64,000 nt of DNA. Origin: Bretschneidera sinensis (Eukaryota > Streptophyta > Magnoliopsida > Brassicales > Akaniaceae). Each line of letters opens with the position of its first letter. Within the stretch, counting starts at the first letter, position 1. The notes below the pieces were generated by a model that saw only the letters and a program-made list of their open reading frames with translations, made no database searches and had not been told where the DNA came from. Below, piece by piece: positions 1-64,000 of the stretch. Made by a program: the position numbers and the translations under genes. The stretch is from NCBI GenBank assembly GCA_023935145.1, contig CM043703.1, positions 25,629,727-25,693,726 on the forward strand, given 5' to 3'.

Positions 1-261
1 AGTGACATCAATGAATTACATTAAATTATATATACAGCCCACTAACTGAGGCATACAGAGAAGTTTGTACCTTGCACTTTGCTAATTCGTACAGAACATT
101 TATATTTTAGTTAATTGGTTAATGTTGGAGTAAAATTATACTTTTTTAACATTAAAATTGTTTAAAAAAATAAACAATTATTCCCGGCTCATTAATTTTA
201 ATTCTAAATTTTAATTCTATATACTAAAAAACATAACAAAATGCATTAAATTCACGCCAAT

Positions 262-500
262 AAAATTTTGGTTCAATGGTAAAAAAAAAACAAAACCGAT
301 TCTCTAAGACCATAAGATCCCAAGTATGATTTTTACCGAAGCTTGAGTTGTTTGTCTAATTATTTATTAGTTATTTCTCGCACTTTAAATGTGTATTATA
401 GTAGTATTATGAGTTGAATTATGTAATTATACTATGGGTTTATATTGTGATCAAAATTTTCAACATACTTCTTTATAAAATTGCTTCAATAAAATAAAAT
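262..500 (+). repeat. tRNA-derived SINE-like unit (copy 1)
   Basis: An A-box-like TGGTTCAATGGT is at 269-280 and a degenerate B-box-like GATCCCAAGTATGATT at 316-331. The unit ends in TTGCTTCAATAAAATAAAA. The unit at 2625-2869 has the same kind of head and nearly the same end (TTGCTTCAGTAAAAAA), which supports one SINE family. No clear target-site duplication was found, so the boundaries are approximate. Confidence 0.45.
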
Positions 501-538
501 TTCATTTTTCGTATTAAAAAAAATTACAACTAAGTGCT

Positions 539-1061
539 TGTCGGGATTTTACTTACGCAGGGAAATTTCACTCAACCAATGACACAACGACATGTGACGT
601 CATTCAAGAGCATGCATAATTTCACAAATCCAGTTAAGCGGGTTAATCACACACTCACATGTGGCATGGGCAAAATTATATTTTCACCCTTACATATTCT
701 GACCAGCCATGACAATTACCTCCAATATTAAAGTTGAGTAAATCCTAATATTATTTTCGTACCTGATATTATTATAATTATTACATCTAATAACCACTAT
801 ATTATTTCCATAATTAATTCCCGTAATAGACTTAATCTTGGATGCTATAAAAAGGAGACTCGTCATTTCTCAAGTATGACACAATTCTCTCTACTACTCT
901 TATTCTCTTATTCTTTTATTTCAAGATATTGACTTAAGTAATGGAGAGTCCCATGATGCACAACCCCCCGCCGGCGACTTCTAGTCATTTTTTGTGTTTC
1001 TGGAGTATGCAAGTGCTTCGCTACTCTCGTAGGATCACTTGTTCCGAAATCGGCATCAACA
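539..1061 (+). mobile_element. Solo-LTR-like fragment
   Basis: The block starts TGTCGGG and ends CATCAACA. A TATA-like CTATAAAAAGG lies near 844-854, followed by a C/T-rich start-site-like stretch and a TTGACTTAAG...GGAGAG...CCCCCCGCCGG segment of the kind found in many plant Ty3/gypsy LTRs. The remnant at 45360-45542 also ends CATCAACA. No matching 5-bp target duplication is visible, so the left edge is uncertain. A 65-codon open frame inside it is not taken as a gene. Confidence 0.4.
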
Positions 1062-2321
1062 TACCCCTTTAAAATCCATTTACTCAAATTTTAGGCCAAA
1101 AAAACACAACCACAACAATTAAATAGGCAAAACGAACAAATATCAAGAACACAACAATTTAACGTGGTTCGACAATCTCTTTGCTTACGTCCATCAATAA
1201 ACTCACTGCTTTATTAATTTTTAATTGCAACTTTAAGAGGAGCAAAAGTGCTAAATTCTCACAATTTCATAATCCGAAAGCTCCAAAATTCTCATACTAG
1301 CTTTACTTGTAAGTGTTCTCCTACTTGACAATTCAATACACTTAAAACTCTCATCTTAGTTATAAGATTTACAATGTATGTTGGAATTATGGGTTCATCT
1401 CAAATTTTCTCTAGAACTTTTTTATATATAAGATATTTTCTTAATACTATTATAATAAGAACAACAACGTCATAATAGACTACTACTACTTATACAAATA
1501 ATAATCTAATAAAAAACTATTCTTATTCCTATTTTTACTTTTATTAAAATAAATAACTACAAAATAAAAAATTATGTTTTTCAATCCAATTCAAAGTATT
1601 TGAGCCAAATCCTTGATCTTTGATTTTGGTAGAATGAAGAGGAAATGGAATCATCCTCGACAACAAGAAGCCGAACAGAAAAGGTTTACTAGCATACCGC
1701 CAAAAATAAATAAATAAAAAAATCAAAATATTTATCTTACTTTTAAGGGCACGTTCTGTCAAGGGCACGTTCTGTCAACTCGATGACGATTATATAAACA
1801 CCAAATAAAACCTTGATTGAAGACTTAAGGTCACCCAAAAGCCTTCACCCAAGCCACGACAAAAGCCTCGCGACGACTTTCTTCTAACCCTTTTTTCTGT
1901 TTTCATATTGTACCAATTAAATATCAAATTAATTTATTAATTCTATTTCTTTGTTTATACAGTGATATGGACAATCACTAACATGAGAATAATTTTTTTA
2001 CTCTAATTTGTTTTCATCTTTTCTTTAATAATAAATTTATTCTCATCTTTAAAGTTAACAAATTTGCTTTGATTAGATTAAACAATCACTATTACTTACT
2101 ATAAGGAAGAAGAGGTTAGCAATTTTTCTGTTATAAGTTTGTGGAAAAGAATGATAAAGAGATGCTGATAGTTCAAGAAACAATAGATTTTTTTATTTTA
2201 AAATAGAAAAAAATATATTATTCTCTTTGAAATATGAGCACATTTAGACTTAAATTCTTGTTTGTTATCTGGGGAAATATATTGAAGATGATTACTTAAT
2301 TTTTTTTGAAAATAAATATTA
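1062..2321. other. AT-rich intergenic stretch, no gene seen
   Basis: No coding signal was recognised. A short segment at about 1150-1200 (AACACAACAATTTAACGTGG followed by TTCGAC) resembles the ACGTGGTTCGG motif common in plant copia LTR remnants. A perfect 16-bp direct repeat, AAGGGCACGTTCTGTC, occurs twice in tandem at 1745-1776. Confidence 0.5.
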
Positions 2322-2566
2322 TTCCGTCAGTCCATATTATTAGCTCCTTTTGAAAAAATACAAGTTTTTAAGACTTTTTTTTACTGTAACATTTAATTAC
2401 ATTGTTACATTTAAGTGGAGTAACCCATTTTGTCTTAGTTATCGTGTAAATTTAATATGATAAGGCTATTATTGAAAAAGTTAAAATTTATAATTATTAA
2501 TTATAAAAAGTGGATAATTTTTTGAAACATCCCAAAAAGTGAACTAATAATATGAGACTGAGGGAG
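2322..2566. mobile_element. Stowaway-like MITE
   Basis: The terminal inverted repeats are of the CTCCCTCNGTCC type. The left end is TTCCGTCAGTCCATATTATT and the right end, read on the other strand, is CTCCCTCAGTCTCATATTAT. TA dinucleotides flank both ends (2320-2321 and 2567-2568), as expected for Tc1/mariner-derived MITEs. It is 245 bp long and has no coding capacity. Confidence 0.75.
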
Positions 2567-2624
2567 TACTTAATAAGCAGCATGAGTGTTTAGGGTGTAG
2601 ACCATATGTTTTTAAAAATGTACT

Positions 2625-2869
2625 ATTATACCGACAAGGTCTTGGTTTAGTTGTTAAGATTGAGATTTTAAGGTAATAAGGTTTCAAGTTTGATTTTCAC
2701 GTTGTGTGGAATATTTGTTCGATTTATATATCTGTTATTTATATTACTTTAAGTGGATAGTGATAGTCTTGTAGGCTTTTATACGAGTGATGAGATAATA
2801 CAAGCTTGCATTATAATCAAATCAATAATTGTACAACTTATATATAACATTGCTTCAGTAAAAAAAAAA
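2625..2869 (+). repeat. tRNA-derived SINE-like unit (copy 2)
   Basis: An A-box-like TGGTTTAGTTG is at 2643-2653 and a B-box-like GGTTTCAAGTTTGATT at 2680-2695, at a tRNA-like distance. The unit ends TTGCTTCAGTAAAAAAAAAA. The shared end with the unit at 262-500 suggests one SINE family. The 5' edge is approximate. Confidence 0.5.
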
Positions 2870-3010
2870 TGTACACGTTATTATATATGGTTTAATTAAA
2901 TAAAGTAAGGGGTCACTTGTATGAGTGCTCAACTACCCATTGAAAAAATTGATTGATAGATTACGATAAATTAAGCCATCTTGCTCTAATTGTTAATATG
3001 TTAACATGTA

Positions 3011-3193
3011 CTCTCTCCATTCCATAATTTTTGTTCATCATTGAAACTCCAACTTTTATCAAAACATCAATTAATGCATTGTTTTTTTAAAGTTACTCTT
3101 TACATTACAAAAATATGTTCGACTTTAATTTCAAAATTGACAAAATTACGGGACATCTCAAAATAAAATAAAAAAATTATGAGATATAGAAAG
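3011..3193. mobile_element. Stowaway-like MITE
   Basis: Left end CTCTCTCCATTCCATAATTT after TA (3009-3010). The right end, read in reverse, is CTTTCTATATCTCATAATTT, followed by TA (3194-3195). It is 183 bp long and noncoding. The imperfect inverted repeats and TA flanks fit a decayed Tc1/mariner MITE. Confidence 0.65.
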
Positions 3194-3796
3194 TAGCTAT
3201 TAAGAATAATTATGATACTAATTATTTGAAAACCTAAAGTTGATCAGAAATAATCAAATTCTTCTTTTATACTCTAATAATAATCACAATTGCCAAGAGC
3301 TCCGTCTTTCACTTACTTCTTTTTTTTCATATTGGGTTATTGGTTATTTGTTTTTTAATAAAAAAAATTGGATTACATAATGAAAAGTAATTTTCTCTCC
3401 TCGTTTATTTTTTTATTTATTTTTGATATAAGTGAAATTTGATCATCCATCTCTTATATGCGATAACAAACGGTTTTACCAAATAAAATTATTGTGTTAA
3501 ATTTTGCCACAAAAGCTTTTACTTGATTGTAGGAAACAGAGGTAAGGTTTTGAATAGATGTGTAGCTCCATTCGATGTTTTCATAACATACAATCTATCA
3601 CTTTCTTATGTATAAAAGAAAAATTGTGGTGTGAGTTGAAAGGAGGAATATATTTTTAACATAATTGAAAGGAATATTCGTTAATTAGAAATCATCTTTG
3701 TACTTAACAACAAGGAAATTGAACCCAACCGAGTAAACATGGGCCCAACTTAATTTATTAGACTGAAATTTCAAGATTCTATTGGGCCTATTATCA
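3194..3796. other. AT-rich intergenic stretch, nothing recognised
   Basis: No gene, RNA or repeat could be supported on either strand. Confidence 0.5.
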
Positions 3797-4179
3797 AAGG
3801 CAGATGTTTAGATGAGCTAAACCGGATTAGGCACAATTTAGCCCTTAAATTTGAGATGTGCATCTTAGCTCCAATGCATATGATTTTTAGTAAAAAAGCC
3901 TGTAGTTGTGCTAAATTGGGATTCACAAGGGTCCATGTTCATGGGCTTTTCTTGACTCAAAAAGCCCTTTTTCATTATTCTTTTTTGGGTCAAGAAAAGC
4001 CCATGAACATGGACCCTTGTGAATCCAATTTAGCACAACTTTTTTTTTTTTACTAAAACTAGTATGGGCCAAAATCATATGTATTGGAGCTAAGATCCAT
4101 ATGTTGGGGTACAGTGAAATCTCAATTTTCAGGGCTAAATTGGGCCTAATCCGGTCTAGCTCATCTAAACATCTGCCTT
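3797..4179. mobile_element. Long-hairpin (foldback-like) MITE
   Basis: Two arms of about 180 bp are near reverse complements: the left arm starts AAGGCAGATGTTTAGATGAG and the right arm ends with its complement. The inner arms match closely around CCATGTTCATGGGCTTTTCT. The loop is only about 20 nt (around 3966-3985). Transcribed, it would fold into one long stem. An open frame across it (3856-4056) is a by-product of the inverted repeat. The target duplication is not clear. Confidence 0.75.
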
Positions 4180-4795
4180 AACTGCAGCATTTTGAGAACA
4201 AGGGAGTTGAGAGAAAATGAGTGGCTTGTAGTAGAGAGGCCCTTTATTCAAATGGTTTCAGTTTAATGGGACAATCGTCAGTGCACTGGTTATGTCAAGA
4301 ATGAGTAGCTGTTCTCAGAAGCAGTTGCCATTTCGTTCTTAGTTTATGATCGGTAGAGAAGAAAAAAAGGTGGAAGGAAAACGGAGAGGAACAAAACAGA
4401 ACATGATCGAATTTTTTTTTAAAAGATTAATATTTTCTATCATGCATTTGATTAAAATGATTGAAAAGTGAGAGAAAATAAGAAAATAACAAAAATATTA
4501 GTTTATTTTTATTTTTTTCATATTCAATCATTTTATGTAGCAAAAATATTTCAATCATCTTAATGTGAAAAGATTGTGATTTATACATGTGAAAATAAAA
4601 TATCAATTATCTCACTTTCGTTTTCTCTGAACAATGAAAAAATATTCATTCCTCTCACTTTTTAAACCTATCAATGAAAGCCGAAGTCTTCAACAACATT
4701 CTTAAAATTGAAAGGAAAAAAAGAATCGCATAAAGCCAAACTTTTAGGCCTCTAAATTTCAGCAAAATTTTTGCTCATTTGGGTGGCGGGGGGGT
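4180..4795. other. AT-rich intergenic stretch, no gene seen
   Basis: Low-complexity AT-rich sequence with no recognisable coding or repeat signal. Confidence 0.5.
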
Positions 4796-5137
4796 TTGTC
4801 CTCTAATTTGCCCTTAACTTCCGATGATTTGATAGGGTCGGTTACAAATTTTGATAAGAGACCTGGTAATACAAGTTTAACGCCCAAATTACTGGGACTT
4901 GACACACTCGAGCGGGAAATTAGGGATTTTTCTTACCACTGGATAACCAATAAGGAAAGGAAAATGTTGGAGAAAGTAAGGGCAGGTCTCAAAAGCAAGA
5001 TTGGACATATCCCATTAAATGCACTGAAATATAAAAATCCTGTGTGCGATACTATGAAGTTTCTTGGAAAGACACCATCTGCTACTAGAATTTCAGATTC
5101 TAGCGATCTTCGCACAGCAAAAATCTTTGTTTCTTAA
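4796..5137 (+). CDS. Unassigned ORF, possible gene fragment
   Basis: This is an open frame of about 113 codons whose composition is more protein-like than its AT-rich surroundings (for example EREIRDFSYHWITNKERKML and KVRAGLKSKIG). It opens with a non-ATG codon after an upstream open stretch, and its first internal ATG lies near 4963, so it may be one exon or a pseudogene piece, not a complete gene. I do not recognise the family. No promoter, splice partner or neighbouring exon could be identified. An antisense 60-codon frame overlaps it and is taken as a shadow. Confidence 0.3.
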   Translation: MSSNLPLTSDDLIGSVTNFDKRPGNTSLTPKLLGLDTLEREIRDFSYHWITNKERKMLEKVRAGLKSKIGHIPLNALKYKNPVCDTMKFLGKTPSATRISDSSDLRTAKIFVS

Positions 5138-6436
5138 AAGAATACTGTTTCCTTTGCATTCCCCTTTGAACATCGAGTTGCAAACAAAAAAATCTTTGAT
5201 TAGATTGAATTAATAAAAAAATACATAGTATAAAAGTTTATTTTATCATTAAATAAAAAAAATATTTTTTTTATGTTGTTTAATAATAAATCTTCATATC
5301 ATGTATCTCTAATGAATTTATATTAAAAAAAAACTTTTTGTTATAAACATGTATCTTAAGTTTATCTATGTATGCAACTAATTAAGCACAAGTCGTAGGC
5401 ATTTATTGGTTGGATTTCCTTCTTGTTTGTTGTCGATCCGCAAAATTAACTAATTAGTTATTGTCTCAAGTTTACTAGACTAACCGCAAACAAACTACAC
5501 ATGTTTGAACAATGTCTGTTCGAGTTGGTTCATTAGCTCGAGAGATTTATTCTTATTCGTTTAATACAGTCCTAGTTTTTAAAGTAATATTTGTGTTCAA
5601 TTTGTTAAACTTTTGAAGAGCTCAAATCATTTATATTCGGTATAAACAAGTGTTTTTAGAAGTGAAGGTGTTAGGTGAGTCGTTTTGCCTCAATGAGGTC
5701 AGGCGTAAGTCTCGAGACGTTGGGACATAAGTTTTTTTAAACGTTGGAGTGTTTCGAAATTCTAATAAAATAAAAAAATTAATTAATCAAAATAATATAA
5801 ATTATATAAATATAATAATTAAAATTTAAATAATTTAATTTTCAAAAAAATTAATACTTTTATTAATTCTCTAGATCATATAAATTATAATTATAATTTT
5901 AAAATATTAATATATATTTATACATATATTATATATAATTTTTTATTTTTATATTGTTGTAACTTATAAGTGATTAATTAAATAATTTATATATATATAT
6001 ATATTTTTTTAAAAATTTTTAAAAAAACTTAAACCGATCACTGGAGTGTAAAAGGCTTACACCTTGAACGTGCACATACGTCCCGAAACGAAACAAAACA
6101 CGTATGGCAGACATTTTATTTTATTCCCGTCTCTGGACTTGCCCAGGAAATGACTTTAGAAACACTGCAATAAACAAACAAACAAAAAAGTTAGGGTTCT
6201 ATGTTAGTTTATATTCCTTGTCGATTCCTTTTTTTATCATCTCAAACTTTAATATGTTAAATCGATTGTTTAACATGGTATCAAAATTCTTTCTAAGCAA
6301 GTGGTTCAGAATTCATATTTTGGACCCTTTATTTTATAAAGTGCTCACGATGGACAAAGCCACAACATGAAGCTTAGGCAGAACAGACAAGCTTTTGAAA
6401 AATGTGCGATTTTGTTCTTGAACAACCGAACATAAG
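5138..6436. other. AT-rich intergenic stretch
   Basis: Mostly AT-rich, including an (AT)n run near 5985-6005. A small segment near 5690-5775 (GGCGTAAGTCTCGAGACGTT, then TTCTAATAAAATAAAA) resembles one near 43460-43540, so it may be a degraded repeat family. The 88-codon frame at 6104-6370 has no family resemblance and is not called. Confidence 0.45.
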
Positions 6437-7209
6437 AACTTCTTTTTGTTTTCAAACACATTGCTTTAAGCGTTCGTGCATAAAACATCCAGACATTTGA
6501 ATTATGTAGAAAGTAAACATTCTTGACTTGGGATCTATTAATCTTCTTTTGCTTTTTGCACCGATTTAAGAGCTCAATTGCATGCCAAAAGTTATAGCGT
6601 AAATATATGTATATACTATGTGCCTCAACTTTTTTGACCAAAATGTTTCAAAAAATCTAAATTTCTTTAAAGCAAACAAAAGGACAATAGAATAATTTAA
6701 TAATATTATTGATTTAATTTCTTTAACTTTGAAAGATTTTTTGTGATATCAAATCAACTGATGATTGTAAAATTGCATCATGACACGTATGGTTGAAAAA
6801 AACTTATTGAGATTTATAGTTTGAGACTTAGTTTCATTGTCCTCACGCGCCACCAACTGTCCCACCATTAATTGAAGAGGTTATTTTCTAGATCTACACT
6901 TTTTAATGGGTTATTATCATAAATAGATATCACTATTGGGCAGGAATTGAATTTCGGTCGACCTGCAACGGATCGTTGTTAGGAATGGTCAGGGTGCATC
7001 CCTAATGCCGACGTCGTCCGCCACCTACTACTCTAATTTTTTATTTTTGTTGTTGTAAAAGTAAAAAAGAAAATCTTTGTTTTAATGATGTTTTATTGTA
7101 TAACTAAAGTTATTTAAATCAGAAAAATTGAGACTCAACGCTAACTTGCATATATTATGCAGTAAGTTGGCATTTATATATATAATGCAACTATATTTGC
7201 ATCATGTTC

Positions 7210-7497
7210 TGATAGAGACACTTTCTCTGATATTGTTTTGAATTGGTTTGCTTTTGACTTTGTCCTTGTAATTTGAATTTTGTATTCTTTTATTTCATTA
7301 TATTTAGGAGTTAATTTAGATAGAGTTGTAGTATTTGAATTTGGAGTTAATTTAGATAGAGTTGTTGTATTTGAATTTGGAATTAGATAGAGCCATTGTA
7401 TTTGAATTTTCCTATGACATACTATAAGTAATGATCAATGCAAAGTTATTTTGTATGGCCTTTATTTCATTTATTGTCTTCTACATTTCCTTGTATA
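7210..7497 (+). repeat. CopA 5' LTR (copy 1)
   Basis: Starts TGATAGAGACACTTTCTCTG and ends TTCCTTGTATA, immediately before a tRNA-Met-type primer site (TCGTATCAGAGC at 7498-7509, first G mutated). It contains three imperfect tandem copies of a unit like AGTTTAGATAGAGTTGTTG plus TATTTGAATTT, while the 3' LTR has one. This explains 288 versus 221 bp. Confidence 0.85.
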
Positions 7498-7499
7498 TC

Positions 7500-7912
7500 G
7501 TATCAGAGCACCTCTCTTCATTGCCCTCTTCTTCACGGTAAGCCTTTTTTGCTTTCTTGAGCAGTTCTCAATTCTAATAAGCTGAGTGAAATACAGAGCA
7601 ATTGACAAGGCTCAGCAGCACCAGAAGAGGGTGTCAAAGGGATACTTAACTCAAACTCTTGTTGATCAGATGCAGAAGCATATTCAGCAAGGTTCAACAA
7701 TGTTGTTCCAAGAACAGGAACTTGGTTCTTTGGCCCCTATTTCAAGCCATTACTAATGGCAATGAAACCGATCTCCCAAAGGTGAAACACATTCTCCTTA
7801 CTACCATCTCTTTCTTTCTTTCTTTCTTTCTTTCTTTAATCTTTCTTTTCCTTAGACTTTTCCTTTTGCATTATCTCGACTATCTCTTTCTCTTCTTTAA
7901 GCTACTACAGTA
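7500..7912 (+). other. CopA 5' leader, copy 1
   Basis: Untranslated region between primer site and gag, with a (TTTC)n microsatellite at about 7808-7838. The same leader occurs in copy 2 (11731-11938 and 22356-22541), where the microsatellite is shorter. Confidence 0.6.
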
Positions 7913-8490
7913 ATGGCTACAAACAATCAATCAAATTCTTCAACCTCCCAACTGGCAATTCATAACACCAACGAGCCAAATAATACCTTAATCACCATCA
8001 ATATCTCAGCTGAGGCCCTACTTAAACTTACCAACAATAATTACATCTCATGAAAGCTTTTATTTCACACCCTCTTTATCGGATATGATCTCCTAGGATA
8101 TGTAGATGGATCAAGACCATGTCCACCAACCACTGTTACTACAAACAATACCACTACACCAAATCCTGCTGACATCATATGGGTTCGACAAGATCAATTA
8201 ATTCTAAATGCTCTTGTTGGATAACTTTCTCCCACTATCATTCATTTCATTGCTTGAGCTAAGACATCGCACGAGGCATGGAAAATTTTGGCAAACACAT
8301 ATGCCAAGCCGTCACAAGGACGCATTAAGCAGGTAAAAAGTCACCTTAAAAATCTAACCAAAGGCACTCAAAGTGTTAATGATTTCCTACAAACAGTGAG
8401 AGCTCGTGCTGATGAGCTTGCGATTCTTAGAGCACCAATAGAAGAAGACACTATCACATTGTTGAAACAAGTTTATCCCTACTCTCTCAT
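7913..8490 (+). pseudogene. CopA gag remnant, copy 1
   Basis: The ATG at 7913 opens a copia gag of the UBN2/DUF4219 kind (MATNNQSNSSTSQLAIHNTN). Several in-frame stops follow (after NNNYIS, after NALVG and after HFIA). The best-preserved part is 8288-8497, with KQVKSHLKNLTKGTQSVNDF and ARADELAILRAPIEEDT, typical of the gag helical core. It stops before any zinc knuckle because of the internal deletion. It would not give a working capsid protein. Confidence 0.75.
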
Positions 8491-8499
8491 GCCTTAATA

Positions 8500-9061
8500 C
8501 CTTTAATATTTTGGCCTCAATCCTTTGGTACTACAATTTATTTAATTAATAGAATGCCAACTCCAACACTTAATCTTTCGTCTCATTTTGAAAAAAAATT
8601 TAGCACTTCTCCAAACTATTCAAAACTTCGAATCTTTGGATGTTTATGCTACCCTTGGCTTCGCCCCTATTCCTCTCACAAACTTGATGCTCGCTCTAAA
8701 CCATGTGTCTTTCTATGCTACTCTCTGACACATAGTGCATATCTTTGTTTCCATCCATCCAAATTAAAAACATGTCTTTAGGCATGTCAAGTTTGTTGAG
8801 TCGATGTTTCCATTTCACACACTATCCATTCACCTTCTTCGTCCACAACCTGATATTGTGTCTACTTGGATTCCACCGCCTATCATTATTCCATTGCCAA
8901 CCGCACCTTCGCCAATAGCATCTTTGCCAACTGACACCACCCCATCTGATGTGCAACTTATCAGGCAGCCCCAATGAATAGTACCAATGCCATCTACCGA
9001 ACCATTAGCCTCAGCCACAAACACATAACCTTTACCATCCAATTCAACCACCACTGCACCT
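8500..9061 (+). pseudogene. CopA integrase C-terminal remnant, copy 1
   Basis: The segment at 8554-8781 encodes the integrase tail of copia elements: YSKLRIFGCLCYPWLRPYSS, then HKLDARSKPCVFLCYS, which match the FGC-CYP and HKL-PRS-PCVFLGY motifs. The catalytic core and the HHCC zinc domain are absent. The following bases to 9061 are the proline/threonine-rich linker, with frameshifts. Confidence 0.75.
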
Positions 9062-10204
9062 TTGCCCAACCCATCACCTTTCACAGTAACCACTTCCAAT
9101 CCCTCAATCTCTCAATCTACTCAGACCCACCCAATGATCACAAGAGCCAAAAACAACATTACCAAACCTATTCAAAAATTAAATCTTTCCAATCAACTAT
9201 ATCCACCCATTGAAATAGAACCCACTATTGTGGCCCAAGCCCTCAAGCATAAAAAATGGCGTCGGGCCATGTCTGAGGAATATGATGCTCTTATTCGAAA
9301 TGGGACATGGGAGTTAGTACCTCCTGCTTCTAGTTATAATATATTTGGTTGTAAGTGGATTTTTTGCATTAAACGACACTCTGATGGTTCTATTGGCAGG
9401 TACAAAGCTTGTGTAGTAGCTAAAGGTTTTCATCAACGTCCTGGTGTTAACTATCATGATACATTTAGCCCTGTGGTAAAGCCAACTACGGTATGCCTTG
9501 TTCTTAGTCTTGTTGTTAGTTGTAGATGGTCTATTAATAACTTGATATCAATAATGCATTTTTACAAGGTCGTCTTTCTGAAGATGTCTATATGTCACAA
9601 CCACAAGGCTTTGCTTATCCTGATAATTCATCTTATCTATACAAGCTTAGAAAAGCAATTTATGGGCTAAAGCAAGCGCCTCATGCTTGGTACACTGAGC
9701 TTCACAAATTTCTTTTTGCTTCGGGTTTTCAAAACTCACTAGTTGATACTTCTCTGTTCATTTTCAAACATGGTGGTCATCTTATCAATCTCTTAGTTTA
9801 TGTGGATGATATCATTATAACTGGTGATAATGATGGTTTTGTTCAACAATTTGTGACTCTATTATCTCAACAATTTTTTTTTAAAAGATCTTGGGCAACT
9901 ATCTTATTTTCTAGGTGTGGAAGTCTTATCGCATCCTCTTGGTCTTTTGTTCTCTCAAAGACTCTATATAATAGATGTTTTAACTTGTACAAAAATGATG
10001 GAAACCAAACCTGTTCTCACACCTCTTCCCACTTCACCATTGATCACTTTGAACTCTGGTTCTCCACTTTCGGATCCATCTAAATACCGTGCCATTGTTA
10101 GGAGCTTACAATATCTATTACTTACTCAGCCGAACATAGCTTTTGCTGTCAAAAGTTTTCGTAATTTATGCATAAACCAACTTAAATCATTGGATTCTAG
10201 TTAA
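9062..10204 (+). pseudogene. CopA reverse transcriptase remnant, copy 1
   Basis: The domain order is normal: [44 protein letters not shown], then (frame changed) YLYKLRKAIYGLKQAPHAWY and the catalytic YVDDIIITGD near 9799. At least two frameshifts separate the open pieces (9062-9670, 9592-10083, 9917-10204). The catalytic YVDD box is intact but the reading frame is not. Relative to copy 2 it lacks insertions. Confidence 0.8.
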
Positions 10205-10655
10205 GAGACTTCTCCGTTATCTTTGTGGCTCGGTTAATGAAGGCATACTCCGCTACTGCAAATCACCACAATCTTTACATGCTTTCTCTGATGCCTTTTA
10301 GGCTAGGAACATATATGATTTCACTTCCACCAATGCATATATTGTTTACCTTGGTCATAATTCGATTTCCTGGAGTTCCAAAAAGCAGCGCCCTGTTGCC
10401 CAATCCAGCATTGAGGCCGAGTATCGATCTGTTGTAAATACTGTTGCCGAAATCAACTGGGTGTGCTCTCTCTTGGCTGAACTTGGTGTGTTTCTTTCAC
10501 ATTCACCTGTGATTTACTGTGATAACATTGGGGCCACTAATCTCTGTTCCAACCCAGTCTTTCACTCTAGAATGAAGCACGTGACTATTGACTTCCATTT
10601 TTTTCGTGATCAAGTTCAATCAGGATGTTTGCGTGTTGCTCATGTTTCTAGTAAA
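10205..10655 (+). pseudogene. CopA RNase H remnant, copy 1 (truncated by the duplication junction)
   Basis: The frame at 10461-10655 reads VIYCDNIGATNLCSNPVFHS, then RMKHVTIDFHFFRDQVQSG and LRVAHVSSK, the usual end of copia RNase H. It is cut at 10655 where the duplicated flank begins. The missing tail (DQLADALTKPL) is present in copy 2 at 39389-39421. Confidence 0.8.
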
Positions 10656-11431
10656 TAACTTCTTTTTGTTTTCAAACACATTGCTTTAAGCGTTCGTGCA
10701 TAAAATATCCAGACATTTGAATTATGTAGAAAGTAAACATTCTTAACTTGGGATCTATTAATCTTCTTTTGCTTTTTGCACCGATTTAAGAGCTCAATTG
10801 CATGCCAAAAGTTATGGAGTAAATATATGTTTACACTTTGTGCCTTAACTTTTTTGACCAAAATGTTTCAAAAAATCTAAATTTCTTTAAAGCAAACAAA
10901 AGGGCAATAGAATAATTTAATAATATTATTGATTTAATTTCTTTAACTTTGAAAGATTTTTTGCGATATCAAACTAGCTGATGATTGTAAAATTGCATCC
11001 TGACACATATGGTTGAAAAAAGCTCATTGAGATCTATAGTTTGAGACTCAGTTTCATTGTCCTCACGCGCCACCAACTGTCCCACCTTTAATTGATGAGG
11101 TTATTTTTTAGATCTACACTTTTTGATAGGGTATTATCATAAATAGATATCACCATTGGGCAGGAATTGAATTTCGGTCGACCTACAACGGATCATTCTC
11201 AGGAATGGTCAGGGTGCATCCCTAATACCGACGCCGTCCGCCACCTACTGCTCTAATTTTTTTTATTTTTTTGTTGTAAAAGTAAAAAAAGAAAATCTTT
11301 ATTTTAATGATGTTTTATTGTATAACTAAAGTTATTTAAATCAGAAAAATTGAGACTCAACGCTAACTTGCATATATTATGCAGTAAGTTGGCATTTATA
11401 TATATAATGTAACTATATTTGCATCATGTTC

Positions 11432-11718
11432 TGATAGAGACACTTTCTCTGATATTGTTTTGAATTGGTTTGCTTTTGACTTTGTCTTTGTAATTTGAAT
11501 TTTGTATTCTTCTGTTTCATTATATTTAGGAGTTAATTTAGATAGAGCTGTTGTATTTGAATTTAGAGTTAGTTTAGATAGAGTTGTTGTATTTGAATTT
11601 GGAGTTAGATAGAGCCGTTGTATTTGAATTTTTCTGTTACCTACTTAAATGTTGATCAATGCAAAGTTATTTTGTGTGGCCTTTATTTCGTTTATTGTCT
11701 TCTACATTTCCTTGTATA
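11432..11718 (+). repeat. CopA 5' LTR (copy 2)
   Basis: Same ends as the first LTR, also preceded by TGTTC because the flank was duplicated. It is followed by an intact tRNA-Met primer site, TGGTATCAGAGC, at 11719-11730. Confidence 0.85.
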
Positions 11719-12233
11719 TGGTATCAGAGCACCTCCCATCACTTCTCTCTTCTTCACGGCATGCCTTTTTTGCTTTCCTGGGCAGTTCTCAATTCTAATA
11801 AGCTTAGTGAAATACAGAGCAATGGACGAGGCTCAGCAACACTAGAAGAGGGTGTCAAAGGGATGCTTAACTTAAACTCTTTCTGATCAGATGGAGAAGC
11901 ATATTCAGCAAGGTTCAATAATGTTGTTCCAAGAAAAGTGTTGACCCTCACTCGTATTTTAATGATGACAAACACAACTGTTATTATACTAACTAAGTGT
12001 AGTAGGCAACAAAAGCGTTCAACCAAGGATCAAAGTTCAAGAACTCAAACCGAATCAAAGTATAAAGTGAAGACTGAAGAAATAGTATAGGTCTAAGGTT
12101 TTAGAACCAATGTAAGTCTCACTTATACACTGTAATAGCTTGTTCAATGGCTCGAACAAAAAAGGTTTTCAAAGCCGATCATTTTAAAACAAACATTTTA
12201 AATTAAAACGAAAAAACTGGGTTGGAAGACAAC

Positions 12234-12445
12234 TCAGTCGACTGGGTACATATACCAGTCGACTGGCATATGAGACAGTAGGTCTCCAGTCGACTGGGTC
12301 ATTCATACCAGTCGACTGGTAAAACGGACAGTGAGTCCCCAATCGACTGGATGAAATAACTCAGTCGACTAGATACCCAGAAGGTCTGAAAACGTGATTT
12401 TTTCAAGTGAACCCAGTCGACTGGTATCACGACCCAGTCGACTGG
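12234..12445 (+). promoter_or_regulatory. Phased CCAGTCGACTGG palindrome array in CopB U3
   Basis: Eight copies of the 12-bp palindrome CCAGTCGACTGG are present, five perfect. Their centres are at 12239.5, 12260.5, 12291.5, 12313.5, 12344.5, 12366.5, 12418.5 and 12439.5, giving steps of 21, 31, 22, 31, 22, 52 and 21 bp. All are close to whole helical turns. Spacer sequences are unrelated. The array ends about 95 bp upstream of the TATA box. A role as binding sites for a dimeric protein, or as dense symmetric CG/CHG methylation sites, is inference. Confidence 0.85.
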
Positions 12446-12539
12446 TAGTTCAAAAATATGGCCGTTGGACTCCAAATCTGAACGTTTTAAAGCAAATCTT
12501 TTTCAAATTAAAGTCCTAATGGCCATATTATTTGATTGC

Positions 12540-12547
12540 TATATAAA
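12540..12547 (+). promoter_or_regulatory. TATA box of CopB 5' LTR
   Basis: TATATAAA in the context TTGATTGCTATATAAACCC, downstream of the palindrome array. The same sequence occurs in the 3' LTR near 21780. It sets U3 to the left and implies a transcription start about 30 bp downstream. Confidence 0.7.
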
Positions 12548-12760
12548 CCCATTCAATTGAGCATTCAATAGCAAGCTGCATATATTCAAAAAGAGTTGAT
12601 TTCACACAATCAAGTTAATATACTCTTGAAACACAAAAAGCTTTGAAATATTCTAATTGAGCCATTCTTCAAGCTTTACTTTGAAAGAGAGACATTATTC
12701 AGTTGTATAAGCTTCAATTAGCTGTTTTTCTACTATTTACTTTATATCATCTTTTGTAAA

Positions 12761-12823
12761 GGGATTACTTCCGAAAGGAAGGGGATTACTTCTGAGAGGA
12801 ATGTGATAGCTTCCGAGAGGAAG
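12761..12823 (+). repeat. Three 21-bp tandem repeats in the CopB LTR (R/U5)
   Basis: The units at 12761, 12782 and 12803 are each like GGGATTACTTCCGAGAGGAAG. Each contains an inverted CTTCC...GGAAG pair. They lie about 220 bp downstream of the TATA box, in the expected transcribed part. The 3' LTR copy is at about 22001-22063. Confidence 0.75.
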
Positions 12824-13112
12824 GGATTGTAAGGTTTGTACAACACCGGGAAAGTTGTACGACTAAGTTACTTAGTGGATTACTTCAAGGAGTTCCTTGA
12901 AGAGAGTGGACGTAGGGTCGGAACGAATCCGATATTGTTGAACCACTATAATCTGAGTTTGCATCCTCTTCTCTCTAAACTCTTTATTTATAGCACATTA
13001 CTTGTTTTGATTGTTTGTTGCTTATTCGTTTTTATAAACTTGTATTAATTCCGCAAAAAGTTTTAAAAACCCAATTCACCCCCCCTCTTAGGTTGAAACC
13101 TCGATCTACAAT

Positions 13113-13124
13113 TGGTGTCAGAGC
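13113..13124 (+). other. CopB primer-binding site
   Basis: TGGTGTCAGAGC follows the LTR by two bases. It differs by one base from the TGGTATCAGAGC complementary to initiator tRNA-Met, used by most plant copia elements. Confidence 0.8.
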
Positions 13125-13165
13125 TTCGTTATCATATTTAGGCTTAAAATCCTTGAGTTGATCCA

Positions 13166-14599
13166 ATGGCAGCAAATAGCTACTCTGAGGGAAACTCTTA
13201 TACTAGATCACCTTTGTTCAATAGCTCTAATTATAACTATTGGAAAAACAAAATGAAAATCTTTGTCGAAGGACAAGATTACAATCTATGGAGAATCATT
13301 GAAGAAGGACCTAGAATTCCTACAAAAGAAATAGCTATTGAAGAGACTCTTTATACAATGCCTAAACTCAAAACTGAGCACATTGACGAGGAATGTAGAA
13401 CGATGTCTCTCAATAGCAGAGCAACAAGTATGTTACATTGTGCATTAGATATTTCTGAATATAATAAAATATCTGCATGTGTTTCTGCTAAAGAGATATG
13501 GGACAAATTACAAGTCACATATGAAGGAACTAGTGAAGTAAAAAAGTCAAAAATTTACATGCTAATTTCTGAGTATGAATCCTTTAAAATGTCTCCTGAC
13601 GAAACTATTTCTGAAATGCACTCACGGTTCACCACTATTATAAATGGTTTAAAACTGCTTGGTAAGAATATTGAGGAGGTTGAACTAACCAGAAAAATCT
13701 TGAGATCGCTGCCACCAGAATGAAAACAAAAGAGGACAGCCATACAGGAGGCCAAAGATCTTGACAAACTAGATGTTGAGACACTATTTGGGTCATTATT
13801 GATGAACGAGATGGAAGAAATGACTCCCATCGTCAATAATGATGAGAAGAAGAAAAAGTATATTGCTCTCAAAGCTTCTACGAGCAGCAAAGAAATGGAA
13901 TCAGAAAAAGAAGCTGAGAGCAGCAAGGAAGATGGTGAAATGGCATTGATCGCCAAACGATTTCACAGGTTCTTGAAGAAAAGCAAGAAACCTTACACAA
14001 AAGATCTCACTCCGAAAAAGGAACCACTTATGTGTTATGGCTGCAAGAAGCTCGGTCACATTAGAGCTGATTGTCTGGTTTCAAACAAACCATACAAGGG
14101 CTTCAAAAAGAAATCCATGGTAGTAACTACCTGGAGCGATGACGAAGAAGATGAGTCATCAGACAAAGAAATCAGATACGAGGAAATTGCCAACCTTTGT
14201 TTGATGGCAATCGACGATGAAAGTGAGGTAACATCTTCTCCTTCTTCTAAAAATAATATTGTGAGTAGTAGTGAAGAACTGCTAGAAGTAATAAATGAAA
14301 TGCATGAGGAATTGAAGAAATTTGATTCTAGGAATTCTGTTCTCAAGAAAGAGGTATCATCTCTCTCTAAAGAGATGATAAGTCTTAGAGAAGAAAAAGA
14401 AAAATTATCATATTTACTGTATGATTCTTCTCAAGATTTTCTCAAAGATGAAAATGAGAATTTGAAAAATAAAATTTCTGAATTGAATAGTACTACATCA
14501 AGACTTATGCTTGGTAAAGAAAAACTTGATGAAGTACTTTCTTCCCAAAGATTAAGTGGAGGAAAATCTAGTGTAGGATACTCTCCTTTGGGAAAGTAG
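13166..14599 (+). pseudogene. CopB gag (one internal stop)
   Basis: The ATG at 13166 opens a copia gag: NYWKNKMKIFVEGQDYNLW, then the UBN2-type core (KEIWDKLQVTYEGTSEVKKS; MHSRFTTIINGLKLLGKNIE). A TGA at 13721-13723, just after LRSLPPE, breaks the frame, which then continues in phase to 14599. Downstream are an acidic Ser/Glu-rich stretch, a CCHC zinc knuckle (CYGCKKLGHIRADC, about 14035-14076) and coiled-coil-like Glu/Lys/Leu segments. The product would form the virus-like particle and bind element RNA. One nonsense change appears to have disabled it. Confidence 0.85.
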
Positions 14600-15199
14600 A
14601 AATCAAAATAGAGCTTATTCATGAAAGCCTCATTTGTAAGTGAAGCCTCTACTTCAAGAAATCCTAGCAAGATTAAAAGCACTCCCCCATTAAATGCTAG
14701 GAATTCAAATGTTCATACAAAAATGAAGCAACCTAGAAATACACATGCTTATATGTATGCTCACTCTAGAAATGCTTATACACATCCTAGAAATAACCAA
14801 CATGTACATAATCAACATATGAACTCTGCATATGCTCATCCTAGGAATTACCATCATGGTCATCCTAGAAATAATTTTCATACATATGCTAGCATGTATC
14901 CTAGAATGCATCATCATTCATTTTCTGGAAATGACATGCATTTTCATACTCCTTACTATAGAAACATGTATCCTAGGAACTATTATCCTAAGGATTATAG
15001 GAATGCACATGTAAGATATCCTAGAAATTTCAATTACTATCATCCTAGGATTGTGCATCATCAATATGTCCAAAGATCACCATATACTGTTAAGAAAGTA
15101 TGGGTTCCAAAAGGAACCATGTTTTCTAGGACTAACCCCGAAGGACCCAAGAAATTTTGGGTACCTAAAAGTGCTATCGTATATCCTTATTTGATGTAG
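14600..15199 (+). pseudogene. CopB gag C-terminal His/Asn/Pro-Arg-rich region
   Basis: In the same frame as gag, after stops at 14597-14599 and about 14609-14611. From 14621 it encodes about 190 residues rich in His, Tyr, Asn and a recurring (H/Y)PRN motif (for example SAYAHPRNYHHGHPRNNFHT), ending at a TAG at 15197. The underlying DNA repeats CATCCTAGRAAT-like words. This is a low-complexity linker between nucleocapsid and protease. An RNA-binding or scaffold role is only inference. Confidence 0.7.
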
Positions 15200-16155
15200 A
15201 TTTGTCTCCACACCAAGGAGAAAGGTAACTGTTGGTACCTTGATAGCGGATGCTCGAAGCACATGATCGGTGATAAAAGCGTATTCAATGAGCTAACTCT
15301 AAGAGATGGTGGACTTGTGACCATTGGAGACAATACTAAAATAAAGATCATCGGGCATGGAAAAGTTAGTAATGATTTCTTAACCTTAGATAATGTATTG
15401 CTAGTATAAGGCCTTAAGCCAAATTTACTTAGCATTAGTCAATTATGTGACAAAGGATACAAAGTCACATTTGAGACCTCTCATTGTCTAGTTATAGACA
15501 TCAAGAGCAACAAGATCAAATTCATTAGCCATAGACATGAAAATGTCTACATAGTTGATTTGAAATCCTTGCATTATGAAAATGAAAAATGTTTTCCTGC
15601 TTTTAGTGAAAATCCATGGCTATGGCATTGAAGGCTTGGTCATGTAAACATGAACTTGCTAAAAATCGTTTCAAGAAAAGATTTAGTTATTGGACTTCCT
15701 AAAATCAATTTTGAAAAAAACAAAGTATGCAATGCTTGTCAAATGGGAAAACAAACTAAGATTTCTTTTAAAGCAAAAAATGTAGTCTCAATTACTAGAC
15801 CTTTGGAACTTTTGCATATGGACTTATTTGGTCCAATTAGTACCATTAGTCTAGGTGGCCATCAATATGCTCTTGTTATTGTTGATGACTATTCAAGATA
15901 TACCTTTGTTATTTTTATTGCTTACAAGGATGAAGCTTTCAAAGGATTTGAAAAGTTTTGCAAAAAGGTACAAAATGAAAAAGGAATTTGTATTTCAAGC
16001 ATAAGAAGTGATCATGGCAAAGAATTTGAAAATCAAAGCTTTTCAAAATTTTGTGATAAAGTGGAATTAATCACAACTTTTCAGCTCTTAGAACTCCTCA
16101 ACAAAATGGAGTTGTTGAGAGGAAAAATAGAGTTCTAGAAGAATTTTCAAGAACT
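15200..16155 (+). pseudogene. CopB protease-integrase (stops and one frameshift)
   Basis: Protease active site WYLDSGCSKHM, with DSG at 15242-15250. Integrase zinc domain (RLGH ... CNACQMGK, about 15633-15750) and core with HMDLFGPI and IRSDHGKEFEN. In-frame stops interrupt it after DNVLLV (near 15407) and before RLGH (near 15629). Near 16078 the frame shifts by one base, so the last catalytic glutamate (GVVERKNR) is read in the frame that continues into RT. Protease cleaves the polyprotein and integrase inserts the cDNA. Both are inactive as encoded here. Confidence 0.85.
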
Positions 16156-18252
16156 ATGCTTTGTGAAAATAGTTTACCAAAATACTTTTGGGCTGAAGCC
16201 GTGAATACTTCTTGCTATATCTTAAATAGAATTTTGATAAGGCCTCTGCTTGATAAAACTCCATATGAACTATGGAAAGGGAGAAAGTCCAATATTTCCT
16301 ATTTTCGTGCTTTTGGTAGTAAATGCTTCATCTTAAATAACAATAAAACTAACTTGGGTAAATTTGATTCTAAGACCGATGAAGGAATATTTTTAGGATA
16401 TTCAACATCTAGTAAGGCTTATAGAGTTTTCAATAAGATAACTCTAGTGGTAGAAGAATCTATACATGTAACTATTGATGAATCTAACCCAATTAGTAGT
16501 AGAGAAGTTTCCTTTAAAGATGATGCAGATTTTATTCCAAGAATGGAAACTCCTACTCCCATTGTTGACCCAAAAGAGAGTTCACCTCAAGCAAATGAAG
16601 AGATGAAAACTCCCAATTTGGACCAACCATCCTCAAGTCAACAAGAGGAAAGTTTACCCAAAGATTGGAGGTATGTAAATTATCATCCAATTGATCAAGT
16701 GATTGGTGATCCTTCACAAGGGGTAAGAACTCGCTCTTCCATTAGAAATATTTGCAATTTTGTAGCTTATTTGTCTCAAGTAGAACCTAAGACATTTATA
16801 GAAGCTGAAAAAGATAATGATTGGATAATTGCAATGCAGGAAGAGATAAATCAATTTGAGAGAAACAATGTTTGGAAACTAGTTCCAAGACCTAAAAATC
16901 ATTCAATAATTGGAACTAAATGGGTATATAGAAATAAAATGGATGAAAATGGAATAGTAACTAGAATTAAAGCTAGACTAGTTGCTAAAGGATATAATCA
17001 AGAAGAAGGAATAGACTTTGATAAAACCTATGCTCCTGTAGCTAGATTAGAAGCTATTCGAATGTTATTAGCCTTTGCATGCTTTAATAAATTCAAGCTA
17101 TTTCAAATGGATGTGAAAAGTGCCTTTTTAAATGGCTTTATAGAAGAAGAGGTTTATGTTGAGCAACCTCTTCGATTTGAAAATCCTAGTCTTCCAAATC
17201 ATGTCTACAAGCTTTCTAAAGCTCTATATGGGTTGAAGCAAGCTCCAAGAGCATGGTATGAAAGACTAAGTAAATTTTTGATTGACAATGATTTTGTAAG
17301 AGGTAGAATAGACACAACTCTCTTCACAAAAACTCACAAAAATGACACTTTAATAGTTCAAGTATATGTTGATGATATTATATTTGGTGCTACTAATGAA
17401 TCTATGTGTCAAGAGTTTGCAAAGTGCATGCAAGGTGAATTTGAAATGAGCATGATGGGAGAACTTACCTACTTCCTTGGACTTCAAATCAAGCAACTAA
17501 AAGGAGACATCTTCATCAATCAACAGAAGTACATTAAGGACCTACTAAAGAGGTTCGGAATGGAAAGCTCAAAGCCACTTGGAACGCCTATGAGCACAAC
17601 TACTAAACTTGATCTTGACAAAGGAGGTAAAACTGTAGATTCTAAATATTATAGAAGCATGATAAGTGTTTTACTTTATTTGACTACAAGTAGACCTGAT
17701 ATAATGTTCAGTGTATGCATGTGTGCTAGATTTCAGGCTAATCCTAAGGAATCACATGTAGTTGCAGTAAAAAGAATCCTTAGATATCTACAAGGAACCC
17801 AAACCATAGGATTATGGTACTCTAGAGATTCATCTTTTGAGCTTGTAGGTTATTTAGATGCTGATTTTGCTGGATGTAGGTTAGATAGAAAAAGCACAAG
17901 TGGTACATGCCAATTCTTAGGAGCTATGTTAACCTCTTGGTTTTCCAAGAAACAAAATTCTGTTACACTATCAACCGCTGAGGCGGAATACGTTGCAGCT
18001 GGAAGTTGTTGTGCCCAAGTATTATGGATGAAACAACAACTAGAAGACTTTGGCATGAACCTAAAAAACATCACAATATTTTGTGATAATACTAGTGCTA
18101 TCAACCTAACCAAGAACCCTATTCAGCACTCTAGAACAAAACACATAGAAATAAGACATTATTTCTTAATAGACCATGCTAAAAAAGGTGACATAAGATT
18201 AGAATTCATACATTCGGAAGATCAAATAGCTGACATTCTTACAAACCACTAG
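16156..18252 (+). CDS. CopB reverse transcriptase-RNase H (open)
   Basis: An open frame of 698 codons. It begins with the integrase tail ([40 protein letters not shown]). RT starts near residue 220 ([20 protein letters not shown]), with [33 protein letters not shown] and the catalytic YVDDIIFGA near residue 404. RNase H carries DADFAGC near 567, STAEAEYVA and [10 protein letters not shown]. It ends at ADILTNH, close to the usual end. The ATG at 16156 is internal to the original gag-pol frame. RT copies element RNA into cDNA. This is the best-preserved part of CopB. Confidence 0.9.
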
Positions 18253-18459
18253 GTGAAGCTAGTTTCTGTAAGATAATAATGTTAATGGGGTTGCTGGATT
18301 ATGATAAACTGAATATCTGATTGCTTCATAATTCATCATATGCATGTTTGACATCTAGTGAAAGAGTATTAATTCTTGTTTAAATATCTCCCTCACTCAT
18401 GATGTCATAGATAAACAAATTTTATGCTATATTTTAAGACCGAAAATTTTTATAAGGGT

Positions 18460-18796
18460 CCAGTCGACTGGTGAATCTATACCAGACAACTGGTAAGTCA
18501 CTGCCCTTTCTTTCAGTCGACTGGTAAGTTTGACCTAGTCGACTGGTAAGTCTCTGTCTCTTCTTCCAGATGACTAGTAAATCCTGTCCAGTAGTCTGGT
18601 ATCTCTAGACCCTGTTTGGAGCCAATTTTTTGAAAATCAGTTGTCATACAGTCGACTGGTCAATTCAATCCAGTCGACTGGTATCTTACTGTCAGTTCAC
18701 CCAGTCGACTGGTTCATGAACCCAGTCGACTGGTATGAAAACTGTTCATCTTTCTAAAGGGACCCAGTCGACTGGTAACTCGAACTAGTCGACTTG
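18460..18796 (+). promoter_or_regulatory. Second phased palindrome array, upstream of the CopB extra ORF
   Basis: Twelve CCAGTCGACTGG-type sites, several degenerate, have centres at 18465.5, 18487.5, 18518.5, 18540.5, 18571.5, 18593.5, 18653.5, 18675.5, 18706.5, 18727.5, 18769.5 and 18790.5. The steps are 22, 31, 22, 31, 22, 60, 22, 31, 21, 42 and 21, the same 21-22/31 rhythm as the U3 array but with different spacer sequences. It lies between RNase H and a TATA box at 18808. It is best read as the enhancer part of an internal promoter (inference). Confidence 0.8.
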
Positions 18797-18807
18797 TATC
18801 GCGATTC

Positions 18808-18815
18808 TATAAAAG
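18808..18815 (+). promoter_or_regulatory. Candidate internal TATA box for the extra ORF
   Basis: TATAAAAG sits 18 bp after the centre of the last palindrome and 219 bp before the ORF's ATG. The stretch 18816-19026 contains no ATG at all and includes a pyrimidine-rich CTCTCTCTAC, as expected for a capped plant mRNA leader. A promoter for a subgenomic RNA is inferred, not shown. Confidence 0.55.
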
Positions 18816-19026
18816 AGATTGTTCATTTTTCTGATTTTTTACGCCATTTTCGAGCACCCCTGTTTTCTCTCTCTACAAAAATTCACCATTTTGATCCAAA
18901 AACCATCCAAACTTCATCTAAACACACCGATCTACTCATCCATAACGAGATTTTTAACTTTCTACGGTTAAAATCTCTTATTTTCACCAAAATCCCTTTT
19001 ACCCAAAAAACTCCATTTTCTTCAAA

Positions 19027-20292
19027 ATGAGTGATAAAATTCGTGTAAAATTCACAACAAGTGGACCTAATGCGCCTAAAAAGCCAAGGTCTTTGAAACC
19101 TTCAGCATCGGAGTCGCGAGAAAAGGGAGCAGCGGGCTCATCTAGCAGAACGCCCAGAACAGAGTTAGAGGAAACTCTGTTTTCCAGTCCGGCCGCTCAC
19201 GCAAGATATAACTCCATTATCCGTCATAAGAAGATCATGAAGGGTAGAGTTGTTGATTTCGACTTTATTCGTCATGGAAATTTTGATATTCTGTCAGCCA
19301 TTGAGGCAATAAATCTGACCCCACTGGTCAGAATACATGAAAAATATTACCTGCGACTGATTCACCAGTTCTACGCGAACTTGGTGAAACCCAGTCCTCT
19401 GGCTCTGAGATTCAGAACCAGAGTCAGCGGTGTGGAGTTTGAGGTCAACACTGACCTCTTGATGAGTATATTGAGTATCCTTGTAAGGGGGATTCAGTGG
19501 AGTCTGGATGGATGGCCAGACAGTTTTGACGTCGAGGCGGCCTGTCAGATAGTCAGGGGAGACCCTAACTATGTGTACAAATCCACTACATTTCACACGT
19601 GTAGTGACATGCCCCTCGACTTAAAGATGTTTTAGCTGATTTTCAGTTGGACCATCCACCCTAGACTCGGGAGTCGAGGGTATCTATCTAAGATAGATAC
19701 AGTATTGATTTGGTGCCTTAAATCTTGGCACCACTTCAATATTTATCCTCTGCTGCTCGCCAACATGATAAATGGAGAAACAAGCGACTCCGGGTTTCTT
19801 CCTTACGGGATGCTCATTACACTCATACTCCAGCACTTTCGGGTACCTCTGCCAAACTATGAGGCTCAGGATATTGGACCGACGGACATCATCAATGTCT
19901 CATCACTGAAGAAGATGGGATGTGCGGTTCTTGACGGCTCCCTCCATCCAAAAGCCGGGAAGCACTTACGGATACGAGGAGATGAGAGTGATAATGATGA
20001 TGATGAGGAGGAGGCTGCTACCTATGCTGATATGGACATTGACACCCGAGCACCTCCGATTGGTGACTCGAGTACTGGTCAGACTGGATACGGAGATATA
20101 CTTCAGGCTATCTCGAGCCTTCAGATGACGATGGAGTCCGGATTCCAGTCCATGCAGTCAGAGTACCAGAGATTGAGCTCCTCCATCGACCACCTACGGG
20201 ACGACTTCGAGTTATATCGAGAGCACATCGAGGGTTCCCTAGCTGAGATTAGGGAAATTCTTCGTGATGGCTCGGACTCTCCCGCCCTTTGA
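19027..20292 (+). pseudogene. CopB extra ORF (SIRE env-position ORF), one internal stop
   Basis: The ATG at 19027 is the first ATG after the candidate TATA. The frame runs to 20292 (about 421 residues), broken only by TAG at 19633. The N-terminus is basic and Ser/Pro-rich (GPNAPKKPRSLKPSASESRE). The central part (LVRIHEKYYLRLIHQFYANL; PRLGSRGYLSKID; ANMINGETSDSGFLPYGMLI) resembles the 'putative plant transposon protein' family (from memory). An acidic run (SDNDDDEEEA) and a C-terminal coiled coil (LQMTMESGFQSMQSEYQRLS) follow. I see no signal peptide or convincing transmembrane segment, so an envelope role is not supported. CopB2 carries the same ORF. Confidence 0.8.
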
Positions 20293-20795
20293 GTTTTTTG
20301 TTTTCCTTATTATGTACTTAGGGTTTTCCAGCTCTTACCACATAGCACAGATATATTTTGTATTATTTTGTCTTATTTACAGCTCTATGAAGCCCGTTCA
20401 TGTATTGACTTTTTATATATGATGTTATGTTTCTATTAGCCATATTTCATATATCTATTTACATCATTTGTGATATGTTTGCATAGTTTCAAACTGCTTT
20501 TATTCACGAAAATGCTATGAAACTGATAATGCTTGTATAAAAACTTCCAGTTATCGGGAAGGCTTCCGAAATCCGAATGAAGCCAAATTTTTGTATACAG
20601 GTTTGTTTAATCATTCTCTAGATGATTGTAGTGGATAAGTAGCTTATTTTTTTATTTCTGGCCCCTTTGGTTGCTGTTGTCAAAATGGGGGAGAAAAACG
20701 AGAAAAACTAAGTAAAAGAAACCAATGCATAGATTTAGGGGGAACACTGCTCCAAAACTTATTCTTTGATTGGTTGAGTTAATTGTGGTTGGTTG

Positions 20796-20856
<61 letters not shown>

Positions 20857-21177
20857 CTGCGTTTGTCTGTTTTAAAGGGTGGTTTTATTCGAAAAACAGA
20901 GGAGACTCTGTCCAATTTTTCGTAAAATCCAAACACTTAGTCTTTTTATCTATTTTTACATCATTAGTTTTGTCATCATCAAAAAGGGGGAGATTGTTGA
21001 ACCTCACCCGCATTTTAATGATGACAAAACACAATTGTACTGCGTTTGTCTGTTTTAAAGGGTGGTTTTATTCGAAAAACAGAGGAGACTCTGTCCAATT
21101 TTTCGTAAAATCCAAACACTTAGTCTTTTTATCTATTTTCACATCATTAGTTTTGTCATCATCAAAAAGGGGGAGAT
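20293..21177 (+). other. CopB 3' noncoding region with polypurine tract
   Basis: No ORF after 20292. It contains an (AT)n run at 20798-20853 and the duplicated 3' end described separately. The functional polypurine tract AAAAAGGGGGAGATT ends just before the LTR at 21178. Confidence 0.7.
20798..20853. repeat. (AT)n microsatellite, about 28 units
   Basis: A pure alternating AT run in the CopB 3' noncoding region. It is immediately followed by the first copy of the 183-bp tandem duplication. Confidence 0.95.
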
Positions 21178-21221
21178 TGTTGAACCTCACCCGCATTTTA
21201 ATGATGACAAAACACAATTGT
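20856..21221 (+). repeat. 183-bp tandem duplication over the polypurine tract/LTR junction
   Basis: The unit starting ACTGCGTTTGTCTG occurs at 20856 and again at 21039. Each copy includes AAAAAGGGGGAGATT and the first ~44 bp of the LTR (TGTTGAACCTCACCC). There are thus two polypurine tracts and a 44-bp false LTR start at 20995-21038 before the real 3' LTR. Confidence 0.9.
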
Positions 21222-22350
21222 TATTATACTAACTAAGTGTAGTAGGCAACAAAAGCGTTCAACCAAGGATCAAAGTTCAAGAACTCAAATCAAATCAAAG
21301 TATAAAGTGAAGACTGAAGAACTAGTATAGGTCTAAGGTTTTAAAACCAATGTAAGTCTCACTTATACACTGTAATAGCTTGTTCCATGGCTCAAACAAA
21401 AAAGGTTTTCTAAACCGATCGTTTTAAAACTAACATTTTAAATTAAAACAGAAAAACTGGGTTGGAAGACAACCCAGTCGACTGGGTACATATACCGGTC
21501 GACTGGTATATGAGACAGTAGGTCTCCAGTCGATTGGGTCTTTCATGCCAGTCGACTGGTAAAACGGACAGTGAGTCCTCAGTCGACTGGATGAAATAAC
21601 CCAGTCGATTGGATACCCAGAAGGTCTGAAAACGTGATTTTTTCAAGTGAACCTAGTTGACTGGTATCATGACCCAGTCGACTGGTAGTTCAAAAATATG
21701 ACCATTGGACTTCAAATCTAAACATTTTAAAGCAAATCTATTTCAAATTAAAGTCATAACGGCCATATTATTTGATTGCTATATAAACCCATTCAATTGA
21801 GCATTCAATAGCAAGCTGCATATATTCAAAAAGAGTTGATCTCACACAATCAAGTTAATATACTTTTGAAACACAAAAAGCTTTGAAATATTCTAATTGA
21901 GCCATTCTTCAAGCTTTACTTTGAAAGAGAGACATTATTCAGTTGTATAAGCTTCAATTAGTTGTTTCTCTACTATTTACTTTACATCATCTTTTGTAAA
22001 GAGATTACTTCCGAAAGGACGGGATTACTTTCGAGAGGAAGGGGATAGCTTCCGAGAGGAAGGGATTGTAAGGTTTGTACAACACTGGGAAAGTTGTACG
22101 ACTAAGTTACTTAGTAGATTACTTCAAGGAGTTCCTTGAAGAGAGTGGACGTAGGGTCGGAACGAATCTGATATTGCCGAACCACTATAATCTGAGTTTG
22201 CATCCTTTTCTCTCTAAACTCTTTATTTACAGCACATTACTTGTTTTGATTGTTTGCTGCTTATTCGTTTTTATAAACTTGTATTAATTCCGCAAAAAGT
22301 TTTAAAAACCCAATTCACCCCCCCTCTTGGGTTTAAACCTCGATCTACGA
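21178..22350 (+). repeat. CopB 3' LTR
   Basis: Starts TGTTGAACCTCACCC and ends CGATCTACGA, immediately before target duplication AAAAG. The palindrome array (21474-21680) keeps the same spacing as the 5' LTR, though some sites have point changes. The LTRs differ at scattered bases, so the insertion is not very recent. Confidence 0.9.
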
Positions 22351-22355
22351 AAAAG

Positions 22356-24400
22356 AACTTGGTTCTTTAGCCCCTGTTTCAAGCCATTACTAATGGCAGT
22401 GAAACCGATCTCCCAAGGGTGAAACACATTCTCCTTACTACCATCACTTTCTTTATTTCTTTCTTTAATCTTTCTTTTCCTCATACTTTTCTTTTTGCAT
22501 TATCTCGACTACCTTTTTCTCTTCTCTAAGCCACTACAGTCATGGCTACAAGCAATCAATAAAATTCTTCAAACTCCCAACTGAAAATTCATAACATCAA
22601 CGAGCCAAATAATACCTTAATCACCATCAATATCTCAGCTGAGGCCCTACTTAAACTTACCAACAATAATTACATCTCATGAAAGCTTCAATTTCACACC
22701 CTCTTTATCGAATATGATCTCCTAGGATATGTAGATGGCTCAAAACCATGTCCACCAACCATTGTTACTACAAACAATACCACTACACCAAATCCTGCTC
22801 ACATCATATGGGCTCGACAAGATTAATTAATTCTAAATGCTCTTGTTGGATCTCTTTCTCCCACTATCATTCATTTCAATTCTTGAGCCAAGACATCGCA
22901 CAAGGCATGGAAAATTTTGGTAAACACGTATGTCAAGCCGTCACGAGGACGCATTAAGCAGGTAAAAAGTCGCCTTAAAAATCTAACCAAAGGCACTCAA
23001 AGTGTTACTGATTTCCTATAAACAGTGAGAGCTCGTGCTGATGAGCTTGCGATTCTTAGTGCACCAATCGAAGAAGACACATCACATTGTTGAAACAAGT
23101 TTATCCCTACTCTCTCATGCCTTAATACCTTAAACATTTTGGCCTCAATCTTTTGCTACTACAATTTATCTAATTAATAAAATGCTAATTCCAACACTTA
23201 ATCTTTCATCTCCTTTTGAAAAAAAATTTGGCACTTATCCAAACTATTCAAAACTTAGAATCTTTGGATGTTTATGCTACCCTTGGCTTCGCCCCTATTC
23301 CTCTCATAAACTTGATGCTCACTCTAAACCATGTGTCTTTCTATACTACTCTTTTACACATAGTGTATATCTTTGTTTCCATCCATCCACATTAAAAACA
23401 TATGTCTTTAGGCATGTCAAGTTTGTTGAGTCGATGTTTCCATTTCACACACTATCCATTCACCTTCTTCGTCTACAACCTGATATTGTGTCTACCTGGA
23501 TTCCTCAGCCTATCACTATTCCACTGCCAATCGCACCTTCGCCAATAGCATCTTTGCCAACTGACGCCACCCCATCTAACGTGTAACCTATCAGGCAGCC
23601 CCAGTGCATAGTACCAAAGCCATCTACCGGACCATTAGCCTCAGCCACAAACACACAGCTTTTGCCATCCAATTCAACCACCACTGCACCTTTGCCCAAC
23701 CTACCACCTCTCACAATAACCACTTCTAATCCCTCAACCTCTCAATCTATTCACACCCACCCAATGATCACAAGAGCCAAAAACAACATTACTAAACCTA
23801 TTCAAAAACTAAATCTTTCCAATCAAATATATCCACCTACTGAAATAGAACCCACCACTGCGGCCCAAGCCCTCAAGCATAAAAAATGGCGTTGGGCCAT
23901 GTTTGAGGAATATGATGCTCTTATTCGAAATGGGACATGGCAGCTAGTACCTCATGCTTCTAGTTATAATATAGTTGGTTGTAAGTGGATTTTTTTGCAT
24001 TAAATGATACTCTGATGGTTCTATTGGCAGGTACAAAGCTTGGGTAGAAGCTAAAGGTTTTCATCAACGTCCTAGTGTTGACTATCATGATACATTTAGC
24101 CCTGTGGTCAAGCCAAATATGGTAAACCTTGTTCTTAATCTTGCTGTTAGTCGTAGATGGTCTATTCAATAACTTGATATCAATAATGCATTTTTACAAG
24201 GTCATCTTTCTGAAGATGTATACATGTCATAACCACAAGGCTTTGTTTATTCTGATAATCCATCTTATCTATACGAGCTTAGAAAAGCAATTTATGGGCT
24301 CAAGCAAGCGCCTCGTGCCTGAGCTTCGCAAATTTCTTATTGCTTCAGGTTTTCAAAACTCACTTGTTGATACTTTTCTGTTCATTTTCAAACATGGTGG
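22356..24400 (+). pseudogene. CopA copy 2: leader, gag, integrase tail and RT start
   Basis: Continues CopA copy 2 after CopB. The gag ATG is at 22542 with the same early stops as copy 1. The integrase tail is at 23182-23420 (YSKLRIFGCLCYPWLRPYSS). The RT start is at 23662-24003 (LKHKKWRWAMFEEYDALIRN), followed by frameshifted pieces up to IYGLKQAP near 24290. It is cut at 24400 by the gypsy insertion. The gag-to-integrase deletion is identical to copy 1, so it predates the duplication. Confidence 0.8.
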
Positions 24401-25861
24401 TGATTACACCTAAAGTGTAATGCGGTTATTGTAGTATAGCTTTCGGGTGTCGATTCCACAGGGAAACAAGTTAATTACAAAGAAGGTGTAAACTTTAACA
24501 CTAACGATAAAAGTTAAACGGACAAAATCTGAATTTGTTGAGTGTATGAAAATTGTGTAAATAAATGATGGATATAATAAAGAAACAACAAGGTTCCGGA
24601 AATCCTCCCTAGGTTCGTTGCTCTAATCCTAATTTGATTCAGTTATTTTTATCTCGATTGCAAGTTTCACATCCCAAACAGGCAATCGGAATATATTCAA
24701 TTAAAGCGCATTTATAAATCCTAATGTAATTGTTATGAAATCTTCTTTACTTTCAAGTACACATGACCTAACTTATAAATTATCAAGAGACGACGATATA
24801 TCTAAATGACGATACCGCAACAATGGACAAATCTATAAAAGAGATCTAGCGGACTCAATCACACCCAAACAGGTACACATAAGAAAAGCCTGACTGAACT
24901 TATACGGAAAAGAAGCATGCAACCACCAGAGTTATAATAAATCTACTAATTAAATTAAAGAATAAAACATAACAATATTTAATGAAAATAATTCCAACTA
25001 CAACCGAATCAAATAAAGGAAAAATAAGAACAACTACACCTAGGGATTCATCCCTTCGCCTTGCTTGGAGACTAGCCGGCCATGGGGCTCATGCATCCTA
25101 GAGTTGCCTCCGGCCTCCCGATGATCATCTCTCCCGACCTTCAAACTTTAAACTTCGGGTTCCTCCTAAAGGCCCTCTGGATTGCTCCTAAAGGCCCTCT
25201 AGATTCATCCCCGATTGATTTCCAAAGCTAAAGTGGAGTGGGTCTTATATAGACAAATACCAAGAGTGCAATGTGTTTTTCATCCGATGTAGGATGTGAG
25301 ATATAGAAATATGTTTTCCAGCCGATGTGGGATGTGGGATTTAAGCCCAAAATCACACTGAAATCCTGCACAGCCCGCACAGCCTGATCTTTGTTTACTA
25401 AAACTGCCATAACTTTCTCTAGAAAAATTCATTTGACGAACCGTAAAATTTCCCAGAAAATAGACTTCCGGACCTTTCTAAGAATATATGGCTCATCTCC
25501 TAGTTCTTCTTGTATCAATACAGTTTAATTTTCAAAGATGATTGATCTGTACGGGCAATTATGGCAATTTAGTGAAACTCCTTTCCAGTGCGGGCAGCAA
25601 CTGTTGCTCTTTTAAGCCCTCCATCTTGTCCTTTCGGAAGCATTATTTCACTCCAGTATGCCTCAAGTCTTTGTGCATCAAGCAATGATAACTTTTCCTC
25701 CTCTTTTGAGCTTAAAGTACCTGAAAATGCACCGAAATAGATCAATGATCCAAGAATGATACTTTAGAGTTGTTAACATATAAAAGTGCAATTAAAACCT
25801 AGATCAACCCTAAAATGCTAACAATTAAGTACTGATAAGATGCATTTTATGACTCTCATCA
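24401..25861 (-). repeat. 3' LTR (element sense) of the gag-protease gypsy element
   Basis: On the plus strand it starts TGATTACACC and ends GACTCTCATCA, followed by CAACCCCCAACTA, the complement of the polypurine tract. Confidence 0.9.
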
Positions 25862-27470
25862 CAACCCCCAACTAGCTTATTGCTAGTCCCTAGTAATTCA
25901 AGCGAAAATAAGAGACGAATTCTATGGTAGGAGTTAAAAACAAAGTAAAGCAATGCTAGCGTTGAACCAAGAGTAATTCACTTTTTGTCTCAAAAATTGC
26001 ACATAACATACGACACATAGAATCATTAAATTTCATCTAAGTCCAAAATTAATCAAAACATCAATCTTAAAATCGTTATTGACTCTTAACATCCATCTTA
26101 CCACAAACCATTAATCCAAACACCCGAATGATTTTATGCATAACATTCATGAATACAAGTCTTGGTCTCTAAAAACATAATAAATAGTGTGATGTCAATC
26201 ACAAAAACAAGCTCCATATGCTTACATTTCAAACCACTCTCCACTATTGTAGAAAAATCACACTACATTGGATCAAAAGGTCTTTAATAAGCTTGTAACG
26301 TTAGGCTAAGGTAAAGGCTAAAGAAGAATGGGAAAGATTCATAAGTAAAAGAACTCAATCTCTTAACTTTAAGCACAATCACTTTAAGCACTTGATAACC
26401 TTTACTTCCACACCCAACTCTTTCAACTATTTTTCGAGCATTTCTTTCAATAAATCACCATTTTTTTTTTCTTTGCCATAATTCATTTTTTTTTGGCACA
26501 TAACCATTCACCTTCTTTTTCATCATCGTTTTTTTTTTAATCTTTTCCACAGCCCCCAACTTATCTCCTTTAATGTACTTGGGTTGTGGTAGTGATATTT
26601 TTTCATATTTCCACCTTTACTCCTTTTAAGTGTTTCTCATAACATGTGTATAACTAAGTTCTTTAAAAGAAAGGTAGGATAAAATATTTTTTGGCTCGTA
26701 AAGGTAAGTAAATGGTTTATCCAAAGAAACAAGGCTCAATTTTTCTTTTCAAGAAAAATGCTCAAATAGGTGACTAGTGATAAATATAGCAATGGTAGGT
26801 TTGAAAGGCTTAAACGGTTCAAAAATGGCCTATATTATATCCTAAGTAGTGTGCATTCTAGGAATTCGCCTCAAGTGGTTATCAGGTAAGTTCTAGAGCT
26901 TGTCGAGACCGCAAAAATATTCATAAAATAATCACACATAAAACTTTTCTAGATGTTATAGTCTAATCATACAATCTTACCACAAACTAGAGTATCTAAC
27001 CAAATGAAGATTGATGCATTTCAAACTGAAGCAAGATTTAACTTCTTCTACATGCTATCTGCTATCTCAATTATGCTCATATCATTGACATGTAAATTGA
27101 CTCTAAGGCTAACACAAAGCATGCTAAATACAAACAAAAAGGAGAAAAAAAAATGACACCCAACAACAATTCAATGATATGCAGTAAGAAATGTATATCT
27201 TCCACCCCCAACTTAAGATAAGCATTGTCCTCAATGTAAAAGCAAAAGTTAAGAAAACTCCATTTTAAACCAAAGGTGCGTGGAGTTGAAAGTTGTGCAC
27301 AATAATTTGAACTGCTTCGTTTATTTGTCCCTGAAAAATAAATACTAAAGTAAAACTGGAAAAAAACAAAATAATAATAATAAACAAGAAAAAAAATACG
27401 AAAAATTGTAAAAGTAAAAGGATATGTTGTGGGTTGCCTCTCATGAGCGCTAAGTTTTATGTCTTCAGCC
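25862..27470 (-). other. 3' noncoding region of the gag-protease element
   Basis: About 1.6 kb without a credible ORF. Polypurine-like motifs (complement CCCCCAACTT) recur near 26553 and 27206 besides the one at the LTR. It aligns by eye with the noncoding region after pol in the Athila-type element (shared words GCCTC-CATGAGC-CTAAGTTTTA). Confidence 0.6.
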
Positions 27471-27826
27471 AGACGCTTTTATTCCCTCCTCAAAAAACAT
27501 GAGTTGGTTGCACCAGCCACTGTTTTGCTACAAAATTTTGTGCTTGTATGCTTTGGCAATGGCAAGAAATACTTAAAGTCCACCACATGTGGCTCAAGTG
27601 TTTTTGGTGATGCCCATTTACTATCAGCAGTAGGGTATTTGATTCCCACATCTATGTGACTTCTCTCAAGCAACTTCTCAAAGCACAGTTGGCAAGATGT
27701 CTTAATAAATTCTTGTGGCTTATCAAAAATATCAACAACATTAACGGCGTGGGGATAATTTGAAGAATCTTTGAACTCAAGATTATTAGGAATGAATTCT
27801 GAAGAGTTAGAATTATCTTTGATGTA
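27471..27826 (-). pseudogene. RT N-terminal scrap at the pol deletion junction
   Basis: The minus frame at 27479-27673 contains IKYPTADSKWASP, matching the RT entry motif [13 protein letters not shown] of the Athila-type pol. The rest of the frame does not match RT and soon reaches sequence homologous to the end of pol. The deletion therefore removed nearly all of RT, RNase H and integrase. Confidence 0.6.
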
Positions 27827-28444
27827 CTAATCCTCTTCATGTGGTTGCCATGGGACTCGAAAAACATTTACCTCTAGAGTCTTATTTCCAAATGATAATG
27901 TCATTAGACCATTCCTACAATTAATGAGGGCATTGGCGGTGGCAAGGAATGGTCTTCCAAGTATCAAAGGAATTTTGGACTCCATGTTTATAGTAGATAC
28001 AGTATCTAAAACCAAAAAATCAACAGGATAGTAGAAATTATCAATTTGCAACAAAACATCTTCTACAATACCTCTTGGTTTTCTTACCGATCTATCCGCT
28101 AATTGAAGTACCACGGAGGTTGGTTTGATCTCACCTAAACTGAGCTGCAAGTACATGGAGTATGACATGAGGTTCACATTAGCACCCAAATCTAGCAATG
28201 CTTGGCCACAAGGTTTATTTCCAATTTAGCAAGCCACCGTTGGACAACCTGGATCTTTATATTTGGACGGTGTCTTGCTGTTAATTACAGCACTTGCTTG
28301 CTCCATTAAGAATGTCGTCTTCTTCACATTGTGCTTCCTCTTGAGTGTGCATAGATCCTTGATGACTTTAGCATAGTTGGGAATTTGTTTTATGACATGA
28401 AGAAGAGGAAGATTAATTTTAACATGTTGAAGTTGTTCAAGAAT
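27827..28444 (-). pseudogene. Aspartic protease, gag-protease element
   Basis: The minus frame has LLDLGANVNLMSYSMYLQL (active-site DLGA-type motif), [20 protein letters not shown] and [20 protein letters not shown], the standard Ty3/gypsy retropepsin landmarks. It is in phase with gag, separated by in-frame stops at 28445 and near 28228. The active site is present but the fused product would be truncated by the stops. Confidence 0.8.
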
Positions 28445-30052
28445 CTAACCTTTTAATGCTGTATTTATCTCCTTAGGTTTAAGGAGTGCTTGAGGGAAAG
28501 ACACCGGTGGGCGATAAACATCATGGGCCTTTTGTTCCTTGGGGGCTTTATCCTTGTTGCTTACGGTATTAGGAATCAAGTATGATGGTAAAGTGAGATC
28601 ATCAATTGTCTTACCGTTGCGAGTAATTATGGCATTAGCCTCTCTAATGTTTTGATTTTCAGGATTAGAGGTTTGTGCCATATATTGTCCCCTTAGATTA
28701 GGTTGTGGCTGTGAAGGAAACTGACCTTGTTCTTGAATCGTCAATAAACTAGTCAACTTGGTGAGTTGACTCTTTATTACCTTTTGTTCCTCTTTGATCG
28801 CTTGTTGTTCCTCTAACAACCGTTGATTTATTTTTCCTTGATCTTCCACACTCTTGGCATGTACCTGCATAAATGACTTAAACATATCTTTCAAAGGTAA
28901 AGATTGTTGAGGTGCATTAAACGAGGTTGCTTTCGATTGCCATTGGGTATTAGTGTGGGCAGGGGGTTGTATATCGGATTTCCAACTGAAATTAGGGTGA
29001 TTCTTCCAACCGGGATTGTAGGTGTTAGAGTAGGGTGAGTATGGTTTCCCAAAGGGTATACCTACAGCATTACACTCTTTCTTCATCTCAAAATAAATTG
29101 AACAATCCTTAGGTAAATGATCTACCCTATTACACACGAAACAAGGCTCATAGGACTCTACCCTAGCAACTGGTTTAGGGGCTCTATTATCTTTGGTTTT
29201 TAAGGCTTCAATTTCCTTAGTTAGGACCTCTAAACGGGCTTTAAGACTGTCCTCTTCCTTAAGTTGGTAAATCCCAGCGGATTGATTTCTCCTAATGCCT
29301 TCCATGGCATTTGGTTCAGTCCAAGTGTGGGCTTTTTCTGATAGGTCATCTAGGAAATCTATGGCTTGGTTGGGATCTTTTTGAAGGAAATTCCTATTGC
29401 ACATCATTTCTATGAACTGTCTTTCCCTACTTAGGAGTCCATCATAGAAATAGCTAACTACCCGCCAACTCTCATACCCATGGTGTGGACAAGAATTCAA
29501 AAGGTCCTTGAAACGTTCCCAAACTTGATATAAGGTTTCACTCTCCTTTTGTGCAAAGTTTGAGATTTGTCTCTTGAGGTTGTTGGTCTTATAGGTTGGG
29601 AAGTGTTTTTGGAAGAAAATTCGGGTCATCTCATCCCAACTACCTATGGACCTAGGCCTTAATGAGTACAGCCAAGCCTTGGCTTTTTCCTTAAGTGAAA
29701 AGGGGAAAAACCAAAGTTTGACGATGTCTATCATATCAGCCCTACTGTGAAAAACAGCTACTACTTCCTCAAATTCCCTAATATCGATGTAGGGGTTTTC
29801 ATTCTCAAACCTATGGAAAGTTGGTAGCAACTGGATCATGCCCGGCTTAAAATCAAGTTGTTGAACATTAGGGATGAACATGATACACGATGGTGTGGCT
29901 GTACGGTTAGGGTGCAAGTAATCCTTAAGTGTCCTAGGGGGTTGATCTTCGTGTTCACTCATTTCTTCGGGACTAGATGGATTGTCAAATAAAAGATTTG
30001 AAAAAGAATTAAATTCTGACTCTAACACAGGCCTACAACCAAATTTACCCAC
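28445..30052 (-). CDS. Gag of the gag-protease gypsy element
   Basis: An open 535-codon minus frame. The retrotransposon gag core spans about residues 95-240 (WFFPFSLKEKAKAWLYSLRP; FPTYKTNNLKRQISNFAQKE; YQVWERFKDLLNSCPHHGY). A CCHC knuckle, CFVCNRVDHLPKDC, lies near residue 304, followed by a Gln-rich coiled-coil-like segment (RLLEEQQAIKEEQKVIKSQL). Athila gags have this layout. The product should assemble particles and package RNA. The frame ends at a stop in what was the gag-protease linker. The full open length suggests gag was kept intact for longer than pol. Confidence 0.85.
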   Translation of the reverse strand: MGKFGCRPVLESEFNSFSNLLFDNPSSPEEMSEHEDQPPRTLKDYLHPNRTATPSCIMFIPNVQQLDFKPGMIQLLPTFHRFENENPYIDIREFEEVVAVFHSRADMIDIVKLWFFPFSLKEKAKAWLYSLRPRSIGSWDEMTRIFFQKHFPTYKTNNLKRQISNFAQKESETLYQVWERFKDLLNSCPHHGYESWRVVSYFYDGLLSRERQFIEMMCNRNFLQKDPNQAIDFLDDLSEKAHTWTEPNAMEGIRRNQSAGIYQLKEEDSLKARLEVLTKEIEALKTKDNRAPKPVARVESYEPCFVCNRVDHLPKDCSIYFEMKKECNAVGIPFGKPYSPYSNTYNPGWKNHPNFSWKSDIQPPAHTNTQWQSKATSFNAPQQSLPLKDMFKSFMQVHAKSVEDQGKINQRLLEEQQAIKEEQKVIKSQLTKLTSLLTIQEQGQFPSQPQPNLRGQYMAQTSNPENQNIREANAIITRNGKTIDDLTLPSYLIPNTVSNKDKAPKEQKAHDVYRPPVSFPQALLKPKEINTALKG

Positions 30053-30255
30053 AACGTCTCAATGTCTGTGCATGTGAGGTAACAAAATAATAAAAATACT
30101 ATAAAAAAGAAAGAATCAAATAAAATAAAAATTAATGCAGCAAGCTAAAAGAAGGAACGAAGTTACTGCCTTTACAGCTACTGAAAAGAAAAACTATTTA
30201 CAACTCTTCTACCGTCATGTCAAAAGTTAACAATCTTCTTTGTACTTAAGTGCGT

Positions 30256-30274
30256 TTCCCCTGCAATGGCGCCA
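30256..30274 (-). other. Primer-binding site, tRNA-Asp type
   Basis: On the minus strand TGGCGCCATTGCAGGGGAA, five bases from the LTR. It matches the tRNA-Asp-complementary site used by Athila/Tat elements, with two differences from the site of the element at 48036-57515. Confidence 0.75.
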
Positions 30275-30279
30275 AAATT

Positions 30280-31731
30280 TGATTACGCCCAAAGTGTAAC
30301 GCGGTTATTGTAGTACAGCTTTGGGGTGTCGATTCTACAGGGAAACAAGTTAATTACAAAGAAGGTGTAAACTTTAACACTAACGATAAAAGTTAAACGG
30401 ACAAAATCTGAATTTGTTGAGTGTATGAAAATTGTGTAAATAATTGATGGAAGAAACAACAAGGTTCCGAAAATCCCCCCTAGGTTCGTTGCTTTAATCC
30501 TAATTTGATTCAGTTGTTTTTATCTCGATTGTAAGTTTCACATCCCAAACAAGCAATCGGAATATATTCAATTAAAGTGCATTTATAAATCCTAATGTAA
30601 TTGTTATGAAATCTTCTTTACTTTCAAGCACACATGACCTAACTTATAAATTATCAAGAGACGACGATATATCTAAACGACGATACTGCAATAATGGACA
30701 AATCTATAAAAGAGATCTACCGGACTCAATCACACCCAAACAGGTACACATAAGAAAAGCCTGACTGAACTTATATGGAAAAGAAGCATGCAACCATAGA
30801 GTTATAATAAATATACTAATTAAATTAAAGAATAAAACATAACAATATTTAATGAAAATAATTCTAACTACAACTGAATCAAATAAAGGAAAAATAAGAA
30901 CAACTACACCTAGGGATTCATCCCTTCGCCTTGCTTGGAGACTAGCCGGCCATGGGGCTCATGCGTCCTCGAGTTGCCTCCAGCCTCCCGACAATCATCT
31001 CTCCCGACCTTCAAACTTTAAACTTCGGGTTCCTCCTAAAGGCCATCTAGATTGCTCCTAAAGACCCTCTGGATTCATCCCCGATTGATTTCCAAAGCTA
31101 AAGTGGAGTGGGTCTTATATAGGAAAATACCAAGAGTGCAATGTGTTTTCCATCCGATATGGGATGTGAGATATAGAAATATGTTTTCCAACCGATGTGG
31201 GATGTGGGATTTAAGCCCAAAATCACGCTGAAATCCCACACAGCTTGCACAGCCTGACTTTTGTCTACTAAAATTGCCATAACTTTCTCTAGAAAAATCC
31301 GTTTGACGAACCGTAAATTTTTTCAGAAAATAGACTTCCGGACCTTTCTAAGAATATATGGCTCATCTCCTAGTTCTTCTTGTATCAATACAGTTTAATT
31401 TTCAAAGATGATTGATCTGTACGGGCAATTCTGGCAATTTAGTAAAACTCCTTTCCAGTGCGGGCAACAGCTGTTGCTCTTTTAAGCCCTTCATCTTGTC
31501 CTTTCGGAAGCATTCCTTCACTCCAGTATACCTTGAGTCTTTGTGCTTCAAGCAATGATAACCTTTCCTCCTTTTTTGAGCTTAAAGTACCTGAAAATGC
31601 ACCGAAATAGATCAATGATCCAAGAATGATACTTTAGAGTTGTTAACGTATAAAAGTGCAATTTAAACCTAGATCAACCCTAAAATGCTAACAATTAAGT
31701 ACTAATAAGATGCATTTTATGACTCTCATCA
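30280..31731 (-). repeat. 5' LTR (element sense) of the gag-protease gypsy element
   Basis: On the plus strand it starts TGATTACGCCC and ends GACTCTCATCA. It differs from its partner at scattered positions plus a short deletion, so the element is older than the one at 48036-57515. Confidence 0.9.
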
Positions 31732-31736
31732 GATGG

Positions 31737-32477
31737 TAATCTTATACCTCTTAGTTTATATGGATGATATCATTATAACTGGTGATACTGATGGTTTTGT
31801 TCAACAATTTGTGACTCTATTATCTCAACAATTTTTTTTTAAAAGATCTTGGGCAACTATCTTATTTTCTAGGTGTGAAAGTCTTATCGCATCCTCTTGG
31901 TCTTTTGTTCTCTCAAAGACTCTATATAATAGATGTTTTAACTTATACAAAAATGACGAAAACCAAACCTTTTCTCACACCTCTTCTCACTTCACCATTG
32001 ATCACTTTGAACTCTGGTTCTCCACTTTCAGATCCATCTGAATACCATGCCATTGTTGGGAGCTTACAATATCTATTACTTACTCAGCCGGACATAGTTT
32101 TTGCTGTAAAAAAGTTTTCACAATTTATGCATAAACAAACCTAAGATCATTGGATTCTAGTTAAGAGGCTTCTCCATTATCTTTGTGGTTTGGTTAATGA
32201 AGGCATATTCCTCAACTGCGAATCACCACAATCTTTACATGCTTTCTCTGATGTCGTTTGGGCTAGGAACTTATATGATTTCACTTCCACCAATGCATAT
32301 ATTGTTTACCTTGGTCGTAATCCGATTTCCTGGAGTTCCAAAAAGCAGCGCTCTGTTGCCCGATCCAGCACTGAGCCGAGTATTGGTCTGTTGTAAATAC
32401 TGTTGCCGAACTCAACTGGGTGTGCTCTCTCTTGGCTAAACTTGGTGTGTCTCTTTCACATTCACCTGTGATTTACT
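31737..32477 (+). pseudogene. CopA copy 2: RT catalytic part to RNase H
   Basis: Resumes CopA after the gypsy insertion. It has YMDDIIITGD (31755-31785) in place of the usual YVDD, then frameshifted RT/RNase H pieces like those of copy 1 ([35 protein letters not shown]). It is cut at 32477 by CopD. Confidence 0.75.
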
Positions 32478-32861
32478 TGTAAAACTTAAATATAATCTAA
32501 ACATGCTAAACAATTTAAATAGTATATAGATCAAATGCGGAATTATAAGGACCGTAAACATACCTCCGGCCATTTAAGTTTTTCACTTACATAATCTGGT
32601 ATCCTCTCCGAATTGGTTCTTCTAAACTCTCAGAACTCTCCAATTTGATGGTGTATGAAAGAAAAATGAGTAGTCCCGAGTCTAGGGACCAAACCTGTAT
32701 TTATACTTGTTCTTCCATCAAGAGTGCTCATATGTATTCCATATATTTGTTACTACAATAAAAGGGTAACCAAAAGGTTGAGGCAGCCAAAAGGTTCATG
32801 GGCAGCCAAAAGGTTAAGGCAGCCAACAAGTTGAACATGGACCATAAACAGATTGGTTACA
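32478..32861 (-). repeat. CopD 3' LTR (element sense)
   Basis: 384 bp. It contains tandem GGCAGCCAAAAGGTT-like units (four in this LTR, fewer in the partner), which explains the length difference. Adjacent complement TTCTTCCACTTGG is the polypurine tract. Confidence 0.88.
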
Positions 32862-33184
32862 TTCTTCCACTTGGTCCATACGTTTAACCTAACTTAATCC
32901 CATTGATTATATTTTAAGAAGTAAATACGTGAATCATGGCGATAAATCCTCTAAGAGTGAGTATTAGTCCTCTAAGAGTGAGTATTACCTTCCATGTATT
33001 ACGATGCATTTAGTTCCTCAAGTATTATTCTTCATGTGGCAACATTTCTTAATGAATAAACCCTATGTTTATTCTTGGTCCTATACAGATGAATTTTCTC
33101 AAAGAAATTAAGGTGCACATGAATATGAGAAAACATCAAAATATGTAAGAGTTTCATTAATAAACTGTATGTATACACTTACAA

Positions 33185-34222
33185 AGTGGAACCAAGTCTC
33201 ATTTTCTCTACATGATCCTTGAATTTCAGAGGTGGCATACCCTTAGTCAAAGGATCAGCGATCATCAATTCAGTATTAATGTGTTCAATGACCACTTTCT
33301 TTTCTTTTACACATTCTCTTATGGCTAAATACTTAATGTCGATGTGTTTACTTCGACTTCAACTTCCACTTTTATTGTTTTTAACCATAAAGACAGCAGC
33401 TGAATTGTCGCAAAAAATTCTCAATGGCCTAGATATAGAATCCATGACTCTAAGCCTAAAAATGAAACTCCTAAGTCATGCGCCATGTGAAGTGGCCTCA
33501 AAATAGGAGACGAACTCGGCTTCCGTAGTAGAAGTAACAGTTAATGTCTGCTTGATACTTCTCCAAGAAACAGCTCCACCGGCCATCAGAAAAATGTACC
33601 TTGATGTTGATTTACGTGAATCAACACAGTCAACAAAGTCTGAATCAGAGTAGCAAATCACAACCAGATTGTCCGTCTGTCTATATATAAGCTTGTAGTC
33701 TTTAGTTCCTTGAATATACCTCATTACTTTCTTTACAGCTCTCCGGTGGTCTATACCTGGGTTACTCTGATATCGCCCTAGCACCCCTACAACAAATGCA
33801 ACGTCATGTCTAGTGCAGATCTGAGCATACGTAAGGCTTCCGACTACGAAAGCATATGGAATGTTCTTCATGGATTCCTTCTCAAAATCATTCTTTGGGC
33901 ATTGGTTCAAATTGAACCTATCACCCTTCACAATGGGAGCTACACTTGGTGAACAATCTATCATCCGAAATCTCTCTAAAACTTTGTTGATATAGGTTTC
34001 TTGTGCCAGACCTAAAATACCTCGAGGTCTATTTCTATGGATCTTAATGCCAATGACATAAGATGCTTCACCTATATCTTTCATATAAAAAATTTTAGAG
34101 AGAAATTGTTTCACCTCAAGCAGCAGACCCTTATCATTGGTTGCAAGTAAAATATCATCCACATATAAAACAAGAAAACAAATTTTACTCCTACTAACTT
34201 TTTGGTATATACATTGATCCAT
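33185..34222 (-). pseudogene. CopD RT catalytic part and RNase H
   Basis: The minus frame 34222-33476 has LYVDDILLATND (catalytic YVDD intact), DIGEASYVIGIKIHRNRPRG, SDSDFVDCVDSRKSTSRYIF and TSTTEAEFVS of RNase H. A stop after EATSHGA interrupts RNase H. Its tail continues in phase to about 33190 (FCDNSAAVFMVKNNKSGSRS; KHIDIKYLAIRE; ADPLTKGMPP). The plus-strand frame at 33219-33506 is its antisense shadow. Confidence 0.85.
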
Positions 34223-34288
34223 GGGGTTTCCAACAAAACCAAATGAAGAAATTACTTCATGGAATTTAAAATACCATTGACAGGAGGC

Positions 34289-34798
34289 TTATTTTAAACC
34301 GTATATGGATTTTTTAAGCTTGCAAACCAAATACTCGCCATCATTAGAGGAAAAACCTTCAGGTTGTTTGATATAAACCTCCTCCTCCAGATCTCCATTA
34401 AGAAATGCGGTTTTCACATTCATTTGTGGCAGTTCAAGGTCAAAATGAGCAACTAATGCCATAATAATACGAAGAGAATCTTTCTTAGATACAGGAGAGA
34501 AAGTGTCTGTGTAATCGATTCCTTCTTTTTGAGTAAATCCCTTAGCAACAAGTCTCGCTTTGTTTCTCTCAATGTTGCCTAATGAATTTTTCTTTGTCTT
34601 AAAGACCTTTTTGCAACCAATGGCCTTCGCTCTATTAGGCAACTCTAAAAGATCCCAGACTCCGTTGTTTTTCATGGAATTCATCTCTTCCTTCATGGCA
34701 TCGTGCCACAAGGTTGACCCTTTGAAACTCATGACCTGTGAAAAGGTTTCAGGATCATTTTTAGCTCCAAAATTATAGTCAGATTCTTGTAGATACAC
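34289..34798 (-). pseudogene. CopD RT N-terminal part
   Basis: The minus frame has [78 protein letters not shown] and KLKKSIYGLK, ending at a stop exactly after YGLK. This is the first half of copia RT, separated from the YVDD half by the stop and about 65 bp. Confidence 0.85.
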
Positions 34799-34801
34799 AA
34801 T

Positions 34802-35717
34802 TTAATCACTAAGAATTGCTGATCTCCTGCCTCTAGTAGATTTTCTTAATGTTGTACTAATATCTTCCAAGGGAGCTTGTGGTTCAACTAGTTGTTCAGG
34901 AGCTTGTGGTATTTCCCGAACTGCTTGATCTATTAGAATGTTGTCAGCAGCTTGTGGAACCTCAATGATTGATTGGTCAACATGAGCTTGTACTTGAGGT
35001 ATGATATGAACTATAACCAATCTATCATTTGATAAAGGTTGAGATTCTGTATGATCATGTGCAGGTTCTGTATGATCATGCGCAGGAACTAAGTTCCTGA
35101 ACTGATCCCTCCCACTGATCATGTCATTCTCTAGAAACTTAGTGTTTCTTGATTCCATAATCCTAATAGTATGAGTTGGACAATAAAACCTGTAACCCTT
35201 GGACCTTTCGGTATATCCAATGAAATACCTACTAATGGTCCTCGGATCCAGTTTCTTCTCTTGTGGGAATCCTCACCTCAGATGGACATCCCCAAATGCA
35301 CATATTTCGCAAACTCAGTTTCCAACCTTTCCATAATTCAAATAGTGTCTTGGGAATAGCCTTGGTTGGAACTCGGTTTAATATATACGTAGCTGTCTTT
35401 AGTGCTTCAGTCCACAAAGATATAGGAAGATTGGAGTTGCTAAGCATACTCCGCACCATGTCCATCAATGTTCAGTTTCTTCTTTCTGCAACACCATTCT
35501 GGTCTGGAGAACCAGACATAGTGTAATAGGCAATAATCCTATGTTCTTGAAGAAACTTGGCAAAAAGATCAGGTGCTTATCCATTTTCTGTGTATTTACC
35601 ATAACATTCTCCACCTCTATCGGATCTCACAATTTTTATTTTCTTTCTGCATTGGTTCTCAACTTCAGCCTTAAAGACTTTGAAGGCATTCAATGCTTCA
35701 TTCTTCTTATGAAGCAA

Positions 35718-35764
<47 letters not shown>

Positions 35765-35968
35765 TGAGTAATTATCGATAAAAGTGATGAAATATTTCTG
35801 ACCATGTGCGTTCATGTCTGGACAACATATATTAGCATGAATGATTTCTAATATGTCCGAACTCCTATTAGCACATTTCTTGGACTTGTTGGTCTGCTTT
35901 CCCTTAATGCAGTCCACACAAATCTCAAAATTAGTATAATCTAGAGTACTAAGTACTCCTTCATTCAC
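34802..35968 (-). pseudogene. CopD integrase and linker, split by an AT microsatellite
   Basis: Integrase start at 35968-35765 (CVDCIKGKQTNKSKKCANRS; DILEIIHANICCPDMNAHGQ; YFITFIDNYSRY). An (AT)n run at 35724-35762 follows directly, turning the frame into Tyr-Ile repeats. The core resumes beyond it in other frames. The integrase tail at 35468-35232 has [20 protein letters not shown] and PFELWKG-like sequence. 35158-34802 is the low-complexity linker before RT (repeats of PAHDHTE and QAP). Not functional. Confidence 0.78.
35724..35762. repeat. (AT)n microsatellite inside CopD integrase
   Basis: About 19 AT units directly after the codons for FIDNYSRY. Copia integrases normally continue with Tyr- and Ile/Leu-rich codons here, so a short native TATAT was probably the seed (inference). 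Confidence 0.9.
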
Positions 35969-35999
35969 TAATCTCTTAATTCTTTATATGGAGATATGT

Positions 36000-37211
36000 C
36001 CTAATCTTCTATGCCATAACGTAGAGGAGTCCTCGTTAATATTACTCCTTTTAACGCCAGTTTGAACATGCATTGAACTATAAGTGGCATAATTTTGCAA
36101 ATAAATATGATAAAGACCATCAGACAAAATACCATTCCCAACACAATCAATTTAATAAAATAAATTGAAAGATGTGTATTGAAAATTAAAGGAATATTCA
36201 AATGGTATAAGTCTGGAAACAGAAATCAAGTTTCATGGGAAACTTGGTACATAAAAAGTCTTTTCTAATTTTATAATAAAGCCACTACTTAAAGTTAAAA
36301 TGCAAGTTCTAATCGCCTCCACATGTGAGCCCATCTTGTTGCCTGATAAGATGCTTTGCTCACTTCCCAATGGCTTCCTTAGGTTTTGTATACCCTGCAA
36401 GGAGTTTGCAATATGGATTGTAGATCCATAATCAATCCACTAGGTGTTAATATTAACATTAACCATATTAGATTCATAACAAACAAACGAGGTTGGATTA
36501 CCTTTCTTCTCAAGTTATTTTTGGAATTTGATGCATTCCTTCTTCATATGTCCCTTCTTTTTACAAAAGAAACACTTTTCTTCTTTCTTGATATCAGCTT
36601 GAGGTGGTATTTTACCTTTCCCCTTCTGATTAGCTTTGTGATTGGCTTAAGATTTGATAGGTTTAGCTTTGTCCTTCCTACTAGTAGTAGCCAACATTGT
36701 ACTCTCACCTAGTTCCATCACAAGTCTCTCTTCTTCTTGAACACACATGGTCATTAATTCATTGATAGACTATTTGTTTTTATGTGTGTTGTACGAGATT
36801 TTGAAAGGCCCGTACTAAGTTGGAAGAGTGTTCAGAATGTAGTGCACCAGGAATGGCTCCGACATATCAACCTTGTGTTTCTTAAGCTGAGCCGCAATAT
36901 CACACTTGCATTACGTGCTCGTGCACACCTTTTACGTTGGTGAGTCTGAGGGATGATAATTTCATTATCAAGGTGCTTGCCAATGCCTTTTCTGAAGTGA
37001 CAAATTGATTGTCAATGGCTTTCAGCAAATCACGGACTTTCTCATGCTGGTCAACAGAACCACGTATACCAGCAGTTATCTTAGTCTTGATAAACATCAT
37101 GCTGAGCCGGTTGGATCGCTCCCATCGCTCATATAGCCCGACCGTAGCTGGAGTGCTGGTATCGGCGATTGCAGGTGGTTTGTCCTTCCTAATAGCATAA
37201 TCTATGTCCAT
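36000..37211 (-). pseudogene. CopD gag and protease remnant
   Basis: The frame 37211-36900 has LYERWERSNRLSMMFIKTKI, IRGSVDQHEKVRDLLKAIDN and QFVTSEKALASTLIMKLSSL, the UBN2-type copia gag core. Around 36533-36580 the minus strand encodes a zinc knuckle (FCKKKGHMKKEC). Around 36190-36430 it has protease-like sequence followed by the integrase entry WHRRLGHI near 36000. Frames change several times. Confidence 0.7.
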
Positions 37212-38511
37212 CCACCCTAGATGGAGGAGAATCCTCTCCTTCCATATCTTATAACTATCTCCCCTAAGTTTGGGTATATCACAACAGATATCAGAAAAAC
37301 TAGTGGGTTCAGTAATTGCATAAAGTCCAAAAGCTTATGTCAAGATTTAAGGTATAATTTTCTTAATTGCATGTTTTACCAATGTAAGAACATATTGAAA
37401 TTGAATCTAATTTCATTAAAAATTACATATGGGCTAAATTTTAATTCAATAAGATTCTTTATAGTTTATGATAGATTTTATCACACTATTATTACTAAAT
37501 TCATAATATATATTATGATTACAGTTTGATGTTTTTCTATCTTTAAACTTTATGATAAAACTATTAAATTAATTCTTCCTAACTCCTATGGGTAAATTAA
37601 GAAAAACTAATGTTAATATATTATCCTAATTAATTATATAAACATAATAAAATCTCTGTGAGGTAAAATCATTATATTTATATAATTAATTACAATTAAT
37701 GTCCATCATGTGATCTTAATCCACTTAATATATAATTTTTATATAATTAAAGATGCTGTGGCTACTTTTTAAATATTTAAAATTATATGGTTCCCTAGAT
37801 ATTTATATTTACTATATTTTAGGCTTTACTTAATGCCTAAAAACAATTATGCAGTAACATAATAGGCAATCACTAAGAGTGCTCTCAGGATAATTGGTTG
37901 GGACAAAGTCTCATTAAAAACCAGAATCCTTAGACAGTGCATTGTTCCAGATCATGCTGTATTATGCCAACTACAAATTTTTTTATGAATTTTTCATAAT
38001 TTTTAACTTAATTGTTCATACTAATATATTATGAACCTTAATGTGTTATGCACAAATTAAATTTTATGAGAATAATCTAAGTTTACATAATCTAACAATA
38101 TCTAAACTTAATAATATGTTATCATATGTAAATAAAATTATCATAAATAAAACATAAATTGCATAATTAAACATAATGTTTTGCACTTACTTTAATTCTA
38201 TGCACAAAATAAACGCATTCTAAAAGCATGAATTGAAAAAAAAAATTCATGCGAAATATGAGCATTTAATCAAATTGCATATATAGAACTAACATAAATA
38301 GTATATATGCATAATCATAATTTGAGCAAAATAATCACAAGTTTGATCCCAGGGGGAATCAAACCCAAGACTGTGCGCCTACCACACTGTCCAAAATTCG
38401 CCCTTACCACTAGGCTACCCCGAGGGGTTCATAAACATTATTTTTGCAAATAATTATAAACCATATGCAAAATTGTGAAAATCCGTAAAATTAGGCCAAA
38501 ATCTAAACTTT

Positions 38512-38570
<59 letters not shown>

Positions 38571-38866
38571 TTTCTGGAAAATTACCGAAATTGGAAACTG
38601 CAAGATATTTTCCTAAACCAGTTGTCTTCAACCTTCAGCTTGGTCGTTTTTGACCTGTTTTCAAAACCCAACTTAGTCTTGGCTTCTAGGATACCAAGAC
38701 AAGATTTTAAAACTCAGAAATACTATAAATCAAATTTCTTAATGATTTCTAACATTATTTTCCATCAAAAAATACTCAAAAAACAAACTTTGAAATCAAA
38801 TTATTTTTCGAGTATAAATCGAAAGTTTTACAGATTGCTTAATACTTCAAGGCAGAGGCAAACAAT
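37212..38866 (-). other. CopD 5' leader region
   Basis: About 1.65 kb of AT-rich, mostly noncoding sequence between primer site and gag. It contains an (AT)n run at 38514-38567 and a tRNA-like SINE fragment at about 38340-38430. It is unusually long for a copia leader, so part of it may be inserted sequence. Confidence 0.55.
38340..38430 (-). repeat. tRNA-like SINE head within CopD
   Basis: On the minus strand, an A-box-like TAGCCTAGTGGT (38406-38417) and a B-box-like GGGTTTGATTCCC (38354-38366) are at tRNA-like spacing, in a GC-richer island of AT-rich sequence. It resembles the head of plant Au-type SINEs. The tail is not defined. Confidence 0.5.
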
Positions 38867-38878
38867 GCTCTGATACCA
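38867..38878 (-). other. CopD primer-binding site
   Basis: On the minus strand TGGTATCAGAGC, the initiator tRNA-Met complement, two bases from the LTR. Confidence 0.85.
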
Positions 38879-38880
38879 TA

Positions 38881-39246
38881 TGTAAAACTTAAATATAATC
38901 TAAACATGCTAAACAATTTAAATAGCATATAGATCAAATGCAGAATTATAAGGACCGTTAACATACCTCCGGCCATTGAAGTTTTTTACTTACACAATCT
39001 GGTATCCTCTCGGTATTGGTTCTTCTAGACTCTCAGAACTCTCCAATTTGATGGTGTATGAAAGAAAATGAGTAGTCCTGAGTCTAGGGACCAAACTTGC
39101 ATTTATACTTGTTCTTCCCTCAAGAACGCCTGTATGTATTCCATATATTTGTTACCACAATCAATGGGTAGCCAAAAGATTGAGGCAGCCAAAAAGTTCA
39201 TGGGCAGCCAAATGGTTGAACATGGACCATAAATGGATTGGTTACA
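38881..39246 (-). repeat. CopD 5' LTR (element sense)
   Basis: 366 bp, TGTAAAAC...GGTTACA, followed by target duplication TTACT. It has many scattered differences from its partner. Confidence 0.88.
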
Positions 39247-39251
39247 TTACT

Positions 39252-39491
39252 GTGATAACATTGGGGCCATTAATCTCTGTTTCAACCAAGTTTTTCACTC
39301 TAGAATGAAGCACGTGGCTATCGACTTCCATTTTATTTGTGATCAAGTTCAATCAGGATGTTTGCGTGTTGCTCATGTTTCTAGTAAAGACCAGCTTGCT
39401 GATGCTTTGACAAAGCCCCTATCTGGGACACTATTTCTTACTCTCAAGACCAAGATTGGACTCTCTACTCGAGCTCCATCTTGAGGGGGCA
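39252..39491 (+). pseudogene. CopA RNase H tail and polypurine tract (copy 2)
   Basis: Resumes after CopD with CDNIGAINLCFNQVFHSRMK, VAIDFHFICDQVQSGCLRVA and HVSSKDQLADALTKPLSGTL, the normal RNase H terminus, then a stop and TTGAGGGGGCA before the 3' LTR. It contains the bases missing from copy 1. Confidence 0.85.
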
Positions 39492-39712
39492 TGATAGAGA
39501 CACTTTCTCTGATATTCTTTTGAATTAGTTTGCTTTTAACTTTTTCTTTGTAATTTGAATTTTGTATTCTTCTGTTTCATTTTATTTAGGAGTTAGTTTA
39601 GATAAAGTTGTTGTATTTGAATTTCCCTGTAACATATTATAAATATTGATGAATGCAAAGTCATTTTATGTGACTTTTGTTTTCTTTACTGTCTTTTACA
39701 TTTCCTTGTATA
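39492..39712 (+). repeat. CopA 3' LTR
   Basis: 221 bp, TGATAGAGACAC...TTCCTTGTATA, then target duplication TGTTC (39713-39717). It has only one copy of the internal tandem unit. Confidence 0.85.
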
Positions 39713-39973
39713 TGTTCTTAGAATCAAATGTGTCCATATATTGCACAATTCATGAAATGAAAAGATTAACGTGAAAATCTTCCATATTTGAATCTATATT
39801 AATGGTCGTACGTGAAGAGAAAACAATAAGAAGAAAGTCTCTCTCATTGCTCCATCATTAAATTGAAATCCCAACGTACAGAACACAAATCTATATATCT
39901 AGAACCGCCATGGGACCAAATTTTAGGGTACTAAAATTCCTTAGCATGGGAAGTGGGTAAGGGAGCAGTAGTG

Positions 39974-40032
39974 TGATATGAGGAGGGCAATGAGTCATGT
40001 TCAGATGACCCCTCATGCCTCCATCAATATGA
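39974..40032 (+). ncRNA. Short stem-loop, weak small-RNA precursor candidate
   Basis: The arm TGATATGAGGAGGGCAATGAG (39974-39994) pairs with 40012-40032 with about 17 paired bases and four small bulges around a 17-nt loop. It lies in an island richer in GC than its surroundings. No known miRNA was recognised, and asymmetric bulges argue against an efficient precursor. Confidence 0.2.
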
Positions 40033-40352
40033 GCATCACCCAAGGGAATTCATACCAGGTTGCTCCTTGACTGTGCCATGAGAGAAAAAAAAAATACTGA
40101 TACCCTACCTTCTTATTCACACCCATTCAATATTATTATTGTGCAGGTGTTCTATGGTCCCTAGCATGTGCTAAACTGTCCTTACTCGTTTGTAACCCAC
40201 ATGACTCCCATACCACATAATCAAAATTGCCGTTTCAAGTCAATTTAACTGGAAAAAAAAGAACTATTTTATATATAATATAAATTCATTTGATACCCCT
40301 TTTTTGCGTGACGTGGTAAATCTCAAATTGAATATCAAAACCTCATAAGGTG

Positions 40353-40470
40353 TCTAAGATGTTGTTTGGTACATGCTTTAAGTGTAATTTAAACAAGAAA
40401 ATTTGTCTTTGCGAGGCCTTGTTTTTTTGTTTTAAATTACACTAAAAGCATGTATCAAACAACACCTAAG
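40353..40470. mobile_element. Small hairpin MITE
   Basis: Inverted arms of about 42 bp (CTAAGATGTTGTTTGGTACA and beyond, matching the complement of the right arm ending CAAACAACACCTAAG) flank a loop of about 35 bp. It is noncoding. No clear target duplication was seen. Confidence 0.55.
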
Positions 40471-41750
40471 TACTTAGCTAAATAATATGTTATCTATCAA
40501 ATTTAGATCTTTATACAAACAAATGTTAATTTTGAACCATTTTAATGTTTAAATTAAAGCTAATTAATTGTCATTAAAAGACCTTTAATTAGGTGCTTTT
40601 AATAAATTTCAAGTTGGAGATTTGATGGGAAATGAATTTAGTTTAAGATGGAACCTTAGTATATGGTTTAATGAGGCTCAAAGAGAGACAATTATTAAGT
40701 TTAAAATGAGAGTAAAAAGTTATTTGAAAATCCAATTGACTTTGTCTCGTATTGATAAGAAAAGAAAAAGTAAAGTACTTTATAAGCATTTACTTGAGAT
40801 TCTTATTTATTTGTGCTGTAAAAGGGATAGAGTGAAGGCTTAGGGCACGCACATGAGCCCCGACCCCAGCTCGAGCTCGGTCCTGTCCTGTCGCATTGGC
40901 AATTTAGGCACACTTTGCACTTCGCAGAGGAGCCTTCACCCCGAGCCCATTTCTGTTGTTCTGGTTTGGGTATATGCTTTTGGACAAAGTCTGGACCAAT
41001 AAAACTAAAAGGCATCTAGTTAAAATTAAACGATCGTGATTTGAACAAAACGTTGCGAGGTTTTAAAACAGTTATAAATTTTTTTAAACAGACACGATGT
41101 GAACCGTTCAAAATAACGAACACGATCTGACGACTCTCATTGAAGCCAGAAAAATCATGTCTTTCTAACTAAAAAAAACATGACTTTCCAATATTTTTTG
41201 AAGATGTGTTTATGGATCTAATACCAGACTCTCCCCAGTTTTTAGATTACAAATTCTAATTATTTTCTTCCCTCTTTCTCTTTCAAAACTATACCAAAAT
41301 TTTCTTGTTATTTCAAAGCAGAATTAAATTAGAAATTATTCAGATTTTATTGTTTGCAGACTTTAAACAGAAATTTTGTTGTATTTTGGATTATTCATCT
41401 GTAACCCACAATAAACTTATTTATACACATGAGGACAAATAAAATCTGAAAAAAAAAAAACAATGTTTAAAACACGCTATTAAATCTTGATTCTTACATT
41501 CTGCTTTCGTCTATAAAATTTCATAACACAAAGGCCCACAAAAAAAAAAAAAAAATGAACACACAAAAACCCATAAAGGTTAATTAAGATGATAAGGGTC
41601 ATTGAAAAAACCGGCCCTTACTCATGTGAAACTCAAATGATTTTCATACCTTGTGATCAAAATTGTCATTCCACGTTTTTTTAAACTTTGTCATGTCATT
41701 TCTTGAAAGAAGCTTCATTGTGTAAGAAGATAGGCTCGGTTTTCTTTTAA

Positions 41751-42115
41751 AAAATTCCAAGGGAGGGTAACCATTTTGCTGATATTTTAGCCAAGTTCAG
41801 TGTTCACAGATCTGTAGATTTGTTTGCTTGGATTCTCTAACGAGTTGCAGCTCTTCGCTGTTTTGTTTTGTTTTGCTCTGGTCTGATATCTATTGTAATA
41901 AGAGTGGGGTTTTGTTTTTGGTCTATGTCTGGTCTTCTGTTGCTCCGGTGGTGGCAGTTTCCGTAAATGTTGGGTTAAGACCAGTCTGGTTTGTTGTTAT
42001 GATTTCAGGGTAAGTTGGTTCTACTTTGATACGTCCAATTTGCTTCTATAGTTACTGTCTTTGTAAGTTTGGTTTCATATAAATAAAATTTTTTTAAAAT
42101 AATAATAATAATAAT
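41751..42115 (+). mobile_element. LINE 3' end, 5'-truncated
   Basis: The frame at 41763-41840 encodes EGNHFADILAKFSVHRSVDL, then FAWIL and a stop. The NHFADILAK motif marks the RNase H end of plant LINE-type elements. It is followed by about 230 bp of 3' UTR with a GTTTCATATAAATAAAATTT ending and an (AAT)n tail to about 42115. The 78-bp coding remnant and A-rich tail fit a 5'-truncated retroposition. The target duplication was not defined. Confidence 0.5.
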
Positions 42116-42602
42116 TTGATGGCCCGAAAGCAACATTTGTTAAAGTCAGAACATATATTTTTTAATTGACAAAATTATCTTTACATTTAATTAAATAAAA
42201 ATATTGTCCTTTTTTAAAATCCCTTTTTTTCTCTTCTTTCCTTTGTGGACAAGTCTCTCTCTCTCTTATTTTTTTTTTTTTGCAATTTTTGTAATAATAA
42301 TAGAATTATGTTTTCATTTGAAAGTTAAATACACAATTGATTTATTGGAGGAAAAAAAAAAAGATCAGAGATAAAACCTCACAATAATGGACCTTTTTCT
42401 CGACAAATGAATCCTCCTTAAGTCCCCTCCTATTTGCAGCCAAACATAAAAATACAATACTTTTGTAAATATCATGATAATTTTGTAAATTAAAAATATT
42501 TTCTCTAGGTTTAATAATGTATGATGCCACCAAAAAAGGAAAGTGGTGTGAGTAACATGAGATTCAATGACAATTATGTGTAAATAAAGTTTTGAGATGT
42601 TA
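42116..42602. other. AT-rich intergenic stretch, nothing recognised
   Basis: Low-complexity AT-rich DNA. Only a short CT microsatellite near 42254 is notable. Confidence 0.5.
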
Positions 42603-42972
42603 TGGGTATGTTTGGATAATAGTTTTCTTTTTTCAATTTTTGAGTTTAAATTTAAAATATATATTAATTTTATTTTTTATATTTACTAAATACTTAAAAA
42701 TAATTAATATTATTTTATTTTTAAAATTTTAATATTTTTTATATACCATGAAGGAAGAATAAAATAGAAAAGTGAATATTGATTTTATGAATATTTTTCG
42801 AAAATTATGTCAGGAAACACCAGTTTAGAGTTTTTAAAAAACAGTTTTTGAATATTGTTTTAAAAAATTACTTTTGAAAACTGTTTGTCAAACATAGAAA
42901 ATAATTTTTTAAAACGATTTTTAATTTTTGAAAACTGAAAATAATTTTCAAAAACCTTATCCAAACATGTCC
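42603..42972. mobile_element. hAT-like MITE
   Basis: Terminal inverted repeats GGGTATGTTTGGATAA (left) and TTATCCAAACATGTCC (right), with longer subterminal complementarity (TTTTCAAAAACC region). It is 370 bp and noncoding. GGGTATGTTTGG-type ends are common in plant hAT MITEs. The 8-bp target duplication is not clear. Confidence 0.65.
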
Positions 42973-45359
42973 TATATGTTTTCTCTTGTGTTTTGGTCAC
43001 AGTATCAAATTAATCCTTTTGATTTTAAAATAAAACAACTTGCCCTTACATTATTTACAGAGATGTATCAAATTGCCTTTTATAGGTAATATTTTCTTGA
43101 AAATCCCAATGTAAAAACACATTATTGAAAAAAATTATAGGAGAATTTGACACAACGGCCTAAACATACGGAGAAAAACAGACATTTAAAAATTTAAATT
43201 CTAACTAGTTTGATAAATATTACTTCTACTTGAAGTAATTAAAATATAAAGGTGTGTGAAAAAAAAGATATTTTGGATAAAGCTAGTTATTGTTATATTT
43301 CTTGTCGTTCTCCCTACATTATTTGACATTGTAGGACTGTGTTTATGGGTTAATTGTGATGTTGTTGTCAAATTGCTTGTTGAGACACGGCTTTCATTAT
43401 CAAAGCTTTTCATTTCTGTGATTTCTTTTCAATGTCTGCCTCAATGGAAGTGAGACAAAAACGTCTTACGATGTAAAAGTGTGAGCTTTTTAAAATGTTA
43501 AGACGTTTTAAAATTTTAATAAAATAATAATAAATAAATAAATAATATAATATAATATATCATGGACATTTGTTTATTTGCAAGCAAGAAAAAAAACCAT
43601 AAAAATAGTCCTTTAAATACTTAATACATAATTAAACATTTCTTTTTAGGGATGTGATTGAATAAAAAATTTAAATTAAGACCTTCTAAGCTTGAAAAGG
43701 ATATTAATCCAGTTGCCGCCCAAAATCTCAGATTGTTGAAAGAAGTAATAATTTAACTAAAACCGTGTTGACATTCTAATTCTATTTAATTACCTATTAA
43801 AGCAGTAAACTAATGTTATCTAAGACCACAGTATGAAATCAAATTTTTATATTCATGTGCCATAATTAATAATGTTACTCCCCCCCCCCCCCCCCCCCAA
43901 AAAAAAAAAAAAATAAACAGAAGCTTTAAGCTTATAAGTGAACTGCCAAAACTAGGGCTGTGCATCCGTAGGATAATTCTGATAATCCGATTTGTTTCGA
44001 ATTGATCAAACAAACTCCGGTTAAGTTGGTTAAATTGTAAACTTAGATATTTCGAATTTTTAAGTCAGAAGCAAAAAAGTTCTTATTCGAACCGACTAAA
44101 TAATCAATTTTAATTTACTTAATATATTAAATTATTAATAATTATTATAGATTAATAATTAATCTAACTAAGAAAAGATTGCGTATAACAAATATTATTT
44201 TCCTTTTCTAAATTAGAGATGTCGACAAGGGCAGTGATCTTTTGTCTTTCCCACATGGCACATGGAATGGTGTATGTTGGAGTCGATATCCAATACAAAA
44301 ATGATACCATCATATGCATGGATCGAGACAGTGATCTAAGTCAAAATTTAAACGAATTGTTTTCAATATGTGTAAATATTTCAATGTGTCAAAATATTTT
44401 CTGTTCCTCGCGTAATCTTTTGCTTCCTTCATCTCTTAAGTATTTTACATAATTATGGGATAATAGCAAATTTAATTTCCATTTTCATGACATGATTAGA
44501 TATTGTAATATCTGCACGAAGAAAATTCAAGCAAAGCAATCTTTATATGTTGGTATTTGTGTCATCAGATGGATTCAAACACAAAATACGTCCACGTGAT
44601 TGTGACATATTCTCTCAATCAATCCCTGACGTCCTCGTGAAGGAGACTCAGATCTTTTGCGTGGTGATTCTCACCCATGTGAGACATGGTAGTATCCTCG
44701 TCTCTATCCCTATGGAAGTCAGGGTTGGTTTTGATACCACTTATTATAGGTTGTATTCCAATAAAAAAGACTAACTTGATAGGCGAATTTGTCAATCTAT
44801 ATATATATGACCCCTTCTATTTCCTTACTTAACCGCGCGATGTGGGATAATACATACCCACACGACCGTGACATTTGCACCATCCATCTTTGCATTGTGG
44901 GAATCTAGCATTTAAATCCTTAAATTATGAATTTAGGATCGAGAGTTCTCAAACTTTTAGTGAATTGCAATGTAAAACTTACAACCATTATTCATCAATG
45001 AAATGGACATAAAAACTTTACAATACAAAAAATTTGGTCATAATATTTTGTACACATGCATGCAAAATGTGATACACGTGCAATAAGAAAAAAATCTATA
45101 TATTTTTTAGTACGGGAATTTTTTTTTACTCTTGATATGGAAAAAATACACAACCCAATATAAAGCTAAAACATGGCAACCCTTTATTTGGTATTTTCAT
45201 ATCTATAATGCCACCATCCAATGCAAAGAGGACACATGGCCACTAGGAATCAAAGCCTTTCATTTATAATCAAAGGTGAAAGGGTAATTTCACTTAAACT
45301 TTTGGTTGGGGAACCCACTACTTTTCTCCATTAAGGATTATGGCCCCTCTATATATGTA
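42973..45359. other. Intergenic stretch, no gene supported
   Basis: It contains a homopolymer pair, C19 then A15, at 43880-43913, and short open frames (43256-43453, 44219-44452, 44547-44774) without family resemblance. The segment near 43460-43540 resembles one near 5690-5775. No host gene could be supported. Confidence 0.5.
43880..43913 (+). repeat. Poly-C/poly-A tract
   Basis: Nineteen C followed directly by fifteen A. The exact length may be affected by sequencing. Confidence 0.9.
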
Positions 45360-45946
45360 TATATATAAGGGGCTCGCGCTATTATAGTTATCTCATTCAA
45401 TTCACTCTTTCCCTAAGGAATCCATTGACTTCAACTTCGAGCGATTTTCCTTTTCAAGCACTATAATGTTTGGCTGATGTGAACACGACTCGAGCTGACA
45501 TCGTCAATGTAAGTTGATTCATCATATTATTCGACATCAACATATTAGTCGCGTCTATGGGAATGACAAATTTATCTGAACATAAATGCCGCTTAAGAAA
45601 CAACCATTGCTCGCACTCAAGAGCATTGTTCAAGCGACCTTCGAGATCTCCTTGACCATCATGATCCAACTGACCGACCTCTACCACTGGCACTTATAGA
45701 AGGACACAACCCTTAACGAGCTTCAAGGAGTCGCCGTAGCCCTGAGGTAAGGCTGAGCGGGTCTGATCACATCTCATGATCGATTCTAGATTCGATAACA
45801 GCCCCCTAGAGAAGTTGAGGTTGGATCCCAGTCCCTATTGATCGCGTCGAGTATGACTCTTTAAGGAAGCGAATAGATGATATGTCTGCATTGATGGTGC
45901 AGTTAATACCGAAGCCAAGTAAAGCCAATGCCAATCGAAACGTCAA
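45360..45946 (+). mobile_element. Ty3/gypsy remnant: LTR end, primer site and gag start
   Basis: An LTR-like end reaches CGACATCAACA at 45542. It is followed by a degenerate primer site, TATTAGTCGCGTCTATGGGA, close to the TGGCGCCGTCTGTGGGA class. Then comes gag-like sequence with frameshifts (a frame reading KRIDDMSALMVQLIPKPSKA near 45870-45925). CopB2 begins at 45947 and so interrupts it. Confidence 0.55.
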
Positions 45947-47158
45947 TGTAGACTGAGGTTCCAACCCAAGAGGGGAGTGAATTGGGTTTTTAAAAACTTT
46001 TGCTAATTACTTTCAAGTTTATAAAAACAGTTAAATGCACAAGCGTACAAACAAATAATGTGCTTTAAGTAAAAGATATTAAGGAAGATAAAGTGCAAAC
46101 TCAGTTTATAGTGGTTCGGTAATATTGGATTTGTTTCGACCCTATGTCCACTCTCTTCAAGGAACCTCCTTGAAGTGATCCACTAAAACTTTTAGTCGTA
46201 CGACTTCACGGGTGTTGTACAAACCTTACAATTGATCCCTTCCTCTCAGAAGCTAATCCCTTCCTTGTGGAAGCTTACAAAGAAGTACTTAATTCTAAAC
46301 ACTCTAAGAGTTATTGCAACTCTTTCCCTTTTACAATAAATGTGAGTTGCTGTAAAGTAAATGGTAGAGAGATAGCAATGAATGCTTTTGAAATGAACAA
46401 TTTCTCTCTTTCAAGAAAAAGCTTGAAGAATGGCTCAACAATAAATTTTTCAAAGCTTTTAAGAATTAATAAGTAAACTTATGAATTGAATGTGTAATCT
46501 TGTTGTTTTAAGTGCTCATTGAAGTGGGTTTCTATAGCCTTAAGTTAATATGATGGTTAGACACTGACTTGGTAGGTTTAGTGGATTAAATGTTCAAGCC
46601 CTGCGTCTCAAACGATCATATTGTTGAATTACCAGTCGACTGGGTCTTTGTACTAGTCGACCGGTTCAAATGAGAAATCTCACTTTTAGGCTGTGGGAGA
46701 GTACCAGTCGATTGGGTCCTATGCACCAGTCGACTAGGAACTTTCTGTCCCAGTTTCCAATCGATTAGGTCATTGACACCAATCAACTGGGAACCTTCTG
46801 TCCTATATCCCAGTCGACTGGTAGAAGGAGCCAGTCGACTGGGTTGCCCTTCAACCCAGTTTTTCATGTTTCAAAGCGTTTTTGACTTGGAAGAGTTTGA
46901 ATAAATAGTTTTGTCAAAATTATTTTGTAAAAAGAGTCATAAGACAAGCTACTTACTTGAACATAAGAGATTTACAGTTTGTTTCAATACCTTAATACCT
47001 ATTCTATATCTTATATCTTGTCTTGGTATCTGATACGGGTTGAGTTCTTGCATCTTGATTCTTTGCTGAAAGCTTTTATCGTTTAAACACTTAGATAAAA
47101 CTGTTAGTAAAATTATAGTAGTGTTTTGTCACTATTAAAATTTAGATAAGAGTCAACA
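45947..47158 (-). repeat. CopB2 3' LTR with palindrome array
   Basis: 1212 bp; on the minus strand it starts TGTTGACTCTTATC and ends in the complement of TGTAGACTGAGG. The array at 46632-46842 has eight sites with centres at 46637.5, 46658.5, 46709.5, 46731.5, 46762.5, 46784.5, 46815.5 and 46836.5. Read in element sense the steps are 21, 31, 22, 31, 22, 51 and 21, almost identical to CopB. The TATA position holds TATAGAAA (near 46529-46536, minus). Confidence 0.85.
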
Positions 47159-47847
47159 ATCTCCCTATTTTTTATGATGACAAAACTAATGAGAGAAAAC
47201 AGTTTTAAAAACTAAGTGTTGGTTTTTTTTTTTTTAAAAATGGACAGAGTTTCCTCTGTTTTTGGATAAAACCAACCTGTAAAACAGTTCAAATGCAGTT
47301 TATAAACAACCCAACCAAGCAACTCAAAATAGACTTATATTCAACAAGATCTTCGAGGCAATACTCCCCTTAAATCTATGCTTTATTTAAAGTTTACAGT
47401 GATATTTCTTTGTTTCTCATTTTTCTCCTCCGTTTTAACAACAGTAGAAAAAGGGGTGCGAACTTAAAAAATAAGCAACACAGATATTACGGATAGTAAG
47501 ATTATGCATAAAAAAATTTGTATGCGAAAATTAGGCATTATTCGGAGCTGGGAAGACTTCTTAGGAAGAACTGAAATTTTTCATACCAGCAGAAGTAGTT
47601 AAAGCATATTATGGAGTAAAAAGTATTTAAACCAATTAAACATAGAGTGTAAATTAATGCAAGTATATGAACCATAAGCTAGACATGAAATATAGGCAAC
47701 TATATATGCAAATATCCATACATCATAGGTTTCTAGAAGCCAAATATTGAATATAATAACCGAAATGTATGATAAAGTAATAAATATTCGTGCTAAAATC
47801 AGCTAATAGCTATATAAAACAAAAAAAAAAAGATAACAACTAGTAAC
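47159..47847 (-). other. CopB2 3' noncoding region
   Basis: Homologous to 20293-21177 of CopB (polypurine tract, GGTTTTATCCAAAAACAGAG-like segment), without the (AT)28 run and without the 183-bp duplication. Both are therefore private to CopB. Confidence 0.65.
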
Positions 47848-48035
47848 TCAGCGAGCGGGAGAATCAGAGCCATCTTGAATAAGATCCTGACGCTCAGCTT
47901 AGGAGCCCTCTGTGTGCTCTCGATACAGCTCGAAGTCATCTCGAAGTGAGTGGAAGTCATGATGCACGGAATCAACAGAAGAGCTCAAGCTATGGAACCC
48001 GGGCTGCATGGATGGTTGGAGGCTCGAAATAGCCT
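47848..48035 (-). pseudogene. CopB2 extra ORF, C-terminal piece
   Basis: The minus strand encodes LRDDFELYREHTEGS and QDLIQDGSDSPAR before TGA at 47848-47850, matching the coiled-coil end of the CopB ORF. A stop interrupts after EGS. The piece is cut at 48035 by the Athila-type insertion. Confidence 0.75.
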
Positions 48036-48852
48036 TGTTGTGAGTTTTAATTTACTCGCAAGCGCACGAGTCGTTTGCAGTATAGCGTTGTGCAAGTGCG
48101 AGGTCGAATCCACAGGGAATTGCGTTGTGAAAATATAATTTTTAATCTAAACTAAGTCTATCTTAACCTAGTTCCGAATTTTGAATGATAATTTGTAAAA
48201 TAAATTAAAACTAAATTAAATTGATTTTAAAACTAATAATAAAAAGCACTAAGGTTTCCGAATCCACCCCACCGAAGTTAAGCATACATGTTCTAAAAAT
48301 ATAGCCTATCAAAACATTCTATGAATCCAACTATAAGACAAAAAACAAAGAATATCCCAACTAAACCAAAAGCACCCGATGTATCCGCTCTTAACAAATC
48401 ACAAAAGGGATTCCAATTTAATCGAAAAGCATTCAATGTATCTATCAGATGAAACACAAAGAAAATCCAACAGACAATTTAAACTCAATCAATTATAAGA
48501 TTAACTCAAATAATTGACAGAACATTTATACTAAAAATTGTCAGATTTGTACAAGCAAATCTGAACTACTACGCCAAACAACGGCGGGGCTTCATCTTCA
48601 ACCTTAGCTGAAGAGTCTAGCCACTCATAACTATAAAACTATAATAACAAGTGTTAAACATTTAAACTAAAACAACTGAATATAAAGAAATAAATAAAAA
48701 ACTTTACATGGGAGAAATTCCACTCGCTGACGGGCGGCGCTTCCCCTCGTGGTAGCAATGCCTTCGGGATCCACCAGAATGCTAGCGGACGTCCACCGGT
48801 AAACACCAAAGTGGCTCAGGAATTGTACATTGGATTATGAAGCCAAATGGTG

Positions 48853-48860
48853 TTTATATA
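48853..48860 (-). promoter_or_regulatory. TATA box in the Athila-type LTR (3' copy)
   Basis: TATATAAA on the minus strand, about 56 bp downstream of the last palindrome in element sense. The functional copy in the 5' LTR is at 57066-57073. Confidence 0.7.
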
Positions 48861-48915
48861 GGGGGAGACCCGGAGTAAAACAGGTTGCAGAAACGATGTG
48901 GGATACAGGCCCGTG

Positions 48916-49136
48916 TGCGCTCGATCGCAGTGTGGTGCGATCGATCGCAGGTACGATCGATCGCATGTCTTGTGCGCACGATCTCATGTGCGCTCGATCG
49001 CATGTCTGCTGCGATCGATCGCAAATGCACTGAACTTCAATTATTTCGATGTGGGATGTTGACCATGCGCTCGTTCAAAGGCAGGTGCGCTCGAGCGCTG
49101 GTGCGCTCGATCGCATATCTGTTGCGATCGAGCGCA
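48916..49136 (-). promoter_or_regulatory. Regular GCGATCGATCGC palindrome array in Athila-type U3
   Basis: Ten sites like TGCGATCGATCGCA or TGCGCTCGATCGCA. Centres are at 48922.5, 48942.5, 48958.5, 48979.5, 48995.5, 49016.5, 49072.5, 49092.5, 49108.5 and 49129.5, giving steps of 20, 16, 21, 16, 21, 56, 20, 16 and 21. Spacers are not conserved but their lengths are. The same array is in the other LTR (57129-57349). Confidence 0.85.
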
Positions 49137-49302
49137 ATGTCTCCAGAAGCTTCAAATCAACCTGAAATGCTGCACTTTCTCCACAAAGCTGTAAAAACAC
49201 ACAAAACACAAGAAAAACGTAAAATAAAGTAAAATAATACTAACTAAGAGCATAACAAATATAAGTTAAGGGTCTAAAATATGCAATATTTAAGACTCAT
49301 CA

Positions 49303-50594
49303 AATACCCCCAAACTTATATTTTGCTAGTCCCTTAGCAAAACAAAATAAAAGACTCAATGAAAAACAAAGAACATAAAGATAAAGTCATCACTCATGGT
49401 ATCCAAAAATTTAAGGAGCACACATCACCATGATATTCATTCATAAGCAAGCTTAAAAAGGTAAACCCATCTTCGCAATGAATAGAAATGTTAAAATCTA
49501 ATTACTTACAAAAGGCAGGATAAGGCATCACAAGCTTGAATCAGTGTAAGGTGAATTAGCATATAAAAATGAAGCTTCCAAGTAACTCTAATGTGTAAGG
49601 TCTCCATGTCTCAAGATTCACCGAATTTCCCATCAAAAATGAACGAAAAGGCATAGCTTTTATTTTATTCACTTTTTTTTTTATTATTATTATTAAGGCA
49701 CGGCTATGCTTAGTTCCCTTGAGCTTTCTAATTGACCCATGTAGCGAGTGTTAAGTCAATGACTCCCAAACCAAATGGTTTTAGGGCATTAGGTGTAAAG
49801 ACACCCCTAAGGACTTACTAACTCGAGTCAAAAAGGCTACGAAATTAAACCAACCTTAATATTACCAAGCAAAATTTCACCTTTTGACGTGAACACTCAC
49901 TGCTTACTGAGGCAAGAGGTCCAGTTACTCAGCGAAAAGTTTAATGATAATTTTTTTTTATATATTTTCCTATGCCCAAGAGTTCATCCAACAAGTCATC
50001 CAGTTTCAGTTAAGATAAGGAAAAACACACATTAAAATCACGTGTCATACCTCACATAATTTGTGCTAATGTGCTCGTGTGAGATTAGATCAAACATGTG
50101 AATTCTCAAAATGCCTAAAGTAAGTAACTAAATTTTAAAAATTTATCACCAGATCATGTGTTCAAAATGTTAAGCTCACCAATGACATCACATCACAGAA
50201 AATGTTTAGATCAACCAAAATTTCACGATAACATAAGCATGCATTTATCTCTATGACGAAAAGACAACAAATTAGGATAAAGTGTGTGATGTGTCTCTCA
50301 TACCCCCAAACTTAAATTACACATTGACCCCAATGTGTGACTAATATGGAAAGAGCTGACCTGAGATATGGAGAACTATCTGGACTGGTATAGCTCATAG
50401 CATACCCCCAAACTTGAACTGAAGTACGCTTTGTCCCTGAAAAATAAAAACTGGAAAACAAAAAATACTGGAAACAAACATTAATCATAAAAATGCGAAA
50501 TAATAAATAAACAAAAGAAAAGATAAGCTGTGGGATGCCTCCCATGAGCACTAAGTTTTACGTCTTCAGCTAGACTCTCCCTAGAATACTACAC
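49303..50594 (-). other. Noncoding region between pol and the 3' LTR
   Basis: About 1.3 kb with no ORF, where some Athila elements carry an env-like ORF. The 14-mer AAGTTTGGGGGTAT (minus strand) occurs three times: at the LTR (49304-49317), at 50300-50313 and at 50402-50415. The inner two could act as extra plus-strand primers (inference). Confidence 0.65.
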
Positions 50595-53500
50595 TCAATC
50601 TGAGTAACTAGGATCCTCCAACAGTATCGTCTCAATGTCCGGACTCCTCAACTCTAAGAACGGTTTCAGCCTCTGTCCATTTACCTTGAAAGTATTACCA
50701 TTCTTAGGATCCTCAATCTCGATGGCCCCATGAGGAAAAACCGATCGAATAATGAATGGGCCTGACCATCGGGATTTGAGCTTGCCTGGAAAAAGATGCA
50801 GGCGTGAATTATAAAGAAGAACTCTCTGACCCGGCTCAAAAGCTCGTCTCAAAATATTTTGGTCATGAGTCTTCTTCATTTGTGCTTTGTATGATCGGGC
50901 ACACTCATATGCATCATTCCGCAGCTCCTCCAATTCATTGAGTTGGAGCTTCCGTTGTGAGCCAGCCTTGGAAAGATTGAAATTTAGTTGCTTGACAGCC
51001 CAATACGCACGATGCTCTAATTCAACCGGAATGTGACATGCCTTTCCGTATACAATGTGATAGGGAGACATGCCAATTGGCGTCTTGAAGGCTGTCCGAT
51101 ATGCCCACAGTGCATCCGTCAATCGCAGAGACCAATCCTTTCTAGTAGGGTTCACAGTCTTTTCCAAAATATGTTTGATCTCACGATTTGAGATTTCCAC
51201 TTGACCACTCGTCTGTGGGTGATATGGGGTGGCAACTTTGTGCGTGATACAATATTTCTTCATCAACTGCTCAAAGATCTTGTTGCAAAAGTGCTTACCT
51301 CCATCACTTATGATTGCTCGAGGCGTACCAAAACGAGCAAAAATAGTGTCTTTCAAGAACTGGACCACAACTCTGTGGTCATTGGTTTTGCACGCAACGG
51401 CCTCCACCCACTTGGACAGATAGTCCACAGCAACTATAATGTATAAGTAGCCAAAGGAGTTTGGGAATGGTCCCATGAAATCAATGCCCCACACATCAAA
51501 AATCTCAACAATCAGAATAGGGTTGAGGGGCATCATATTTCTCCTAGAAAGACTCCCTAGCTTTTGGCAACGCTCACAAGATATACAGTAGGTGTGAGAG
51601 TCCCGAAACAGGGTAGGCCAATAAAATCCACACTGCAAAATCTTTGCAGCGGTCTTTTTAGCACTAAAATGGCCTCCACATGCATGATCATGACAAAAGG
51701 CGATGACATTAGATTGGTCATGCTCAGGAATACATCGTCTAATGATCTGATCAGGACAATACTTGAACAGGTAAGGATCGTCCCAAAAAAAGTGTTTTAC
51801 CATGGCCAAAAATTTTGATTTATCTTGCCTCCCCCAATGCAAGGGCATGTGTCCGGTGACAAGATAGTTCACTATGTCAGCAAACCATGGTGCGGGACTG
51901 TGAGCAATGTGCATCAATTGCTCATCAGGAAAGGTCTCAGAAATGGGAGTGGCAGCCTCACTGAATTCCACAATCAATCTAGACAAATGGTCCGCCACCA
52001 CATTTTCCGAACCTTTCTTATCCCGAATCTCAATGTCGAACTCTTGAAGTAGCAAGATCCATCGGATAAGACGAGATTTAGCATCTTTTTTAGAGAAAAG
52101 ATACTTCAATGCAGCATGGTCCGAGTAGATAATGACTTTAGATCCTAACAAGTAGGATCTGAACTTGTCTAGTGCAAAAACGACTGCAAGCAACTCCTTC
52201 TCTGTGGTAGAATAATTGAGTTGTGCGTCGTTTAGAGTTCGACTTGCGTAATAGATAGCATGGGGAAGTTTATCAACACACTGCCCCAAAACAACTCCAA
52301 CAGCATAGTCTGATGCGTCACACATAATCTCAAAAGGCACACCCCAGTTAGGTGGCTGAATAATGGGTGTGGACGTCAGAATTTCCTTCAGATCCCCAAA
52401 TGCTTTCTTACAATCCTCATCAAATAGAAATGGGGCATCTTTTTGCAACAACTTGCACAAGGGCCTGGCGATCTTACTGAAATTCTGGATAAATCGCCTA
52501 TAGAAACCTGCATGGCCCAGAAAAGATCGAACCTCTTTCATCGTACGTGGGGGTGGAAGGCTGGAAATCAAATCCACCTTCGCTTTGTCGACCTCAATCC
52601 CTCGATGAGATACGATATGCCCCAGTACAATTCCTTGCTTAACCATAAAATGGCACTTCTCCCAATTAAGCACCAGGTTCTTCTCCTTGCACCGTACCAA
52701 AACCAAAGAGAGACGGTGCAAGCACTCCTCAAATGTTGAACCGAAGACGGAGAAGTCGTCCATGAAAATCTCCAAGAACCGCTCTACCATGTCAGAGAAT
52801 ATACTAACCATGCACCGCTGAAAAGTGGCAGGTGCATTGTATAACCCAAAGGGCATGTGACGGTAGGCGAAGGTCCCAAAAGGACAGGTAAATGTCGTCT
52901 TCTCCTGATCTTCAGGGTCCACGGGGACCTGGTTATATCCAGAATAACCATCCAAAAAGCAATAATACTCGTGCCCAGCCAAACGCTCCACCATCTGATC
53001 AATAAATGGAAGTGGAAAGTGATCCTTCCTTGTGGCAGTGTTCAGCTTACGGTAGTCTATACACACTCTCCACCCAGACTGCACACGAGTTGGCACCAAC
53101 TCGTCATCCTTATTCTTTACTACCGTTAACCCAGCTCGCTTGGGTACGACATGAATGGGGCTCACCCACTTGCTATCAGAGATGGGATAAATGATCCCTG
53201 CATCTAACAGCTTAATAACCTCTGCCCTTACAACCTCTTGCATAGCAGGGTTGAGCCTTCTTTGCGGCTCCCTCGATGGCTTAGCATCTTCCTCTAAGTG
53301 TATCCTGTGCATCACCATCGAGGGGCTGATTCCTTTAATATCCTCAATGGTCCAGCCGATAGCTTCCTTGTGCTCTCTTAAAACATCTAATAATTTCTCC
53401 TCTTGAGCCTCTCCCAAATCTGAAGCTATTATCACAGGCAAACAGTGTGCTGGACCTAGGAACTTATACTTAAGATTATCCGGTAAAGGCTTAAGTTCCT

Positions 53501-56081
53501 TCTGTTGAGGTTCGGGTGATACCTTCTCCTCCTCCTCCTTGCTTTCTTGAGGATCAGACTCCAAAATGGCATTTACTTCCTCGAGTAACTTATCTAAACC
53601 CAAGTCCTCTCCAAAGTGAGCAAAGCATGCCTCCATGGGATCCTCAATGCTTGATTCATCCACAGTATCCTCAAGAATCTCCTCTATCAAGCATACATCT
53701 CTCATTTCATCATATTCCAGTGGTTGCCTAGTGATATCAAAAATGTTCAACTCCACTGTCATATTTCCGAAGGAGATCTTCATCACCCCTGTCCTACAAT
53801 TGATTAAGGCGTTAGCCGTGGCTAAGAATGGTCGCCCTAGAATCACCGGTATTTGAATCCCTACATTCTGAACCGGTTCTGTGTCAAGCACAATAAAATC
53901 AACGGGGAAATAGAACTTATCCACTTTTATCAAAACATCCTCAACTATCCCCCGTGGTCTTTTCACTGACCTGTCAGCCAATTGAAGCGTCGTGGTTGTG
54001 GGCTTCAATTCTCCTAACCCCAACTGCACATAGACTGAGTAAGGTAGAAGATTCACACTCGCCCCTAGATCCAAAAGGGCCCTCTCAATATGGCTGACTC
54101 CTATTGTGCAAGAGATGGTAGGACACCCCGGGTCCTTATACTTGATAGGTAACTTGCACTGAAGGATTGAACTGACCTGCTCGGTCAAAAATGCCTTTTT
54201 TGGGACATTCGTCCTCCTCTTGATAGTGACCAAGTCCTTTAAAAACTTGGCATATGATGGCACTTGATGGATGGCATCCAAAAATGGGATATTGATATGG
54301 ACTTGCTTGAATACCTCCAGAATTTCTTCATACTTCCCTCCTTTCTTGGGCGCCTGTAATCTCTCGGGGTAGGGCGCTCTAGGTAAAAATGAACTAGGAG
54401 GGTCTTTCTCAGTAGGTGTGGCTGTAGATGGCTCAGCATCTCTCTTCTCTGTGTTGCCACTCCCTTGCCCTTGCTGCATAGCAGGGCTCTCTTCCACTCG
54501 ATTGTCCATTTGTCTCCCAGACCTTAGTGTGACAATCGACTGTACTTGTTCCTCCCCGTGCGTTGGAGTTGATGAACTCTCAACCATAAATTGTCCTTTT
54601 GGGTTTTGCACGGGCTGACTGGGGAACTTTCCTTTCTCTCTCTCACCCAAGTGACTTGCAATTTGCCCTATTTGACTCTCCAGCTTGGCAATTGCTTGGG
54701 TGTTTACCATTGTTGCACTCCTCACATCGCTCATATTTTGGCTAGTCGCCTTCATGAATTCCTTGAGGGTGTCCTCAAGTGATTGAGAAACTGGCGCTGG
54801 TGTTTGAGCGGGTGCATGGTAAGCAGGTGAAGGTGCTGGATGGGCAGAACGACCATGATTAGGAATTTGTGGGGCAAATCCGGGAGGATATTGATTTTGA
54901 GCATGATGAGAGGATCCTCCTTGATTCATTGGTTGGTTCTGCCTCCATGAAAAATTTGGGTGGTTCCGCCACCCTGGATTGTACGTCTCAGAGTACGATC
55001 CATTTGACTGCCTTCGAAAGTCATTGAAAGCATTTACTTGTTCCATAGGATACTCGGCACAAGCCGGCATTGATGGGCAATTCTGTGCTAGATGCATGGG
55101 ACTAGCACAGATGGAACAGCTTTCAACATTGAATGTGTTGGCAGCATTAATGGATTGGCTCACAGTGAGAGCGTCAATCTTCTTAGTGAGGGCATCTAAC
55201 TTTATCCTCAAATCAGCGTCCTCTCGGACCTCATAGATGCCTCCCCTCTTAGGAGCACGAATGGACTTATCTCGACAGCTTGAAAAATCCCACTGCTGTG
55301 AGTTGTCGGACAACTTGTCCAACGCCATATATGCTTCGTCTCCTGTCAGACTCAAGAATGCCCCCCCATTCATAGACTCGATCATGCTACGGTTGGGTTG
55401 AGTCAACCCTTGGTAGAAGAATTGAACGAGTCTCCACTTCTCATATCCATGTGGAGGGCATCTGATCAGTAACTCTTTAAAGCGCTCCCAACTTTCAGAG
55501 AACTTCTCATCCTCGTCCTGAGTGAAAGAGCTAATCTCCTTACGGTACTCATTCACTCTAGACATTGGGAAAAACTTATGGTAAAATTTACTAAGTAGGT
55601 TTTCCCAAGATGTGATAGATCCGGACGTGTTGGAGTCCAACCACGCCCTAGCTCTATCGTGAAGGGAGAAAGGGAAAAGTCGAAGATGGACTGACTCCTC
55701 AGAGAAGTTATGGAATTTGAATGTAGCACAAATGTCTTTGAACTTCTTCACATGACTATAAGGATTTTCAAGATCTAAGCCATGGAATGAGGGTAGGAGT
55801 TGGATAACATGTGGCTTCAAATCAAAGTGTGTGGCATTGGTTGGTGGCAACACTATGCAGGAAGATGAGTTAGTCGCAACGGGTGCGAACAAATCCCTAA
55901 GGGATGTAGTGGAGTCCACGTTCCAAGCTCTAGGTTGCTCTACATGTTCAGGTTGATTAAAATTTTCTCCCATCTCAACAGTCTCTCTCTCAACTAGCGC
56001 TCTTTTCTGTCTCCTAAGAGTTCTTTCTAAGTCGGGATCTAAATGTGTCAAATCTAAGTTCAAGGATCTCCGACCAAGCAT
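50595..56081 (-). CDS. Gag-pol polyprotein, Athila-type Ty3/gypsy
   Basis: One open frame of 1828 codons from ATG at 56081. Gag core is at about residues 110-260 ([38 protein letters not shown]). CCHC knuckle [14 protein letters not shown] near 322. Protease [16 protein letters not shown] near 670. RT has [33 protein letters not shown] and catalytic FMDDFSVFG near 1104. RNase H has [14 protein letters not shown] near 1254. Integrase zinc domain [13 protein letters not shown]...CISCERCQ near 1464. Integrase core aspartates are in GIDFMGPF and ISDGGKHF, glutamate in [10 protein letters not shown]. All catalytic motifs seen are intact. Gag and pol share one frame, so processing must be by protease alone. 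Plus-strand frames here are antisense shadows. Confidence 0.95.
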
Positions 56082-56224
56082 ACACTATCAGAAAAATAAT
56101 GAGATACTAACCAGCAGAAGCAACAAAATAAAGCAAAAATAATTTTTTTTTTTTTAAACTAATTAAATTAACTAGTAGAAAAATAAAATCAATTCAGACC
56201 AAAAATTTTCACAAACAAAACAAC

Positions 56225-56243
56225 TTCCCCGGCAACGGCGCCA
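56225..56243 (-). other. Primer-binding site, tRNA-Asp type
   Basis: On the minus strand TGGCGCCGTTGCCGGGGAA, six bases inside the 5' LTR. It matches the tRNA-Asp-complementary site typical of Athila/Tat elements. Confidence 0.85.
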
Positions 56244-56249
56244 AAAACT

Positions 56250-57515
56250 TGTTGTGAGTTTTAATTTACTCGCAAGCGCACGAGTCGTTTGCAGTATAGC
56301 GTTGTGCAAGTGCGAGGTCGAATCCACAGGGAATTGCGTTGTGAAAATATAATTTTTAATCTAAACTAAGTCTATCTTAACCTAGTTCCGAATTTTGAAT
56401 GATAATTTGTAAAATAAATTAAAACTAAATTAAATTGATTTTAAAACTAATAATAAAAAGCACTAAGGTTTCCGAATCCACCCCACCGAAGTTAAGCATA
56501 CATGCTCTAAAAATATAGCCTATCAAAACATTCTATGAATCCAACTATAAGACAAAAAACAAAGAATATCCCAACTAAACCAAAAGCACCCGATGTATCC
56601 GCTCTTAACAAATCACAAAGGGATTCCAATTTAATCGAAAAGCATTCAATGTATCCATCAGATGAAACACAAAGAAAATCCAACAGACAATTTAAACTCA
56701 ATCAATTATAAGATTAACTCAAATAATTGACAGAACATTTATACTAAAAATTGTCAGATTTGTACAAGCAAATCTGAACTACTACGCCAAACAACGGCGG
56801 GGCTTCATCTTCAACCTTAGCTGAAGAGTCTAGCCACTCATAACTATAAAACTATAATAACAAGTGTTAAACATTTAAACTAAAACAACTGAATATAAAG
56901 AAATAAATAAAAAACTTTACATGGGAGAAATTCCACTCGCTGACGGGCGGCGCTTCCCCTCGTGGTAGCAATGCCTTCGGGATCCACCAGAATGCTAGCG
57001 GACGTCCACCGGTAAACACCAAAGTGGCTCAGGAATTGTACATTGGATTATGAAGCCAAATGGTGTTTATATAGGGGGAGACCCGGAGTAAAACAGGTTG
57101 CAGAAACGATGTGGGATACAGGCCCGTGTGCGCTCGATCGCAGTGTGGTGCGATCGATCGCAGGTACGATCGATCGCATGTCTTGTGCGCACGATCTCAT
57201 GTGCGCTCGATCGCATGTCTGCTGCGATCGATCGCAAATGCACTGAACTTCAATTATTTCGATGTGGGATGTTGACCATGCGCTCGTTCAAAGGCAGGTG
57301 CGCTCGAGCGCTGGTGCGCTCGATCGCATATCTGTTGCGATCGAGCGCAATGTCTCTAGAAGCTTCAAATCAACCTGAAATGCTGCACTTTCTCCACAAA
57401 GCTGTAAAAACACACAAAACACAAGAAAAACGTAAAATAAAGTAAAATAATACTAACTAAGAGCATAACAAATATAAGTTAAGGGTCTAAAATATGCAAT
57501 ATTTAAGACTCATCA
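56250..57515 (-). repeat. 5' LTR (element sense) of the Athila-type element
   Basis: 1266 bp, near-identical to its partner. It drives the element from TATATAAA at 57066-57073 (minus) with the palindrome array upstream at 57129-57349. Confidence 0.93.
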
Positions 57516-57520
57516 AGCCT

Positions 57521-57887
57521 GTAGTACATCATCATATCCAGCTGACCAGTACTAAAACCACAATGCGGTGGTGCTCAGTCATTAGTGTCCACAGTAGTGG
57601 TAGGGGCTGCATCACCCAGACTCTCATCCTCCTCCTTACTGTTGTCATCCTCTCCAATCCTGATGCTATTCTTGGCCTTGGAGTAGATTATCCCATCTCA
57701 GATCATGCATCCCATCTTCTTCAGAGAAGAGTAGTTGATGATATCTTTGGGGCCGATGTCCTGAGCCTCAGAGATAGGAAAAGGAACTTGAAAGTGCTGG
57801 AGGATGACAGTGATGAGAATCCAATAGGGAAGGCATCCAGAGTCACTAGCTTCGCCATTGATCATGTTGGTGAGCAGTAGGGGGTAG
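57521..57887 (-). pseudogene. CopB2 extra ORF, middle piece
   Basis: The minus strand encodes YPLLLTNMINGEASDSGCLP, YWILITVILQHFQVPFPISE and AQDIGPKDIINYSSLKKMGC, closely matching the CopB ORF (YPLLLANMINGETSDSGFLP). Then comes a degenerate acidic stretch. It is cut by the Athila-type element on the left and CopC on the right. Confidence 0.85.
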
Positions 57888-58142
57888 ATATTTGTTGGTA
57901 TTTGTCTAAGGTTTAAACATGGTTCAAACATGGTTCAAACATGGTTAAGGTTTGAACAGGTCCAAGTATGGTTCAAAGATGGTTAAAGTCTAAACCAAAG
58001 GTGGAGGATCAAAGTTCAGCAAGTTAGAAGGCTGCACACATGTGTGTGCTTCATTTTGGAACAAGGGAAGGCCATACGCACTAGTGTGCACACTTCTGCA
58101 CACAAGCAGAAGGGTATTGTGTGAAGGGGACAGCAACTTAGA

Positions 58143-58226
58143 GCTGCAGCACGGAGCTGCAGCGCTGGAACCTAGCAGGAATAGCAGAAAGGACAGAAAC
58201 TTGGAGCTGCAGCACGGCGCTGCAGC
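58143..58226 (+). promoter_or_regulatory. GCTGCAGC palindrome pairs in CopC U3
   Basis: Perfect GCTGCAGC at 58143-58150, 58156-58163, 58206-58213 and 58219-58226, giving steps of 13, 50 and 13 bp. The 3' LTR keeps the same spacing (62906-62989), with one site mutated. A CACTAGTG palindrome lies just upstream (58079-58086). The cluster ends about 167 bp before the TATA box. Confidence 0.7.
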
Positions 58227-58392
58227 TTTGGCCGGCACACATGGACAGCATGCTTTAGCCTTCTCTTAGGTGCGTGAATGCAAGGACAAAATGCACAGCA
58301 CAACTTAGGATTGATGGAGGGCCATGGTTAAGTGGTCATCAAGATCTAAGGGTGGAGAATGACACACAAGATTGGACAAGAAGTTGGTGCAC

Positions 58393-58400
58393 TATATAAA
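58393..58400 (+). promoter_or_regulatory. TATA box of CopC LTR
   Basis: TATATAAA in GGTGCACTATATAAAAGG. The 3' LTR counterpart is at 63156-63163. Confidence 0.7.
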
Positions 58401-58882
58401 AGGTCACCTAGGTTCAATCTCAACACCACAAACATAAGGTTGTGACACAAGATGTAATGTAACTTGTGAGACATGTGTGTGGATGAGAGAATTGTGTGAG
58501 AGTGCAAAGACACAAAACACAAGAGGGACTCATTGTAGAGAGGCTGGTTGTAAAGAAGAGAGGGTAGTAGAGAATTGATAGGAAGCATTGTAATAGGTCT
58601 ATCACTTTCTCGTTCTTTTCTTGGTTTCTTCAAGAACATTGTGGTTTCTTGAAGGGGGTTGCTGTAACTTTGTAAGAACCATTGATTTAGTGCAGAGATT
58701 TCGGAGGAACTCACAGGGACGTAGGCACATTGCCGAACCTCGACAACAAATTACTTGTCTTCTTTCTTTCTTTGATTTTCTATTCTTGTGTTCGATTGCT
58801 GTTTTCTTTTCTACAAGTCATTCAAGACTTGGATGTTTGGAAGATCACCACCTGGGCATCTTGTCAAGGTGATTTCCAATAG

Positions 58883-58894
58883 TTGTATCAGAGC
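58883..58894 (+). other. CopC primer-binding site
   Basis: TTGTATCAGAGC, one base different from the tRNA-Met complement TGGTATCAGAGC, one base after the LTR. Confidence 0.8.
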
Positions 58895-59121
58895 ACAGCA
58901 GCTGGTTATCGGAGCAAGAAGTAGAAGGTACAGAGCCAAGACTCCAAGAATCAAAGATTAAACTTCTTGGGTGATTCAAGAACGGTGTAAAGATCAAGAT
59001 CCGGTCGTGTTCTTGAAGGTTGATTCAAGAACGGTGTTAAGATCCATCTTCGATCTATGTTCTTGAGATTGAAGAAAGCATTTGTGGGTAGTGCATAAAT
59101 CAGGGATCTTGTCCACAAAAG

Positions 59122-59560
59122 ATGACATCAAATTTCGGTATTGAGAAGTTTGATAGAAAGGGAGACTTTGCCCTTTGGAAGCGGAAGATCAAGGCAGTTC
59201 TAGTGCAACAGAAAGTGGACTTGGCTCTTGGAGAAGATGCTTTTCCAGCAAGTACCACGGAGGACCAGCAGAATGAGATGAAGAAGATGGCTTACAGCAC
59301 CATTTTCTTGCACATGTCGAATAATGTCACAAGGGAGTGCGGAGACTCGGAAGATCCAGCTGCAATATGGAAGAAACTAGATGAGTTATTTCTTGCCAAG
59401 ACTCTCCCGGATAAGAGGTATTTTCATAAACGAATCGTTGCTTTTAAATTTGATCCTAAGAAAGAGTTGCAAGATGATCTTGATGCCAAGATAAGGAGTA
59501 CATCAAGTGGTAAAGGTCTGTTCTTTAAAAGAAGGCCAGCAACTTAGTATGACAGCAACT
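59122..59560 (+). pseudogene. CopC gag N-terminal part
   Basis: ATG at 59122 opens MTSNFGIEKFDRKGDFALWK, then ALGEDAFPASTTEDQQNEMK and EDPAAIWKKLDELFLAKTLP, a UBN2-type copia gag. The frame ends at 59547 after a region where part of the gag core is missing (KFDPKKELQDDLDAKIRS runs straight into STSSGKG). It continues, frame-shifted, into the repeat region. Confidence 0.8.
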
Positions 59561-59905
59561 ATGGCTACTACCGGGACAGAGGTAGAGGAGAGAGCCATGG
59601 GAGAGTGCACAGCAGTAGCCATGTCTACTACCAGGACAAAGGTAGAGGAGAGAGCCATGGGAGAGTGCACAGCAACATTAATGGCTACTACCGGGACAAA
59701 GGTAGAGGAGAGAGCTATAGAAGAGTGCATAGCAGCACCCATGGCTACTACCAAGACAAAGGTAGAGGAGAGAGCCATGGGAGAATGCACAGCAGCATGC
59801 ATGGCTACTACCGGGACAGAGGTAGAAGAGAGAGCCATGGGAGAGTGCACAGCAGTATACATGGCTACTACCGAGACAAGGGTAGAGGAGAAAGCCATGG
59901 GAGAA
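59561..59905 (+). repeat. 60-bp minisatellite in CopC gag, about 6 copies
   Basis: The unit, like GGCTACTACCGGGACARAGG then TAGAGGAGAGAGCCATGGGA and GAGTGCACAGCAGYAYHCAT, repeats with exact 60-bp period. In the gag frame it encodes a 20-residue RG-rich unit such as GYYRDKGRGESHGRVHSSIH. A second plus frame and two minus frames are also open throughout. Confidence 0.9.
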
Positions 59906-61047
59906 TGCATTCCAAACTAAGATTTGGAAGGAAGAGCTGCTACTACTGCCATAAGAAGGGTCATGCCAAGAAAGATTGCAAGAAGATGACAAGGGATAGA
60001 GGAGGAAGCCATACCAAGAATGGAGAGGCTTTGGTTGCCAAAACAGAACAGCAAGATGATGATGTTCTTGTTGTGTGCTCGAATGTGAGCAAGGGACAAG
60101 AAGGCAGTGGGAAATGGATCTTGGATTCCGGGTGCACTCATCATATGTGCCCTTACCGGAGTTGGTTCAATAATTTCAAGGAAACCAATGATGAAAGGGT
60201 TTTCTTTGGGAATGATATTTCTTACCAAGTGAGAGGTATAGGAGACATCCAGGTGAGGATGTTTGATGGAATGACAAGACTGCTGGAGAGTGTGAGGTAT
60301 CTCTCGGAATTGAGGAGGAATTTGATCTCATTAGGGCAGCTAGATTCCATGGGGTACACATCCAAGATAGAGGGAGGAAAGATCAAGGTAACCAAGGGAT
60401 CTTTGGTAGTGATCAAGGTAGCAAAAAATGATGGACTCTATGAGATGATCGGAGAGACAGAAATCAATGATCAAGCAGCAAGCTTGATGGCTGAGATGGA
60501 TAAGGCAGCCCTTTGGCACACTCGCTTGGGACATATGAGCGAAGAGGGTCTGCAAGTTCTCAGCAAGGCTGGCCTACTTGGTGGAAACAAAGTAGAGGAA
60601 CCTGATTTCTGCGAGTGTTGTGTTCTTGAGAAGCAACACCGGGTCAGCTTCAACACCGGAGTGCACAAGTCTAAGGGCATTCTTGACTACATTCATACGG
60701 ACCTTTGGGAACCAGCAAAGACACCAACACAGGGAGGTAACATTTACTTTCTGTCTTTAATTGATGATTATTCAAGAAAAGTGTGGGTTTATTTTGTGAA
60801 AAATAAATCAAATACATTGAATAAGTTAGTTGTGTGGAAATGGCTGATTGAGACTCAAATGGGTAGAGTAGTTAAGGGGATAAGAACCGATAATGTCTTA
60901 AAATTTTTTAACCAAGAACTTGATCAATTCTGTAGGTTAAATGGCATTCTAAGACATAGGACGGTTGTGGAAACCCCTCAGCAAAGTGGAGTTGCTGAGT
61001 GGATTAATAAGACCCTTATGGAAAAGGTTAGGTGCATGTTAAATTGA
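59605..61047 (+). pseudogene. CopC gag C-terminus, protease and integrase
   Basis: An open frame of 480 codons. The 20-residue RG repeats fill residues 1-110, followed by zinc knuckle CYYCHKKGHAKKDC. Protease WILDSGCTHHMCPYRSWFNN follows near 170. The integrase zinc domain (LWHTRLGHMSEEGL ... CECCVLEKQHRVSF) is near 310. The core has IHTDLWEPAKT, LIDDYSRKVWVYFV, IRTDNVLKFFN and TPQQSGVAEWINKTL. The integrase signature is slightly eroded (TDLWEPA for the usual TDLWGP; EWINKTL for ER-N-TL). A stop at 61045 ends it. Integrase catalytic residues D, D and E can be located. Confidence 0.85.
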
Positions 61048-62666
61048 TCCGGATTACCCGAATATTTTTGGGGGGAAGTTGTGGCTACAGCTACATACTT
61101 GGTAAATAGATCACCCTCTAGGATTGTGTATCAAAAGACTCCCATGGAGATGTGAAGTGGAAAACCCCCTGAGTTAGACAACCTTAGGACTTTTGGGTGT
61201 GCTGCGTATGCACAACAAAAGGAAGATAAGCTTAGCCCAGGATCTAGAAAATGTGTGTTTCTAGGATATGGGGAAGGGGCTAAGGGGTATAGGTTGTGGT
61301 CCTTAGAGAAAGAAGGATTAAGACTCATTATAAGTAAGGATGTTAATTTTAATGAATTATTATTTCCCTACTTGGAGAAAACTAACCCTGCAGGGGCTAG
61401 TGAGCAAACCAGTTTGGTTCTTGTGGAGCATAGCATCAAGGAAGATTCAGTTCAGGTAGAGCAAGGAAGGCAAGAGGGTTCAGACCAGGTAGAGCCCTTG
61501 GATGAAGGCCATGCTTAAGGCACTCAAGAGGAGGCTGAACTAGAAGAGGTTGATGCAGTAAGTCGGAAGGACTATCAGCTCACAAGAGACTGGGAAAGAA
61601 GGCTGGTCGGACCACCTTCAAGATATGGGTTTGCGGATGCTGTGGATATAGCAACTCCTTGGACAAAATGAGGGATGAGTGAACAAGGGACTTATATGGG
61701 ATGTAAGGATTCACCAAGATCGAAGCTAACTATGGAGGAAGAAATGGATTCTTTGAGGAAGAACAACTTCTGGGAATTGGTGCACATTCCGAAAAATCAG
61801 AGAGTTGTGGATTGTAAGTGGACTTACAAGGTCAAAGAAGGGTACCCTCCAGGAGATGAAGTCCAGAACAAGGCTAAGCTGGTGGCGAATGGGTTCACAA
61901 GAAGAGAAGACATAGGTTTCACAAAAACTTTCTCACCTGGACACAAGGTGGAGAAGTTGGTGAGTATCCTCACCTATGTCATTGATGGGCTGTTGGTTTG
62001 GAATAGTAGGAAGAGGATGGAAAGGTTTACATCTCAACTCAGTGAGGAGTTCGAGAGGAAGGATCTCAGCCTTACACAAAAGATCCTTAGGATGTGTATA
62101 ATCCAAGAAAATGAGAGAAACCGGTTGAGGGTTTCTTGGGCAGTAGGTGTTCTCAGCAAATTTGTGAGTAATCCCGGAAAGAAGCATTGGCTTGGGATGA
62201 AGTGGTTGTTGAGGTATTTGAAGGCTTAGTGGTAGCCAATGGTAGCACTCATAACAACCAGGGCAGAATACATAGCGGCTATAGAAGCTATAAAGGAGGC
62301 TATGGGGTGTAAAGGGTTGTTGGACGAGTGGGAGGTCCTAAAAGAACAGGTTGTGGTGTCTTCGGATAACCAAAGTGCGGGGCACTTGTGGAGGAATCCG
62401 GTGTTCCATGAAGGATGAAGCATATGGATGTTCGGTATCATTATATTCCGAAAAATGGTATGAAATGATGCATTCATGTTGACAAGAAGACCACGGAGGA
62501 AAGTCCTACAGATTTAGGCACCAAGGTTCTACCTCTAAGAAGGTCCAATCATTGCCTTGGACTTCTTAAGATTGGAGCTAGTTGATTGATGACTCAAGAT
62601 GAGTTTGGATCCCGAAGATCTCTGTAAAAATGGTTCGGTTTTAAATGCTTAGACAAAGGTAGAGAT
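61048..62666 (+). pseudogene. CopC integrase tail, RT remnant and RNase H scraps
   Basis: The integrase tail recurs in pieces (GVAAYAQQ-type near 61190; KCVFLGYGEGAKGYRLW near 61255). RT at 61675-62229 has MEEEMDSLRKNNFWELVHIP and CKWTYKVKEG, and KAKLVANGFTRREDIGFTKT. It then jumps from FSPGHKVEKLVSIL to YVIDGLLVW, so the TAFLHG, YGLKQ and intact YVDD parts are missing. RNase H scraps follow (TRAEYIAAIEAIKEA; SSDNQSAGHLWRNP). No active enzyme is possible. Confidence 0.8.
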
Positions 62667-63644
62667 TGTTGGTATTTGTCTAAGGTTTAAACATGGTTCA
62701 AACATGGTTAAGGTTTGAACAGGTCCAAGTATGGTTCAAAGATGGTTAAAGTCTAAACCAAAGGTGGAGGATCAAAGTTCAGCAAGTTAGAAGGCTGCAC
62801 ACATATGTGTGCTTCATTTTGGAGTAAGGGAAGGCCATGCGCACTAGTGTGCGCACTTCTGCACACAAGCAGAAGGGTGTTGTGTGAAGGGGACAGCAAC
62901 TTAGAGCTGCAGCATGGAGCTGCAGCGCTGGAACCTGGCAGGAATAACAGAAGGGATAGAAACTTGGAGCTACAGCGCGGCGCTGCAGCTTTGGCCGGCA
63001 CACATAGACAGCATGCTTTAGCCTTCTCTTAGGTGCGTGAATGCAAGGACAAAACGCACAGCACAACTTAGGATTGATGGAGGGCCATGGTTAAGTGGTC
63101 ATCAAGATCTAAGGGTGGAGAATGACACACAAGATTGGATAAGAAGTTGGTGCACTATATAAAGGGTCACCTAGGTTCAATCTCAACACCACAAACATAA
63201 GGTTGTGACACAAGATGTAATGTAACTTATGAGACATGTGTGTGGATGAGAGAATTGTGTGAGAGTGCAAAGACACAAAACACAAGAGGGACTCATTGTA
63301 GAGAGGCTGGTTGTAAAGAAGAGAGGGTAGTAGAGAATTGATAGGAAGCATTGTAATAGGTCTATCACTTTCTCGTTCTCTTCTTGGTTTCTTCAAGAAC
63401 ATTGTGGTTTCTTGAAGGGGGTTGCTGTAACTTTGTAAGAACCATTGATTTAGTGCAGAGAGTTCGGAGGAACTCACGGGGACGTAGGCACATTGTCAAA
63501 CCTCGACAACAAATTGCTTGCCTTCTTTCTTTCTTTGATTTTCTGTTTTTGTGTTCGATTGTTGTTTTCTTTTCTACAAGTCATTCAAGACTTGGGTGTT
63601 TGGAAGATCACCACCTGGGCATCTTGTCAAGGTGATTTCCAACA
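62667..63644 (+). repeat. CopC 3' LTR
   Basis: 978 bp, TGTTGGTATT...TTTCCAACA, preceded by AAAGGTAGAGAT as polypurine tract. It is shorter than the 5' LTR mainly because one ATGGTTCAAAC repeat unit is missing near its start. Confidence 0.9.
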
Positions 63645-63649
63645 ATATT

Positions 63650-64000
63650 GAAGTGGTGTCTAGTTTTGAGACACCAAATCAATACCACGTCTATCTTCGA
63701 GAGATAGCCCCGACTCCCAAGTCGTGGATGGATAGTCCAACTCATGATGAGATTGAACAACTTCAAATCAAGGGGTATGTCACTACATGTGTGAAATGTA
63801 GTGGGCCGAAAGATGTAGTTAGGGTCTCTCCTAACGATCTGACATGCCTCCTCATAGTCGAAGTTGTCCAATCATCCATCCAGACTCTATTGGATCCCTC
63901 CTATAGGGATCCTCAATATGCTCACCAGGAGGTCAGTGTTCACCTCAAATTCTATGCCCATCACACTGGTTCTAAACCGAAGAGCCAATGGACTACGTTT
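63650..64000 (-). pseudogene. CopB2 extra ORF, N-terminal-side piece (continues past the window)
   Basis: The minus strand encodes EEACQIVRRDPNYIFRPTTF, HTCSDIPLDLKLFNLIMSWT and IHPRLGSRGYLSKIDVVLIW, matching the CopB ORF (EAACQIVRGDPNYVYKSTTF). At the position of CopB's internal stop (19633) CopB2 reads through, so that stop is private to CopB. The ORF start lies beyond 64000. Confidence 0.85.

What the first reader, a model, noticed from the sequence alone, without database searches (positions are those of the whole stretch)
18460..19027. Same array plus TATA box and ATG-free leader in front of the extra ORF: a probable internal promoter
Seen: twelve sites with steps 22, 31, 22, 31, 22, 60, 22, 31, 21, 42, 21; TATAAAAG at 18808 directly after the last site; 211 bp with no ATG; then the ORF's ATG at 19027. 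The stretch upstream of the TATA (18253-18800) has many ATGs, so scanning from a genomic RNA could not reach this ORF. Inference: CopB makes a second, subgenomic mRNA for the extra ORF using a copy of the LTR's regulatory grammar. I know of no such split promoter in SIRE-type elements, but could not search.
Basis: partly seen in the sequence, partly recalled or inferred. Interest (0 to 1): 0.92.

Follow-up and report, generated by a model that had tools for sequence, protein, structure and literature searches.

The report
Retrotransposon's second, internal gene promoter
A plant retrotransposon carries, inside its body and in front of an extra gene, the same kind of palindrome array that sits in its terminal repeats, followed by a TATA box kept in 47 of 48 copies examined, so the extra gene is likely transcribed from its own internal promoter rather than from the element's end.

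Summary
In 48 copies from the same 1.21-Gb plant genome the array recurs (8-15 sites each), the TATA box is kept in 47 and the leader is ATG-free in 37. On the copies' tree the palindromes, the TATA box and the ORF are held by selection, while the array spacers drift (sites versus spacers P = 3e-12). G content is about 7% between TATA and ATG. Best reading: an internal promoter for a PF20167 (Athila-type) accessory gene. A conserved pyrimidine tract plus AG, in 45 of 48 copies but not the window's own, keeps splicing alive as a rival. Transcripts could not be examined. The idea is not new: Bousios et al. 2010 reported palindromes in LTRs and upstream of ENV in Sireviruses and favoured an internal promoter without finding one. 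New here are the constrained TATA, the leader, helical phasing, the array's apparent inverted orientation, and the Athila-type ORF.

The parts
11938..13110 (+).
   Evidence: 94.8% match to the 3' LTR; 60 differences in 1171 aligned sites
12234..12445 (+). LTR array of 8 CCAGTCGACTGG-like sites
   Evidence: phased, R 0.97
12540..12547 (+). LTR TATA box TATATAAA
   Evidence: the same string in LTR pieces L080-L084, L086, L087
13166..13723 (+). gag, Retrotran_gag_2 of Ty1/copia
16156..18252 (+). last pol ORF, RVT_2; it ends 774 bp before the extra ORF
18460..18796 (+). internal array of 12 CCAGTCGACTGG-like sites, predicted enhancer of the internal promoter
   Evidence: 8-15 sites in each of 48 copies; sites constrained against spacers
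18808..18815 (+). TATA box TATAAAAG, predicted core promoter
   Evidence: 47 of 48 copies keep TATAWAW here; 1 change in 5 invariant positions against 12.9 expected, P 3.4e-5
18838..18848 (+). predicted transcription start zone, about 30-40 bp past the TATA box (inferred)
   Evidence: position inferred from general plant promoter knowledge (recalled); G content drops from TATA+20 on
18863..18876 (+). pyrimidine tract, ending in AG in 45 of 48 copies but AC in this copy: 5' UTR pyrimidine element or 3' splice site
   Evidence: positions 18867-18876 show 10 changes against 25.9 expected
18816..19026 (+). ATG-free, G-poor leader
19027..19635 (+). extra ORF, 202 aa in this copy; 418-420 aa in 8 of 30 longer loci; PF20167
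19705..20292 (+). later part of the interrupted extra ORF
   Evidence: likeness to the C-terminal half of the copies read by eye
20985..21175 (+). Sirevirus-type polypurine tracts AGGGGGAG at 20985 and 21168, in a 183-bp tandem duplication
21177..22348 (+). 3' LTR, with array at 21474-21685

Best explanation
The stretch 18460-19026 is likely an internal promoter that would make a separate, shorter mRNA for the extra gene of this Sirevirus-like Ty1/copia element. Shown by sequence: a helically phased palindrome array of the LTR's kind, a TATA box 11 bp behind it, a G-poor leader without ATG in this copy and in 37 of 48 copies, then an ORF whose codon pattern shows purifying selection. Inferred: one or more dimeric nuclear factors bind the palindromes in the LTR and in the internal array, so both promoters respond to the same signal. 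RNA polymerase II would start about 30-40 bp past the TATA (about 18840), ribosomes would scan the open leader to the ATG at 19027, and the RNA would end in the 3' LTR as the genomic RNA does.
For: All 48 distinct copies (the window's and 47 others) carry the array, with 8-15 sites each, and 47 of 48 keep TATAWAW in the aligned place, mainly in three forms (TATAAAAG, TATATAAG, TATAAATA); the leader is ATG-free in 37 of 48. Tree test, internal/terminal changes: sites 46/275 against spacers 180/319, P 3.5e-12; ORF codon positions 1+2 93/439 against third positions 167/351, P 3e-8. It holds in the 38 copies not chosen by the array, also with a tree from ORF columns only: sites versus spacers P 6e-13 and 1.5e-10. 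The five invariant TATA positions changed once against 12.9 expected (P 3.4e-5), and its two W positions changed only A<->T. G content is 17-28% in the 140 bp before the TATA, 1-16% in the 20-bp bins from TATA+20 to +219, and 15-43% in the next eight bins, inside the ORF. LTR and internal arrays are both phased at about 10.5 bp. Pol readthrough would meet 19 in-frame stops. Literature: of 13 Sireviruses with such repeats, the nine with ENV have extra copies before it and the four without ENV have none there (PMC2829016, section 9).
Against: No transcript was seen. The pyrimidine tract with AG at 18863-18876 (AG in 45 of 48 copies) is conserved too and resembles a 3' splice site. 11 of 48 leaders hold an ATG, and ATG gains on internal versus terminal branches (1 versus 9) are too few to show selection. 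The predicted start zone lies in the most variable part, 18827-18866. TATA-like strings are common in AT-rich DNA: TATAAA occurs 58 times on the + strand of the window. Six other ENV-containing Sireviruses lack such repeats altogether (PMC2829016, passage).
Confidence: 0.7

Rival explanations
1. The extra gene is expressed by splicing of the LTR-driven genomic RNA, with the 3' splice site at the conserved pyrimidine tract plus AG (18863-18876), as predicted for Athila and reported for Bagy2. The array would then be only an enhancer or a relic.
For: A pyrimidine tract ending in AG in 45 of 48 copies; 10 changes in 18867-18876 against 25.9 expected, P 3.4e-4. Divergence is 0.25-0.29 per site just upstream (18827-18866) and 0.06-0.12 just downstream (18877-18906), as at an intron-exon border. 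Three of the four best-scoring donors (12834, 13662, 12614) keep their GT in the window and the three other leaders compared. Spliced ENV-like mRNAs are reported for barley Bagy2 (PMC7264820, passage).
Against: It leaves the constrained TATA and array unexplained. No donor stands out: the best score (8.98) is reached by 72 of 200 shuffles, and keeping GT is common (38 of 53 GTs are kept in all four leaders). A CTRAY branch-point motif is present in only 24 of 48 copies. On the internal/terminal ratio alone the tract is not distinct from spacers (1/9 against 180/319, P 0.11). The window copy has AC instead of AG.
Confidence: 0.2
2. Both routes exist: the internal promoter and a spliced genomic transcript feed the same ORF under different conditions.
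For: Both the TATA/array and the tract plus AG are conserved.
Against: The pyrimidine tract can equally be a 5' UTR element that raises expression (recalled from plant promoter literature, not tested).
Confidence: 0.07
3. The array and TATA are a relic of an LTR fragment captured inside the element, without function, conserved only because the copies are young.
For: The spacers of the LTR and internal arrays show weak residual similarity (inverted: 2 of 300 shuffles as good; direct: 4 of 300).
Against: In the same copies spacers and third codon positions have diverged while sites and TATA have not, on internal branches specifically.
Confidence: 0.03

Closest known systems
Sirevirus repeated motifs (RM) in LTRs and upstream of ENV (Bousios et al. 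2010, PMC2829016; abstract, passages and sections 9, 10, 19 read)
   Same: High-copy palindromic repeat in the LTR upstream of the TATA and a second cluster between pol and the extra gene; in that paper the second cluster is found only in elements with the extra gene.
   Different: Here the palindrome CCAGTCGACTGG lacks the CGG-CCG signature (as Tnd-1 does); a constrained TATA, a G-poor leader and helical phasing are shown; that paper could not conclusively identify the internal promoter.
Grande gene23 (Gomez-Orte et al. 2013; known here only through passages of PMC7264820 and citations in PMC11728184 and PMC11963269)
   Same: Accessory gene of a plant LTR retrotransposon with its own promoter in the internal region.
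   Different: Ty3/gypsy and antisense to gag-pol; nothing about an array shared with the LTR in the passages read.
Foamy virus internal promoter with Tas (PMC8670036 and PMC4929722, beginnings of abstracts in the search listing only)
   Same: LTR promoter plus an internal promoter, both answering to one factor.
   Different: Vertebrate retrovirus; here no trans-acting factor is known and the ORF's role is untested.
SIRE1 of soybean (as described in passages of PMC2829016)
   Same: Sirevirus with an extra ORF after pol.
   Different: SIRE1 uses stop-codon suppression; here 774 bp with 19 in-frame stops separate pol and ORF.
Athila aORF with Transposase_32, PF20167 (PMC11728184, passages read)
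   Same: Same Pfam domain in a sense ORF; that paper classes Athila aORFs as lying 3' of gag-pol.
   Different: Athila is Ty3/gypsy; here the domain sits in a Ty1/copia element behind a palindrome array.

Membership tests
Ty1/copia (Pseudoviridae) | copia-type gag and RVT_2 reverse transcriptase | tested here: met
   Retrotran_gag_2 9e-26, RVT_2 1.1e-75
Sirevirus genus | multiple PPTs AGGGGGAG upstream of the 3' LTR | tested here: inconclusive
   Exact copies at 20985 and 21168, but both lie in one 183-bp tandem duplication; shorter matches at 20687 and 20737
Sirevirus genus | poly-C integrase signal near the LTR 3' end | tested here: met
   CCCCCCC at 13079 and 22318
Sirevirus genus | PBS TATCAGAGC next to the 5' LTR | tested here: inconclusive
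   TGTCAGAGC at 13116, one mismatch
Sirevirus genus | palindromic RM cluster in the LTR upstream of a TATA box | tested here: met
   8 sites then TATATAAA; seven of eight fetched pieces of other copies alike, L085 holds no LTR
Sirevirus RM | CGG-CCG core signature | tested here: not met
   CCAGTCGACTGG has no CGG/CCG; the published Tnd-1 RM lacks it too
Sirevirus genus | placement by RT phylogeny | not tested
   No named plant RT set was at hand
ENV-containing Sirevirus | extra RM cluster before the ORF after pol | tested here: met
   18460-18796
ENV-like protein | transmembrane segment and envelope character | not tested
   Only Pfam was run: PF20167, no envelope family above threshold
RNA polymerase II internal promoter | conserved TATA at fixed distance before the gene | tested here: met
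   47 of 48 copies
RNA polymerase II internal promoter | capped 5' ends about 30 bp downstream | not testable with these tools
   No RNA data
Spliced ENV-type expression (Bagy2, Athila) | 3' splice site before the ORF | tested here: inconclusive
   Tract plus AG in 45 of 48 copies, not in the window copy
Spliced ENV-type expression (Bagy2, Athila) | conserved 5' splice site in the leader | tested here: inconclusive
   Best donor score at shuffle background; GT kept in four leaders for three of the four best donors, but also for 38 of 53 GTs overall
SIRE1-type stop-codon suppression | ORF in frame directly after the pol stop | tested here: not met
   774 bp and 19 in-frame stops between them

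The most novel reading that the evidence does not exclude
The element is a two-promoter autoregulated system. The PF20167 protein made from the internal promoter returns to the nucleus and binds the CCAGTCGACTGG palindromes, each holding one CG and two CHG methylation contexts, in both the LTR and its own promoter. It thereby activates the element or shields it from methylation, a plant LTR-retrotransposon counterpart of foamy virus Tas or of the VANC anti-silencing proteins.
Probability: 0.12. Interest if true: 0.88.

Novelty: new variant of a known kind. Interest (0 to 1): 0.62.

Why it matters
How Sirevirus-type retrotransposons express the extra gene behind pol has been open since an internal promoter was proposed (2002, 2010, as told in PMC2829016). 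This family supplies a candidate for the missing core promoter, with evolutionary evidence that array and TATA are kept by selection while the array's spacers drift, so the question becomes directly testable with one cDNA or reporter experiment. If right, one regulatory code controls two promoters inside one mobile element. The palindromes are also where the copies' terminal branches lose C's to T's at CG and CHG positions, so the same sites may link element activity and silencing.

Tried and rejected
Readthrough from pol: rejected, 19 in-frame stops in the window copy. ATG-free leader as stand-alone evidence: dropped, since 36% of dinucleotide shuffles are ATG-free and ATG gains on internal branches are not shown to be rare (1 internal, 9 terminal). 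Straight copy of the LTR promoter: not supported (different array-TATA distance, inverted auxiliary motif). Homologues in other organisms: none at E 1e-3 among 4672 candidates in the protein collection, queried with the 420-aa ORF of L015; none in viral contigs, queried with the window's 202 aa (9 stretches matched a pattern, none confirmed). Structure of the 202-aa window ORF: mean pLDDT 38, useless, so no fold search was made. Test for reverse-transcribed spliced junctions by a genome-wide pattern count: not completed, machine busy.

Bias to note: 10 of the 48 copies (L001-L008, L078, L079) were found by an exact 23-mer inside the array, which fixes one site; one search repeats the tests without them. 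L029 was dropped because it is the same place as L006. L085, meant as a 5' LTR/leader piece, matched nothing and was not used; L081 carries a second cluster of sites further on that was not followed.

Full report
The window lies in a plant genome of 1.21 Gb (size; 'plant' from the element types and family names). The element discussed has LTRs at about 11938-13110 and 21177-22348 (94.8% alike), a copia-type gag and an RVT_2 reverse transcriptase, and an extra ORF between pol and the 3' LTR. In this copy the ORF is cut after 202 aa. Of the 30 loci long enough to show it (L009-L038), 8 hold an open frame of 418-420 aa; L001-L008 end before the ORF does. The full ORF matches PF20167 (Transposase_32) at E 1.4e-12 to 1.5e-14 in the four copies scanned. 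Literature ties PF20167 to ORF1 of Athila (PMC11728184, passages), so an accessory domain known from a gypsy lineage sits here in a copia element.

Observation. The array is far beyond chance, and the LTR and internal arrays share their spacing rule: steps of 21-22 and 31 bp, all on one helical face (R 0.88 internal, 0.97 both window LTRs, 0.96 the LTR of a second copy at 46632-46842; 0 of 2000 random placements as regular in each). Over 48 copies, 434 of 480 steps lie within 1.6 bp of a multiple of 10.5 bp; 44 of the other 46 are the 59-61 and 81-82 bp steps.

Conservation. I compared 48 distinct copies: L001-L038 without L029 (same place as L006), and L069-L079; L009 is the window's own. Ten were chosen by an exact 23-mer in the array, 37 by ORF similarity and one (L069) as the neighbour of the window's end. 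Each has 8-15 sites at up to 3 mismatches; the ladder is often incomplete (L072 has 8 sites). TATAWAW stands in 47 of 48 (L023 lost it); the leader is ATG-free in 37 of 48, 200-214 bases long, with mean G 7%. Base composition in 20-bp bins aligned on the TATA shows G at 17-28% in the 140 bp before it, 1-16% from TATA+20 to +219 (ten bins, seven of them at 9% or less), and 15-43% in the eight bins after +220, where the ORF begins.

Constraint. A FastTree tree with Fitch counting separates changes on internal branches (lineages that went on copying) from those on terminal branches (mostly single, probably dead copies). Internal/terminal: array sites 46/275, spacers 180/319, ORF positions 1+2 93/439, third positions 167/351, TATA core 0/1, tract plus AG (18867-18876) 1/9. 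Sites versus spacers P 3.5e-12, ORF P 3.2e-8; tract versus spacers on this ratio P 0.11, not significant, and the TATA core alone is uninformative on this ratio (P 1) because almost nothing changed. By total changes, the five invariant TATA positions show 1 against 12.9 expected at the spacer rate (P 3.4e-5), its two W positions changed six times, only between A and T, and the tract plus AG shows 10 against 25.9 (P 3.4e-4). Without the 10 array-selected copies, sites versus spacers gives P 6e-13, or 1.5e-10 with a tree from ORF columns only; 37 of 38 keep TATA, 29 of 38 leaders are ATG-free, 36 of 38 have the AG. Leader positions other than the tract have internal/terminal ratios (0.45-0.55) like the spacers (0.56), so apart from the tract the leader sequence shows no constraint by this ratio.

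Decay of the sites. Terminal-branch changes in sites are 73% C>T or G>A (202 of 275), against 48% in spacers (152 of 319), and fall mostly on the CG and the two CHG contexts of the palindrome. That is what cytosine methylation of silenced copies would leave (inference).

Orientation. In the 135 spacers of 31-bp steps in the internal arrays, CTGTC occurs in 48 and GACAG in 0. The two 31-bp spacers of the window's 5' LTR both hold GACAG, and the two of the second copy's LTR, read in sense, both hold GGACAG (read by eye from the spacers printed). In the LTR pieces of other copies, GACAG occurs in 8 of 17 printed spacers of about 31-bp steps and CTGTC in 0 of 17 (counted by eye; one of the 17 belongs to the second cluster in L081). 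So the internal array looks inverted relative to the LTR array. Spacer alignments with sites masked are weakly above chance in both directions (2 and 4 of 300 shuffles), so common descent is plausible but not proved.

Rival by splicing. In 45 of 48 copies the tract at 18863-18876 ends in AG (20 copies TTTTCTCTCTCTAG, 16 CTTTCTCTCTCTAG); the window copy has AC. Just upstream (18827-18866) divergence is 0.25-0.29 per site, just downstream (18877-18906) 0.06-0.12. This would suit a 3' splice site. Donors: the best score (8.98, at 12834) is reached in 72 of 200 shuffles. Of the four best-scoring donors, three (12834, 13662, 12614) keep their GT in the window and in the three other leaders compared, and one (13428) loses it in L084; 38 of 53 GTs are kept in all four, so this is no more than background. 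CTRAY branch motifs appear in 24 of 48. Splicing does not explain the TATA and array. A genome-wide test for reverse-transcribed spliced junctions was asked for repeatedly and not answered.

Comparison within the genome. A search with the ORF protein gave 150 scored matches of 7461 candidates, so the family is large. A search with PF20167 gave 150 scored matches of 9379 candidates. The 30 loci fetched from it lack CCAGTCGACTGG sites (0 at up to 2 mismatches). I take them as Athila-type gypsy elements: four (L043, L048, L052, L065) carry upstream of the ORF a stretch 63-72% like the pol of the gypsy element in the window; the name Athila is from recall, and the 84-aa pol end of L048 matched no Pfam family. 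In 27 of 30, a TATTTAAA stands 363-374 bp before the ORF (for L056 and L059 the ORF start was not found by pattern and a fixed point was used), and the last 330 bases before the ORF hold 12-14% G; L048, the one locus examined for it, has a GC-rich tandem array upstream. As 24 of the 29 others are over 91% identical to L039 in their best local match, this is a lead for parallel internal promoters, not evidence of constraint.

Prior knowledge. Bousios et al. 2010 (PMC2829016; abstract, passages, sections 9, 10 and 19) report palindromic repeats in 13 Sireviruses, with 77 of 79 linker copies upstream of ENV, present in nine ENV-containing elements and absent from the linker of four without ENV. 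Six further ENV-containing Sireviruses lack the boxes. [quoted passage not shown] MASiVEdb (PMC3414828, passages) lists stop-codon suppression and an internal promoter as mechanisms by which the ENV-like gene is expressed and speaks of them as elucidated, with three references whose full texts I did not see; their titles in its reference list concern SIRE1 suppression, splicing of ENV-class elements and Athila4/Calypso. [quoted passage not shown] My nine searches showed, in titles and beginnings of abstracts, no paper that demonstrates a sense internal promoter in a Sirevirus; most subscription papers are not in that library.

Verdict. The finding is real and its interpretation is probably right (0.7), with splicing the one serious rival (0.2). 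It is a new variant of a known arrangement rather than a new kind. The protein's role as regulator of both arrays is a bold but open possibility (0.12).

Noticed in passing
L039-L068 (ORF near 1318; L048 753-834): Gypsy-type copies with the PF20167 ORF have TATTTAAA about 370 bp before the ORF in 27 of 30 loci; L048 has a GC-rich tandem array upstream of it. This suggests a parallel internal promoter in a gypsy element.
   Followed up: partly
48034-57516, minus strand: A young Ty3/gypsy element (LTRs 99.7% alike) has its own palindromic LTR array built on TGCGATCGATCGCA; between pol and the 3' LTR the tandem-repeat scan lists only a two-copy 17-bp repeat at 50446-50478.
   Followed up: partly
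45948-47946, 57708-57892 and 63644-64000, minus strand, continuing in L069: Probably one older copy of the same family, split by two later insertions; its internal array is decayed (9 sites) but keeps steps of 21-22 and 31.
   Followed up: partly
20856-21221: A 183-bp tandem duplication (99% match) that contains the polypurine tract and the first bases of the 3' LTR, directly after an AT repeat.
   Followed up: no
18460-18796 in 48 copies: Terminal-branch changes in the palindromes are concentrated at CG and CHG cytosines, suggesting that these sites are methylated in silenced copies.
   Followed up: partly
59553-59909: A 60-bp unit repeated about six times, overlapping an open frame (59605-61047) in the stretch between the repeats 57883-58879 and 62658-63642.
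   Followed up: no
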